Assembly (NCBI GenBank): GCA_032158295.1
Contig: CM063258.1
Span: 4,822,061-4,886,060, forward strand
Source: Pycnopodia helianthoides
Lineage: Eukaryota; Echinodermata; Asteroidea; Forcipulatida; Asteriidae
DNA length: 64,000 bases
Direction of reading: 5' to 3'
Positions 1-64,000 of the stretch are shown piece by piece. The stretch's first letter is position 1. Every line of letters starts with the position of its first letter. Position numbers and translations under genes: made by a program. The notes under the pieces were generated by a model. It was not told the DNA's origin and ran no database searches. It saw only the letters and a list, made by a program, of their open reading frames with translations.

Positions 1-84
1 GGGGAAAAAAATGATAATGATAATCAATGTAGTAGTATACACATTATACATTATAAATAAGATTTAAAATAAATGATAAACTAT

Positions 85-472
85 AGGCCAAGTAACAAAA
101 GTAACAAGGTTTTGCCTGGACTTTTTCAAAAAAGGAGGAGGCAGCGCTTTGCCTTTACTATTTATTATTTTTTATTTGTTTTGCTTTTTTTTCAAGATTG
201 CCTTGGCCAAGGTATATTTATTCACAGATAATGTGTTATTTGAGTATACTGATGCAACATATGAAAAAACAAATTTGTATCATTTTAGTAATGCAAAGAG
301 TCTAGACTAGACATTAGACAAATTCTTAGGCAAAAATAAACCAAGGAACTTCTTGAATTTCCCCTTTAATTTGGCTTTTTCTGGATAGTAAATAGTAAAC
401 AAAAGCCAAAGGAGGTGGCAGCCAAAAGGAGGCAGGCGGGACGAGAAACTCATAAGTTTTTTTACTTGGCCT
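85..472. mobile_element. Harbinger-like MITE copy A
   Basis: Ends are GGCCAAGTAACAAAAGTAAC and the inverted ...TTTACTTGGCC. The inner sequence (CTGGACTTTTTCAAAAA..., CCAAGGTATATTTATTCAC, ACCAAGGAACTTC) matches the nested insertion at 28134-28773. No coding sequence is visible. The minus-strand frame inside (307-489) is part of the element. Confidence 0.7.
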
Positions 473-1535
473 GGTCCATTTAACATCAATTAATATTATA
501 TTAAAACAATAGGCCTATTATTTTAACAAATGAAGCATGGATCATGGATAGGGCCCAGTTGTAAATCTAAATTTCAAAAGAGATTATAAAAACATTTAAA
601 TCTAATTGAAATTTAATAAAATAGTAGACCGACCTAGGCCTTTAGAGATTTTATTTTAGTAATGAATAAATTGAAAAAAATTACATAAAATTTTCATATT
701 TCTCACTAAACTTTTGAAAAAAAAAGTAGGAAAGTACAACTTCTCTTAATCATCGTCTTTTCTTGTGCTAGAATCAAGTTCATAAGTATAAAGACCACCA
801 AATACTTGAAATAAAAGGCACGGTTGAAGAATGTTATTGTTTATACTATGTTACGGGACGGTTTAATTAGGCCTACGAACAGTTAAATAAACCGCCAAAA
901 ACCTAAATAACCGTGACATTGACTCGAGTTGACACAATGACCAGATGACAGTACAACAATTCAAATATAAAAGTGAACCTAAGACTAAGGGGGCTATAAT
1001 ACAGTTAATGATGAATACCTGTTTAAAAAGAATCTCCGGACTTCACAATATTTGTTCGTTGTTGTCGACTAGCAACAGCAACGATCGCAGATTTTGGCAG
1101 TTTTTGTGCGGATTTCCAAACGACCGAGTGGACGTTTACGAACTTTGACATTGCCAGTATAAACGTAGAGTGGTGCATAAAAACATTGCACACATATTAG
1201 TTTAAAGGATTTGGGTGCTATACAAAGCATACTTAATACTTTGTGATGTTTAGTGCGCCCTCTAGCGCCAATAATACGTCAATGACAACAGTTATCGTAC
1301 TCTATACGACGCAGCAGTCGCACAGTAGGCCTACACATTGGTCTACGACAACAAACATTCATCAGTTCTATTTGGCAAGTTTTCAAAGTTTGAAAACAAC
1401 TAATTTTTCGATCGAACTATTTCTAAAATACTGAACGCCTCCTCCATTTCCCCATACAGCCGTCCGTTCCTCACCCAACGGATTTTGTGGTGTCCTAAAC
1501 GACTTGTTCTTTCTTTTCCGAAGTGAATCATTACT
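473..1535. other. No gene seen
   Basis: AT-rich sequence with AGGCCTA words. Frames at 945-1148 and 1243-1434 have no recognisable content or splice context. Confidence 0.5.
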
Positions 1536-1790
1536 AACGGTATCGAATATTATATGCTAGTCACAATAAAATATGCCTGTAACTGTGAAATCTAAATACA
1601 TTTAGGCCTTCTAAAAATTATCTAGGCCTGAAAAATCCAAAGACTTAAATTATGTGCAGTAGGCCTATTCCTAACAGTATCGATTACAAAGCTTAGGCTA
1701 ATCACAATAGTAACTGTGAAATCAAAATACCTGTAGGCCTTCTTAAACTTATCTAGGCCTGGAAAATCCAAAGATTTAGGTTATGGTGAG
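1536..1790. repeat. Two-copy direct repeat of about 130 bp
   Basis: The block around TAACTGTGAAATC...TAGGCCTTCT...TATCTAGGCCTG...AAAATCCAAAGA occurs at about 1576-1655 and again at about 1710-1785. The two copies are diverged, and both are rich in AGGCCT words. No coding content is seen. Confidence 0.7.
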
Positions 1791-2504
1791 GCTATCTTGT
1801 TTTTGATCCTATCAAAATCAATGTAGGCCTATCCAAAAAAAAACAGAATGAAAACGGAACTTATGTGGCTCTACATTACTGTTAAATAACTTTAAATTAC
1901 TTTTAAATAATGTAAAGGTTTCCCGGACTTTTTCGGCCAAAAAACAGCTTACTTCACTTTCTGCACCCGTATTGAAAGGATTTTGCTCCTTCAGTTATAC
2001 CATGCCCGTTTGGGCAGAAGGTGGTCCCCCGGGCTTCCCCCAAATGTTCCCATACTTTGACACAATATTTTCCTCTTGGACAGAAGTATCCCCTCCCCTA
2101 AAATCCTCTAAAGAATTCCTGAGATTCCTAGAACACAATGAAGACACAAGAGGAGGGGGCACACCATGCCACATGCGAGCACCAAATGTTTTCAGTTGAA
2201 ACCTTCGTTCAATCTCACTTTTTAAATTACATATGACGGAACTTGTACAATAAATGAAATTGAATGACTGTTTTGTGGAGCTTTCAACTTCGCGCGAAAA
2301 AAGTGACGTTAAAATTGGCCGCTTATTTGCCGAAAATGACTGAGAAACCTACTATTGATACATGCTATGTCTACAGGATAACCAAGACGGCGGTTTACGA
2401 TATCTCCAACATACGTAAAAATGAATACCTTGAATACGATGAAGTACACGATCCTTGATCACACAGCTGATTTTTTTTAACCAAGTCCTGAGATGGATTC
2501 CAGT

Positions 2505-2870
2505 AGAGTAATTCGTGTCGTGGCCGGACCCAAGCTCTGATGAAGTGCTGTCACCATGGCAGAGTGTGGGTTCGAATCCCGGTCATGACACTTGTGCCCT
2601 TGAGCAAGGCACTTAACCATAATTGCTTCGTAAAAAGTTGGGATCAGGTAGTGCATTCTGCTCATACCAGCCAGGCTCCTAGTGGATGATACCCATGCCT
2701 ACATCCTTACGGACTGTGACGGGGGTATAACCCTGTTTCAGCCCCAGGAGTAGGTGGCAACGTGCCCCTGGTGACAGTTGATTGAGGTTGACAGCCCAAA
2801 TCATTTAAGTGTAGCCCTCACCATGAAGTAGCCCTCTGGCCTTGCGAGTTGGGCGATATCTCATTGAATT
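2505..2870 (+). mobile_element. tRNA-derived SINE
   Basis: The head resembles a tRNA gene with an intact B box (GGTTCGAATCC, 2569-2579) but a damaged A box at about 2516. It continues into CACTTGTGCCCTTGAGCAAG and a body with GGGGGTATAACCC. The phrase about AAGGCACTTAACCAT is typical of SINEs I associate with marine deuterostomes. It is not a functional tRNA: the A box and anticodon arm are broken. Confidence 0.8.
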
Positions 2871-4063
2871 TTTTTTTAATGTACGCTAAGCAAATAACGA
2901 CTTAGCCCTACATTCTCCTATGAAGATTATTTTATTTCCTCCTATTGCAATATTTAGTAGACACTTCGTTTACTTTCATACTTCCGTGAATAAAAGACAA
3001 TTGTCTAAAATGAAACTCACTTTATTTATAACTGACACATGACACTCAAAATACCACATGTAATAATGTAAACCACTCTATGATCAATACATAACATTGT
3101 ACAAGAAGTATAACAATTTTCACAAACAACAATTTTCTAGCAAAACAAAATTACCATAATTTGGCTGCACAGAAGAGCCTCCATAACAAGCTCTTCCATC
3201 GTTATAAGAAAATGATTTGACTATGTACTTTCAATAGTCGACTTTTGCTGAACTAACGTATAAGTGAACAACACAGTTCTCACTGGAGCTTCGGCGTCTA
3301 CTCGATGATACCTCTTTTACTATACGTCATGACGTCAGAAGCTTTCTCGCTTATTGATGATCATTATCCTTGCATTATGTAGGCCTATACTCAAAACTTT
3401 CCAATGAATTCACATACATTGCATTATGAGGCAAAGTCTCCATACAAAGCTCGTTATTCCAATCCTGATAAAAACAGTCATCAGATCAACGTTTCGTTAA
3501 GTTTTATGGCGGGTCTTCATGAGTTGACACCGAATCCTCCCAGTTGTGATCCTGATTAGTGCATCCATTGAGTCCCACGCGATGACGTAATGATTTCCTC
3601 ACTGCACAAACGCTTAGTGATGTCACGTGTTAACGCAAGACGTTGTTGTCTGATTGACTGAATGAGTAATGTTTGATGTTTGTAAACGTATAGTGTCAAT
3701 TTAATTGTTTGTTAGATTTGATTAATTTAGCAAGTCCCCTCCTCCAATGTGTTAATTGACTATTTCGATCACACTCTCGCCTTCAACTAATCAAAGTTCT
3801 TTCATTCATTATTGATCCAGCCATTCCGGCTTTTTCACTCACTCAGTGTTCGTTCCATATCAAGTTGTTCTCCAAGCATGCGTTTAAACTACATAAAATT
3901 GTACATAAAAAATCCAACACTTGTCTTTCACCTCAAGGCCTATGTGCAGTGGTATCCTCAGGTGATGATGTCAAAAGAAATTTCGCCATGAATGTATCCA
4001 AGATGTATCCTTGCACGGCTTGTTCGTCCAGATCATCCTCTGGACACTATGGCACTACCCCCA

Positions 4064-4434
4064 TCAAAATTTTCTTCCTTTTATGCAAATTGATTCCTTT
4101 TTGTTAACGGTATCCACAGCCTTGTCCACGTCGATGCAGTGAGATATCAAGAGTTCACCTGTCATATGCAAGTAAAAATTATCCCCAGTATATATGGTTA
4201 AGCTCGTATCCGTGTTCATCTTGAAGATAAGATTTCCTCTCCCTCTCAAGGGGTTGAACATACCTCCGAAATTTTGCATTACGAACTTGCCGACGAAGGA
4301 TAGCTCATCAAGATTAAAGACAACACCGGCAAACTCGAGAGTACTTGCAAACATCTTTTCGCTTAGCATATCTGAAGTAGCACCCCTCTCTCTTGACGTC
4401 AAGTAAAAGTACCCTTCCTGTGATGTTTCAAGCA
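4064..4434 (-). CDS. Unrecognised minus-strand coding exon, probably 3' terminal
   Basis: About 123 codons are open on the minus strand down to TGA at 4064-4066, starting after an AG at about 4435 (the listed first codon is GTG, so the segment is more likely a spliced exon than a start). The peptide has balanced composition (for example LDELSFVGKFVMQNFGGMFN and NTDTSLTIYTGDNFYLHMTG) with alternating hydrophobic residues that suggest beta strands. I do not recognise a family. Several consensus donors on the same strand lie at higher coordinates (4672, 4810, 6908, 10.5-12.3 kb, 13.1 kb), consistent with a long minus-strand gene. Confidence 0.45.
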
Positions 4435-4435
4435 C

Positions 4436-7400
4436 TGATGCTACTTAAACTGATTCTCAGGTCTGTACGGTAATTTGGCCTGCAGCACAGGCGGAAGTAT
4501 AATCTTAAACCATTTTCAAAGATGAAGAACGCTTGATTTCATAGCCAGAAACAAAGGAAGAAAGATGTAAGATTAGAGTATTTTGTGAGAAAGAAGACGA
4601 TGAAGTTTATGACTGTTGTAGTCCGCAGTTGGCATGAAGACTGCCCGTATTTTAACACGGCCACTTACCTTTTCAGTAATCATTATGAAGCTGATAGTCG
4701 ACAGACTGAATTTTGCTAACATTTCTTATCTTTCAAGAAAAAGAAGAAACATCTGAAGATGACAGAAGGAAGAAAAATAATGCTTATAGTTTCCTATGAT
4801 TTAACTTACCTGGTGCATTTATCCACCTTGTAACTGAAAGGTTGAATGTGGTTTCTAATGTATTCCAAGATAAGGAATGCTGAATTACATTGCAAAGGAA
4901 GAAGGAAGTATAGAAATTGAGAAAGAACTTGTCCACGTTCCCTGTAAAGTTTTCTGACTAACAAGAAAGTGTAGATGATTGGAGACACAGCAAGTCATAT
5001 TTTGATAAATTAATGATGCAGCTGTGACTTAGGCCCCATATAGGGGTCATGGGGTCATGGGACTAACGTAGTGATGAAAGCGACAGAAAACATAAACAGA
5101 GAATATAATAATTATATCGTGTCTTGGGCGAGGGACATCAGCGCTCAGTATGGTTAAGCTGATTGAAGTTGTCTTGAAAAAGATTTATCTCATCAAATTC
5201 CTTGAGGTTGTAGTTGAAATGATGAAGGGAGCCGAGAAGTTGAACTCCAATGTAACGAAGTGGCCTTCATGTCAAGACACATAGTTTAATATTTAGAGCA
5301 ACCAACAATGAATCAAGGACTAAAATGTGAAACATGCAACATTACTTGAAAGATTTTCTTCAATCATTTCTCCATACTTGAAACATTTCTCCTTTAACCC
5401 AGCAGTTCACCCAAAGTGATGGCTCGAAGGTGATTGTGAGGAATACAGGCATAACAAACATCTCAACCTTTTAAATTGAATGTAGACATTCTTGTGGAGT
5501 ATAGTCCTTGTTAATGGGAGACTTATAGATATAATGTACAAAGACATTGGTGACAGGTCTTCTTCCTCGAGCGATTTCCACCAATGACAACATGGTTTAC
5601 TTTGACCTAATTCCTAAGTTTGAATACCTTAGTTATTATTTTAACTAATTAATTGATATGTTTATTTAAGTTTGTTTTACCCACAAACACTAGGAACACA
5701 TCTGTTATTCATCCTTCGGATGTCTCACACACGCTTGTATTTAAATTATTTATAATTTATCAACCACAATTTATATGTTGTGTGTTTTTAGCGTTTGCAT
5801 GACTGTTTCAATTGTTTTATAAAAGTGTTTTTCGTAATGCGCTTGATCGTCTATAACTTGCTCGGAGGGTGGCTGTAATTAGAAAAGTCTTGTCCCTGAC
5901 ATTTTCTTCCACGACTGGCCTTTCTGCTGCTTTGTATAGAGTCGAATGTTCATTGTAAGAAATTGTTCACAATTGCAATAACGTCTTGATGTGTTTTTCA
6001 CTTCCAGCTTCTTGTTTGAAGATTTGCTCGCCGTTTTTGTAAGGGACACGATGTAAGAAATTGCTCACTTCCAGTATGTCCCGATTGGTTTTTCACCTGC
6101 TTCTTGTCTGAAGGTAACTTTCTCTTAAAGTAATTAATTTTAACAAAAAAATACAATATAACTTAATAAGGATTTTGATTTTCCTTTAAAGCTTTTAGAA
6201 TATAAATCTCGTTTTACATTACATTTGTCGTGTTTTGCTACTCTTTCACAACGAAGACTTGGTGGTTTCATAGATTTTGGTCGCTGTTGTTCATCTCTGA
6301 TGTAGGTACTTGCAGTGAGGTAGGCCTTTATCCGGTGAAGTTTGCCAGTGAGGTATATCCATACCACAGCGGTGTATCCAGTGTCAATGTCTTGAAACTA
6401 TATCCCTTTGTGCATCCTGCTGATTTTCTCGCAATTTAAATTCATCGAGTAATTTCTCATTGACGAAGTGGTCCGTAAGAACTAAAGTTATTGATTGGTC
6501 TTCATGGTGCCTTCACCCTGTATTTCGATTGGCACGCGTGTTAACGATGAGTTATGTTTTTGTGAAACTATGTTTGACTGAATGATCTTAGTATTGGTTT
6601 AAAATATTTATTAATAAACAATTTATTGAAATTAGTCAATAATTATCCATCAAGAGAATCAACCAAAAATTCACACTTCACACTTCTTGCACCTTGTAGT
6701 TATTTGTGTTCTTGTTATACGTTGATACATACTTTTTAAATAAATTATAATAATGTTTATAAATAAACTGACAAGACGCAATATAAACAGTTCAGTAGAC
6801 AATAGTCACTTGAAGGAATCAACATCAATTCCTCAGATTTTCCTCATCTTCTCCTCAGGCTGGTAGGTTAAAGAGCAAAGAGGCTTTTGATGATCTGTTA
6901 CTTACCTCGTGTTTCGGCAGTAGGTAAATATTTTTACATCACCACAGAGACCATTATAACACAGTTAAAATCTTACACTAACTACCCTTAGGCAAATGTA
7001 CCTCATTGGTACTCTCCAAGACCTATTTATAGACTAATAAAGTGTTTAATTATGTATTTATTTTATAAAATAATAAGTATTTTAACTGTTTTATTAATTA
7101 TCGCATAATGTTTACACCACCACACTCACATCCACATCCTTCACTTCTTACACATTTTAGTTATCTGTTTATTTAAGTGAAGAATAAGTAACAGTTTAGT
7201 GTTTTATAGTTGTAAGTGGTTTTTGGGTGCTGTATGATGTTTTGTGATTGGATATGATTTTAGCCAAAGGGACAATGTTTACTGCGGTTATAGCATCAGC
7301 TGCCATGTTTTCTCCTTTCCAAATTCAGCTGGTACCAGGTGACAAGTCCGCCCTCTGCGTCACTTTCTGTGTATCCTGTTCTTGTTGCGATAACAAACAT

Positions 7401-7717
7401 TGCGCTTGTGGTGGCTCAATAACTCTAACAAGTTGTAAACTTAATACATAATGTCCTATAGGCCTAGTAATATCAACTTTAACAAAATAATTTATTCAAC
7501 ACATTAAAGTTGTGACCAGGCCATTAAAGCTAATAGTATTGTAAAATTGCATACACATTTATGTAAAGAACACCGACTATACACCACTGTGGTGTCTGCT
7601 CTGGTTTTGACACACAAGCAACAATTGTTCAGCCTGTTTTACTGCACTGAAACGTTGGTTAAGCAAAGTCAAATTGATGTTTTTTGGTTATCCTTTCTCT
7701 TAAGGGTATGGTAAAAG
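4436..7717. other. Unassigned, with minus-strand splice-like signals
   Basis: Consensus donors on the minus strand occur at plus 4666-4672 (AAAAG|GTAAGT), 4805-4811 (ACCAG|GTAAGTT) and 6902-6908 (CGAG|GTAAGTAA). The segment before the first has an acceptor (CATCTTCAG), but all three frames between them hit stops, so it may be untranslated. Confidence 0.35.
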
Positions 7718-8845
7718 ATACATTCACATGATCACTTCTGGGTTGTCTTTTGATGGGCGTGGTTAACGACACATTCACATTGATGACTTCTTGGTTGTCT
7801 TTAATGGGCGTGGTTAAATGGCACATTCACATTGATGATTTCTTGGTTGTCTTTGGTGGGCATGGTTGAATGACGCATTCACATTGATGATTTCTTGCTT
7901 GTCTTTGGTGGGCGTGGTTAAATGACGCATTCACATTGATGACTTCTTGGTTGTCTTTAATGGGCGTAGTTAAATGACGCATTCACATTGATGATTTCTT
8001 GGTTGTCTTTGGTGGGCGTGGTTGAATGACGCATTCACATTGATGACTTATTGGTTTTCTTGGTGGGCGTGGTTCACTGACGCATTCACATTGACGATTT
8101 CTTGGTTGTCTTTGGTGGGCGTGGTTGAATGACGCATTCACATTGATGACTTCTTGGTTTTCTTGGTGGGCGTGGCTCACTGACGCATTCACACTGATGA
8201 CTTCTTGGTTGTCTTTAATGGGCGTAGTTAAATGACGCATTCACATTGATGATTTCTTGGTTGTCTTTGGTGGGCGTGGTTGAATGACGCATTCACATTG
8301 ATGACTTCTTGGTTTTCTTGGTGGGCGTGGTTCACTGACGCATTCACATTGACGATTTCTTGGTTGCCTTTGGTGGGCGCGGTTGAATGACGCATTCACA
8401 TTGACGACTTCTTAGTTGTCTTTGGTGGGCGTGGTTAAATGACAACTTCTTGGTTGACTTTGGTGGGCGTGGTTGAATGACGCATTCACATTGACGTTTT
8501 CTTGGTTGTCTTTGGTGGGCATGGTTGAATGACGCTTTCACATTGATGACTTCTTGGTTTTCTTGGTGGGTCTGGTTAAATGACGCATTCACATTGACAG
8601 TTTTGGGGTTTTTCTTGATGGGTGTGGTTAAATGACGCATTCACATTGACGATTTCTTGGTTTTCTTTGGTGGATGGGTTAAATGCCGCATTTACATTGA
8701 TGATTTCTTGCTTGTCTTTGGTGGGCGTGGTTAAATGGCACATTCACTTTGACGATTGCTTGTTTGTCTTTGGTGGGCGTGGTTAAATGACGCATTCACA
8801 TCGATTAACTCTTAGTTTACTTTGGTGGGCGTGGCAATGTTGCAT
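7718..8845. repeat. 52-bp satellite array
   Basis: About 21 copies of a 52-bp unit built on GGTGGGCGTGGTTAAATGAC and GCATTCACATTGATGA. Successive copies start at 7881, 7933, 7985 and 8037, a 52-bp period. The edges are diverged and a few copies are shortened (for example near 8440). Because 52 is not a multiple of three, the long minus-strand frames over it are chance products of a stop-poor unit. Confidence 0.9.
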
Positions 8846-10139
8846 CAGGTGGATGTGACAAAAAATCCATACATGGGTATGGTATAATTAGCCACTGATG
8901 TTTGGGTTTCTGACATTTTGTCAGTGGTCAGAGTCATTAAAGATTCGGGGAGCATCATTAAGGAATGATAACCTTGTCTCATTTTCCTTCTTTGAGTGTG
9001 TTTAAGCATTAGCAATGCGATGCGTTTGGTGTTGTAACTTGCATGAATGTTTGTTTTGGAGTTTCTGTTTGGTGGACATCTTTTTATTTAAGTTTAGATT
9101 TCATTTAAGTTTAGTCAAATTAGCTAACTCAAGTTCCATTTTACAGTTTTCAGCAACCCATGCATCCATCTCTCATCCATAAATTCATACGCTCTTTAAT
9201 TCACTCCTTATTTATTTATTAAATAATTAACTATTTATCAATTAATTAATTATTTTCGCACTTATTTAGTCAGACATACAATAAATAATTTATGACTCTA
9301 TTTAGCTTGAACTATTTTAAGTCTGTTTTATAAGAAAACAGTTTGATTACAGCCTATTAGCATGCAGGCCTACAAGTATGGTCTGAATCTATGTCTACGC
9401 ATGCAGGCATTACTCACTGGTCCTACAAGTAAAACTGTCCTTACCATCCTGTTCGTATTACTTGAATACATACTGTCTTTAAATTTTTGAATAGACTTAA
9501 ACTCTTGTTTTATTTTATCCTTACCTCTCCTTTTTATATCATATAGGATCCTTGTTAACTCACCTTATACCTAACTCATGGCAAGGCCAAAATAATTTGG
9601 AAATGAATGTAAGAAATAGGGCATGGAATCTAAATTAAGGAAGAAATTAGATTGTGCACCATCTATTTTCTTTCTTAATTCTCATCCATCATGGTGAGTT
9701 TTTCAGGCACAGGAGAGAATCTGTGCTGGAAGACTTGACAACCCAATAGATACTTCTTACAGTGACAGGGAGGTAACTGAGACCTTGAGTTGAAAATGTG
9801 ACCAGATTGTATAGCAGTAGGAAACAAATGCAGTCTATACATGATGTACATTATTAGACATGTACTTAATTTCTTCCAATTACTAACTTTTACAATACAT
9901 GCAAAATTACTACATTTATGATCTTTACACAAAGTACACATACATTAAGGTACTATTGATAGTGAATAGAACTTTCATTGCATTGAGCAGGCAACTAACA
10001 TGTGCACACACTTCCCATTGTGAGATTCCTGTGACATGTACTTGTTTCTACACCAAGCACCAAGGGGGACTGAGTCAGGGAAATAGGAAGTGTAGGAGTA
10101 AAGAGAGCAGAACCTTTGCTGACACAATAAGGAAATTCT
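8846..10139. other. No gene seen
   Basis: AT-rich unique sequence with palindromic TTAATTAATTA near 9230. Frames at 9675-9941 and 9899-10141 show no family features. Confidence 0.5.
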
Positions 10140-12420
10140 GAAAATAGATGGTGGATATTTAGCTGAGGAAATAGTGAGATGACAGCCCAAAGAAACTGAT
10201 CTCACATTGACCATTAGAGACAAGAGACATGTGGGAGGAAAAAGGAAATGTGTCTAAAGTAAACCAAATAAAAATACAAAAAAATAAACAAACAGCTTGC
10301 GCCATAGACTGCACTTACTGATTTATCACGTAATAATACTAAACGTTATAAACTACTAACTTAATACTCTATACTCTATACTTTTAATTATATTAACCAT
10401 TAACTTATACCGCATAATATACAGTACACCTACAATATTACATGAGTAGAGGACGTTCATGTATACCTATGCGTGCACACACTGACTAACCTTGAGTTGG
10501 TTTTATCCCTGACAAAAAAATATTGTCATTAGATGGGGACTGGGGATCTTAGAAAAGAGATTCAGCGTCATAGAATGAGAAGGGAAAATGTATAGATAAG
10601 AAAAAAAGGATGGATTTCTGAGGTGCGATGACAGCCCTAAGAAACTGTCTTGTATATTAACTATCTCACATCAGTGGGTTTGGGACAAGAGACATGTGGG
10701 ATGAGACAGGAAGAGAGTCCAAAGTAAATTTTTTAAAATATATGAAAAATAAACAAATATTTTCACCATAGACTACACTTACTCATTTATCATGCTTACT
10801 GATACACTTTGTACCTTATAACTATACTTACAAAAATATTAACCACTGAGCTTGTACTGTAAAATATACAGTACACCTACAATGTTACCACAGTGGAAGA
10901 CTATGTATAGCCATACATGTACACACACTTACCTTAAGTTGGTATTCCATGACAAAAACAAATTGTTATGGGGTGGGAACTGCATCAGAAAGAGATTTAG
11001 CGCCATAGAAAGAAGGGAAATTATATAGTATTAAGAAGAAAAAAAATTTCGAGGATTTTTTAGGTGAGATGACAGCCCTAAGAAACTGTCTTGTATCGCA
11101 CATCAGTGGGTTAGGGACAAGAGACATGTGGGATGAGACAGGAAGAGAGTCCAAAATATAACAAATAAATAATTAAAAATAAACAAATGATTTGCATCAA
11201 AGACTACACTTACTCACACTTACTGATATATATACTTGTATGTTATTAACTACTTACCAAAATATAACCATTGAATTGATACCATACAATATATACACTA
11301 CACCTACAATATTACAAGAATGGAAGACAATTATATTATGTATAGCCATTAATGTACACACACTTACCTTGAGTTGGTTAACCCCAACAAAAACAAATTG
11401 TTATGGGGTGGGGACTGTCTTAGAAAAAGAGATTGAGCATCACAGATAGAGAAGGGAAGTTTTGTAAGATTAAAAAAAGTAAGGATTTCTGAGGTGAGAT
11501 GACAGACATCCCTTAGAAACTGTCTTGTATATTAACTATCTCACACCAATGGGTTAGGGACAAGAGACATGTAGGATGAGACAGAAGAAGTGTCCAAAAT
11601 ATAAAAAATAAATGAATAAGAACAAACAATATTTTTTTAACATAGATTATACTTAATACTCGTTTATCATGCTTACTGATATACTTTGTACCTTATAAAC
11701 CACTTAGAAAAATATTAACCACTGAACTTGTACTGTATAATATACAGTACACCAACAATGTTACCACAGTGGAAGACAATAATATTATGTTTAGCCATAC
11801 ATGTACACACACTTACCTTGAGTTTGTTATCCCTGACAAAAACAAATTGTTCAAGGGGTGGACACTGTCTTAGAAAAGAGATTTAGCGTCATAGATAGAG
11901 AAGGGAAATTGTATAGGATAAGAAAAAAATAAGGAATTCCAAGGGGAGATGACAGTCCAAAGAAACTGTCTTGTGTATTAACTATCTCGCATCAACGGGG
12001 GTTAATGGCAAGAGACATTTGGGATGAGACAGGAAGAGAGTCCAAATTATGAAAAATAAACTAATAAAAATAAACAATATTTTAAACCAAAAACTACACT
12101 TTCATATTTATCATGCTTACTGATTCACCTGTAAGTTGACTGCTTACCACAATATTAACCATTAAACTTATAATGGTTATACACAGAGCACACCTAAGAT
12201 ATTACTAGTTATACACAGAGCACACCTAAGATATTACTAAAGTGGAAGACATAATATGTTATAAATATTTCTGACACTGTATGTATACTCATACATGTAC
12301 ACACACTTACCTTGAGTTGGTTTTATCCCTTACAAAATTTTCTTGAGTGAGATGGGGACTGCATATTAGAAAAAAGATTCAGGGTCATAGTAGGTAGAGA
12401 AGAGAAATTCTCTGAGACGA
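10140..12420 (-). repeat. Tandem array of about 440-bp units, each with a minus-strand splice donor
   Basis: The landmark GATGACAG recurs near 10178, 10627, 11068, 11498 and 11948, a period of 430-450 bp; a sixth unit is degenerate. On the minus strand each unit contains CTCTTTTCTAAG, a short open segment, and a near-perfect donor TCAAG|GTAAGTGTGTGTA. The open segments read as related peptides (for example PPHNNLFLSWNTNLR). This is either a satellite with a conserved splice-like core or an array of duplicated exons of a minus-strand gene. A 32-bp direct duplication lies inside it at 12177-12240. Confidence 0.7.
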
Positions 12421-15060
12421 TGAGAAACTAAGAAGAAGTAGTGTTTGGAGGAGGGCAACTGTGGGTAAGGATTTTCCAGGAAGGAAAGACAGCCCCAAAA
12501 AGCGGCCTTGAAGTATATCACAGAGTAAAAAAAAGCACCTTAGATTACACCTTTTTACAATCATAGACAATGATTTTTGCACTTGCAATAACTTACTTAA
12601 ACTTCTACCACATCTACTTACCAAAGAATGTAAACTTCTATATGCAACAAGCTCAGCAGGAGATAGCATTAAGAGAGTAAATTACTTTTTATTTAAACCA
12701 GATTCATGTATTTACCTACCTTTTTCATAATAGCTTAATCTGGTGAATGTGGACAAGATAAATAGGAGAAGGGAGGGTCGCTGAAATGGATGCTGCCATT
12801 CTCTATAAACAAGAGACAGGATGGTGGCAGATACATACATGAAGACGTTTAAAAGTAAGAATCAACACAAGAAGAATGTTTTGTTGATTAAGAGTAAGAG
12901 CAGAGAGAACAAAATGCCAGCTGAGTTCTGACATTGAGTATCTTTGTCTTTCAGGCCCTCATGACAACAATGTCAGACCACCTACTATACAAAGTTCTTA
13001 ATCTCTTACAAACTCAATACAATTCTACTGTTACATTCTCCACATTATATACAAAAAACACTTCATTACTTCACATCCTGATTGCAAACAGGTGAACATT
13101 ATACTTGATGCACACACAATGACTTACCTTTGATGAAGAATGTGAATAAGACATGAGAGAAATCACAGAACAAGGATACTGTGCATGAATGTGGCTCAAA
13201 ACCAAGAAAGATCATGTAGCTTTTATGAATCCACAAAAGGCAACATGGACATGCAGTAAGGACCTCAAAAGAGGAAAAAAGATGGCGGAGAAAAAGTTTC
13301 AAAGCCAGACTTTTGAATGAAAGAATTTCTTTAACTCTACTACAGTGAGAGGAGAGAGGCGGTATTAGTGAATAGACTTGAAACTATAGGCCTAAAACAT
13401 TTGAGCTGTAGGGCCTAAACCTTAAAATTTACCATACCATACAAGACGTTGAGAAACTAAAATATTGAAGCCAATATGTTTTCCCAGACTTGAACAAGAT
13501 TTGTCATAAATTACATCTATGTAAAGCATGTATGTTTATTTTACATGCATACCTTCTGCTTGCCCTAAAACTGCTATAAGATCATAACTTACTATAACTT
13601 ACATGACTATCAGCTTACCTAGAATTTTATTTCATTAAGCTATCACTCCCATTATCAATATTATCGTAGTAATCCCTTAGTCTGTTCACAGACCATGAAA
13701 TTAATTAAGCTGGATTTATACTTTAATTAATTTACTTCATAACGCTACTTCTTAAGTGATTTTCATGTTATTTATTTGTTTCATAATAATTTGTGTATCC
13801 ACTCCTTCGCAAACATTCATTCCCTCTCAAGAAGGCTACACGCTCATACAAGTTATTTGAATCATTCACTCTACTTGGAACTTGAGTTAGTAAAATAAAA
13901 GCTAATTAGGCTAAGCATCAATTAACTTGTTTCCTTCCTCTTACTTACTTTCTTTAATTTAAAAAAACGACTTCATTAAAAAATTTTTTTAACTTCCCTT
14001 AAGAAAAAACTGTTTATATTTAATGTGTAGTGCACAAAAGTTATGTTCGTTTGGTGGATTGTTGGTTCAGTAATGTGTGGTGTTGAGTTTTGCCTTTTAT
14101 CTAAAGTCAGCCTTCTCCCACAGTCGTTTACAATTATTCAATTCACTATCATCCTGCTTGGTACGATGAAGATCAATGTTTTCTTCTTTTTCTCATCTTC
14201 TTTATTGGAGATGCAATGAATGAAACCAGTTCCGAGAGAAATAGTTGCGTCATCGAAGCAAATGGCGTACATTCTTTAAAAGGTCACGACCTTTTCGCCT
14301 CATTGTTCAGTTCGTGAGTGAACAGGTGTGTGCAGTGCGCGTTCAACAACAGCTGGGTATGGGATACCACATTTCTAAGCTATCTGGCTAATAAGCAAGC
14401 CAATGTAGAGTTAAGTACAATGGCAACGTCTGACTGTTAATGTGTTTTAAAAACTCTCAACATGACCGAAGATATTCTAAAGCATATGGCTACACGAATT
14501 TCAGTAAAATTTACATCATTAATAATTAATGGTCTAGTGTTTTTAAAAGATCAAGTATTTTTACAACACATTAAAAAAAAGAGGTTTAAAAAGATAATTA
14601 TTTTTATGATTTTATCCTTTATTAGTTACATGTTAAAATATCTTTGAAACCAATTATCTCTATAGCAAAAAGGATTGCCTTCCTGTTTGACCCAAGGTAA
14701 GTTTAATACAATTGGCAGGTCGTGCAGCAACTTTATCGCGAATACCTTGCAAAATGTGTACCATTCATCATGACAAAGAATTTTCCTTTGAATATGTTTT
14801 TATTTTTGAGAAAATAAAAATTTGTTATCACAAACAGAACTTGAGCATGAAATATACATTTTGAGAGAAATTTGATTGCGAACACACAAAAAGTGTACCC
14901 TCTCCTTCACTTTTAAGTGTTTTGACAAAATAAACGGGGTTTTCAACACAGAGCTAAACATTTTTTGTCCCTAAGATTTGCAGTAAAAACCATTGAAACA
15001 ATCTCTCATAGTCATGAAAGTTGTAGGCCCGTACTGAGTACCGGTGGTTCTAAAAAGAAC
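12421..15060. other. Unassigned; possible minus-strand exons
   Basis: A minus-strand donor (TCAAAG|GTAAGTCA) at about 13126 follows a short open segment after GCACAG, reading YPCSVISLMSYSHSSSK. Another donor (AAAAAG|GTAGGT) is near 12710. A plus-strand CAAG|GTAAGT is at 14694. No family is recognised. Confidence 0.3.
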
Positions 15061-15214
15061 CGGTTTTTGTTTTGACTCACCACCTCCTGGTCAGGCTTGA
15101 CCTTGTCTTGAACTCGACGCAAAAATTCGACCATTCGAACACAACATTCCTCATTCTACCAGTAGTAAAACTGTCTCCCTCGTTGCGTAAAACTGTCTCC
15201 CTTGTTGCACAAAA

Positions 15215-15444
15215 TTTGTTGCAAGTTTCAGCACAAAATTAACCGTCAAGCAACAGCCAGAGCCTTTGCTCGCAGTTGTACGGTCTCGCCGTCTCGAAGA
15301 AGTGCAAGCACGGCTGACGGACGACACACGGGCGGTAGAGCGAGATGGTGCAGCACCGGTTGATGTCATTTCACTTCCAAAATTCAACCGTAGTTCACGT
15401 CCAGTCCCAGCTGCAGACGATATACATTTGGTCTATATAATTTA
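15215..15444 (+). pseudogene. Possible coding fragment, unrecognised
   Basis: After GTTTCAG at about 15229 a frame stays open on the plus strand to TAA at 15444, in unusually GC-rich sequence for this area. It reads as KQQPEPLLAVVRSRRLEEVQ and then ARLTDDTRAVERDGAAPVD, ending near VPAADDIHL. The composition looks protein-like, with a probable helix, but I recognise no family and no good donor follows. It may be an exon, a retrocopy fragment or a retroelement remnant. Confidence 0.3.
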
Positions 15445-16063
15445 AAGCGTCCACTTTTATCCATGGCTTGACCAAATTTGGCAAAATTATGAAAATTTGA
15501 CGTAAACAAGGCGACGATTTACACAGGAATCGCAAGGTTACATCCGTTCAACGTGTGCTAATTACACCGTAATAAAAAACAAACAAAATGCCTTGGTGCA
15601 CTGTTAACTCAGGACTATATTTCTACACGAGGCGTTTACTTTTTGAAAGATGTAAGCAAAAGTACATTTATGATAAAACTTAAGATTGTTTTCTTCAAAG
15701 GTAACCCAAATTGAAATAACGTAGATAAACTATACTATGTTTATCCTTCATTTTCTGATGTTTAAACAGCAAAGGCGGACTACTTTCACCGGTGCGCGGA
15801 TGGAGTTTAATGTTCTTTGGTCTACAGGCATTGTCGTCCGTGAAACTTGGAGCATGTAAGAAGCGTAGCTCATTGGTCGGACGTTTATTAGCCTTATTAC
15901 GTTCTTTGAAGTCGGTTGATTTGAAACTGACCCAACAAACAATGTTATGGACAAACAACAACAACAAACTCTTAATATTATGCAGTTATGTTCTGAACGG
16001 CAACCAATGCAACAATTCAATGCTTAACATAAGCTTACGAGTATTTTTTATCAACATCAGAGG

Positions 16064-17024
16064 CAGGCGCGGTTCTAGAGCCACAATTTTCGGGGGGCTA
16101 GACCTTTTGCACGTGACGTCACCCTTTTAATTTTAAAAAAACATTTGAGGTGTTAAGTATAGTTCTCTATAAAAAAAAAAAATTAAAAACGGGGGGGGGG
16201 GGAGGAGGGGCACAAACAGCCGGAAGCCCGGGGCTGGACGGAAGGGAGGGAGGGAGGTTGGTGAGATAAAGAGAGTAGAGACTGTATGACCAGTCAGCAG
16301 CGAATTAGTTTGTGTTAATTGGAGTGCAGGAAAATGGAAACTATTATCTCCAGAGGTAGCCATCGAGGGATAAATAGGCAGAGAAACGTTTTGAAATTAA
16401 TGTCCCATGGCTCTGGTGTGGTCTCGTAATCAACCATCCTATGACTGTTTGTTGTTTAAGTGGGAGACAAAGGTCTCTGTCTTTTGAAAAGTCAGTGGGC
16501 GATGTTTAAGACAGACCTTTGCTTTGATGTTTTCAAGCCCCCTTAAACTAATAGAAAAAAGAAGGTTTTTTACGAAGGGAGGGGAGGGGGAAGGAAAAGA
16601 GAATAGAACTTTTCTAAAAAGAATATTTTTACGGTGATAATTTGTTGAGCACTTGTGTTTTATCACCGCATCGTCTTAATATTCAAACTGAGATTGGTTT
16701 TTATGTTCATGTAATACAAAACAAAACAAGGCGGAAGCGCGCTGGCATAAACCACAAGTTCTAAACACCGCGCTTGTCCGACGTGAAACATTTAACCGTA
16801 CATGTAGTCTGGTCCAAGACCATAGTATGTGAAAAGACCATGCAAATCTATTTATTTTCAATTTTTTAATGAAGATCCAGTATTTTCAAGCATGTATCTT
16901 CTTCTTCTTTTTTTCTCTTGCATTTTTTTTTTTGGAGGGGGGGGGCTAGACAAAAGTGTTTTTTTTTGGGGGGGGGGCTTTAGCCCCCCCCCCCAGCCCC
17001 CCCCCCCCCGTAGAACCGCGCCTG
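16064..17024. mobile_element. Non-autonomous hAT-like element, copy 1
   Basis: Terminal inverted repeats CAGGCGCGGTTCTA and TAGAACCGCGCCTG are flanked by near-identical 8-bp target duplications, ATCAGAGG (16056-16063) and ATCGGAGG (17025-17032). No transposase is present. G and C homopolymers lie near the ends. The internal sequence matches copy 2. Confidence 0.85.
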
Positions 17025-17335
17025 ATCGGAGGCATTGTTTGAGAACGACAGCGGCAAACATAGTAATTTTTTTAGGTACAAGGAAGTGCAATTTTTTATT
17101 TTCTAGGGGACACCTCTTGCGAATTAAAACTAAAGTTTACATTTTTGTAAATAAGATAATCTGAAGTGGAGGTTACAACAAATATAAAGAAACATTTTTA
17201 AAAACATTGAAATTACTACATACAAACTTGTAAAATTGAACATTTTATTCGGGTAGATTTTTTTATTCTTAAAGGTCCAGATTTCAAATGGATTCGGTGG
17301 TTGGGGGAGGGGGGCTTGGCACCGGGGTTGCACGG

Positions 17336-17543
17336 ACCAGTGGCGTAACCAAACATTTTTCATTTTCGGGGGGGGGGGCCGGGGGCACACAAGTGGGTCA
17401 AAGACATAATTTATGGGTGCTTTTATATCGAACTATTCATTTGCGAATTTTCCGATCACATTTTGAGTACGGGTTGGCAAGAGGGGGAGGGACTGAGCGG
17501 GCGGGGGACAGCAACCCCCTGTCCTCTTCTGGTTACGCCAATG
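17336..17543. mobile_element. Short hAT-like MITE
   Basis: The ends CAGTGGCGTAACC and GGTTACGCCAATG are inverted copies about 205 bp apart, and flanks GCACGGAC and GCATGGAA match at 6 of 8 positions. A G-rich, C-rich interior keeps plus-strand frames open by chance. A similar right end (TAGTTACGCCACTG) lies alone near 39046. Confidence 0.6.
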
Positions 17544-18228
17544 GCATGGAAATCAATTGGGTGGGGGGTGGCAAACGCCACTGGAGAATTGTTTGCTGTT
17601 TGTTACTGTTTGGACGATTTGTTTGGGATAACACAAACAAATGTCATGGCTTAGAACGAGATTACTCGTTACACTGGCAGATCAAGTTCTTTAACAGTTT
17701 GGTGGTTTTTGTGGGGTTGTTTAGGCTGTTATAAGGAGTCTGAGTGTTTTCCTTGGTTTACGAATTTAAAACTCTTTAGAAACACCAACTCTTTTTCCTT
17801 TCTCAAGAAATATGAGAATTTTCATGCAAATCGTTTTAACTGTTTTAGACAGTTTTAGACTAACATTTTTATAAAAGGAGAGAGAGAGAGGGGGGGCATT
17901 TCTAGTTGAAAACGTGTCACATTAGCTAATCATGTAAAAGGTTCTAACAAGTATCCGGGAAGATGTCCGAAATAGATAACATCAGAGCGTGACAAATGAA
18001 AATTGATGAACTGAATAATAAACTCATCGGCTGATTTTATTTAAAAATACATATTTTAAACAAATAAATCACATAAACGCTTGATTATTAGTATTGTCCT
18101 TACTTTTTAGCAATTTTTTTAAAGGACGGGGTATAAAGGTAAAATGGTGGATGGCATTTCACTTGACCATTGTCCTAGTACTATCGAGGGTGTCTACTTT
18201 TTCCTGCTTCATTTCGAGCTTGTGGAAC

Positions 18229-18455
18229 GCTTACTCTTAAAACTAAGAGTTGAATTCACACTTTAAAGAGTGCGGTGATTGACAACTCTATAAAGGTTAG
18301 ATTTAACCACATGAAAATGTTAATTGTCAAAGTTACATCTACACATATAATGTTGTAACTCCGTTTTAATCAGACGAATTTAACTTTAAAATAGTTGTCA
18401 CTCACCGCACTCTTAAAAGTGTTGAATTTAACAATTAGTTTTTAGAGTGACAGTA
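18229..18455. mobile_element. Short inverted-repeat MITE
   Basis: ACTCTTAAAACTAAGAGTTG...AGAGTGCGGTGA at the left pairs with TCACCGCACTCTTAAAAGTG...TTTTTAGAGTGA at the right. The spacer is about 80 bp. No coding sequence. Confidence 0.65.
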
Positions 18456-19403
18456 TACACACACCAATAGTGTGGGCCTAAGATCAAAAGATGTCCACAT
18501 TGTGTGGAGTGGATTAGAAAGTCTAATTACTTTTTAAGGAATTTTTTTTAAAAAAGAAGAATCTCCTGTTCTCCAAACAACTTACAATGGAACTGGAAAC
18601 GGTTTATGTGAATATTTACCTCTAAGCATACTTATGTATCAAGAGAGAAACGACATTGGGTCCAATATTTGCCTAAAGCCAAGCGTTGCGGTCTAACAAT
18701 GAGAAATATGGGTCCTTGTGCATGGGTGGTTGATTTTTTGATTTTTTTAATGAAAAAAAAAAAAAAAAATGCGGTGTCACAGGTTCGGTTTTCCTTGTAT
18801 AGTTAAGGATGTTTCAGTTGTTATCAGTTACGCAACAAACACTGTCACCTCCTGGAAGAATAATATATCAGGTGATTTAAACACACCACCATTTAAAGGG
18901 GCAGGGGTGCAGGTAACTTTTTATTATGTTATTGTCTTGTAGGCCTGCTAATCAAGTTTGAATTAATGCAAAAGTTACCCTTTCTCGTAGGCTAAATGAC
19001 AAGACAACACCCATAAACAGGTATACCAGTGTAAGTTTGAATTAAAAGAAACTATCAATCACCAGTATCATAATAGTGTTCTGTTTAATTATTATTTGCA
19101 GTTATATATAAATGTCTGTGTACTGGTTTTCTTATATAAACAATCGCTGTCAAGTTTTTTTTTTTTCATGTGATGCTTACTGAACGTTCTTTTGCTGGTT
19201 AAATGATAGGTTCAAACGGAACGACACCAACCCTTTGCCAAACTTGTACTCTGACGTGGGATAGAGAGCAAAATGGGTTAGAGAGCAAAAGCAAAAAGTA
19301 CAACATAAGTACAGCTAATTGATGGTCATAACGATTTTCTGTTACGATTTTTAGCCCTAGTTTGTGCCAATAACATTTCACTATACTTGACATGTTTCTA
19401 CAG

Positions 19404-19530
19404 CTGGATTTTGTATGAGCATTGCAATTACAGAGGGATTCAGAACATCGTCACTGAAGGTTCCTACCTAAGTGCAGGGAGCTGGAGGGGTGAAAACGAC
19501 CAGATCTCATCACTGCGGCCAATTAAGAAA
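19404..19530 (+). CDS. Beta/gamma-crystallin Greek-key exon (isolated)
   Basis: The 127-nt segment is bounded by TTTCTACAG and GTAAGT. It encodes WILYEHCNYRGIQNIVTEG and then SYLSAGSWRGENDQISSLRP plus IKK. This is the Greek-key motif of beta/gamma-crystallins: a Trp, the YE..NYRG turn, a Gly-Tyr loop and SLRPI at the end. The family forms paired Greek-key domains found in lens proteins and in Ca-binding non-lens proteins. It enters with the last base of a codon and ends in phase 0. I found no partner exon nearby; a 36-nt exon at 31941-31976 is in a compatible phase but 12 kb away. It may be one exon of a long-intron gene or a relic. Confidence 0.75.
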
Positions 19531-20404
19531 GTAAGTGAATCACTCATACTATACTGAGGGCGCTGTAGTGCATTTCCAGAATTAGTTAAACATACCCAAA
19601 AGTTTGATCCCATCCAAGGTCAGTAACCTCGTTCAAGGTCAGTTAACCTCATTACTGAGGTCGTAGCACTTGACAAGGTTGGCTTACGAGTCAGTGACTC
19701 TCCGGTCAAGGACGGCGACGCCTCATCCCATCGTCCGAGGACTCTGTCAAGTTGACCTTTCCCCATGACTAGGTAAAGACTCCCATCATTGATCCAAACA
19801 GTCATCGGATGACGATAACATGAACTCCCCATTATAAGGTTGTCATGCAGTTCTTTTAAACTAAATGACTTCATCCTTTCTATTTACCCCATCTTCAGCC
19901 GCGTTGTTAAGCACCCGAGATACTGAGCTACAATCTGCAAGTAGATTTAATACACAGAGACACCAATGTAGACTTTTGACAGCCAAGGCGTTGATTCATG
20001 GAGTGGGTTTAATGAATGCAATGAATGGCCCAGTGACCCCCAGGGGTAATAATGTGTTTATGTAGCCAATGATTATTAATCTTTTAAATTGTACTTTTAA
20101 GAGATGATATTATTATTAGCATCTCGTTTCCGTAAGTAGTGTATAATTAGCCTTAAAATCAGATATGGCTCTCACTTGTCTGTACATTGCACGGTAACAA
20201 TCTAACTTTTAAGTGTTAAATTTCCAGAAAGTTAAAACATTTTGTTCTACCCCAAGCAAAGTATATTGCTTATAAACATGACTTTTTTCACCCGAAGTGC
20301 CCTTTGTATTGATATAGGTTTTGACATTAATTTTGTTGTAACAAGTATCCGGGAAGATGCCCGAAATAGATAACATCAGAACGTGATAAAAGTCGATGAA
20401 CTGA

Positions 20405-20935
20405 ACCTAAACAATTTAATATGTTAAATTTGCATCGGGGATAAAGAACATTATTTGGTTTTACCCTTACACTGATGAGTATAAAGCACTGACACTCAGT
20501 ACTTTCCTGAGTTCTGTGAATAAAAAACCCACAGGCATATTACTCGGGTGGGATTCAAACTCACAACCTTTGCCATTCTAGAGCAGATGTATTGCCAACT
20601 AGACCACGAGAATGCCCGGTAGCTAGAGGCAATTCAAATCCTATATTCTTGCAGCGGGTACTGCAACAATTTAATAGCTGTTAAATTTGAATCGGGGATA
20701 AAGAATATTTTTTGGTTTTACCCTTACACCGATGTGTGTAAAGCACTGTGATACTGTGTAGTACTTTCCTGAGTCCTGTGGGGAAACGAAATCTACGGGC
20801 ATATTACTCGGGTGATATGACTGTGGATTTTTTTTACAGGACTCGGGAAAGTACTGAGTATTATACAGTGCTTTATACACACATCTGTGTAAGGGTAAAA
20901 CCAAATAGTATTCTTTATGGCTCTGGGTACTTGAC
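20405..20935. repeat. SINE-like repeat with a direct copy and an inverted copy
   Basis: A segment with GGGGATAAAGAA...TTTGGTTTTACCCTTACAC occurs at about 20437 and again at about 20694, and inverted at about 20880-20920. A minus-strand tRNA-like B box (GAGTTTGAATCCC, plus 20550-20562) sits in the first copy. The last two copies face each other and could fold into a hairpin. Confidence 0.65.
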
Positions 20936-20999
20936 TCGAAATAAATGCTCTATTAGAAAGTGCCCTTTGGGTTTTTGTTTTACTGTAATACAAAGTATC

Positions 21000-23900
21000 C
21001 TTGTTACACATATAACATAAATAATCATACCTACCTTTTAAAAGTTTACTTCCAAAGAAGATGACAACATTTTGTATAGACTGGAATATACACTAACATT
21101 TAATTGTTTCATGAAAACCTTTTCCCACTTACTGTTGATTTACCCAGTGTTTGATCTGACTAATTCTGTATCCATGTTTGGGCAACGGTTTATAATATTC
21201 CGTTACCGTTAGGTTTAGTCAGCTTAAACTTTCTAGTGACAATCCCAGCATTATTACTCCTCTGATATTCCTTGACCATAATCTTTATAACCAATTTAAC
21301 TTCTTTAATACTTGAATGAAATGTTTCTAGTTTATTAGCTGATATATTCTTTTGAACTACCTTATAAATATTGGGTTTTGAGGCATTGCATGGTGAGGTA
21401 TCAATGTATAATCGGTTTGCGGTAACACCATGTATATACTTTGCTTTGTAGATTTTGTTCTTTAGAGAACCTGTCTTGCTATTTGTTATACTACCGCTGA
21501 GTAGATTTTTGAAATTCCTTATATAAAAACATATTTCCAGATAAATAAATAAAAAGTTATGCCAAATTTCTGATTTATGCGCACACATATAGAGCCATTT
21601 TTGTGTGGGAAAACCCTTTTGCCTCACGTCGCTTCTCTGCGAAATGATAGTTTTATAGGGTACCATATATGGGATTCATTACAAAAGTCATCGTTTCTTA
21701 CTTGTGTAAGCCTTGGGTATGTGCAAGTGAACAATGTACAGACTACCCCTTATTCGCTTAGTGCGGGATGGGCTAAATACTTGCAAAAAAAACCCCCAAA
21801 ACTCACCAAACACCTTCTCCAAAACAAGATTTGCTAATTAAAAATAGATTTAAAAAAACAAGGCTCGCCAAATATATACCTGCAGAAAAGCACTATAAAA
21901 CGAGCTTTTGCATATATAAGAGCCGTATAACTGCAACAAACATTTAACGCCTTGTTCACAAGGCGATTTTATCTTCTCATGGAAGTGGTTAAATTAATAC
22001 TGATCATATTTGTTGAGGGAATTGTTGACGCTTACACTTAGCTTTATATATAAATCACCTTTAAAATGTAATGCATCCTTTCATATTATACTTTGGAACC
22101 TTTTTGTGATGGAAGGAAAGCTGTTCCTACCTACCCATTAAACTAACATAGATGTGTCTCATATAAAGTGTGTTGTTTGTTTGTTTGTTGGAGGGTGTTG
22201 GGGTGTTTGTATTGGCTTTTCAGCATGTTAAGGATTTTTATTCAAGATAACATAATGTTTCGTATAAACACACGGTTGCTCTGCAACGACTACACAATGC
22301 TATGCTTTTCCCATAAAGTTTAAAAGACCCATTCTCTAAAGACTGTCAATACCCCCACCCATTCGATAGCTTTGTCCCAAATACAGGTTGTCGCTATTAC
22401 CTCCATGGTTACATTAAACAACATTATTCATGCATTATAAGCCTATCCAGAACATACGCCAACGATAAGTTCCCTTGCTTTTAGGCAACAATGATGCTCT
22501 TAAAATAGATCTTGAACAACAACATTTTTCAATAGAATTGTCGACAGGTGTACATTTATCATACCCTAAGTTGCCGTCAAGTTGAAAAAGGTAGGCATTT
22601 ACATGTACAAAGCCTATTAGGGCGGTTTTCAACCTATTTATCAAAACGACTCGAGTCCGAGAAAAACGACTTGAGTGTACTGGTAGACCCTCCTAATACC
22701 TCCCCCACCCCCTCCTTGTAGGTCTCTCCAGTAAGTGTGCAGTAGTGTTGGGGTATACAATCGTACTCGAATACTGACTCGAGTACATTCGTCCTCCAAT
22801 GATAAAAGTGTGTACAATTTTATAATGTGCCGTGTCTATAAATGACACTAAAACTGTCTGCATGACCCAAGCCGAGTTAGCCTGACCCAGAAATGGGCCA
22901 GGCCCCCTGGCCAACAATCCTGGTCAATTCTGACCCGGGAGGTTTTAGAGTGTAATGTAAATTCCAAGTATGAAGATAAAGAACCTGGAAACCAATCCAA
23001 GTCCACTGCTTCTTCACACTTATACGAGTACAAAGATTGTTTGCATTTTAACAACTATAACTAATTTATTTTGCCCAAGACACACATAATTATTCCTCAT
23101 TATCAAATCGATTTAAACTAAAAACGTCTGCATGATTGATTATCAAATGGTCTGATTTTTTATTATCATCCTGCGATTTTCCATAGTGTGGCAGTGGACG
23201 GTGAACATTATCAAAGCGAGTGGCAACATGGCCTACCTGCAGACGGCCCACTCGAAGAAATATTTGGTAAAATGCTTCACACATATTCCGGGTCAAACTG
23301 ACCTGGAAATGGGTCGGGCTCCCTGCAACCCGAAACTGGGTCAATTCTATCCCATCATGAGGGGTTTTAGAGTGCACACATAAACAGTCGCTTTGCCAAA
23401 TTTTGAGCAACACAATATTAACTGTACCAATCAGTTATACGGAGCAAACAAAAATAAATAAATACACTTCTTTTTGGAGTGTATACGTTCCACAATACCT
23501 GTTACAGGAAAACACAGGCTTTGTTCACAATAAATTATTAAGCTCAAACAATATTTCGCCCACGTTGTGACGTGTACAAATCACACCCTTTAATGAGGTT
23601 CGGTAGCTGTTGCACTCAGTCTGGGTTTATGCAAAAAAAGTTATTCACTCCGCCCATGGATGTTACAAATAGTTTGAGACACATGCCAAAAGATGGACGT
23701 ACTGGGTCAGTTCTTTCATCCTGAACATCTCATTGCTTGAAAACAGCTCAGCTCCAGTGGGAGCTTGTGTGTGTGTGTAAACATTAGCCTCATGTCATTG
23801 CCTTTGCTATCCTGATTTGGTAACAACCATTAATCATTATTAAAACAATCACCCACATCATCTTGTTATCATCACTAGGAGATGTTTTCGACAGAGGGTA

Positions 23901-24289
23901 GGGGTTATTTAGGCCAACACAAACATTTTGGGATGGGGTTTGGAAGGTTAAGGGGTGGGGTGTCAGAACAGTCCCGTATATAGGTTGTCATTAACCGTTC
24001 ATAAAAAAACTTTAGGAGAAAAGGAGCAATTAATTTTTGTTTATAAAGAGCAAAAAGCATTTTTAGTCCGTCAAGGGGTAGGCCTGTCAGGGTTTTAGCT
24101 TCATACTGCAGGTATGAGATGAAATAGCTTCATCAGACACTTGTATTACAATTTCCCAAAACTTACTTTAAATCACAGCTATGTGAATTAGTTTAAAAGT
24201 ACATAAAGTGCAAGTAAGGGTTAACAGCATCAATAATTTTGAGCCAAAATGTGTTTACCCCCCCCCCACACGCACACACCCCTAGTGCG
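21000..24289. other. No gene seen; two diverged repeats
   Basis: The block with AAATGGGCCAGGCCCCCTGG and GGTTTTAGAGTG near 22890-22960 recurs diverged near 23300-23375. A 158-codon minus-strand frame at 21190-21666 is AT-biased and has no motif I recognise. Confidence 0.4.
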
Positions 24290-24615
24290 CATTACAATGA
24301 CATCACTTTATTACAACCGATCATGCGCGACACTAACTAAACTTTCTATATAGGTCTTTGAAATCGCTTTACACCAGGGCTGGGTATGAAGCTTCTCCCC
24401 TTTATTACCTGGCCTAATACCCCTCAGAGGGGCTAGATATGTTTATTAGGGGGGGTGGGGAGGGTGGTGGTTGCGCAGTTGCACAAACATTTGAAAAATG
24501 GAATAGTCTCGCTCCATTTTCCCCCACAAGCTTTGTTGTGACGAAAGTGAGACGTGCTCTGGAGCCCCTCCCCTTATCCTTCCAACCCCCAAACACGGAT
24601 GTGTATTGGCAACAG
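24290..24615 (+). repeat. Dispersed repeat family, copy 1
   Basis: Shares with 26290-26600 a run of blocks: CATGCGCGACACTAACTAAA, GGGGCTAGATATGTTTATT, GAATAGTCTCGCTCC, and ATTATGACGAAAGTGAG-like sequence ending near TGTATTGGC. No coding function is recognised. Confidence 0.6.
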
Positions 24616-25845
24616 GTTCATTTTTAACTGCAAGTTTTCTTTTTTGAATGTTTTTCAAATGTACAGCTTAGAATTTTCTTTATAGTCCGAATATTGCTAT
24701 CAAATCAGGATTTTAAAGCAACACATTGTTGCGTTTACCATTTCCTCTTCAAAATTGTGGAAAGCATGCTCCAGATTTTACCAATAAATCTCATTTTGCA
24801 AGGCTAACAATTGAAATTTAATAAATTTTAGTTATGTTAAAAGTATTATGCAGATTTTGTGGTGTTAATATAAACATCAATACAGTTTCACAAGAAGACC
24901 GTTAATTTTTAGGAACGATGGATCAAAAAATCTACCCTTCCTCTTTTTAGCTGGGTTTACGGAACACAGGATAAACATTTTTACCAACTCCTCCTTTCGG
25001 CTAGTTTTGAGGAACAAGGGATACAAAAATCTATCCCCTTACTTAAATTCTATGTTACGATGCAATAATATTTTGGAGTATAAAATGTGGCCAATTGTTT
25101 GCTAACAAAAGGGTAAACATTTAAAGACCGTTAAAAATATGTTTAAAAGTGCACCGATTTCTTATCTTGTTCTTGCAGTACCATTTTATAGAGAAAAACA
25201 GCACAGTTTTAACATTTTGAAAACAACTTCAAGAAAGTTGCTATTTATTTCAAAAACAAGTAACCTGTTCTGGCATAGGCCTACTATAACACAAAGACCC
25301 TGTAAAAACAAATTCCCCCTGTTTTGCCCAGGCTGAAATTAAGGATGATTGATGATTGTTATAAGCCACTTTGGGAAGGCTATAACCCCTTAGTTTGATG
25401 CTAATGTGCATAAAGACTAGCAACCCCCTGGATGGATGAACAACCACGCATGTGTATTTCAATGTAAACGGACTAACCCAATAGTGCATGCACCTTTTGG
25501 AAAGTGTTTCTGGACGTTTGGTGGAGACCTAAATTATTAATATTTTTGTTAAATTACGACTGAGTATTTATAAATTTAGCAAGAATCTACTTTAAAGGCA
25601 CCTGGCAGTGGTATTTTGTAAAAAAAAAATAAAGCTTCTGTCATTAATATAATATATTTTGATGAGTAGATGTGAATAAACAGTTAACTAAGGTTTTTTT
25701 ATATATAGTTTTTATCTTATTTACAAATTTAAGAGTAGGCCCCCCTTTACCTTGACCCATGGTGGCGTTGTTCGTGACGTCAATCGAGGCGCGATATTTG
25801 AAGAGAAAATAATGTAGTCTGGCCCTGTACATTACGTCTGGGTAC

Positions 25846-25954
25846 CTGATCGGTGTGAAGTGTTCGCTGCATAGCCCCGAAAACGACGTCGGACCGGACC
25901 ACTTTGCCCTCGTTAGTCTGACTTTCGCGGCCCACAACCGCCTATACTTGGGAT
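25846..25954 (-). CDS. THAP zinc-finger domain exon (second half)
   Basis: On the minus strand a 109-nt segment is bounded by TTTCCTGCAG and GTACCC. It encodes DPKYRRLWAAKVRLTRAKW and then SGPTSFSGLCSEHFTPIR. The final Trp-rich block and CSEHF are diagnostic of the C-terminal half of the THAP C2CH DNA-binding domain, seen in THAP proteins and P-element-type transposases. The first half, with its C..C pair, is expected at higher coordinates but is not found. The exon lies between inverted copies of a GACGTCAATCGAGGC motif (about 25776 and 26105), so it may be cargo of a small transposon or a remnant of a transposase gene. Confidence 0.75.
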
Positions 25955-26289
25955 CTGCAGGAAACAGATGCAGACTGACCCCATCTTTAGTTGTTTTGCT
26001 GCATCCAGTACAAGCTCGCTACTTGGACCTACTTGCACGTGTGTTTACAACGTAAATGCAGGCAAATTCGAGGGGAGTCGATGGTCGATCGAGGCGAAGT
26101 CTGCCTCGATTGACGTCACAAAAGGGGAAAGGCGGAGTCACCCCCCCCCCCAAAAAAAAAAAAAACTTTATCTATTTTTTTACAACATATAAATCATGAC
26201 AAACAATCACTCAAAAAATTGTTTTATTGTTAATAATACTCTTATGTTTAAAAAAAAATCTATTTCCAGGTGACTTTTAAGCTGCAGTC

Positions 26290-26600
26290 ATTAAGACTCC
26301 CCGTAGCCTCCTGCTGTGTGCGTGACGTCACTAAAGCCGAGCATGCGTGACACACTAACTGAACTTTTTAGTTGGTCTGGGAAAGCCCCCTGCACATGGG
26401 GTAATGGAGCCTTCTCGTCAATCAAGCCCAATGCCCCGCAGAGGGGCCAGAGATGTTTATTTGGAGAGGAAAAAAAATGAATAGTCTTGCTCCTTTTTCC
26501 TCACAAACTCTATTATGACGAAAGTGAGGCTTGCTCTAAAGCCCCACCCCCAACTACCAACATGGATGTTTATTGGCCAAAATTACACAGACTTTGTCAA
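26290..26600 (+). repeat. Dispersed repeat family, copy 2
   Basis: A diverged copy of the 24.3-24.6 kb repeat in the same orientation, with CATGCGTGACACACTAACTG, GGGGCCAGAGATGTTTATT, AATAGTCTTGCTCC and GACGAAAGTGAGGCTTGCTC in the same order. Confidence 0.6.
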
Positions 26601-27464
26601 AAAGACTCACCCCTATATTGCGGCCTTCCAGAGGAACTTCCAGCCATGCATTTAACTGTATGTGTATTTCAAGGTAAAACCGTATAATTTTGGCTGGTAA
26701 CAGTAGGGAGTTAAACACAGCTCACGAAAAGAGAGACCTTGTACATTCCAGGGCCTTTCTGGCAGGCAAGATACTACTCTGGTCATATGGGAAATTTTAC
26801 ATGTCGTGTCATACTTTCCACATTTAGATGTGTCCTTTTCGTCATATCAAAAGTTGATAAACTCCGGACAGTGCAATATCTACAAAATATCAGATTTTAT
26901 GTTTTCTTCGATTAGGCTTTGTGCAAGTTGTACCTGCAAGAAATCCAGGCTCTGTGGCTCTTTTGTTCGCTTGGATGTCACAGGTTATTTGGGTCTTTCA
27001 TCCGTGGTTTGACATGCTAGGTTTACGAGGTCTCTCGGCAATATTTTTTTTGCTTCATACGGCGTAATTCACTTAGTAATACCGTCTGTTGGGGGTGTCA
27101 CTACGTTAAGGGGCGTGGTAGCCTTTGTCAGAATGAATGTCAACTAAATATTGGCAGACTGCCGCGTTGAGCAACCAACAACCTGAGAAAAACGCGTGAT
27201 ATCTCCTAGCACTTTATTAGTCATGTAACTTTGAATAACAATCGAAAAATACAAATTTATTTTGATGATGATCTAGGCTCACCTTGGCAACACTTCTTTT
27301 GAGAGCGCTACACAAGGTTGTGCATTTAACCGAGTGCCTCGCTTATTTTCATCACCACTTCGCTCCAGCTTCCAACCAGATCGGGTCGTGTCAAACTGCT
27401 ACACGTCTTCCAAACTTCTGAAGTCACGATTCTTAACTAGGTGAGTGGTAAGACAACAGTTGAT

Positions 27465-29508
27465 CAGGCGCGGTTCTAGAGCCACAATTTTAGGGGGGCT
27501 AGACCTTTTGCACGTGACGTCACCCTCTAATTTTCGCTACTGCTATTTCTTTTTGGGAGTCGAAAAGGAACATATAAACAGCGCATTTTTCATGTATTTG
27601 TCGCATAATAAGTAGAAAGATACAATAATCATACAACACATGATGCAGTTGCGTGCAAACTATTTTGACTCCAAAACGGTAGACAGAACAAAAGCTCGCA
27701 GTGGTTTAACGAATTTGATTGAGAATATTATGGGATGTTTACAGAGGGAAGAGTGAAATCATATGTAGCCGTGTGCAATCAAGTCAGGATGAGATCATGT
27801 GGCCACAAAAAATATTTTGATGGTATTCGATATAAGAATCTTATAGAAAGGTTTTATTAATGGACAAGCAAAGAAAAAAATAGGACCGGGACGCACTCAA
27901 AATGTTCAAAAAGCATACAAATTTGTCAGTTATGAAGATTCTCTCCGTGACGGGTGAGAATCATGTATTGAAAGGCAAGCTTTAAAAAACATTTGAGGCG
28001 TCAAGTATAGTTCTTTATAAAAAACGGGGAGGGGGAAAGGAAGGGCAAAAAATCGCCGGAAGCCCGGGGATGGACGGAATGGAGGGAGGGAGGGTGGTGA
28101 GAGAGAGAGAGAGAGAGAGTGGAGACCGTATAAGGCCAGGTAAACAAAGTAACATATTTCTCGTCTGGACTTTTTCAAAAAGAGGAGGCAGGGCGTTACT
28201 ATTGACTATTTTCCATTTTTTAAATATATTTTATCCATTTATCCATATATTTTATATACAGAACTATACTTGACGCCTCAAATGTTTTTTAAAGCTTGCC
28301 AAATACTAAATACGGCTGGCCAAGGTATATTTATTCACATTTTTTTCTATTTGAGTATACTGATGCAATGTATGACAAAACAAATGATTTGTATTTTTAG
28401 TCCACTTTCTAAGCAAGTTTCAACATTCAAAAACAGTGAAATGTACATGTGTTCAATATTATTTATATCGCGAACATCACAATTGAGGTAGAAAAGTCGA
28501 CGCCGGGCTCATGCAGCGATCTGTGGCTCATACTCAAATACTCTTCGCATGCGATGTTAAGTTAAGAATACTTAAGTTGAAAAAAGTATAGACAAATTCT
28601 TAGTCAAAAATAAACCAAGGAACTTCGTTTTTTCGAATTTTCCTTTTTTTCTCCCCCCCCCCCGTTTCCCCCTTTTTGTTATAAAATAGTAGACAAGAAA
28701 AGAAAAGCAAAGAGGCGGAAGCCAAAAAGGAGGCGTGCGGGGACGAGAAACGTGTTACTTTTGTTACTTGGCCTAACCAGTCTGCAGCGAATTAGTGATG
28801 TGTTAATTGGAGTGCGGAAAAATGGAAACTATTATCTCCAGAGGTAGCCATCGAGAGATAAATAGGCAGAGAAACGTTGTTAAAACTAATGTAACATGGC
28901 TCTGGTGTGGTCTCGTAATCAACCATCCTATGACTGTTTTTTGTTTAAGTGGGAGACAAAGGTCTCTGTTTTTGAAAAGTCAAAAGGCGATGTTTAAAAC
29001 AGACATTTTCTTTGATGTTTTCAAGCCTCCTTATACTCTAATAGAAAAAGGGAAGGCTTTTAGGAAGGGAGGGGAGGGGGGGGGGAAGAGGTTAGAACTT
29101 ACTAAAAAGAACATTGTTCCGGTGATAATATGTTGAGCCACTTGTGTTTTATCACCGCATCGTCATTTCCAAACTGAGATTGGTTTTTATGTTCATGTAA
29201 TACAAAACAAAACAAGGCGGAAGCGCGCGCCGGCGGAAACCGCAAATTCTAAGCACCGCGCTTGTCCCTGTCCAATATGAAACATTTAACCGTACAAGTC
29301 ATGTAGTCTGGGCCAAGACTTATAGTATGTGAAAAGACCGTGCAAATCTATTCATTTTTATTTTTAATAAAGATCCAGTATTTTCCAGCTTTTATCTTCT
29401 TCTTCTTTTTTTCCCTTGCACTTTTTTTGGGGGGGTAGACAAAAAAAAAATTGGGGGGGGGGGGGGCTTTAGCCCCCCCCCCCTATCCCCCCCGTAGAAC
29501 CGCGCCTG
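27465..29508. mobile_element. Non-autonomous hAT-like element, copy 2 (with nested insertion)
   Basis: The same CAGGCGCGGTTCTA ends as copy 1, with a perfect 8-bp target duplication CAGTTGAT (27457-27464 and 29509-29516). It is longer than copy 1 because it keeps extra internal sequence (27540-28000) and carries the insertion at 28134-28773. No transposase frame is seen. Confidence 0.9.
28134..28773. mobile_element. Harbinger-like MITE copy B, nested in an hAT element
   Basis: Terminal repeats GGCCAGGTAAC and GTTACTTGGCC are flanked by TAA on both sides (28131-28133 and 28774-28776). The related hAT copy at 16064-17024 has the unoccupied site (near 16285-16295), which confirms an insertion. 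A 3-bp TAA duplication fits PIF/Harbinger. It also contains an inverted scrap of the host element near 28260-28305. Confidence 0.75.
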
Positions 29509-29908
29509 CAGTTGATGCTTGTCCATACTAATTATTTTTTTCATTGGTCTATACACATAATGGGCCTCTATATTTAACGCTCAACTCTACAGTATGTAAA
29601 GCTGCCATACTTCTTAAAAACAGATGGAGTCCTCAGAAAAGTGAGCAAAAATTATTACTGGTCCCCATCCTCGCGTTGAAACAGCGCATCAGTGTTATTT
29701 CCCTAAACACCACCAACAAGAAATATGAACTGCGATAGACTAAGGGTACAGTTTTGTATAAAGTTATGTTTAGGGTTAAAACACAATGACATGGCATTCA
29801 CTTTTATATTTCGTATTAACTAATCTCCGCTTCACGACTTAAATCTGAATAAATATAGCTGAAGAAAGCCAACCACGCAGGAGCAATTTTTTAGCAAGGA
29901 TCCCTTGC

Positions 29909-30300
29909 TTAAAGAAACATTACAGAATTGTTAAGAAATGAACTTGTAAAATATACTTTTTGATCACAGATTTACATAAAACTTACACGGTCTAATGATG
30001 ATGATAGTAAACAACATCCCTTGAAATATTTCTGTCCGAAACGCCATATATGATGAGAAATGAATAAACTAATTTTCCGATTGGAGTTTATCGCTCAGTG
30101 AGCGTTTTATTCATTTGTTGAATCTATATGATTTCATGCAAATGTGTAATCGGTTTTCACTATTTTCTCGTGACCCAGATGGCCGATTGATCTCAAACTT
30201 CCACAGGTTTGTCAGTTTATGTATATGGTGGATCACATAAAGTGCTTGCACTGCCAGCAACTGTTTGGTTAGCAAAACCAATTCTGTAATGTTCCTTTAA
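29909..30300. mobile_element. TTAA-flanked MITE family A, copy 1
   Basis: Bounded by TTAA at both ends, with terminal repeats AAAGAAACATTACAGAATTG and CCAATTCTGTAATGTTCCTT. The centre carries GTTTATCGCTCAGTGAGCGT, a small palindrome. TTAA duplications suggest a piggyBac-type transposase supplied in trans. Confidence 0.85.
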
Positions 30301-30336
30301 TTTTAGCATGGTTGAGAGAAGAAAACAAATTCAAAT

Positions 30337-30545
30337 CGTGTGAAAGGACAACAATGTTTAGACTGTCTGATGTCCGTATTAAAGGACGGCAAATTTAAGA
30401 AGATTTCTCGTTAGGGACCTTGGATAGTCCAAACATTGTTGTCCTGTCACACGAAGTGCTATTTGCTCTCGTGTGAAAAAGGGCTTTACTGAGTACCTCA
30501 GCTATGACCAGGAAACCATCAGTTCATTGTACAGCCCTCTTAGAA
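30337..30545. repeat. Hairpin repeat with a second copy at the window end
   Basis: TCGTGTGAAAGGACAACAAT (30337) is inverted as ATTGTTGTCCTGTCACACGA (ending 30454). The following block, AAAAAGGGCTTTAC through ATTGTACAGCCCT, recurs at 63925-63995, so the same family continues beyond the right edge of the window. Confidence 0.6.
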
Positions 30546-30707
30546 AATAATATGAAAAGAATGAAGAAGCAAATAAGTGCCTGCGATCAGTGCATTCTCT
30601 TTCCATTATTTTACGGTAAAAAGTGATTACAAATATATATTGATCAAACTTTGTTTCAACACAGGGTACCGGTACCAAGTAATAAAATCGTTTCCAGATC
30701 AATGAGT

Positions 30708-31910
30708 ACACACACAGAAAAAATTACACAGGTTGTGTAAAATTTTACAAATTTGCAATGTTGTATACGAACCTCCTAATTGTTTGGTAAAGTTTTACAT
30801 AATGCAGGTTGGGTAAAAGTTTTCATAAAAATTGTGTAAATATTTACTTCAAAAATCAGTAAAGAACTTTACCTCTTTTCTAGGTAAACATGAATTAAGT
30901 AAGCTTTACTGAATTAATTGGTAAAAGATACTTATTGTTTGTGTTGAATACTAGACTTTTACCCAATTTAAAGGTAATTCTTTACCGTTTGACCTTGTAA
31001 ACTGTTACTAAATTATTTTGTTTATCATAAAATTGATTTGATATTTATTATGATTCCGATGCATCCTGATGCTGTAGGTAGCAAAAAGGTCAATCTTGAA
31101 ACATGATCGATGTTTATTTTGCAAAACTCTACGCTGTCTCATCAGTCAGCTGCAAGGCAGATGTCTCATCTGAAAACATAACAATAAAACACCCAGTTTT
31201 TTGTTTATTACAATTTTTTATTAATATTATTTGGGTTGGTTTCAATGTCTTAGTTTTATACTCTGTAGGGTTTTCTTAGTGGCTGTCTCAGCTAGAAAAG
31301 GGCTGAAAGGTACAGGAGCATCTCAATATTGTTCAAGTTTTAGAACACGGTCGAGTACAATATAGCAATAGCATGTTATTTTGTCACTGTGTACCTTTTA
31401 CGTACATACTTGCATGCTCTCCCACAGACACTCTCACCCACAATCTGCGACTATACATTTTGCAGGCTTTAAACTGTATTCTGTTCTTATTAAAAATGCT
31501 ATAAAGTAGACCTATGTAGTAGTTTACCTTCAAATGTCTGCAAAAGCTGTCAAATTCCCAGTCTGCAAGGTTTTTCGTCCTTGTTTCTATCCTGAAGTGC
31601 GACGTCAGACGCCCGTCACGATTTAACAGTGAAAAGCACATGCTAATGGCGTCCGTACTCTTTAAGTATGTAACCTTTACACAATACCTGACAACCTTTA
31701 CGTTAATACTGTAAAAATTACATGATCAATGTAAAACTTGACAAAAGTTTTGTAAAAGCATAACATTACATATAAGTTATGTAACTTAAAATTTACCAAT
31801 GAGTTATGTATTTGAGTTTGGTAAATTTTTACATAAATCGTGTAATATTGTACAAAACTTTTTTACCAATTTATTTTTACCATTCATTTTGTGTGTGTAA
31901 TATCTTCTGA
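30708..31910. mobile_element. Element with GTAAA/TTTAC subterminal repeats
   Basis: ACACACACAGAAAA at the left faces TTTTGTGTGTGT at the right. Many dispersed GTAAA, TTACA and TGTAAAATTTTAC words crowd the first and last 250 bp in both orientations, a pattern of transposase-binding subterminal repeats. The middle (31000-31650) is plain unique-looking sequence. Confidence 0.5.
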
Positions 31911-31940
31911 CCTCCCTTCTTCTTCTTATTTCCCTCTCAG

Positions 31941-31976
31941 CTTAAAACAGTTGACGTCTTCAAGATGGCAGGAAAG
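31941..31976 (+). CDS. Short splice-bounded exon, possible first coding exon or crystallin continuation
   Basis: A strong pyrimidine tract ending CTCTCAG precedes this 36-nt segment and GTAAGT follows. Read from its first base it gives LKTVDVFKMAGK; the ATG at 31965 would give a MAGK start. Phase 0 at its start fits the phase 0 end of the crystallin exon at 19530, and CTCTTTAAAG-type repeats fill the gap, so it could continue that gene. It could equally be the first coding exon of a gene to the right. No other exon is recognised. Confidence 0.35.
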
Positions 31977-32372
31977 GTAAGTAGTTGTGTACCTATCGGT
32001 CTTTTTGGTTTTCGTAAATTGTCATTAAGATTAGGTTTAAATATCCATTAATAGCAACACAAAAAGAAAAGCAAGGAATAATGGGAAGGTATCCAAAAAA
32101 AAAAAAAAAAAAATTATAGCCAATCAAAGTTATTAGTTTACAAACAGTAGTAAAGTAGTTAGGACAAAAGGATTGACAGTGAAAGGGTGATTAATGGACC
32201 ATTGAAGGTGGTAACTGCTATCTGGGTAATGCAGGAGAAATGAATAAAAAGGACAGGATTAGAGGGCAAGCTGCATATAATATTATGTATAAAACTAGTA
32301 TAGGGAAGATGGCCTTAGCTTCCGATTCAAACCGGACCTTCGTAAGAGGCATAAACATGCGTAAAAAAAAAC

Positions 32373-32673
<301 letters not shown>

Positions 32674-33089
32674 CTGTCTTTCCACTAATACGACGACCGC
32701 AGAAAAAAGTGGTCATACGACGTCCACCTACAATTTTATGATGTTAGGTATTGTTTTATGTAAGGAAACAATCGTCTTTACCTAGAAAGGCATTTCACTT
32801 TCACAGCTTTGGTCTTGTATATTTAGTTTGCACATTGTAGGGGTTTTGCCGATTTTTTGGTGGGCGGGTAATTCAAAAAAGCGTTCCAAACTGTTTGTAA
32901 ACCAATACAACGACCGGTGGCAAATGCTGGACCTAATTTATGGTCTGGCGCCCTCAAGTGGCCGAATCCATCTAGTTTTGTAGCACTGTTCGTACCGTAA
33001 AAAGGGGATTTTCAGCTTATAAATTGTGATTTAAGCCGCTTTTCTGATCAAAGAATTGACGTTCTTTAAAATGTGTTTTGTTTAATTAA

Positions 33090-33590
33090 CCGTGCGTGAC
33101 ACCATCAACAACAACAAAAACGCACGCTTACGCCATCGAACTGTGATCTACTGTCCGTTTGTATTTGACGTAATTCATTTTTTTGGAGAACCCAATTACT
33201 TTCAAATTGCCCAAAACCTTTACATATAGGGCTAGACCCTTTTGACTAAATGAAACAAATAAAAGCACTATAATTTGAAAGGGGGCCACATTAGTCTATG
33301 TGTATGTTTATACCATATGGTTCAATTTACCTAATGTGGCCATTAGCCAAAATGATGAAAAATGGCCAACAATTTCTCAGGGAATTCCGGGAGAGCTGGT
33401 TATTGATGGACTTTTTGGGGTGAAAAAGACCCCGGATAGTAACAAGACATTTACCATGCTATTTGGCTAGGTGTAGATGGGGAACCTGTAATATTATGAG
33501 ATTTAAAAAAAGAAAAAATTGCGGAGTACTGATTAATTAATTAAAAACGGACAGTGGACTACAGTTCGATGGCATCACGCAAATTCTATT
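33090..33590. repeat. Inverted repeat pair, probable MITE
   Basis: GCCATCGAACTGTGATCTAC near 33133 pairs with the inverse of GTGGACTACAGTTCGATGGC near 33553; both are followed by the TGTCCGT motif. The ends are not exactly placed. Confidence 0.5.
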
Positions 33591-34229
33591 ATTTAAAATA
33601 CTTTCTAAATAAAAGTAATAAATCTTTGTAATAACAATAATAACATTAAAAATGATGTGCTTATATTTTGGAGAAACGCATCTCGGAGACCCCCAAAACC
33701 AATCTTCATTTCTTTTCTTTGATGGAGCTTGTTTTGATCAGTTCCCCTCCTTCTTAAAACTTAGAACATTTTGGGAAACGCATACACACTCTATATGAAT
33801 AGTGGGGTCCGGCGCCCATCGAGGGCTCGCATAGGACCCTGAGATGGTTTGAATAAAAAAAATGTAATCCTTGGTAAAGGTTCAGCTTTTCTTGGTTAGG
33901 CCTATCTTTTGCGGAAAAGTTTAATTCATGTTTTTTTTTTTTTCCAATCATTTTTAGTCTCTGACACTTCCTTACACGAATTTTACAGCATAATGACTAT
34001 TTTAAAGTTGTTGTTTTTGTTTTGTTTTTTAGCTTAGGCTACTTGTGAATAATTATTTAATCATTTGCTGAGCACAGGATCACTTCACTTTGTGTACTTA
34101 TTTCATATATTTGGCTTCTTTGTTTAGTGCTTGGCAACATTGGGTGGGGGTGACAGGACATCAGTATGCCCCATCTAGGTATGCCCCATGGCACACGAGT
34201 TTGGCTCCACCCCCCCCCCTCCATCACCG

Positions 34230-36620
34230 CAGAGGAATAATGGAATCATGGTTATTTTCATATAACTGCCCTCCAGGTCCCAATCACGGCATTCATCGAA
34301 GTCCCCTTTTCTCTGAAGATAACTCCCGAATAAATCTGATAGATGATTTAGCCGCCAAAGGACGACCGCCGAATAAAAACTGAATGAAACTACTATTGTA
34401 GTATCAGCCGCCATAGGACGACCAATTTGAACAACCGTGCATGCTCAATGTGGGACAAAGTGTCCTCTAAGGATGGTGGGGGTGGTGGTGTGTGTGTGTT
34501 TGTGTTGGGGGGGGGGGATGATTGTGTGGGCCACCCAAATCAAAAAGTGTGAGTGTAACGCCCCTCCCTTCCCAACCCCAACCCCAGTTTTTGTGCGTCT
34601 GAACATCTCAGCCGCCATAAGACGACCAGTCAATAAAACTCCGTTCTTAGAACGACCATGACCAATTTGAACAATTATGGCACACAATTTGAGTATGATC
34701 AACCAAACTCCCCGCTGAGGAATATCATGGTTATTTTTTATATTAACTGCAATTTAGGCCCCAGTCACGGGATTCATCATAGGCCTTCGTCCCTTTTTCT
34801 CTGAGGGTCACCACAGTAAATATAATTCCCGAATATCTGATTGATAGTTGATTTAGTCGCCATAGGACGACCGCCCAATAAAAAGCCGTTCTTAGAACGA
34901 CCAATCATTTGAAGTTCAGTCTTAAGTCGACCAAGACCAATTTGAACACGAGTTTGATCTCAAACCGCCAACCACATTAAAAAAAACATTGAATTATATT
35001 ATATTTTATTTGTATTAATTAATTTATTTATTTTTGGCATCAAAGAACCCCTTATTACAATCTGAGTATCAAATCTGGAATTAACTGATGATTCCTGGAT
35101 GGATCTGCTATAGTATTAGCCGCCATAGGACGACCGGCCTATATACAAGAACCCGTCTTGGTTAAGGATGGTCGTGGTGGTGGTGGTATACGTAATTATG
35201 TCCGCTAGAACATTTGAACATCTCAGCCGCCATAACCGATACAAACTCCGTTCTTAGAACGACCAGTCAAGTGAAATTCAGTCTTATGTCGACCAAGACC
35301 AATGCGAAAGTCCATGGCACACGAGTATGACCCAACCCCCCTCCATCCCCGCAGAGGAATCATTAAAGGAACACGTTGCCTTCAAATCTCTGAAATCTCA
35401 TGAAATTTTACTGTTTGGAGGTGTTCCTTATACTTATTAAGAGTTGTTCTTGCAATAAAACACCTTTAATGTGTTATAATTAGTGAATGGTAATTAAAAA
35501 AAACAAACATTGACCTCTGATCCCCGAGACATGTCCTGCGAAATGTATACGTTTTTCAAGCCGTCAATACGATCGTCGATGCAATAACGGTAACGGGTAC
35601 CAGACCTTCTTACACCACACAAAGCATCGGTGTTACTAGGTTGGCCCCGCTAAAATCTTACATTGTACGAGAACCCTGTCTTCGCGTCGTCTACTGTACT
35701 GCAGCATGCAGGGGGAGGTCTATGGGTGGTATGGCCGCGGGGTTTTGCTTCTGCTGGTACGTCCCTGGACGCCCGGACGGACCGAGACGTGGGGACTTGC
35801 TACTTAATTATTTAACGTAGGCCTATGTTTTTTCTTTCTTTTTTCATTCATTTATTAACTGGATATTTATTGGAATACAATAAACAGATGGTAATCGTAA
35901 CATTTTTAATAAAATAATTGCTCAGTCGTAGTTCAACAGCTACGACTGGAAATAAGACTAATGGAATTTGTCCGCCATTTATGGGAGTCAAAATCTCCCA
36001 TAAATGGCGGAGCGTTTTGTTTCGCGAAAGTTATCAAAAGCGAAGCATTTCCAAGGCACGTTTGTGTGGATCATTATATTCTTCTTTTAAACATCTTTCC
36101 GACAGTGCTCATTATACATCAAACGCTTGTTATAGCCCAAAAGCGCCCAACAGCGCCCAGCAGCGACCAACCCGAAGGCAACGTGTTCCTTTAACTGCAT
36201 GCCCTGCAGGCCCCAATCACGGGATTCTTCGAAGACCCTTTTACTCGGAAGAAATTCCCGAATATCTGATAGTTGATTTAGCCGCCATAGGACGACCGCC
36301 CAATAAAAAGCCGTTCTTAGAACGACCAATCATTTGAAGTTCAGTCTTAAGTCGACCAAGACCAATTTAAACAACCATAGGCTACCGCACGAGTGTGATC
36401 CAAAACCACCGACCAGGAGCAAGGAATCATTGTTATTTCCATTTCCGCCTTGACGGGATCCTTGCATCAAAGTCCTTATATATTACAATCTCTGAGTATC
36501 AAATCTGGAAATAACTGATGATCCCTGAATTAATCTGCGATATTATTAGCCGTCATAGGACGACCGTCCTTTATACAAGAACGTTCACTTCTTTGGAACC
36601 CCATAAGTTGACGACCAAAT
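34230..36620 (+). repeat. GCCGCCATAGGACGACC repeat cluster, first block
   Basis: Diverged units contain CAGGCCCCAATCACGGGATTC, the core GCCGCCATAGGACGACC, CCGTTCTTAGAACGACC and AAGTCGACCAAGACCAATTT. Cores lie near 34350, 34406, 34611, 34857, 35120, 36281 and 36549. The block is split by the TTAA element at 35363-36194. Unit lengths vary, so it is a broken array rather than a clean satellite. Confidence 0.8.
35363..36194. mobile_element. TTAA-flanked MITE family B
   Basis: TTAA lies at both ends, with terminal repeats AAAGGAACACGTTGCCTT and AAGGCAACGTGTTCCTTT. Inside is a long hairpin made of GCCATTTATGGGAG and its inverse near 35970-36012. It sits within a copy of the GACGACC repeat (the host sequence resumes with TGCAGGCCCCAATCACGGG), so it inserted later. 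No coding sequence. Confidence 0.85.
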
Positions 36621-36622
36621 TT

Positions 36623-36773
36623 TTATTATAAGAATAAACTTTTCTGTGATTTCATATGGGGGGCAAGAGGGGGGGGGGCAGCAAGAGGGGGGCGCAGGCC
36701 CCTCCCCCTGCCACCCTGCCCCCCCCCTCTTGCCCCCCATATGAAATCACAGAAAAGTTTATTCTTATAATAA
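36623..36773. repeat. Near-perfect 150-bp palindrome
   Basis: The left arm (TTATTATAAGAATAAACTTT..., then ATATGGGGGGCAAGAGGGG) is mirrored by the right arm, with arms of about 60 bases and a short GC-rich centre. It would form a long hairpin in single strands or RNA. It sits right after a copy of the GACGACC repeat. Confidence 0.85.
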
Positions 36774-37371
36774 ATAAATAGTTTAAGGCTGCATTAATGC
36801 TGCCGTAAAAAGTAAAACTTGTATTCACATCAGTATGTCATGATGCAATTGGTGCTCGATATGGGGCAGAGGGAACCCCCCCTTCCTATTGTGTCTTCAT
36901 TGTGTGCTTGGAATCTCATGAATTCTTTTGAGGATTTAAGGGGGGGGGGTAGTTCTATACAAGAGGAAACTAGTGTGTATGGGAACATTGGGGGGGACCC
37001 CTCTACCCTATATCGGGCAGGCTATATCACGATGTGGCCTATAACGCAGTCATGACAAATGCATGGAAACGTGCGCACAAACGATCGTATTGGCGGTAAA
37101 TGTACGTTGTGGTTTGCGGTTACAGAGAGTGCAGGAAGTCACAAAGTTCAGTTTGATGTGGGGCTGAACGCTGACCAATATCTCTGTTAGCACAATGTGG
37201 TCAGAGAGATTTAAACAGCAAAATGGCCGGCGAAAAAAGTTAGCTCAGACCATTCTCCATATCAAAGCGCTCGTCTTTGCCTCGTGCTCCAACACCCAAG
37301 AGGCAGAGTCGGGAAAATACAGAAGATTATGATTCTGATGTTGGTAATCACTGTTGGTAATTTAATCCTTG

Positions 37372-38812
37372 CAAGGGCGTCGATTGCTACTGAAAAGTAG
37401 GGGGGACGGGCGAGCAAGTCATGAAAATTTTTTCGTTTTTCTTTTGTTTTAATTGATATTTTGTTTGTGTGTAGGGGAAAAGTGAATCATACTTGTAGCC
37501 TTGTGTAAACAGACCATTAAGATGAGACTAGTGTGCCCACAAACAAATATTTGGATGGTTTTGTATTTCAAGCATCATTAGAGTGTTTTTAGAGGACTAA
37601 AGCACACAAAATAGTAGTACCGGAGCTTACTCAAACTGTTCAAAAAGCTTTAGTTATAGTAATTTATAAAATTCTTCCCTTGTTAATGGAGAACCATGTG
37701 TGGAAACTAAAGCTTTAAAGAACGTATGAGGCGATATGTGTAGTTCTTAATAGGGAAGGGGGTTGTGGTTAAGTTAAAGGGAAAAACCAGAAGGGGAACA
37801 GATGTTGGTAGGGGAGGGGTCTGGAAAGGATGGTTTGTGTGAAGAGGAGACTGCCAAAATAAACTTGAGTGAAATCATGGAGGAATAGTGAAATGCACCG
37901 TGGAGCGGGAAATTCGGAACCAGATCCGGTGCTAGCAAAGATAGATTGGCAGCTAGAGGGAGTGAAGGGAAGACACATGTCGGTGTGGTCTCTGGTAGTA
38001 AATCATCCCCTGACAGTTTGGATGTTGCTTTTTGGTGGACAACAAGTGTCTCCGTTATCCAAGTACTCAAGGCAATGGTTAAAACAGAGCTAATTTTTGA
38101 TTTTTTTTATGTAACCACATGAAGGAAAGAGAGGGGTTGTTTTGGGTTTTTTTAAAGGGGGGTGGAAGGGGAAGGGGTTGTTTGAACTCACTAAAAAGAA
38201 CCTTTTTTCCTGTTGGGACGTAGCCACTGAAAATAACTTTATAGTATCCATTTTAATGTGCTTCGGGAGTCCGGCGTTTATCGTGTGTCTTCGAAAAAAC
38301 ACTGCTTCTTCGACAAATCTTGTCATGGCCGAAAATGCACTACATTGTGTGCATTGTGCGATTGTAACAAAATGTAACACATTTGCACGTGCGCGCACAC
38401 ACAGACTTTCTTTGTGGAGGGATCATGTACCGTACATTATAGCATACACAAATGACGCATAACTTGAATGCTAACAAGGTATTTAAGCGGAATTTTGGCT
38501 TTTATATATGTCTTGGACGAAACTTGTTGGTTATTGTCTGTATTATAGAAATGGAAAATGGGCCCAAAATACCATTCTGCGCGTGGTCCATCAGAGCCAA
38601 ATAAGAAAATAAAGAAAACATTTTAACGTTTAATGTTCGATAGTTTTATTTTAACAAAAATTGTAATGAAATATTGAATCAAGGAAATGGTGTATATTTT
38701 TATATTTTGTTGCATATTTCTGATGAACAGTCAATCAAAAAGTGGGGGGGGGGGTGACATCTGATATGCTGATATGCTGATATGCTGGTCCCCCCACCCA
38801 TCGACGCCCTTG
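37372..38812. mobile_element. Non-autonomous hAT-like element, second family
   Basis: Ends CAAGGGCGTCGAT and ATCGACGCCCTTG are flanked by a perfect 8-bp duplication AATCCTTG (37364-37371 and 38813-38820). Internal blocks (TGTGCCCACAAACAAATATT..., ATGAGGCGATATGTGTAGTTC) resemble parts of copy 2 above, so the two families are related. A (TGATATGC)3 run lies near the right end. No transposase is visible. Confidence 0.9.
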
Positions 38813-39907
38813 AATCCTTGTATACAGTCGAAAAGTTTTATCTTATAAAAATGACAAGTTCTCTAAGATTTGGTTGTTTTCGCAATCTTTTGTTACCTGC
38901 AAACTATGTAGACTCTAGAACTGCATTGGTGTGTATCAACTATCAATTAACATATTTAATGATAATCTTGCACTTCTTTACCCCCCCCCCCATTTTTGTT
39001 TTTTAATCTTTGCCCCCACTTTCCCCCCTCCCAAATGAAAATGTCTAGTTACGCCACTGCAAGGGTTGTGATGGTATTGGTGCAGGCGCGGATCCAGGGG
39101 CGTTGGGTCGCACGCCCCCTTTTCTTCATGCAAAAAAATAAATAAGTAAAAAATAAGAAAAGAAAGAAAAAATTAGGAAGAAAAACAAAACAAAAGAGAA
39201 ACATACAACAACCAGAAAGGAAAAAAAGTTCAAAGAAGGAGGGAAACACAATATTATTAGGGCATTACACGTCAGACTGCACATAGCCTAGCTGCTGTAA
39301 TATCTAGGAGTAGATACTCCACTGTGCAAGTTTGGGGCTACAAGTCAGACGACATCTATGGCTCGGGCTGTGATTTGTTTTTCTGCAGCATACATGTACT
39401 TCGTCAATACAGTCAACAGTTAAGAGATAGGCTGTTGTTCCCTATCCCTTAACTGTTGACTCCATAGCCGACGTGTGCTGCAGAAAATAAGGCGGGCTAA
39501 AAGGAAAAAAGGTTTCTTCAAGTTCTACATATTTTTGTCACTTTATTTCAGGTTTACGTTTTCGTAGTTTTTGCAAATAATATTGATGTAATTACGGAGT
39601 AAAATGTTTCTATCCGAGCAAGTTCATAGTGTGCCAATAATTTGTATACCCCTGCTTAAAAAGCTGTACACCTATATTCAATAATGGAATGGTCCATAAA
39701 GTTTTCCCAACGTAGCGCGCGGTTAATATCTAGGTCAACTCAAAAGTATTAATAATATGTACAATCATGTACATGTGATTTTAGCTGTCTTTTTTTCTGA
39801 CTGAACAAATTCGGGGTAACAAAGTCATATCCTGCCTTGTGGCCCTATTACTTGTGGCCCTTATTATTGCATCCCTGATTCACTAGCTGCAAACTCGAAA
39901 ATTATGT

Positions 39908-40302
39908 TTAAAGGAACATCACAGAATTGGTTTTTGCTAACAAAACACTGGTTGGCAGTGTAAGCACTGTATGTATTCCACCATATACATAAACTGACAA
40001 ACCTGTTGAAGTTTGAGATCGATCGGCCATCTGGGTCACGAGAAAATAGTGAAAAAACCGATTACACATTTGCATGAAATCATATAGATTCAACAAAATG
40101 AATAAAACGCTCACTGAGCGATAAACTCCAATCGGAAAATTAGTTTATTCATTTCTCATCAAATATGTCATTTCAGACAGAAATATTTCAAGGGATGTTT
40201 TCTACTATCATCATCATTAGACCGTGTAAGTTTTATGTAAATCTATGATCACAAAGTATTTTTTACAAGTTTTTTCTTACCAATTCTGTAATGTTCCTTT
40301 AA
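39908..40302. mobile_element. TTAA-flanked MITE family A, copy 2 (inverted)
   Basis: The same element in the opposite orientation, with intact TTAA and both terminal repeats (AAAGGAACATCACAGAATTGG and CCAATTCTGTAATGTTCCTT). The three copies in this window are highly similar, which suggests recent activity. Confidence 0.85.
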
Positions 40303-40609
40303 TGATGTTTATATGATGAACCTTTGCTAAAAAATAAATAACCTACAGTGGTCAAATATCGCCTGCATGCACAGAACATCTACGAATCCAACATTTTCCG
40401 GGACCCTTAAACTTTGCTTCACGCTACGCGCTCGCAGGTGTCCCAACTTTCCTTTCGCCGTGTTTATACATTTGCTGACATATGCAGCAAAATGCCCCCC
40501 CCCCCCCGTTTGGAAAATCCTTGATTCTGTGGGCCACCCCCCTCAAAAAGTGTGAAAATAACGGCCCTCTCTTCCCAACCCCACCACCCCCTGGTTTTGA
40601 TGCATATGG

Positions 40610-41215
40610 CCTTTAGATCTATTAGTACTAGAACATCTGAGCATCAGCCGCCATAGGACGACCGGCCAATAAAAACTCCGTTCTTAGAACGACCAATCAA
40701 GTGAAATTCAGTCTTAAGTCGACCAAGACCAATTTGAACATCCATGGCACACGAGTCCAGTATGATCAACCAAACTCCCCGCTGAGGAATATCATGGTTA
40801 TTTTCATATTAACCGCAGTTTAGGCCCCAGTCACGGGATTTATCAAAGTTCCCTTTTCTCTGAGGGTCAACACAGGAAAGATAATTCCCGAATATCTGAT
40901 AGTTGATTTAGCCGCCATAGGACGACCACCCAATAAAAAGCCGTTCTTAGAACGACCAATCAAGTGAAAGTCTGTCTTATGTCGACCAAGACCAATTTGA
41001 ACATCTATGGCACACGAGTCCAGTATCAACCAAACTCCCCGCTGAGGAATATCATGGTTATTTTTATATTAACCGCAATTTAGGCCCAGTCACGGGATTC
41101 ATCATAGGCCTTGGTCCCTTTTTCTCTGAGGGTCAACACAGGAAAGATAATTCCCGAATATCTAATAGTTGGTTTAGCCGCCATAGGACGAACGACCAAT
41201 CAATTTGGACATCCA
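40610..41215 (+). repeat. GCCGCCATAGGACGACC repeat cluster, second block
   Basis: Three units in tandem, with cores near 40647, 40911 and 41176 and a period of about 265 bp. It ends roughly 285 bp before the first exon of the chimeric gene, so any promoter lies close to it. Confidence 0.85.
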
Positions 41216-41219
41216 TGGC

Positions 41220-41501
41220 ACGCGTCACACACGAACTGACGTGACCCTGATGTGTTACAAAAATAATCGCGCCGGGTATCCGAACCAAAGCAGGTAACCA
41301 GGCTTACCGCCATGTACGTAGTGTTATAAGTCTATGGCGGCTGTAGTTGTTGTGTATGATTCAATGTTGAAGTGCAGACTGCTGCAGTGCCACCACTCAC
41401 GACCAGCAGTACTAACTAGGCTTAGTTGAGTAGGGCCTACATTGAAATCAACTGTTCCTTTTTTCACAAATTAAATTCGTCATACACTGAACAAGTTCAA
41501 A
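41220..41501 (+). promoter_or_regulatory. Probable promoter and leader region of the chimeric gene
   Basis: This is the last stretch before the first supported exon and the only unique sequence between the repeat array ending near 41215 and that exon. It holds TGACGTGA (CRE-like) near 41238, GCGCC, and TATGGCGGCT near 41333, with no clear TATA box. Promoter identity is inferred from position only; the transcription start is not visible. Confidence 0.3.
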
Positions 41502-41657
41502 ATGGCTATTAATGAAGTAATAGTTTGTCATCCCACCTACCGAGAGAAAATTATGGAACTAGAAAAATTAACACGGAAATTAGTCATTGCCGTGATTGTC
41601 CTGTTCATCTTGGTGGCATTTTTGATTGTTTTCACCATACTTGCTGCATTTATGTAA
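41502..41657 (+). CDS. 51-codon upstream ORF with one membrane segment
   Basis: This small ORF starts in a good context (CAAAATGG) and ends with TAA two bases before a GTGAGT donor at 41660. It encodes a short polar start (MAINEVIVCHPTYREK) followed by a strongly hydrophobic stretch, a clear single transmembrane helix. Splicing from 41659 to 41932 puts it in the same frame as the SET coding region, separated by TAA and three codons. It is most simply an upstream ORF in the leader exon of the chimera that may limit its translation. It could also be a separate micropeptide or an old N-terminus cut off by the stop codon. I do not recognise the peptide. Confidence 0.45.
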   Translation: MAINEVIVCHPTYREKIMELEKLTRKLVIAVIVLFILVAFLIVFTILAAFM

Positions 41658-41938
41658 ACGTGAGTAGTAACTTGTAGTGTAGGCCTATACACAACTTAAT
41701 TTAAACTGATCATCGGTTATTTTTGTCAGTAATGTCACAAGACACAAGTGAAAGGTAAAAGTCTAAAGAAGGTGCAGGCTCATTGTCAAAGTATGATAAT
41801 TATTTATTAATGTTAAATTTATTCAAGTCTAAGTCACTCTAACCAAGGGCAATAATTTTCAAAAAAATGTGTATCTTTGCTTTCATTTTTTGGTTTGAAA
41901 CTAACTCTTAAAAAGTCTCTTTTTGTTACAGAATTATA

Positions 41939-43587
41939 ATGCCCTTTCCCAGAAGAGTATCTCCAATTGCTGAGGCAGAACATTTCTGTCGATCAGGGTT
42001 GGATAAAGAAGGGTTTTGCCACAGATATATTGATGACTCTATAGGTAAGCTTAAGTGAATCACCACTTCAAAATAGATTATACTAGAAACAAAATCAATT
42101 ATATGCTTTTTAATACTGATGTAGGTTGTGCAGCTGACAGTGAGCTATACAAATTATATTTTTATGTGAAACCGCTATATAGATAATGTTTATTCTCAGT
42201 CATTTTCTGCAAATGACTGGGCAATTCAAACCCAGTCTAGTGAGTAGTGTTATTCTATTTTGCTCAAAATTGAAAGGGGCAAGCAAATGTTCTCTAGTGT
42301 TAGACAGTTAAAAAAAGACTGTTCAGTTAAACAAATTACTCTAATACTATAGCATTTAAGTTTTGCAGCAGTTTTTCACAACATGTATGGTCATCATTAA
42401 AATTCAAGGCAGACACTTGTGGGAATAGTGCGCCTTCATTTTTTGGCCTGATTTGTGAAGTTGCTTGTAGCAAGGTGAAAACAAGGTGAACAAATTACAC
42501 TGGTAGAAATTTCTAGGACTTTGTGTCTACTATTTCAAATTGAATGCCAATTTTGTGTGACTAAAATGGTGATTTTCTTTTCAGGGTATGGCCTTTTCAC
42601 AACAAAAAGGTTTGAACAAGGAAATTTTCTGTTAGAGTACAGAGGACAGGTCAGCAGGGCTATAAGCGAAGCTGATGAAGCTAGTAACAACTACGAGTTC
42701 ATCTATCTTCACAATGGTGTTCAGTACAGGTGAGTGCATTCATAACATTTTAGTTGCTTTAGAGACAAACCCTCAATCAAATGGTGATTTATGCATTCCC
42801 ATCTATATTTTTTTTGTCACTACTCAATTCTGTAAAAATTTTACATCATCAGCATGTATTTTCTGCACAGCACAATGCCCATGACTTGAAACAATAATTT
42901 ATTATTTGCCCAGTCTTCCATGTGAACTTGTTAACTTCTTGGGAACTCGTAGCCTCATTAAAGCACTAGGTCTTGAAATTTATGGTGGAACTTTTGATTA
43001 ACAGTTGAGATATGTAGAGCAGTATGACATAAACATGATAAAGTACTACCAAAATGATCCCATTTTGTTTAGTATTCCACCTTTGTTAGTCCCCCACAAC
43101 AGGTTGAAACAAAATAATGATATTTTAGGTGAAGCCTGTTGTTCAATTGATGAGTACTGGGACAGTGTAATTTTCAGTTTAGTAGGATCTTCTCAGTACC
43201 AGAGCTTTTATAACTTAACACTTCTGAATTGAAAAAAATAGTTAAAGCCAGAATGTCAGATTTATTATTAAGAATGATACACAAGTATCACTATTAATTG
43301 ATATTACAAAGTATACATGCAGTTCTTCTAAAATAAATGATGACTTTTCTAAAAGTGCAAAACGAATCTGACAGTAATCGTCTTTTTCCTCCAACAGGGT
43401 TGATGCATCAAATCCCGATTCATGCCAGGCCCGGTACATCAATGATGATAATAAACACCCTAACTGTAAAATGAAAAAAATTGTAATCAACAACACGCCT
43501 CATCTCTGCCTATTTGCAATTCAAGATATTGAGGCAAATCAAGAACTACGGTACGATTATGGACAAGATGACTTCCCATGGCGAAAG
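41939..43587 (+). CDS. SET domain exons (exons 1-3 of the chimera), KMT5A-like lysine methyltransferase
   Basis: Three exons (41939-42044, 42585-42729, 43398-43587) encode residues 1-147. The SET core starts at GYGLF (36-40), has EYRG after the first strands, and ends with the cofactor/substrate loop RYDYG (135-139) followed by PWRK. The order and spacing match KMT5A/SETD8, which mono-methylates histone H4 Lys20 using S-adenosylmethionine. The catalytic Tyr of YDYG is present. The usual Asn-His of the RLINHS motif is instead RYINDD (96-101), with PNC following; I recall ND in other KMT5A-like copies, so it may be normal for this subfamily, but it removes a residue used to bind the cofactor. 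The N-terminus before the SET core is only about 35 residues. Methyltransferase activity is plausible, not certain. Confidence 0.9.
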
Positions 43588-46500
43588 GTACTGAACCAAT
43601 TGTTTTTTTCTCTTTTGGGCAAACAAATCACACTAAAGAGAGTTATTTAAATTATCATACAATTTCAGAAAGTGTAACTCGCATGATGCCCCCAAAAATG
43701 AAAAACGTTGCATTAGTGTATGTAGTTGCCCATTCCTGGCCAATCAGATAAAAAATTAAATTCTTTATCATTTAATTTTTAAAAAAGTAGGTGGAATTTG
43801 GTTTTTCAATTTTCTGAAAATATTTTAAATACAATGTAACTTGCGTGACAGAAAAATGTGCCTCGCGTGACGACCTTTAGTTTTAATCTTTTTGAAAAAA
43901 GAGCAAGCACCAAAGCAGCCTAAACAAAGCTTCAAAGATGCTGTTAAAAAACAAAAGATGAATTTTACTTTTAAAAAGCAAGAAATGTGTTGTTACGTTA
44001 AAGTATACAATTCAGCATTGCTTTCTATGCATGAGCCACACACTGGTTTGCAGCCACAAATAAGGCTTCAGTATAAATTGGCAGAATTCAACTAATGGTT
44101 CCCCTAAAAATTCATTGCAACTTTTAAAACTCTAAAAGCCCCAAACCCATATTTTTCATGTTGATTGAGTAGTTTACACTTATTTTAAAGCAAACTGATG
44201 ACTCATGTCTGTGTGTTGCATATTAAACTAAAGCTTAGTCGGTGAAAGACCACAGGTTTTTGAAGCCCATGTTAGTCTGAGGATGGATCCTAAACACAAG
44301 GGATTTAGGATTAGACTTACAATTTTAAACACTGTTTATCAATATTATTTTTTTACGTGTTGTGTTTTTAACTGTGTAAAGTGCTTATACTTTGTTACAC
44401 TTTTTGAATGTTTTAGAAGTCTACCAACCTCCCAGCTCCTGTGTTGGCTTCTACAAACCTCACTGCAGCATCATGCTCCGATTGTTGTCCAACAAAAGCA
44501 TGTCTACTTAATACACTCCTGCCCTCAGAAAAAGTGGTAAGCTAAAAACAAAATTGTACAGTAGAACGTCGCTATACAACACTGAAATAACTAACATTCG
44601 GCTATATCAAACAAAGCCTTTGGCTCTTGATTTTTGTACACAAAGTGAACCAAACATCTGGCCGATGCTGATGCGAAATTACCGGATTTATCAATGTTTA
44701 ATTAACAATTAAAATAGCATTTAATGTTAAACACAATGCTCACTGCTCAAAATGACAGACAGGCAGTATAGTTCCCAATTGATAGAATAGAAAATCAACT
44801 GTTATCTAAGGTTTTCTTTGAAAATGTACATTATGGAAGGACGTCCAATGTTTCTACATGAGAGCATGATGTCCCATTCAAAAGTTACAAGTCGATCTCA
44901 GTATCACGCACAGGGGACCAGCCTCACAATCGGTTAGGGATTCTTTTTTTGTTTTCATTTTAAACTTAAGCTTCAAAGGCATGGTACAATTTTGGTAGTT
45001 AGTCCATAAATTAGATACGATAAAAATTTACTTGAAAATGATCACTGGAGACCTGTTGATAGTATAAAATACATGTATTTTAAGAAATGACTCCCTTTGA
45101 AGTAACATAGTTTAGCAGAAAGAGATTCTTTTTTTCCCAAAATGTCAATCTGAGAAAGGCTTCTCATGCATCTGAAAGCGCACAATTCTATGCAAAAGTT
45201 GCTTTTGTTTTCTTTCTTTATTTGTTCACTTTTAATTTCTGATTGAGCCCAAATTTGTACATGTTTGCTAATTTATGCATGTATGTTGGGATGCACCAAG
45301 TGCCTGTAATACATTGAAAATCATTTTTCAAATAACAAAAGTAAAAACCATTTTACATGTAAATTTCTGCGAACATATGCAAAGTTTAAACAAGATTACA
45401 GCAAAACAAATTTGATAAATTTGTGTACAAAAAGTTGTCGCAAACTGGCCCACAAAGTGTCCTTCCATACCTTCACTACACATTTCCGGTCTATCTGTAA
45501 AAGGGTCTATGTTGAATCTATGTATGAGCTGACATACTGGAAGGTCCACCAATAATGGGTTGTTGATTTTGTTATTTGTGCAGAGGAAAGTTAAACAGCT
45601 GGCATTTTCAACCAATAGTAGGTGCACAAAAGAATTTAACTCATCCACCACCCATGTGATCACTGACGATGCAGGTAACATAACCAAAGCGTACATGGCT
45701 TTGAATATCTTGAATATTATTGACATATCAAAGTGATTGTTATGCAATATAAGCCATTTAGATAAACAACAGCCACATGTCGTTACAAGCAGTTGTCAAG
45801 TTATCCTAATGTTTTACAAACTTGTAGAATTTTTCATATAAACAAATAATTTCTTCACAATTTTTTGAAACAGTCACAATTCTGATTCATGATTTTCATG
45901 AATTTTAGTAGGCCTGTTCAATATGCATACAATTTGTATTTTTAAATCATAGATGGTGAAAACGTGGCCAGAAGGAGTTACAAGCTCTTCCAAGGACTGG
46001 CTGCCAAAGTGTGGGTGGTGAGCTACAAATGTAAGTGACTTTAACACCAATAAATGTGACGCTGTTATTATTGTCTTAAAGCTTGTGAGGTTTATAAGTA
46101 AAGATTTGAATGCTCAGTATAGTGCATCAATTTGCCATGTTACCAATTCTATATTTTTTGGCAACATGTGGTTGTACTTACTTGCACGTATGATGCTTGT
46201 GTTTACATCTCCTCATGAGAAGAACATGTACAATTTATTGGATAGTCAGTTTGTTGTAGTTATATTTACATACACAGCACCGTACTTTGCGCAACAATGT
46301 CACATAAATGCATTGCTTTCGCTGGTGGTGAATTATGCAATAGGAGGCGCTGAATATTCATTAGTAAGATAGCGTTGGACCAACGGCCGATTTAGGGTCT
46401 GTCCGTAGAATGTGGTCACGTGGACCAGGGAGTCCTTGTTGGTAACTACAAGTTATAGGAAATCTCCTTATGGCTCGATATGCTCATTGATTGATTGGAT

Positions 46501-49500
46501 ATTGGTGTCTCACGAGAGGGCGTCATTATCCAAAAAGTTACAGTAAGGTTTTTAACACTATTGACATAAATTATTCAGTGTGCATAATAATAACTCGACA
46601 ACTGTCAATCACTCCTCCATCATTTCCTTAATTATTTGTGTATTGTTTGCAGGGGTAACAGCTTCGTTGAAAACGGGGGTCTTACTCCCAGAAAAGGACT
46701 TTGAAATCCAGAGAATTTGGACCAACGAGCTGAGTGAGGCAGATTTACCTTCACGGTGTGTACGGCTTGCCAGTACAAGCAAACTCTTTGCCAAGTACAT
46801 GTTTTATGTTATTGGTCAATCTGTAGATATCAATAAAGGTATGTATGTTTCAAGTTGATTAAAATTATGATGCATAATATGATCATGATAATATATACAC
46901 CTGATGAGAAGATCCTTTTCATTAGATTGGAGGATTGGAGGTGGCACGGATTAGTCACACCATTTTATGGAGTGAAATAGAAAGTTGCACCCTCTTAATT
47001 TAAGTAATCCTATTATTGCTGCTTCCAGTTAAGGTTGTATTGAAAACCTGGATGTGACAGCAAAATTAAGGTTGAGGGTCTTTATGTGACATAGAGGTCA
47101 ACAGGACCAGGTTAATACTTGGCTGCAGATTGGGCCACAGCACCTTTTAACCATTACATGGTGCTATAAAAAGGAACAGGTGTCATACTTAGCTATGCAT
47201 ACCTTAAAGGAAAACACTGAGCACTTTGAGACACACGTCGGGTGTGATAAAGCTCTATATATAAGAATCGGTGTCATGCTTTACCCAGCACCCCTATCTG
47301 ACTACAGAGGGCACTATTTCAGTTCTTTTCTCGTGCGTTTATCTTTTCTGTATGTTCGGCAGTTATTGTGTGACCATTAGTTTTGCTGTTGTGTTCCGAG
47401 TGAAGGTTGCACATACGGAATAAAAGCTTTTTCCTTTACAGTTACAATTATTAATATTATTATTATAATATAAAAACACAGATTTTATATAGTGCTTTAT
47501 CACACCCGAAGGGCGTCTCAAAGCGCTCATTATTTTGCTTCAAGGTATGTGGAGCTTTGATTGGACCCAGGTCCTTTACATAGCACCTTTTAATGGTTTA
47601 CAAGGTGCTTGTGGCATAGTCTGCAGCCAACCAGACCAGAAAACACCGGTACCAACAGCTTTACATCTTATCCGAAGGACAAAGCAATCATGGTTAAGTG
47701 TCTTGCCTCATGACACAAGTGTCACAAACAGGACTCGAACCCACACTCTGCTAATAAGAATTAACTGAGCTTGAGTCTGGTGCTCTAACCGCTCAGCCAC
47801 AACACCCCCTCCAAAAAAAAAAAAAACAAACAAACAAACACCCCAACATCCCCCCAGTCTTTAAATAATTGATAAATGTTAATTTAATTGAAAAAAAGTG
47901 TGCTAAAAATTGCAAAAATATCTACTGAACTTTCAAATTTAAGCCCATTTTCCTTTAATTTGGTAGGGAAAAAAATGAGCAGTGGGAAGTGTTATTTTGG
48001 AGAATGCTAACCAAAAAGCAACTTTGGGTCAAAATTGTCACTTTTCCATTTCCCAAACCCCTCCCCCAGTTGTTTGGGCAAGTTCAGAGATTGCCTGAAA
48101 TGCTGTTAAAATTGTTTCTCTGGGCAGATCAAGTACTTCATCTGCTGAGTTTGTGTGGTGGATCTACTTGGAAATGGACGCCCGAACGTAGTTGCAGGAC
48201 AGATACAAATGAATATGCTGTTGTATTCATTGGGTCAGATTGGAGAAATCATCCATTTTTCAGGATATTTAATGGTATGTGTATTCAATTATTTGTACAT
48301 GTGTGTATGGTTCAAAACTAGAGAGATAAAAATGAATTAATTTGTTTCAATGTGCAGAGGTGATGCTAAAAATGAAAGGAATGCAGTGTAAAATTACTAC
48401 ATGAATGCTAAAAAGTTGATAGTAAATACAGTAGTTGTGTATATTGTACATAAGTACATTAATGGAAAAACGGGTAAGCATTTTATCAACACTGTTTTTC
48501 AATAACTTGCAGGAAATTTTACCAAATCGGGGTTTTCTTGTCCTGAAAACACAAGCCCGAGCACTAATCGGTTTATGAATGGATTATTCAATGACTGAAC
48601 TCTTCCTTGGCATGCGTCACATGTGATGTAGGCCTACAAGAGGTCAAATAGTAGCAAGTTACAATGTCAGGGAACATTTTTTACACAGGCTTCAGGAAAT
48701 AGCAGGTTGGAATATTTTTTCAGTTACACTTGTTTCAACGGGAGGGAAAGGTCAAGTTGGGTCACATTCTGAAATAAGATCTTTTGAAATGTTAATCTTT
48801 GAATGTAGTTTCACACCCAATTGAGGTCATCTGCATTCAAATTTGTACATTTATTCGAGTGCTGGAGTCTCATGAGCTTTTTCTATTATGGCAATTTTGT
48901 TGTTAATTAGGTTCAGATAGAAGGAGAAAGCAAGGTAACAAAAAAAGAGTCCAGAACAATAGGTAACAATAGGTGTCAAAATTTTTTGTTTATTTATTTT
49001 TTTTTTTTCAGTCTTGTTTGATGTATTTATTTAGTGCTCAATAAATGAGCTGGGGCAGGTTGTGTACAATAAATTTTAACCCATTAACAATATAAATGAA
49101 TAATGACTTGTGTTTCCTGTTGTTATAGCTTCACCACACAATCATGTGCCAATCATCACATTAGACTGGGTGTTTGACTGTATCATGTTGTATGCCATCC
49201 AGCCCATAATAAACTACGCTGTACATATCTCAGATGTTAATGCAGGTAGGCGTAACTGAAGATAGTCACTTACAGTTTGTCATGCCTTTCTTAATTTTTT
49301 GAATAAGCTTTTTGAAGAAATTTAAACTTATGAATTAGCTTTTTGAAGAAATTATAATTTTCGCAGTTTAAGGAAGTAGTTTTAAATCAAAATTCTGGAT
49401 GGTTTTGCATTATACATATCTTTTTTCCTTTTTTTTATGCAAATAGACTGGATATAAGTGCTCTTTGAAAAAAATGTAAATCTCTCAGTTATACTCCACA

Positions 49501-51369
49501 TCTTCAAATAACCACTTACAAGAGTCCAAATTCCCAAACTTTGGAAATTGGGATGGGGAATGGCCCATAGGATCATTTTCCAAAATGTGCTTATTATTTG
49601 ACTCGTTCATAAAAAGTAAACAAGCAAAAATGGGAGTATCTTGTCTCAAAATAACATGTACTCCTTACCATATCATGGGTCTGCCTTGACAAACAAAAAA
49701 CGATAAGCATACATTATTTCAAACTGTCAAACTTTCAAACTGTCGTACAGACGTTTCAGAATCGTCCCCCACCCCATGTTTCAACACACTTTTATGCCAC
49801 CGACTACTTGAAAAAATGTGTTTTCATGTTATATCAAAATAAAATATCAAAGCAAATGGACAATTCATGTGGGCACCACTGGGTCTCAATGACAACAAGT
49901 TATGCTGTATGAGTCACAGGTTTTTACATTATATAGTACCTGCGAGCGGTTCATTGTTCCCTAAATTCACGAAACTTTGCTTTAAAGGAAAAATGCAACG
50001 GAGAGCAAATTTAATTTGATTGTGACCTGACATCTTTTGATTGTGACCTGATCTAATTTCTTAGATCGAATATTGGGGACTTCCGGATCCTTATGCAGGT
50101 TAATTGTATTATTTGTTTTCAGTTGACGGGGATGACTCTGATGAAGGAACTCAAGGAGGTGACTCCCATGATGGAGGTAAAGGAGGTGACTCCCATGATG
50201 GAGTTAAAGGAGGTGACTCTGATGATGGAGTTGAAGGAGGTGACTCTCATGAAGGAGGTAAAGGAGGTGACTTCCATGATGGAGTTGAAGGAGGTGACTC
50301 TCATGATGGAGGTAAAGGAGGTGACTTCCATGATGGAGGTAAAGGAGGTGACTCTCATGATGGAGGTAAAGGAGGTGACTCCCATGATGGAGTTGAAGGA
50401 GGCGACTCTCATGATGGAGGTAAAGGAGGTGACTTCCATGATGGAGGTAAAGGAGGTGACTCTGATGATGGAGGTATAGGAGATGACTCTCATGATGGAG
50501 GTATAGAAGGTGACTCCCATGATGGAGTTGAAGGAGGTGACTCCCATGATGGAGGTAAAGGAGGTGACTCTGATGATGGAGGTAAAGGAGGTGATTCCCA
50601 TGATGGAGTTCAAGGAGGTGACTCCTCCCATGATGGAGGTAAAGGAGGTGACTCTCATGATGGAGTTCAGGGAGGTGACTCTGATGATGGAGGTAAAGGA
50701 GGTGACTCTGATGATGGAGTTCAAGGAGGTGACTCTGATGATGGAGTTCAAGGAGGTGACTCTGATGATGGAGTTCAAGGAGGTGACTCTGATGATGGAG
50801 TTCAAGGAGGTGACTCTGATGATGGAGTTCAAGGAGGTGACTCTGATGATTCAATTAGTGATGGAGGTGACTCTGATTATTTATTAAGTGATGGGGATGT
50901 CTCTGATGATGGAGTTGAAGGAAGTGACTCCCATGATGGGGGAGATGAAGTTGATTCTCATGATGAAGATACAGGAGGTGAGTCTAGTCATTGTTCATTA
51001 GATGATGATAGAACAGTTTGTCAACTTCCAATACCTGTGGAGGTAGTATGGACTGTTCTCCCTCCAACTATGTTTTATTTAGATATTAGTGAATCCCACC
51101 TAACCTTGTTTTGCCCAACCAGAATAAACAACCAGCAAGAGATCTGATATCATTTATTATATATGTGGTTTAATTGTACCCTTTTCAATAGACTCAAAGG
51201 CTATGTATATGAAGGATATTAAAACTTACTTTTTGAAATATTTTTTTTCATTTGTAAAGGAAATAAACATAGTGCTGAACCACAGGTAATACATATATTT
51301 TACTGTTTCTTAACATTAATCATGACAACTCTTGCCAAACCCAAGCACTTACATGTTAAAAGACAACAC

Positions 51370-51404
<35 letters not shown>

Positions 51405-51637
51405 GGGGGGGGGGCGTCCATTGAGCACGGTTAAAAATTAAGTTAATCTTATAACCAATACAACCTTTAGATTGTTTTCCTCTTTTTATCTGTTTAAAAT
51501 TTTGTGCCTAAATTAACACAGTTACTGTTCTTTTGTTTTAATTTTAACAAACAACATTAATTATAGTTTTGTTTATTTTTGTGTTTGCATTGAAACATGT
51601 TTATTGTTTTGTGTTTTTGTGTTTTTGTGTTTTTGTG

Positions 51638-51673
<36 letters not shown>

Positions 51674-54600
51674 CCCCTGGAAAGGAGTTTCCACTTAACT
51701 CTTGAAAAATCATGACATTTAAAGTTGTTATGTTCAAGAAGGAAATGCCTACTCATTGAGCTTTTTTATTTTTATTTTTATTTTTAAGGAGTCTTGAAAA
51801 ATTTACCTTATAAGGAAAATAGCCTCAAATTTATGTGCAACCCCGCAAGATACATATTTTGCTTTAGGAGTTTCCTAGTCTGCATTAACTGTTCATCATG
51901 ATGCATGCTCAACGTTTAAGTCAATGCGACAATGTGATGTCTTGGTCATGTTTGTCGTGGTCAGGGCTATTGTTTGTGGGTCAAACTAAAAGGGAATGGC
52001 ACCTCTTTCATTCTCTCATTAGTGTAGGAGACTTAATATTATTTTTATCTGTTGTTTTCATTTAAGGTTTTTGCTTGCATTTATTGCTTTTAATCGCTTT
52101 TTGCTAGTTTACCTTTATAGTGCAATCTTTACAACCTAGGCTGTTACTATGAACAAAAGAAAAAGGACTGGTTTGTTCGATATGTCTGTGGCTCTATCAA
52201 CGATTACTTTCAACAATGAGTTGTACATTTAGACCTGCGTCTGTCTCCCTTTATACATGTACGTGTAGGAACATTATAGTTCCCTATTATTGAATGTAAA
52301 ACATGTAAAGTGGTTGAATAATGAAAAAGCAAAGTTGTGCTCTTTAATTTACTGCATACATGTGAGGTTTGCAGGGTCCATTAACAGTGTTGCTGACTCG
52401 AATCGGTGACTTGGATGCGATTCTGACTTGTGTTACAATTGTTGAGAATTTGACTTTGCTTGGCTTTGCCTTGACTTAAAAAAACATTACTTGCAGCTTG
52501 ATTTTATTTGAACAAAAATGACAGTAGACTTGACTTTGGGAAAAATTACTTGGTTACAACAGTTTATATTGGTATTTAGGGAATGAGGGTGGGTGCTTTT
52601 TGGTGATTATCAAAAAAGGAAAACAAAATCTGTATTTGAATCATATTGGTGTGAATTTGGAATTTGCCTTTCTGTACGGAAGAAAAGAAATTAGAGAGAT
52701 GCACAGGTTGTCCTCTAGTAATAAAATTATGTTTTCTTGATTTCAAAATTAGGATGAGACACGGAATGAACCACTTAGAAGACCAAACCGACCTTGTATC
52801 TACTGCGGCCTAATGCAGACACAACTTAGCCGTCATCTAAAGAGAAAGCACAGAAAAGAAGAGGAGGTCAAAGCCGCACTCCAGCTACCTCGTACAGAAA
52901 GAATTGAAGCAATGAGTCAGATAAGGAAAGATGCAATCTTTCAAGAAAATGTTAAGAGAATAAGGACTGACTGTCGGCAGCCATTGTTGCGAGAGCGTCA
53001 ACAAGGAGATGCAGAAGTTGTCATGTGTGGACAATGCCATGGATTTTATAGCTGTTCCCGCATATGGCGCCACAAACAAGTTTGCCATAGGGCATGTAGT
53101 AATAAAGTGTCGTCAGTGCCTGTTACATCATTGCTTCAAACTGAAGTTGGAGGGCGATTTAATTCCGAGGTTCTTCTTCGTTTTCGTAATGACGACATTG
53201 GATCAATCTGCAGGAGTGATCCGATGATAGTCCATGTGGGAAAAAAGTTATGGGCAAAATCTGTGCAAAGAGCAAAAAGTATCATTATGAATGATATGAG
53301 GAAGTTGGGTAACTTACTTCACAAGATGAGGTGCATTTCAGAGAACACGACCCTCACAGGGGAGGATATTTTAAAGAGACAAAATTTCAGTTTATTGGAG
53401 AATGCTCTTGACAGGCTTACAGACAAATCTTGTGATGAGATTAAGGCAGGACTCCGATTAAGTTTGGGTTACCTTATTAAAAAAGGTGCAAAAGTCATGA
53501 AGGCAGTATACATCATGAATGACAGATTGGTCGATAGCCTGGAAATTGACAGATTTTTGTCAGTTTTGGACCTCAACTGGGACTTCCTGTTCAGTCGAAG
53601 CCTGCATGTGGTGGAAGCAAAACGACAAGCAGTTCTCAGAAAGCCTCAGTCCATGCCACTGGAAGAAGACATCTCAAGGCTTCGAAGTTACATAGTTAAA
53701 TCAATGGAAGAAATTGTTAATGGTGATGAAGCATTGTTTAGTGGGAAATTTTTCAACAAGTTGAGATCCTTGGTCGTCAGTAGACTAACATTCTTCAACG
53801 CTAGACGGGTGGAGAACCATGCAGAATGACGCTCAGTGAGTGGGAAGATGCAAAAAATCAGGCATGGGTTGATCCCCAGCAAATAGAAGCAGTAAAAGAT
53901 CCATTGGAGAAAGCTCTTATGAACTCCTACAAGCTAGCTTATCAACGGGGAAAGGGTTCTAGGAAACTAGTCCCTGTCTTGATCCCTAATGACACGGTTG
54001 CTCCTATTGAGATGCTAGTAAAGATGAGAAATGAGGTTGGTGTGTCTACAGATAACGTGTACCTTTTTCCATTTACACAGCGATCAGCTGGTCATGTGAA
54101 TGGCTGGGCTGAGATGAAGAAAGTAACAGATCTAATGGGGGAACAACTCAAAAAACCATCTCTGCTGACAGCCACTAAGTTTCGTCACAGGGCATCAACT
54201 TTGTATGCCCTACTAGATGTTCCGGAGAAAGACCGCACCATTTTTTACAAACATATGGGTCACTCAGCCGAAATAAATGCCAACATCTATCAGTGCCCTC
54301 TGGCGGTAAGGGAAATTACTTCAGTTGGACGTTATCTGCAGGGCATAGATGGCAAGTCCCAAACTGACAACTCAGGTGGGTATTATCTTTCTTTTTCTCT
54401 TTTTGTTCACAACAGTAGTTGTAGCAATAAGTACATGGTTTTTAATGTTCAAGAACAAGTCGTCCTTGAAGCTTTGAAAAACTGCTGTTTGTGTCAACAA
54501 AGATGATAATATGTTTTTATTAGAGAATTTCAAAGGTTTTTTTTTCTTCTCTTCCCTCAGCTGTGACGCAAAAAGAGAAGAGAAAAGTATCTGGACGACA

Positions 54601-57600
54601 TATCAGTCAACAAAGACAAGACCATCTGTCATCAACCCAAGAGACTGATTGTGACTCGTCACCAGGTAGTTATTTCATCTTGAATAAAGTGTTTACAAAA
54701 CTGATTTTTAATTTTTTGTTTTAATGCTGATAGTTAATTTGTCTCAAAAGAAAAACAACAAATAAGCCAAGCTAAATAATTATATTAAACACTCTTTTCC
54801 CTCAGCTGTGACCCCCAGAAAGAAGAGAAGAGTGATTGGTGGAAGAAAGGACCATCCGCAATCACTAACCCATGAAGCTGATTACAATTCATCACCAGGT
54901 AGTTATATTATTTTAACATACTTCACAAAACTTAAAATTGTTTTGTAATGTCCTGTTTTTAATTGTCCCCATTACAAAAAAAATACCAACCTAAATAATT
55001 ATATTAAACACTCTTTTCCTTCAGCTGTGACCCCTAGAAAGAAGAGAAGAGTGATTGATGGAAGAAAGGACCATCTGCAATCACTAACCCATGAAGCTGA
55101 TTACAATTCATCACCAGGTAGTTATTTTTTAATTTTTTAATTATACTTCACGAAACTTAAAATTGTTTTGTAATGTCTTGTTTTGATTTGCTTCAATTAC
55201 TAAAAAAGTACCAACCTAAATAATTATATTAAACACTCTTTTCCTTCAGCTGTGACCCCCAGAAAGAAGAGAAGAGTGATTGGTGGAAGAAAGGACCATC
55301 CACAATCACTAACCCATGAAGCTGATAACAATTCATCACCAGGTAGTTATATTATTTTAACATACTTCACAAAACTTAAAATTGTTTTGTAATGTCCTGT
55401 TTTTAATTGTCCCCATTACTAAAAAAATACCAACCTAAATAATTATATTAAACACTCTTTTCCCTCAGCTGTGACCCCTAGAAAGAAGAGAAGAGTGATT
55501 GGAGGAAGAAAGGACCATCCGCAATCACTAACCCATGAAGCTGATTACAATTCATCACCAGGTAGTTATATTATTTTAACATACTTTACAAACTTAAAAT
55601 TGTTTTGTAAAGTCTTGTTTTTCTTTGCTTCAATCACCAAACAAATACCAATCTAAATAATTATATTAAACACTCTTTTTCTTCAGCTGTGACCCCCAGA
55701 AAGAAGAGAAGAGTGATTGGTGGAAGAAAGGACCATCCACAATCACTAACCCATGAAGCTGATTACAATTCATCACCAGGTAGTTATATTTCTTCAACGT
55801 ACTTTACAAAACTGAAAATTGTTTTGTAAAGTCTTGTTTTTCTTTGCTTCAATTACCAAAAAAATACCAATCTAAATAATTATATTAAACACTCTTTTTC
55901 TTCAGCTGTGACCCCCAGAAAGAAGAGAAGAGTGATTGGTGGAAGAAAGGACCATCCGCAATCACTAACCCATGAAGCTGATTACAATTCATCACCAGGT
56001 AGTTATATTGTTTTAAAATACTTTACAAAACTTAAAAGTGTTTTGTATCGTCCTGTTTGTATTTGCCCCAATCACTAAAAAAAATACCAACCTAAATAAT
56101 TATATTAAACACTCTTTTCCCTCAGCTGTGACCCCTAGAAAGAAGAGAAGAGTGATTGATGGAAGAAAGGACCATCCACAATCACTAACCCATGAAGCTG
56201 ATTACAATTCATCACCAGGTAGTTATATTTCTTCAACGTACTTTACAAAACTGAAAATTGTTTTATATACGTTTTCTGTCACTGGTTTATTTTCCCCAAT
56301 TCCGGAAAAAACAAGTCGACTGGTTAATAATTGTATTGAACAATCTTCTCTTTCAGCTGTGACGCACCAAAAGAAAAGAAGAGTTGTTCCTCAACATATT
56401 AGTCAAGATAGACGGAAGGCGGAGTCCAGCTCATCTTCAAGTAAATATGTAGTTTTCAAGAAAATACCTTTTTTTTCGCAGCTTTTTTGCATAGTCCCTT
56501 AGAATCAATTGCAATAAACTTGCAATGATGAAAGGCATTAGTGTAATAGTAGGAATATTACAATGACGTCATCCCCTGTAATGTGATGTCACATCTTACA
56601 GATATGTGTTTTTAAATCTTTGAAAATCCGTATGAAATCAACCACAAGAGACAGTTTCTGTATACAAATGAATACAATTGAGTTCTAGTTAATTTATTTC
56701 TACCTTAGCTGATACGACCCCCCACAAAACCAGGTGTGGAATCCCTCTGACACTACAAAGAAGAACAAAGCAACACTCCAAAAGATGTCATATTGACTCA
56801 GGTATTCAATTCATTTCAAAGTATTAATTTGCTAATATGACAATTACATCTCTTTTTGAAGGTTGTCCCAGTTTGTTATGTACTCGTTTGCACATTTTTC
56901 AGTGTTTGACCTCGTCAATGCTGATCTAAGCAAGGGTTCTAAAATCATCTGAACGTTTTTTTAATAAAAAAGATGAAACTCACCAGAAAAGGACACGAGG
57001 TAGAATTTAATGTTATGAGTGACACCCACAAAAACAAACTGCAACTATTGTTTGTTGGGGTGTTTGTATTCTTGTTTCCTTCTTTTTTTCTGAGAACTGC
57101 ATATAAGAGTCAATGTATTCTTGATAGCAGTTAATCACAGTTGGATTTAATTAATCAATTGTTCTTACACACTTAAGTTTAGCGCACAAATTCTGGGCAG
57201 TGTTATCCATTTTGGATTTTAAGAAAATGAATACAAAATCAAATACTATTTACTTGGGAATACAAAATGCAATTTTTATTTTTTTTTATTTTTTTATTTT
57301 ACAATTATCCGAAATTAGCAATAATAATATAACAATTTGGGAGGCTAATCATCCTTACTGGCAGCTTAGAAGCTGAATTGCGAAGGATGCGGCTACAGTG
57401 TGTTCAAGTCATGCAAGGGCGCACTAGGCAGCCAGCCACGTTGACCCATAATTGAACACGGTGCAAAGCCTGAGATCGAAAGTGTTTGATTTTTTCGGGG
57501 GGGGGGGGGGGGCGGAGGAAAACCTTCGTAACATAGGAGAGAACCAGTCCACGTCTCTATTCACATAAGCCGGGAATGGAACCAGGGCCATATTGGTGAG

Positions 57601-58676
57601 AGACGAGCGCTTTAGCACAAGCCACCCATTCCACCCATACATAGGATTTTGTCATGAATACTAATTTAACTGTAAGCTTAATTTAGTGTTTTTAATTTGT
57701 TGTACTAATCACACAGGGAGAGGTTATACAAAATGGTCAGCAAAGGATACAGCATATGTTAGAGAGGAATTCAAGACCTACATAATGGACAAGCAGTTTT
57801 TAGGCTCAAAAGGATCTCTCCCAGGTAAGATTAAAAAATTTAAGTCAAACAACCAGTGCTAAGATTGATCTTCAGTGCAAATCAATCTTAATTGCTAAGC
57901 AAAGTATGATGTCGCAATAGAAATCACTGTGGTAACACTGACTACTTATCTTAAGATCTTGGGCAAAACTAATTTTAAAAAGTGTAAAACATTTAATGTA
58001 AAAGAAAGACTTAGTTTAAGGAAAATAACAAAATAAATACACGGTTTTTAATCTAGTATTTTATATTTTGGAAGCAGTCCTATATTGATGTGGTCTGCCA
58101 ACATTTTAAAACGTGCAAACGAATATATACTTGTTACACAGAATAAATCCCACCTGCTTCCCAAGCCTTTATCAGAAAGAATAAAACTTCTTTTTGGCAA
58201 CTAAATAGATGACACAACACATGATATCCCATCAGAACGTTGAAGAAGTATGAATAATTGTATTGCTGTAGGACACCAGTGACCTGAACCCATCCACTAA
58301 AAACACTAGAATATGAGGTCAGTATACACACGTACACTAAAATACTCGGCCACAACATTCCGCAATTGGGTTCACAAGTCAGCTGGCACTGCTCTTTTTA
58401 ATGAGTTTCAAAGAAGAGTGTTTTTTTTACAGATACACGTGTCTGCTGGATCAGAAAGATTCCTTTAATCCCTGAAAGGCTTGATTTTTTGTTTTTCAAT
58501 CTACAGGTAAAATTCAGGTGGAAAATTTCATGACAAAGTTTCCCCACATCTTGAAAGATGTGGGATCAAGGCAGAAGGTCCTCCTTATTAAAACTAAGGT
58601 GTTCAATGAGCGAGGGAAGGAGCGACGAATCCACAAGATGAAACAGGAAAGGAGGATATTTGTAATTGCACACTAA
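41939..58676 (+). CDS. Chimeric SET / tandem-BRCT / zinc-finger / tyrosine-recombinase gene (24 coding exons)
   Basis: Hand-built exons: 41939-42044, 42585-42729, 43398-43587, 44417-44536, 45584-45674, 45953-46030, 46653-46838, 48128-48274, 49129-49245, 50123-50977, 51260-51285, 52753-54375, 54561-54665, seven 93-nt exons between 54806 and 56218, 56357-56440, 56709-56801, 57717-57824, 58507-58676 (TAA). Every intron is GT-AG and the phases agree at every junction. If one missing base in the recombinase exon is counted, the total is 4,896 nt, divisible by three (about 1,631 aa). Domain order is SET, two BRCTs, acidic repeat, two C2H2-like fingers, tyrosine recombinase, basic NLS-like repeats, possible SANT-like tail. 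The start ATG at 41939 is in the first spliced exon, just upstream of the SET core. I recall predicted fish and invertebrate proteins pairing a KMT5A-like SET with a similar finger-recombinase part; the BRCA1-like BRCT pair is unexpected. Likely nuclear. The single transcript is inferred from splice phase, not shown. Confidence 0.75.
44417..49245 (+). CDS. Tandem BRCT exons (exons 4-9 of the chimera), BRCA1-like
   Basis: Six exons (44417-44536, 45584-45674, 45953-46030, 46653-46838, 48128-48274, 49129-49245) encode residues about 148-393. BRCT1 runs from VLASTNLT through STTHVIT to the block KVWVVSYKWVTASLK and then LLPEKDFEI, which lines up nearly without gaps with the first BRCT and linker of BRCA1. 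BRCT2 runs from YVIGQ through LLSLCGG to VPIITLDWVFDCIMLY. In BRCA1 a Ser in the first strand and an Arg and Lys three apart bind phosphoserine; the matching residues Ser159, Arg225 and Lys228 are present, so phosphopeptide binding is predicted. No RING domain is seen, so this is not a BRCA1 orthologue. Phases run 0, 0 to 1, then 1-1 throughout, joining SET upstream and the acidic exon downstream in frame. Confidence 0.85.
47450..47815 (-). mobile_element. tRNA-derived SINE in a chimera intron
   Basis: On the minus strand the element begins GGTGTTGTGGCTGAGCGGTT, an intact A box, with B box GGGTTCGAGTCC (plus 47731-47742). It then runs into a body that includes the AAGCGCTTTGAGACG-type motif shared with 47216-47270. 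The tail is an AT-rich run near 47440-47470. The tRNA fold is recognisable, but the continuation past it marks a SINE. It lies in the intron between BRCT exons 7 and 8. Confidence 0.8.
50123..50977 (+). CDS. Acidic nonapeptide-repeat exon (exon 10 of the chimera)
   Basis: One 855-nt exon, phase 1 to 1, encodes residues 394-679. It begins VDGDDSDEG and is mostly a 27-nt minisatellite giving about 25 copies of a nonapeptide of the form GGDS(H/D)DG(G/V)(K/E/Q). It is rich in Asp, Ser and Gly, with many potential acidic-kinase sites, and looks like a flexible linker between the BRCT pair and the zinc fingers. The last five VQ-type copies (about 50718-50850) are nearly identical, suggesting recent expansion. 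The donor GTGAGT follows at 50978. If it is not used, the frame stays open to a stop at 51145, adding a non-repetitive tail that ends RINNQQEI. The repeat also keeps other frames and the opposite strand open, and I treat those as shadows. Confidence 0.85.
51260..51285 (+). CDS. 26-nt microexon (exon 11 of the chimera)
   Basis: A pyrimidine-rich tract ending AAAG precedes this segment and GTAATA follows it. Its 26 nt take phase 1 to phase 0, exactly the change needed between the acidic exon and the recombinase exon, and encode GNKHSAEPQ. Without it the two flanking exons do not join in frame (a TGA appears at once). It contains AATAAA at 51262-51267, so the same bases could act as a polyadenylation signal if the upstream donor is skipped. 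Confidence 0.65.
51371..51412. repeat. Poly-A and poly-G run in a chimera intron
   Basis: About 30 A followed by TT and 10 G. A matching T-run lies at 51640-51669. Both are in the intron before the recombinase exon and are likely places for assembly error. Confidence 0.9.
52753..54375 (+). CDS. Zinc-finger and tyrosine-recombinase exon (exon 12 of the chimera), with a 1-nt frameshift
   Basis: One long exon of about 541 codons. It starts DETRNEPL, then has two C2H2-like fingers: C702-x2-C705 with H715/H720, and C779-x2-C782 with H794/H799. A helical region follows, resembling the DNA-binding part of tyrosine recombinases. Catalytic features are: box I NARR near residue 1039, a Lys in GKGSRKLVPV (about 1088-1092), box II TKFRHRAST with R1165 and H1166, GH at 1190-1191, and a Tyr in NIYQ at 1200 as candidate nucleophile. 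The canonical first His of box II is Thr. Just after box I, at the G-run 53807-53809, the frame shifts: the upstream frame ends at TGA 53827-53829 and the downstream frame reads on from about 53811. Such enzymes cut and rejoin DNA through a phosphotyrosine link; Crypton transposons use this fold. Family membership is inferred. Confidence 0.85.
54561..56440 (+). CDS. Tandemly duplicated basic exons with NLS-like motifs (chimera exons 13-21)
   Basis: Exon 54561-54665 is followed by seven near-identical 93-nt exons at 54806, 55025, 55250, 55469, 55687, 55906 and 56126, and then a diverged member at 56357-56440. All are phase 1-1, so any number can be included or skipped without changing frame. 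The duplicated unit is exon plus about 126 nt of intron, with a period of 218-225 bp. Each copy encodes AVTPRKKRRVIGGRKDH and a tail ending NSSPG. PRKKRRV closely resembles the classical SV40-type nuclear localisation signal. The first and last members keep only KEKRKV and QKKRRVV. The function is inferred to be nuclear import, DNA or RNA contact, or simply a basic linker. The near-identity of exons and introns points to recent unequal exchange. Confidence 0.85.
56709..58676 (+). CDS. C-terminal exons of the chimera (possible SANT/Myb-like tail)
   Basis: Exons 56709-56801, 57717-57824 and 58507-58676 continue in phase 1. The first is basic and Cys-containing (residues about 1509-1540). The last two encode YTKWSAKDTAYVREEFKTY and a Gly-rich turn (GSKGSLPG), then a helical basic end finishing RRIFVIAH and TAA at 58674-58676. 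A Trp followed by an acidic helix is typical of SANT/Myb-like folds, and I recall similar tails on related finger-recombinase proteins, but the match is weak. Intron 56802-57716 carries an interspersed repeat around 57290-57650. No polyadenylation signal is obvious before an inverted-repeat element begins 26 bases after the stop. Confidence 0.7.
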
Positions 58677-58702
58677 TTTTATTTCTCAAGTGCAAATACT
58701 TG

Positions 58703-59365
58703 GGTCATTCCAGGTCAATCCAACAGGCTTTTGGACCTGATCATCACATAATCAAAGTTTTGTTTACTGGTTGGACTCATTAAGAAACCCCACTAAGAAA
58801 ACTTTATGAAATTCAACTTTATTTCCGGAGACATAGGTTAGCGAACTTTTGACTAATTACCTCGACACTCTGTGTTTGGATAACCATACTTGAAAAGTAA
58901 AGCAGCTACATCATTTTAAAGTTCTTGAGATTGCCTTCATTTGCAAAATCTTCAAAGAATTTAAGCAAAAATTTGACATTTGACCTTAATTTGCAATTTT
59001 TTAACCATGGGTTTTTACATAAATTCTTGCATCCACTCTGCTTAAAAATGATGAGCGTCAAAGCACTCATGGACATCAAGACACAAACTAATGTGCGAAA
59101 CAGAACTCACAGTGATAAACAGCAGATTTACACCATTTAAATCCATGTACATTGCATAAAATGCTATTTTATAGGTGTGTGCATTTGAACACAGGGTCAA
59201 GCTAATTAGTCAAAAGTTTGTTAACCCACATCTCAGAAAGTAATTGTCAGCATTATATAAAATATCGGTTCTGGGGTTTCTCAAGGAGTCCAACCAGCAC
59301 ACCAAATTTCACTTTCAATCTGTGACAGACGGTCCAAAAGCATGTTGAATTAACATGGAATGACC
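58703..59365. mobile_element. Inverted-repeat element in the chimera 3' region
   Basis: It begins 26 bases after the stop codon. Left arm GGTCATTCCAGGTCAATCCA and right arm ending TTAACATGGAATGACC are inverted; inner blocks GGTTAGCGAACTTTTGACTA and TAGTCAAAAGTTTGTTAACC also pair. TACTTG flanks both sides (58697-58702 and 59366-59371). No coding content. It may form part of the gene's 3' untranslated region. Confidence 0.75.
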
Positions 59366-59371
59366 TACTTG

Positions 59372-60864
59372 TACAAACATTTTATGACAAATTGCAAGGA
59401 ATACTTAAAACGAAGGCTTCAGATACAGAAAAAAACCAAACAAATCTCTCTTTCAATTTTTTTTTAGTTTTGACCTTTACTTTAACCTCATGGATCTTGT
59501 GACCCTGAGCTCTAGTGAAAACACATGCCAACGTGTTTTCTACAAGTTAAACACAAAATCGTGGTTTAATATTATTTGTTTGCTTATGCATAAAATGATA
59601 CGCCAACTTTGAGAAAATGTAAAAAGCAAACAATAATACTTTACCTCCAATTTTTTTTCTTCAGAAAACAGTGATTTTTAAAACTTGGACCTCTTGATTC
59701 TTAGGTCATATTTAAGGTCAAACTGTAAATTGTGTTTATAAAGACCAGCAGTGTGCCCAGGATTTTTTCACTAAGGGGGCATGTTTTACAAACACAACAC
59801 GTCATCAAAATACTTGACGTTTTCTTAAGTACTAAGAAATTACTAACATAAATTGGAACATTTCAACTACAATACATGGTGTATGGACACACAAGTTTTT
59901 ATTTTGCAAACGCCATAAACAAATCAACACATCAGAGATAGAAAACATGAGAGGATTTTATTATCACAGCTACATTTAAGGGTATAGTATGAATTTGTTA
60001 CAGATATGTAAGTTTTCTTTCCCTTAAATCTGAGCCCTTGTTTAGGCCTAAGTTTTCTCAGAAAAGATACTGATCGATCGAGAGATTCATTATGTAAATG
60101 ATGTTAAGTTGTCGCCCTTTATAAATTTATGATAGTTGGATTCTGAAGTGTGTTGTAATAATACAGTTTTCATGTTAAGTATCAAGTATCAAGTATAAAA
60201 AACATTTATAAAAATATAAAAGTCCAAAAAGATTCCTGGAAATGGGATAGTATAGTACGTTTGAGGCTTATACAGTATACAGTGTAATTCCAGTGGGTAC
60301 ACTGATAAATGGCTCTTAAAAGGGAGTGAGTAATCAAACTGGTGCTCTGAAGAAAACAAAAATACAGCGTTTTGCCAGGGAGGTTTTTCTTTCAAGAGAT
60401 CATTTTTTTTATTGAATTCATGTATTTGGAATCGTTTTATGAGGGACGCTTTAAATGTGTGGCGGGCAATACCATGTACCCTCGCCCCTACCCTCCCCAT
60501 GTAGCTACACTGCTAAGTCAAAGGCAAATCACAGATTATTATAACAAGATTAAATAAATTAAACATGGTAGATAAACATTTGTTTCGGAAACGTTTATCT
60601 GTGTTTGGTATTTTTGTTTTCATTAATATTTTTATAGGCAAAGACCCTATTTATTAAAAGAAACAAATTAAGACAATTTCACCAATAAAGCTATGTTTGT
60701 GTTTTTACAAGTTGAAAAATAAAAATTTTAAAGAAATTTATAGGAAATGTTGGTTTTCCTTTATCCTTCTGGTTCTTTTAAACATTTTTCTATTTCACCC
60801 CTGTTCGTCAAAAATCTTTGTTTTCATAAGCATAATCTTCCAGTGTTTTGATCTTTTGAAGTCG
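59372..60864. other. No gene seen downstream of the chimera
   Basis: AT-rich, without a convincing exon. A minus-strand frame at 60189-60500 has no recognisable domain. Confidence 0.5.
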
Positions 60865-61237
60865 TTAAAGGAACATTACAGAATTGGTATTAAAGAACAA
60901 AACTTGTTAAATATACTTTTTGATCACAGATTTACATTAAACTTACACGGTCTAATGATGATGATAGTAGAAAACATCCCTCGAAATATTTCTGTCTGAA
61001 ATGCCATATTTGATGAGAAATGAATAAACTAATTTTCCGATTGGAGTTTATCGCTCAGTGAGCGTTTTATTCATTTGTTGAATCTATATGATTTCATGCA
61101 AATGTGTAATCGGTTTTTCACTAATTTCTCGTGACCCAGGTGGCCGATCGATCTCAAACCTCTACAGGTTTGTCAGTTTATGTATATGGTGGATTACATA
61201 AAGTGCTTACACTGACAGAAACTGTTTTGTTAGCAAC
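60865..61237. mobile_element. TTAA-flanked MITE family A, copy 3 (3' truncated)
   Basis: The left end has TTAAAGGAACATTACAGAAT and the body follows copy 1 closely, but it stops near GTTTTGTTAGCAA and lacks the terminal repeat. A full right end is not found downstream. Confidence 0.8.
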
Positions 61238-61489
61238 TCTTTTATTGTACAAATACCTGTGAAAAGACGCTCAACTTGAAACTAAAATGTCGAGCAAAAT
61301 TTACAGTTTTGGTTCAAGATTAGACAAATCTACATAGACAATACAGCCGAGAAAATAAGCATATGTACCTAAATTTACTGACTGCAGTAAAAGTTACTTT
61401 TAATCAAAAGACGAGAGGTAAGGAAGAGGGGGTATGAGTGCAGTTGACTAAAGTCACTTATTTTTTTTAACACTCATGGTCGCCAACTT

Positions 61490-62410
61490 AGCCTATTGGG
61501 TTCCAAGAAGGGTTATTATAGGAATAGTATAGGGCGGTCGTCTATGTCGGCTAATACTATAGCAGAATCAGTTAATTCCAGATTTGATGGAGATTGCAAT
61601 AAAGGGTTCTTTAATGCCAAAATATATAAACAAAATAAAATAAAACATAAATAAAAAAATAAAAAATTGGTTGGCGCCCACTCGTGTGCCATAGATGTTC
61701 AAATTGGTCTTGGTCGACTTAAGACTATAATTTCACTTGATTGGTCGTTCTAAGAACGGCTTTTTATTGGGTGGTCGTCCTATGGCGGCTAAATCAACTA
61801 TCAGATATTCGGGAATTATATTTCCTGTGCTGACCCTCAGAGAAAAAGGGACTATGATAAATCCCGTGACTGGGGCCTAAACTGCGGTTAATATGAAAAT
61901 AACCATGATATTCCTCAGCGGGGAGTTTGGTTGATCATACTGGACTCGTGTGCCATGGATGTTCAAATTGGTCACGGTCGACTTAAGACTGAATTTAACT
62001 TGATTGATCGTTCTAAGGACGGAGTTTTTATTGGCTGGTCGTCCTATGGCGGCTGAGATGTTCAGATGTTTGGGTACGCATAAAAACTGGGGTTGGGGGT
62101 TGGGGTGGGGGTGCGGAAGGGAGGGGCGTTATACTCATACTTTTTCATTTGGGTGGCCCACACAATCACACCCCCCCCCCCCAAACACACACAAACCAAC
62201 CACCAACCACCCCCACCATCCTTGAAGACATTTTGTAGGGGTCACTTTGTCCCACCGTGAGCATGCACGGTTGTTCAAATTGGTCGTTAACTTATGGGTT
62301 CCAAGACGGGTTCTTGGATTGGCCGGTTGTCCTATGGCGGCTAATACTATAGCAGATTCATCCAGGAATCATCAGTTAATTCCAGATTTGATACTCGGAG
62401 GTTGTAATAA
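61490..62410 (-). repeat. GCCGCCATAGGACGACC repeat cluster, third block (inverted)
   Basis: The same family on the opposite strand, with GGTCGTCCTATGGCGGCT cores near 61770, 62037 and 62325. With the block at 40.6 kb it brackets the chimeric gene in inverted orientation. Confidence 0.85.
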
Positions 62411-63355
62411 AGTTACATTCGGCCAATTTAACAAAATTTGCAATCAATTTAGCACCTGGTTCATTCAATTTAGATCGAAGTTGAAAAATCACGCAGATAG
62501 TAATTCAACAATTGCTCCCAGAAGGAAAATGAAACCATACTTTGCTCCGGTGTGTAAAAATCGAGCCAATTTGAATGGTTGATAATGAAAAAGAACGAGG
62601 GAAAAATAGGACATCGACCGAGAACTGCAGCAGTCAATAATATCAATGATGAATATTTTTGTTGACGTTTCTGCCCACTTCCCAATCACAGCCCTACAAT
62701 TATGTGATGGAAAAATGCTATTTCACACCACATGTATTATGAGACAGTCTACCTTCCAAAGAGCATTCGTAAATAACTGTCTGACATGGGATTCGAACAG
62801 CAAGAACAACTGAAGTATGGGTATATCAAATAAATTATAGTATTTTATTTTAGGTGACTTGACTCTATTTTACAATGATCAAAATATGCATCAAAATGCT
62901 AGCCAAAATGCTGCTATCAATACTAAGTTTGGCGATTTTTAAAAGAATATTTCATGATATTACATGATTCACGATATTTATCTGCCTATTGTGAAGACAT
63001 AACATTTTAAGCTTGTCCGGTTTGCTAGAAAATCATGTGCAAATTTACAGCTACACGCATACACATTGCTGGCGTTGTAGAACTTTCAAACCACGCCTCT
63101 TCGCGCATGCGCATTTTTGTAAGTGTAAACCCGCGACCTTCGAGTTGTGATGTCAGACGTTTTGGCTTGTACAAAATACACCGATGAGGGCGCTATGACT
63201 TTGACTGTTATTGAAATAATTGTGTTTTTATCAAAATAATCATTTTTAATTGTTAATTTTAAATTAGATTATCTTCAACAGCTACAAAAAACATGTCATG
63301 AATTTTGTTTCGAAAACGGATGAATCTTGATGGTTTTTATTCCACAATAATTACC

Positions 63356-63597
63356 GGGCGCCCTATGACCATATCCAAGGTCGGCAAAAATTTTGGGGAT
63401 CAAGTTACTGCCAAGTTACAAATAATATTTTTTTCTGAAAATGACACAAACTGTTACTCTAAAGTACCTCTTTTTAAAATAAAATTTGTCATCAAAATTT
63501 ACATTGAAACTTACGAGGGAAAAGGGGTGTCGTTATGAAGACCGCATTTTGGTCCTCATAACGCAAGAGTGTTTCGCAAACCGGTCATAGGGCGCCC
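63356..63597. mobile_element. Short palindromic MITE
   Basis: GGGCGCCCTATGACC at 63356-63370 faces GGTCATAGGGCGCCC at 63583-63597. A second hairpin (GTTATGAAGACC/GGTCCTCATAAC) lies near 63530-63562. No coding sequence; the plus-strand frame at 63305-63538 is incidental. Confidence 0.7.
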
Positions 63598-63626
63598 ATT
63601 GGTCGTCGTATTAGTGGTTAAACAAA

Positions 63627-63637
63627 TATATATATAT

Positions 63638-63686
<49 letters not shown>
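63627..63686. repeat. (TA)n microsatellite
   Basis: Alternating TA with two small interruptions, 30 bases after the palindromic MITE. Confidence 0.95.
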
Positions 63687-63689
<3 letters not shown>

Positions 63690-64000
63690 GTATTAGAATG
63701 ACATAATACAAAACAAAACTGTAGAAAAGAATAAACGATGCAAACTAAATATATTTGAGAAAACTCATAACTTTTGATTATTCAACATTTAAACTTCAGA
63801 ATAATGTATGATTGAATCTTTGAAGTTTGAAATGATTGAATGATTGAAGTCCTCATCAGAGTGATTTTTGGGGAAGAGCTTTAAAACAAGACCTTAGGAC
63901 AAGGGACCCTTGCTAAATTGCTCTCGTGTTAAAAAGGGCTTTACCTCAGCCACAGGCCATGACCAGGAAACCATCGGTCCATTGTACAGCCCTGTTAGAA

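Follow-up and report, generated by a model that had tools for sequence, protein, structure and literature searches.

The gene at positions 41939–58676 of the window, the whole 64,000-nucleotide stretch of Pycnopodia helianthoides DNA analyzed here, probably belongs to a large DNA transposon, as the gene for its recombinase. A single protein would be encoded, running from a SET domain to a C-terminal tail, in which the SET and BRCT domains would be captured host modules. The first-pass annotation covered the gene with the interval 41939–58676, but the mobile unit is larger, at ~32673–63622. Intron-bearing copies sharing the same ends, inverted arms, polar repeats and relatives joining SET with a tyrosine recombinase (YR) all support the first-pass suggestion of a transposon that had taken on domains for chromatin and for damage reading.

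Ends and copies of the element

The whole element (32673–63622, + strand, outer ends ± a few bases) measures ~31 kb and lies between (TA)n arrays. Both of its ends were also present at C15 (99.1% identity) and at C3 (98.8 and 98.3%, in two stretches). These two copies included the introns and were 98–99% identical to the window copy. At C21 and C20 the match to the window began at this left end too, but covered the left part only. Beyond 53483, the right half of the C21 copy gave only matches of 72–76%, and tblastn found there no YR C-terminus, NLS or tail. SET exon 3 was detected at 97–98% identity in nine places (window counted), several of them also having BRCT exons. Within the gene, the window and C15 copies differed at 66 of 11712 intron positions and 27 of 4922 exon positions, nine exon ends being one nt too long in this count.

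The left inverted arm (17 bp, 32682–32698, + strand) was found in 5/5 left ends examined, including the window. Its exact inverse, the right arm (63601–63617, − strand), was present in the window (C16), C15 and C3, and was not found at C21 and C20. The perfect arms are set in (TA)n and begin ~9 nt inside the junction. Polar repeats of the AGCCGCCATAGGACGACC type occupied the left part (34406–40927, + strand, nine sites including the arm), and their core ATANGACGACC was present in the arm too. On the right there were two sites plus the arm (61773–62047, − strand). In total, 12 sites were counted in the window, versus 0.04 expected, every one inside the element and pointing inward. The 9 + 3 pattern was identical at C15 and C3. 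The short repeat core GACGACC was absent at 8/8 loci of other families, which may not include element ends.

The gene is central, starting ~9 kb inside the element. No separate cargo gene was recognized among the frames scanned, and Rfam gave 0 hits.

Gene model and predicted protein

The gene has 25 exons, all on the + strand, and AG precedes and GT follows every one of them apart from the outer boundaries of exons 1 and 25. The phases are consistent throughout, as annotated in the first pass, which had counted 24 exons. In the C15 copy the 25-exon model reads through 1664 aa without interruption. The 1-nt defect reported in the recombinase exon was recovered, this exon having 1623 nt in the window versus 1624 nt in the C15 copy. 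The predicted domain order is SET, BRCT pair, acidic repeats, two zinc fingers, YR, NLS-like repeats and tail.

SET is encoded by exons 1 (41939–42044), 2 (42585–42729) and 3 (43398–43587), the last carrying the SET end with YDYG. The spliced three-exon protein matched Pfam SET (3.5e-16), and its best PDB match was KMT5A (4e-14), in agreement with the domain first proposed. Among 39 rows, the two motif Tyr were kept in 38 and 39 and the N in 37; the His of the NHS motif was Asp in 36.

Exon 4 (43904–44002) is a basic linker by model only, and exon 5 (44417–44536) a linker with, by eye, a possible first part of BRCT1. Exons 6–8 (45584–46838: 45584–45674, 45953–46030 and 46653–46838) encode BRCT1 and the start of BRCT2, which continues in exons 9–10 (48128–49245: 48128–48274 and 49129–49245). 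The pair matched Pfam BRCT (5.1e-13) and BRCT_2 (5.5e-11). Its proposed likeness to BRCA1 held in PDB, where BRCA1 was the best match (1.1e-19), ahead of BARD1 (1.5e-06). The splice positions of exons 7–8 equal those of a BRCA1-like locus on C21 of the same genome. Because these positions are common to element and host, the BRCT pair was probably captured from the host as intron-containing DNA. Best PDB match and splice positions thus liken it to the tandem BRCT of BRCA1, from which it differs in that no RING was found in the element gene model. In the YR tree, the BRCT carriers did not form a single clade.

Exon 11 (50123–50977) encodes acidic repeats of the GGDSHDG type, and exon 12 (51260–51285), a 26-nt microexon, is the weakest of the model. 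Exon 13 (52753–54375) carries the two zinc fingers and the YR, with the frame broken in the window copy. For the window’s family, the gene model suggests that one transcript crosses the junction from SET-BRCT to YR (exons 11–13, microexon included), a junction that copies 98–99% alike do not test independently. Exons 14–22 (54561–56440) are related to one another, and all nine carry a basic, NLS-like motif, PRKKRRV being found in seven and variants in the first and last. The C-terminal tail (exons 23–25, 56709–58676: 56709–56801, 57717–57824 and 58507–58676) had been described as SANT-like, for which there was no Pfam support. By eye, the tails of P0063, P0065, P0072 and P0080 are similar. One intron frame gave 0.022 against DUF2985, below the cut-off of that family, and was taken as chance.

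In finger 1 the C, C, H and H were kept in 76–79 of 79 rows, and in finger 2 the C, C, H and C were invariant (16/16). The YR residues R, K, R, H and Y were kept in 78, 79, 78, 78 and 77 of 79 rows, respectively, and the His of the HxxR box was Thr in 74. The YR family profile matched E. coli XerC/XerD/FimB/FimE with E 9e-06 and 83% probability, or 75% when a longer part was used; as controls, single E. coli proteins, six in number and unrelated, reached 0.03–0.67%. Since the other five residues hold and the profile matches, we call the protein, from its sequence, a divergent YR. Both lines of evidence support the tyrosine recombinase of the first-pass annotation. Of the domains for which it had proposed HMM searches, Pfam confirmed SET and BRCT, and the family profile the YR. 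The YR protein of the C15 copy itself had no Pfam match, and neither it nor L039 nor P0059 had an NCBIfam match. PF00589 was detected in 3/30 relatives at E 0.01 (best 2.2e-05), the match of P0050 being below the Pfam cut-off. The YR is under purifying selection, with pN 0.28 versus a saturated pS of 0.81–0.88 in 3/3 pairs. Because the HxxR His is mostly Thr in the YR (74/79) and the NHS His mostly Asp in SET (36/39), activity should not be assumed.

Relatives and classification

In the same genome, L039, from another family, had the C-terminal half of SET, the fingers and the YR in one uninterrupted frame. C10, C18 and C11 had equally long frames of 1060 aa, each with a SET and a YR match. 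At C116, YR was accompanied by BRCT exons (E 5e-05 to 0.01 in tblastn), with no SET found on 16.4 kb upstream. Two further loci, C15:9.69 Mb and C604, had SET and YR; BRCT was not found within 10 kb. Among the database relatives, YR was present in 83/83, SET in 37/83, always N-terminal to the YR, and BRCT in 3/83; some of those without BRCT (80) or without SET (46) are partial models. The SET + YR relatives span several phyla. Of the BRCT + YR gene models, two were crinoid and one was from a brittle star (Anneissia, Amphiura); this pairing of domains is not unique to the window gene. The three domains together were seen in the window’s subfamily only. Homologues always lacking one half had been named as evidence against a single gene; SET and YR share one frame in L039, and BRCT and YR one model in Anneissia and Amphiura. 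Among open-licence PMC papers we found none joining a SET domain, BRCT and a tyrosine recombinase, and none on BRCT, a tyrosine recombinase and a transposon, an absence of little weight. A viral origin was rejected after one IMG/VR scan with A1 that, for all its 25 pattern matches, yielded no relative by tblastn.

The best reading is a YR DNA transposon unlike Cryptons and Starships. As in Cryptons, the YR is the sole recognizable movement enzyme, a reverse transcriptase was not found, and the hosts include animals. Cryptons are described in part of PMC3212892 as lacking TIRs and having short direct repeats, whereas this element, ~31 kb long and with ~25 exons in its gene, has 17-bp TIRs as well as SET and BRCT. 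Its TIRs, its introns and the lack of a DUF3504 match, in its YR as in 30 relatives, set it apart, and the TIRs and the lack of a DUF3504-type YR ruled out a Crypton. The Starships of fungi are, in the sections consulted of PMC12134995, large and YR-encoding, sometimes with TIRs, and the element shares all three features. Their captain is 5' and carries DUF3435, whereas here the gene is central and the host an animal. DUF3435 matched neither the element YR nor the 30 relatives, which makes the element unlike Starships, and with no 5' DUF3435 captain and a gene starting ~9 kb inside, this class was ruled out. DIRS/Ngaro retrotransposons were rejected as well, with no long flank frame and no RT match in the subset of frames given to Pfam. 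TEC elements have TIRs and TA sites. They are YR-bearing DNA elements, likened here by description, and in the consulted part of PMC4157794 they are known only from ciliates.

Proposed movement, alternatives and KMT5A expansions

The inward-pointing repeats and the terminal arms are the most likely binding sites of the fingers and the recombinase. The latter would then join both ends into a circle, the presumed intermediate, at whose junction a TA-rich spacer would lie between the two 17-bp arms, an arrangement roughly like that of a YR site. The circle would insert into a TA repeat, the (TA)n being the target and not part of the element. Against this route would be the spacer, longer than that of a usual YR site. 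At either the donor or the target site, SET and BRCT, as captured host modules, may act on chromatin or read it: SET might methylate a histone or other lysine substrate, and the BRCT pair might bind phosphoserine proteins where DNA is replicated or damaged. Their purpose could be, as the first-pass annotation proposed, to steer insertion or to survive repair.

The inverted arms and TA flanks would also fit mobilization in trans, with a Tc1/mariner-type DDE transposase as the enzyme and the YR gene as cargo. Perfect 17-bp arms that start ~9 nt inside the junction, as here, are unusual for a DDE end. A precedent for the YR gene as cargo is the composite MarCry-1_FO, in which a Crypton YR is combined with TA duplications and TIRs of 16 bp (PMC3212892, in part). 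Nevertheless, both gene flanks had no open frame >139 aa, except one through a TA array, no DDE match was found in the subset of frames searched (nine from the flanks and seven between exons or beside the gene), and purifying selection acts on the YR. We consider a DDE transposase unlikely. Two neighboring genes in one element, SET-BRCT and finger-YR, instead of one protein, would agree with the long intron before the YR exon (51286–52752) and with the 46/83 database YR proteins without SET. The uninterrupted frame of L039, the crinoid and brittle-star models and the phases agreeing across 25 exons make this arrangement improbable.

A domesticated host gene that had tamed such an element, the other origin offered in the first-pass annotation, would explain chromatin-like domains kept in many animals. 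Dispersed copies (SET exon 3 in nine places), the transposon ends and the broken YR frame of the window copy oppose a single tamed gene, and we regard it as very improbable. Segmental or assembly duplicates would account for copies 98–99% identical over up to 31 kb, introns included, and for C21 and C20 lacking the right end. It is, however, hardly credible that they replaced transposition, as the matches on different contigs end at the same arms and no match >300 bp runs colinearly into the flanks past the TA arrays.

With a transposon preferred, a broader reading has, in our judgment, about even chances. It holds that large YR transposons of animals form an ancient, as yet unnamed superfamily with a KMT5A-type SET ancestral to the recombinase; that the BRCA1 BRCT pair and its introns were taken more than once from echinoderm hosts, coupling movement to damage or replication chromatin; and that these recombinases make up most of the “expanded H4K20 methyltransferases” reported from cnidarians and sea urchin, a part of which is embryo-expressed. 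Scattered “uncharacterized” or “KMT5A-like” animal genes would become a recognizable mobile-element group, including a transposon gene with a BRCA1 damage reader taken up introns and all. It becomes testable whether a transposon recombinase can choose its sites, or survive at them, with the help of a methyltransferase and a phosphoserine reader. The reading also offers a checkable alternative for the published embryonic H4K20 methyltransferase expansions. In the sections consulted of PMC10368294, the KMT5A-like proteins of Hydractinia, Hydra and sea urchin are read as host enzymes; in Hydractinia and sea urchin most have their KMT5A-type SET at the N-terminus, as in the element’s group, and the word “recombinase” is absent from the main text. 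The KMT5A-like genes number 65 in Hydractinia, 24 in Hydra and 61 in sea urchin. Some published “KMT5A expansions” probably belong to the element’s group. SET + YR proteins were found from all three organisms (P0074, P0079 and P0008, respectively), with the YR residues R, K, R, H and Y present.

The mobile element, its ends and its copies

The gene at window positions 41939–58676 lies within an element of ~31 kb (about 32673–63622) that is real, mobile and unusual. As a tyrosine recombinase (YR) DNA transposon, its form is new. The first-pass annotation had raised the search for several dispersed copies, and these exist: SET exon 3 was found in nine places at 97–98% identity, and the element matched contigs C15, C3, C21 and C20 of the same 479 Mb assembly. 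Window 32562–63658 was 99.1% identical to C15 across 31172 columns, TA arrays included. C3 gave two matching stretches (98.8% and 98.3%). The C20 copy matched 32583–37443 at 99.0% and 52286–53124 at 99.6%, with an internal deletion; its right end was looked for and not found. On C21, identity was 99.3% over 32576–53483, and this left half was joined to a right part of 72–76% similarity, in which matches to the YR C-terminus, the NLS-like exons and the tail were not found. The C21 copy may be a chimera or an old remnant.

The left arm CCACTAATACGACGACC was present at all five left ends, the window's own among them, and its inverse at three right ends (the window's contig C16, C15 and C3). The repeat ATANGACGACC had 12 sites in the window against 0.04 expected, all within the element and pointing inward, and its 9 + 3 pattern recurred at C15 and C3. 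TA-rich sequence adjoined all five left ends. By eye, a short unit beside the TA array in the left flank of C20 recurs in inverted orientation in that of the window, which suggests, but does not prove, that the arrays are the insertion target. In the proposed mechanism, the zinc fingers and the YR would bind the polar repeats and the arms, the element would form a circle, and the circle would insert at TA. According to the Crypton paper PMC3212892, a typical YR site consists of a pair of inverted repeats, 11–13 bp each, separated by 6–8 bp. With arms of 17 bp and, in the proposed circle, a spacer that would reach some 20 bp or more, the ends fit a typical site only loosely.

Gene model and protein domains

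The gene seen in the first pass was confirmed, modeled as 25 exons with AG..GT borders and consistent phases, exon 1 being started at its ATG. The C15 copy had the identical exon set and an open protein of 1664 aa. Its YR exon was 1624 nt, against 1623 nt in the window, bearing out the 1-nt defect noted earlier. The YR region of the C3 copy was not open under the same model. Nine related exons at 54561–56440 had an NLS-like motif (PRKKRRV in seven), and the C3 copy was longer there by 222 bp, about one unit.

Profile searches upheld the SET and BRCT assignments. The SET domain matched Pfam at 3.5e-16, with KMT5A as top PDB match, and the BRCT pair at 5.1e-13 and 5.5e-11, with BRCA1 (1.1e-19) well ahead of BARD1 (1.5e-06) in the PDB. 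The two tyrosines of the SET YDYG motif were kept in 38/39 and 39/39 sequences, and the NHS histidine was replaced by Asp in 36/39. Judged by sequence, SET may be a methyltransferase of altered specificity or a binding module.

The gene's own YR had no match in the Pfam search. Among 30 YR relatives there were weak matches, three to PF00589, two to the PHROG integrase phrog_1 and one to phrog_216. In favor of the tyrosine recombinase call, the YR family profile, of whose 79 rows the program used 70, aligned to a profile of XerC, XerD, FimB and FimE from E. coli K-12 (E 9e-06, probability 83%; longer part 2.5e-05, 75%), and six further E. coli proteins, compared singly, reached only 0.03–0.67%. 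Against it, the histidine of the HxxR box was Thr in 74/79 rows. The YR is under purifying selection, with synonymous sites saturated.

A BRCA1-like locus on C21 (matches at 9617375 and 9615357), which we infer to be the host BRCA1, had no SET or YR near it among the matches listed. Its 78-nt exon begins after AG with AT, splitting an Asp codon as G and AT, and ends in T ahead of the GG of Trp; the following exon begins GG and ends AAA G, with the break after G. Window exons 7 (78 nt) and 8 were equal to these in position and phase, and C116, C273 and C290 had the same borders where read. The BRCT domain was thus probably captured as DNA that still held its introns. More BRCA1-like BRCT exons were seen on C290, C253, C109, C34 and C38.

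Combinations of SET, BRCT and YR

A first database search yielded 62 relatives and a second, in which only the 7996 candidates with the most words in common were scored, yielded 20. A third gave nine: P0059 again, the new P0083, and seven BRCA1-type proteins. With these seven excluded, local profiles found YR in 83/83, SET in 37/83 and BRCT in 3/83. Named relatives came from echinoderms, cnidarians, molluscs, a tunicate, fishes, beetles and a priapulid. P0067, P0068 and P0070 lay on contigs of 28–54 kb. In P0074, P0013, P0082, P0011 and P0081, the prediction places a protein kinase, Ulp1 peptidase, PF10996 (Beta-Casp) or WW domain beside the YR; these may be further captured modules or chimeric gene models.

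Some homologues join parts of both halves. SET and YR are joined in L039, the protein of the C10 family, where the SET C-half, two fingers and YR share one frame; the 1060-aa frame length was identical for the SET and YR matches at C10, C18 and C11. The closest protein to it by percent identity was from Patiria (65% over 33% of the query). A BRCT pair and YR are joined in P0059 and P0083 (Anneissia), the P0059 pair matching BRCA1 at 6.5e-42, and one BRCT and YR in P0080 (Amphiura; labeled low quality). Elsewhere in the genome, C116 had BRCT exons upstream of YR, where SET was looked for and not found; C15:9.69 Mb (three exons) and C604 had SET exons upstream of YR, where BRCT was not found; and on C273 SET exons lay on the same strand as BRCT exons, with no YR among its matches listed. 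The window's own family was therefore the only one in which the triple was seen directly. C15 held 25 of the 58 YR match rows of the assembly, 23 of them within about 8.3–12.9 Mb.

The YR tree (quick ML, SH-aLRT only, midpoint root) had 79 rows, 8 of 87 being dropped as too short or weak; C116 was labeled BRCT and C15:9.69 Mb SET by hand, from upstream exons. It had two sides (support 100) with SET carriers on both, so SET was probably an ancestral part of the family. The least changes were 12 for SET and 4 for BRCT, counts inflated by domains missing from partial models. BRCT carriers as a single clade were rejected (p 0.00016). The BRCT distribution would reflect several captures, exchange or frequent loss.

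Known elements and other features of the window

No SET+BRCT+YR or BRCT+YR transposon was found described in the open-licence PMC literature, including passages of PMC6431247, PMC3537659 and PMC13228809. The YR element classes follow PMC4157794, and the Starship facts PMC12134995. PMC10368294 puts the number of KMT5A-like genes at 65 for Hydractinia, 24 for Hydra and 61 for sea urchin. According to that paper, SET is mostly N-terminal in Hydractinia and sea urchin, and longer genes of the two resemble each other in their C-terminal parts (E < 3e-43); the word recombinase is absent from its main text. P0074, P0079 and P0008, from Hydractinia, Hydra and sea urchin, carry SET and the YR residues, and some of the genes in the paper may be of this kind.

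Elsewhere in the window, an exon-like frame at 25644–26018 (reverse strand) had, by eye, the look of a THAP domain, and ARAGORN predicted a tRNA-Ser (AGA) at 20540–20612 (reverse strand).
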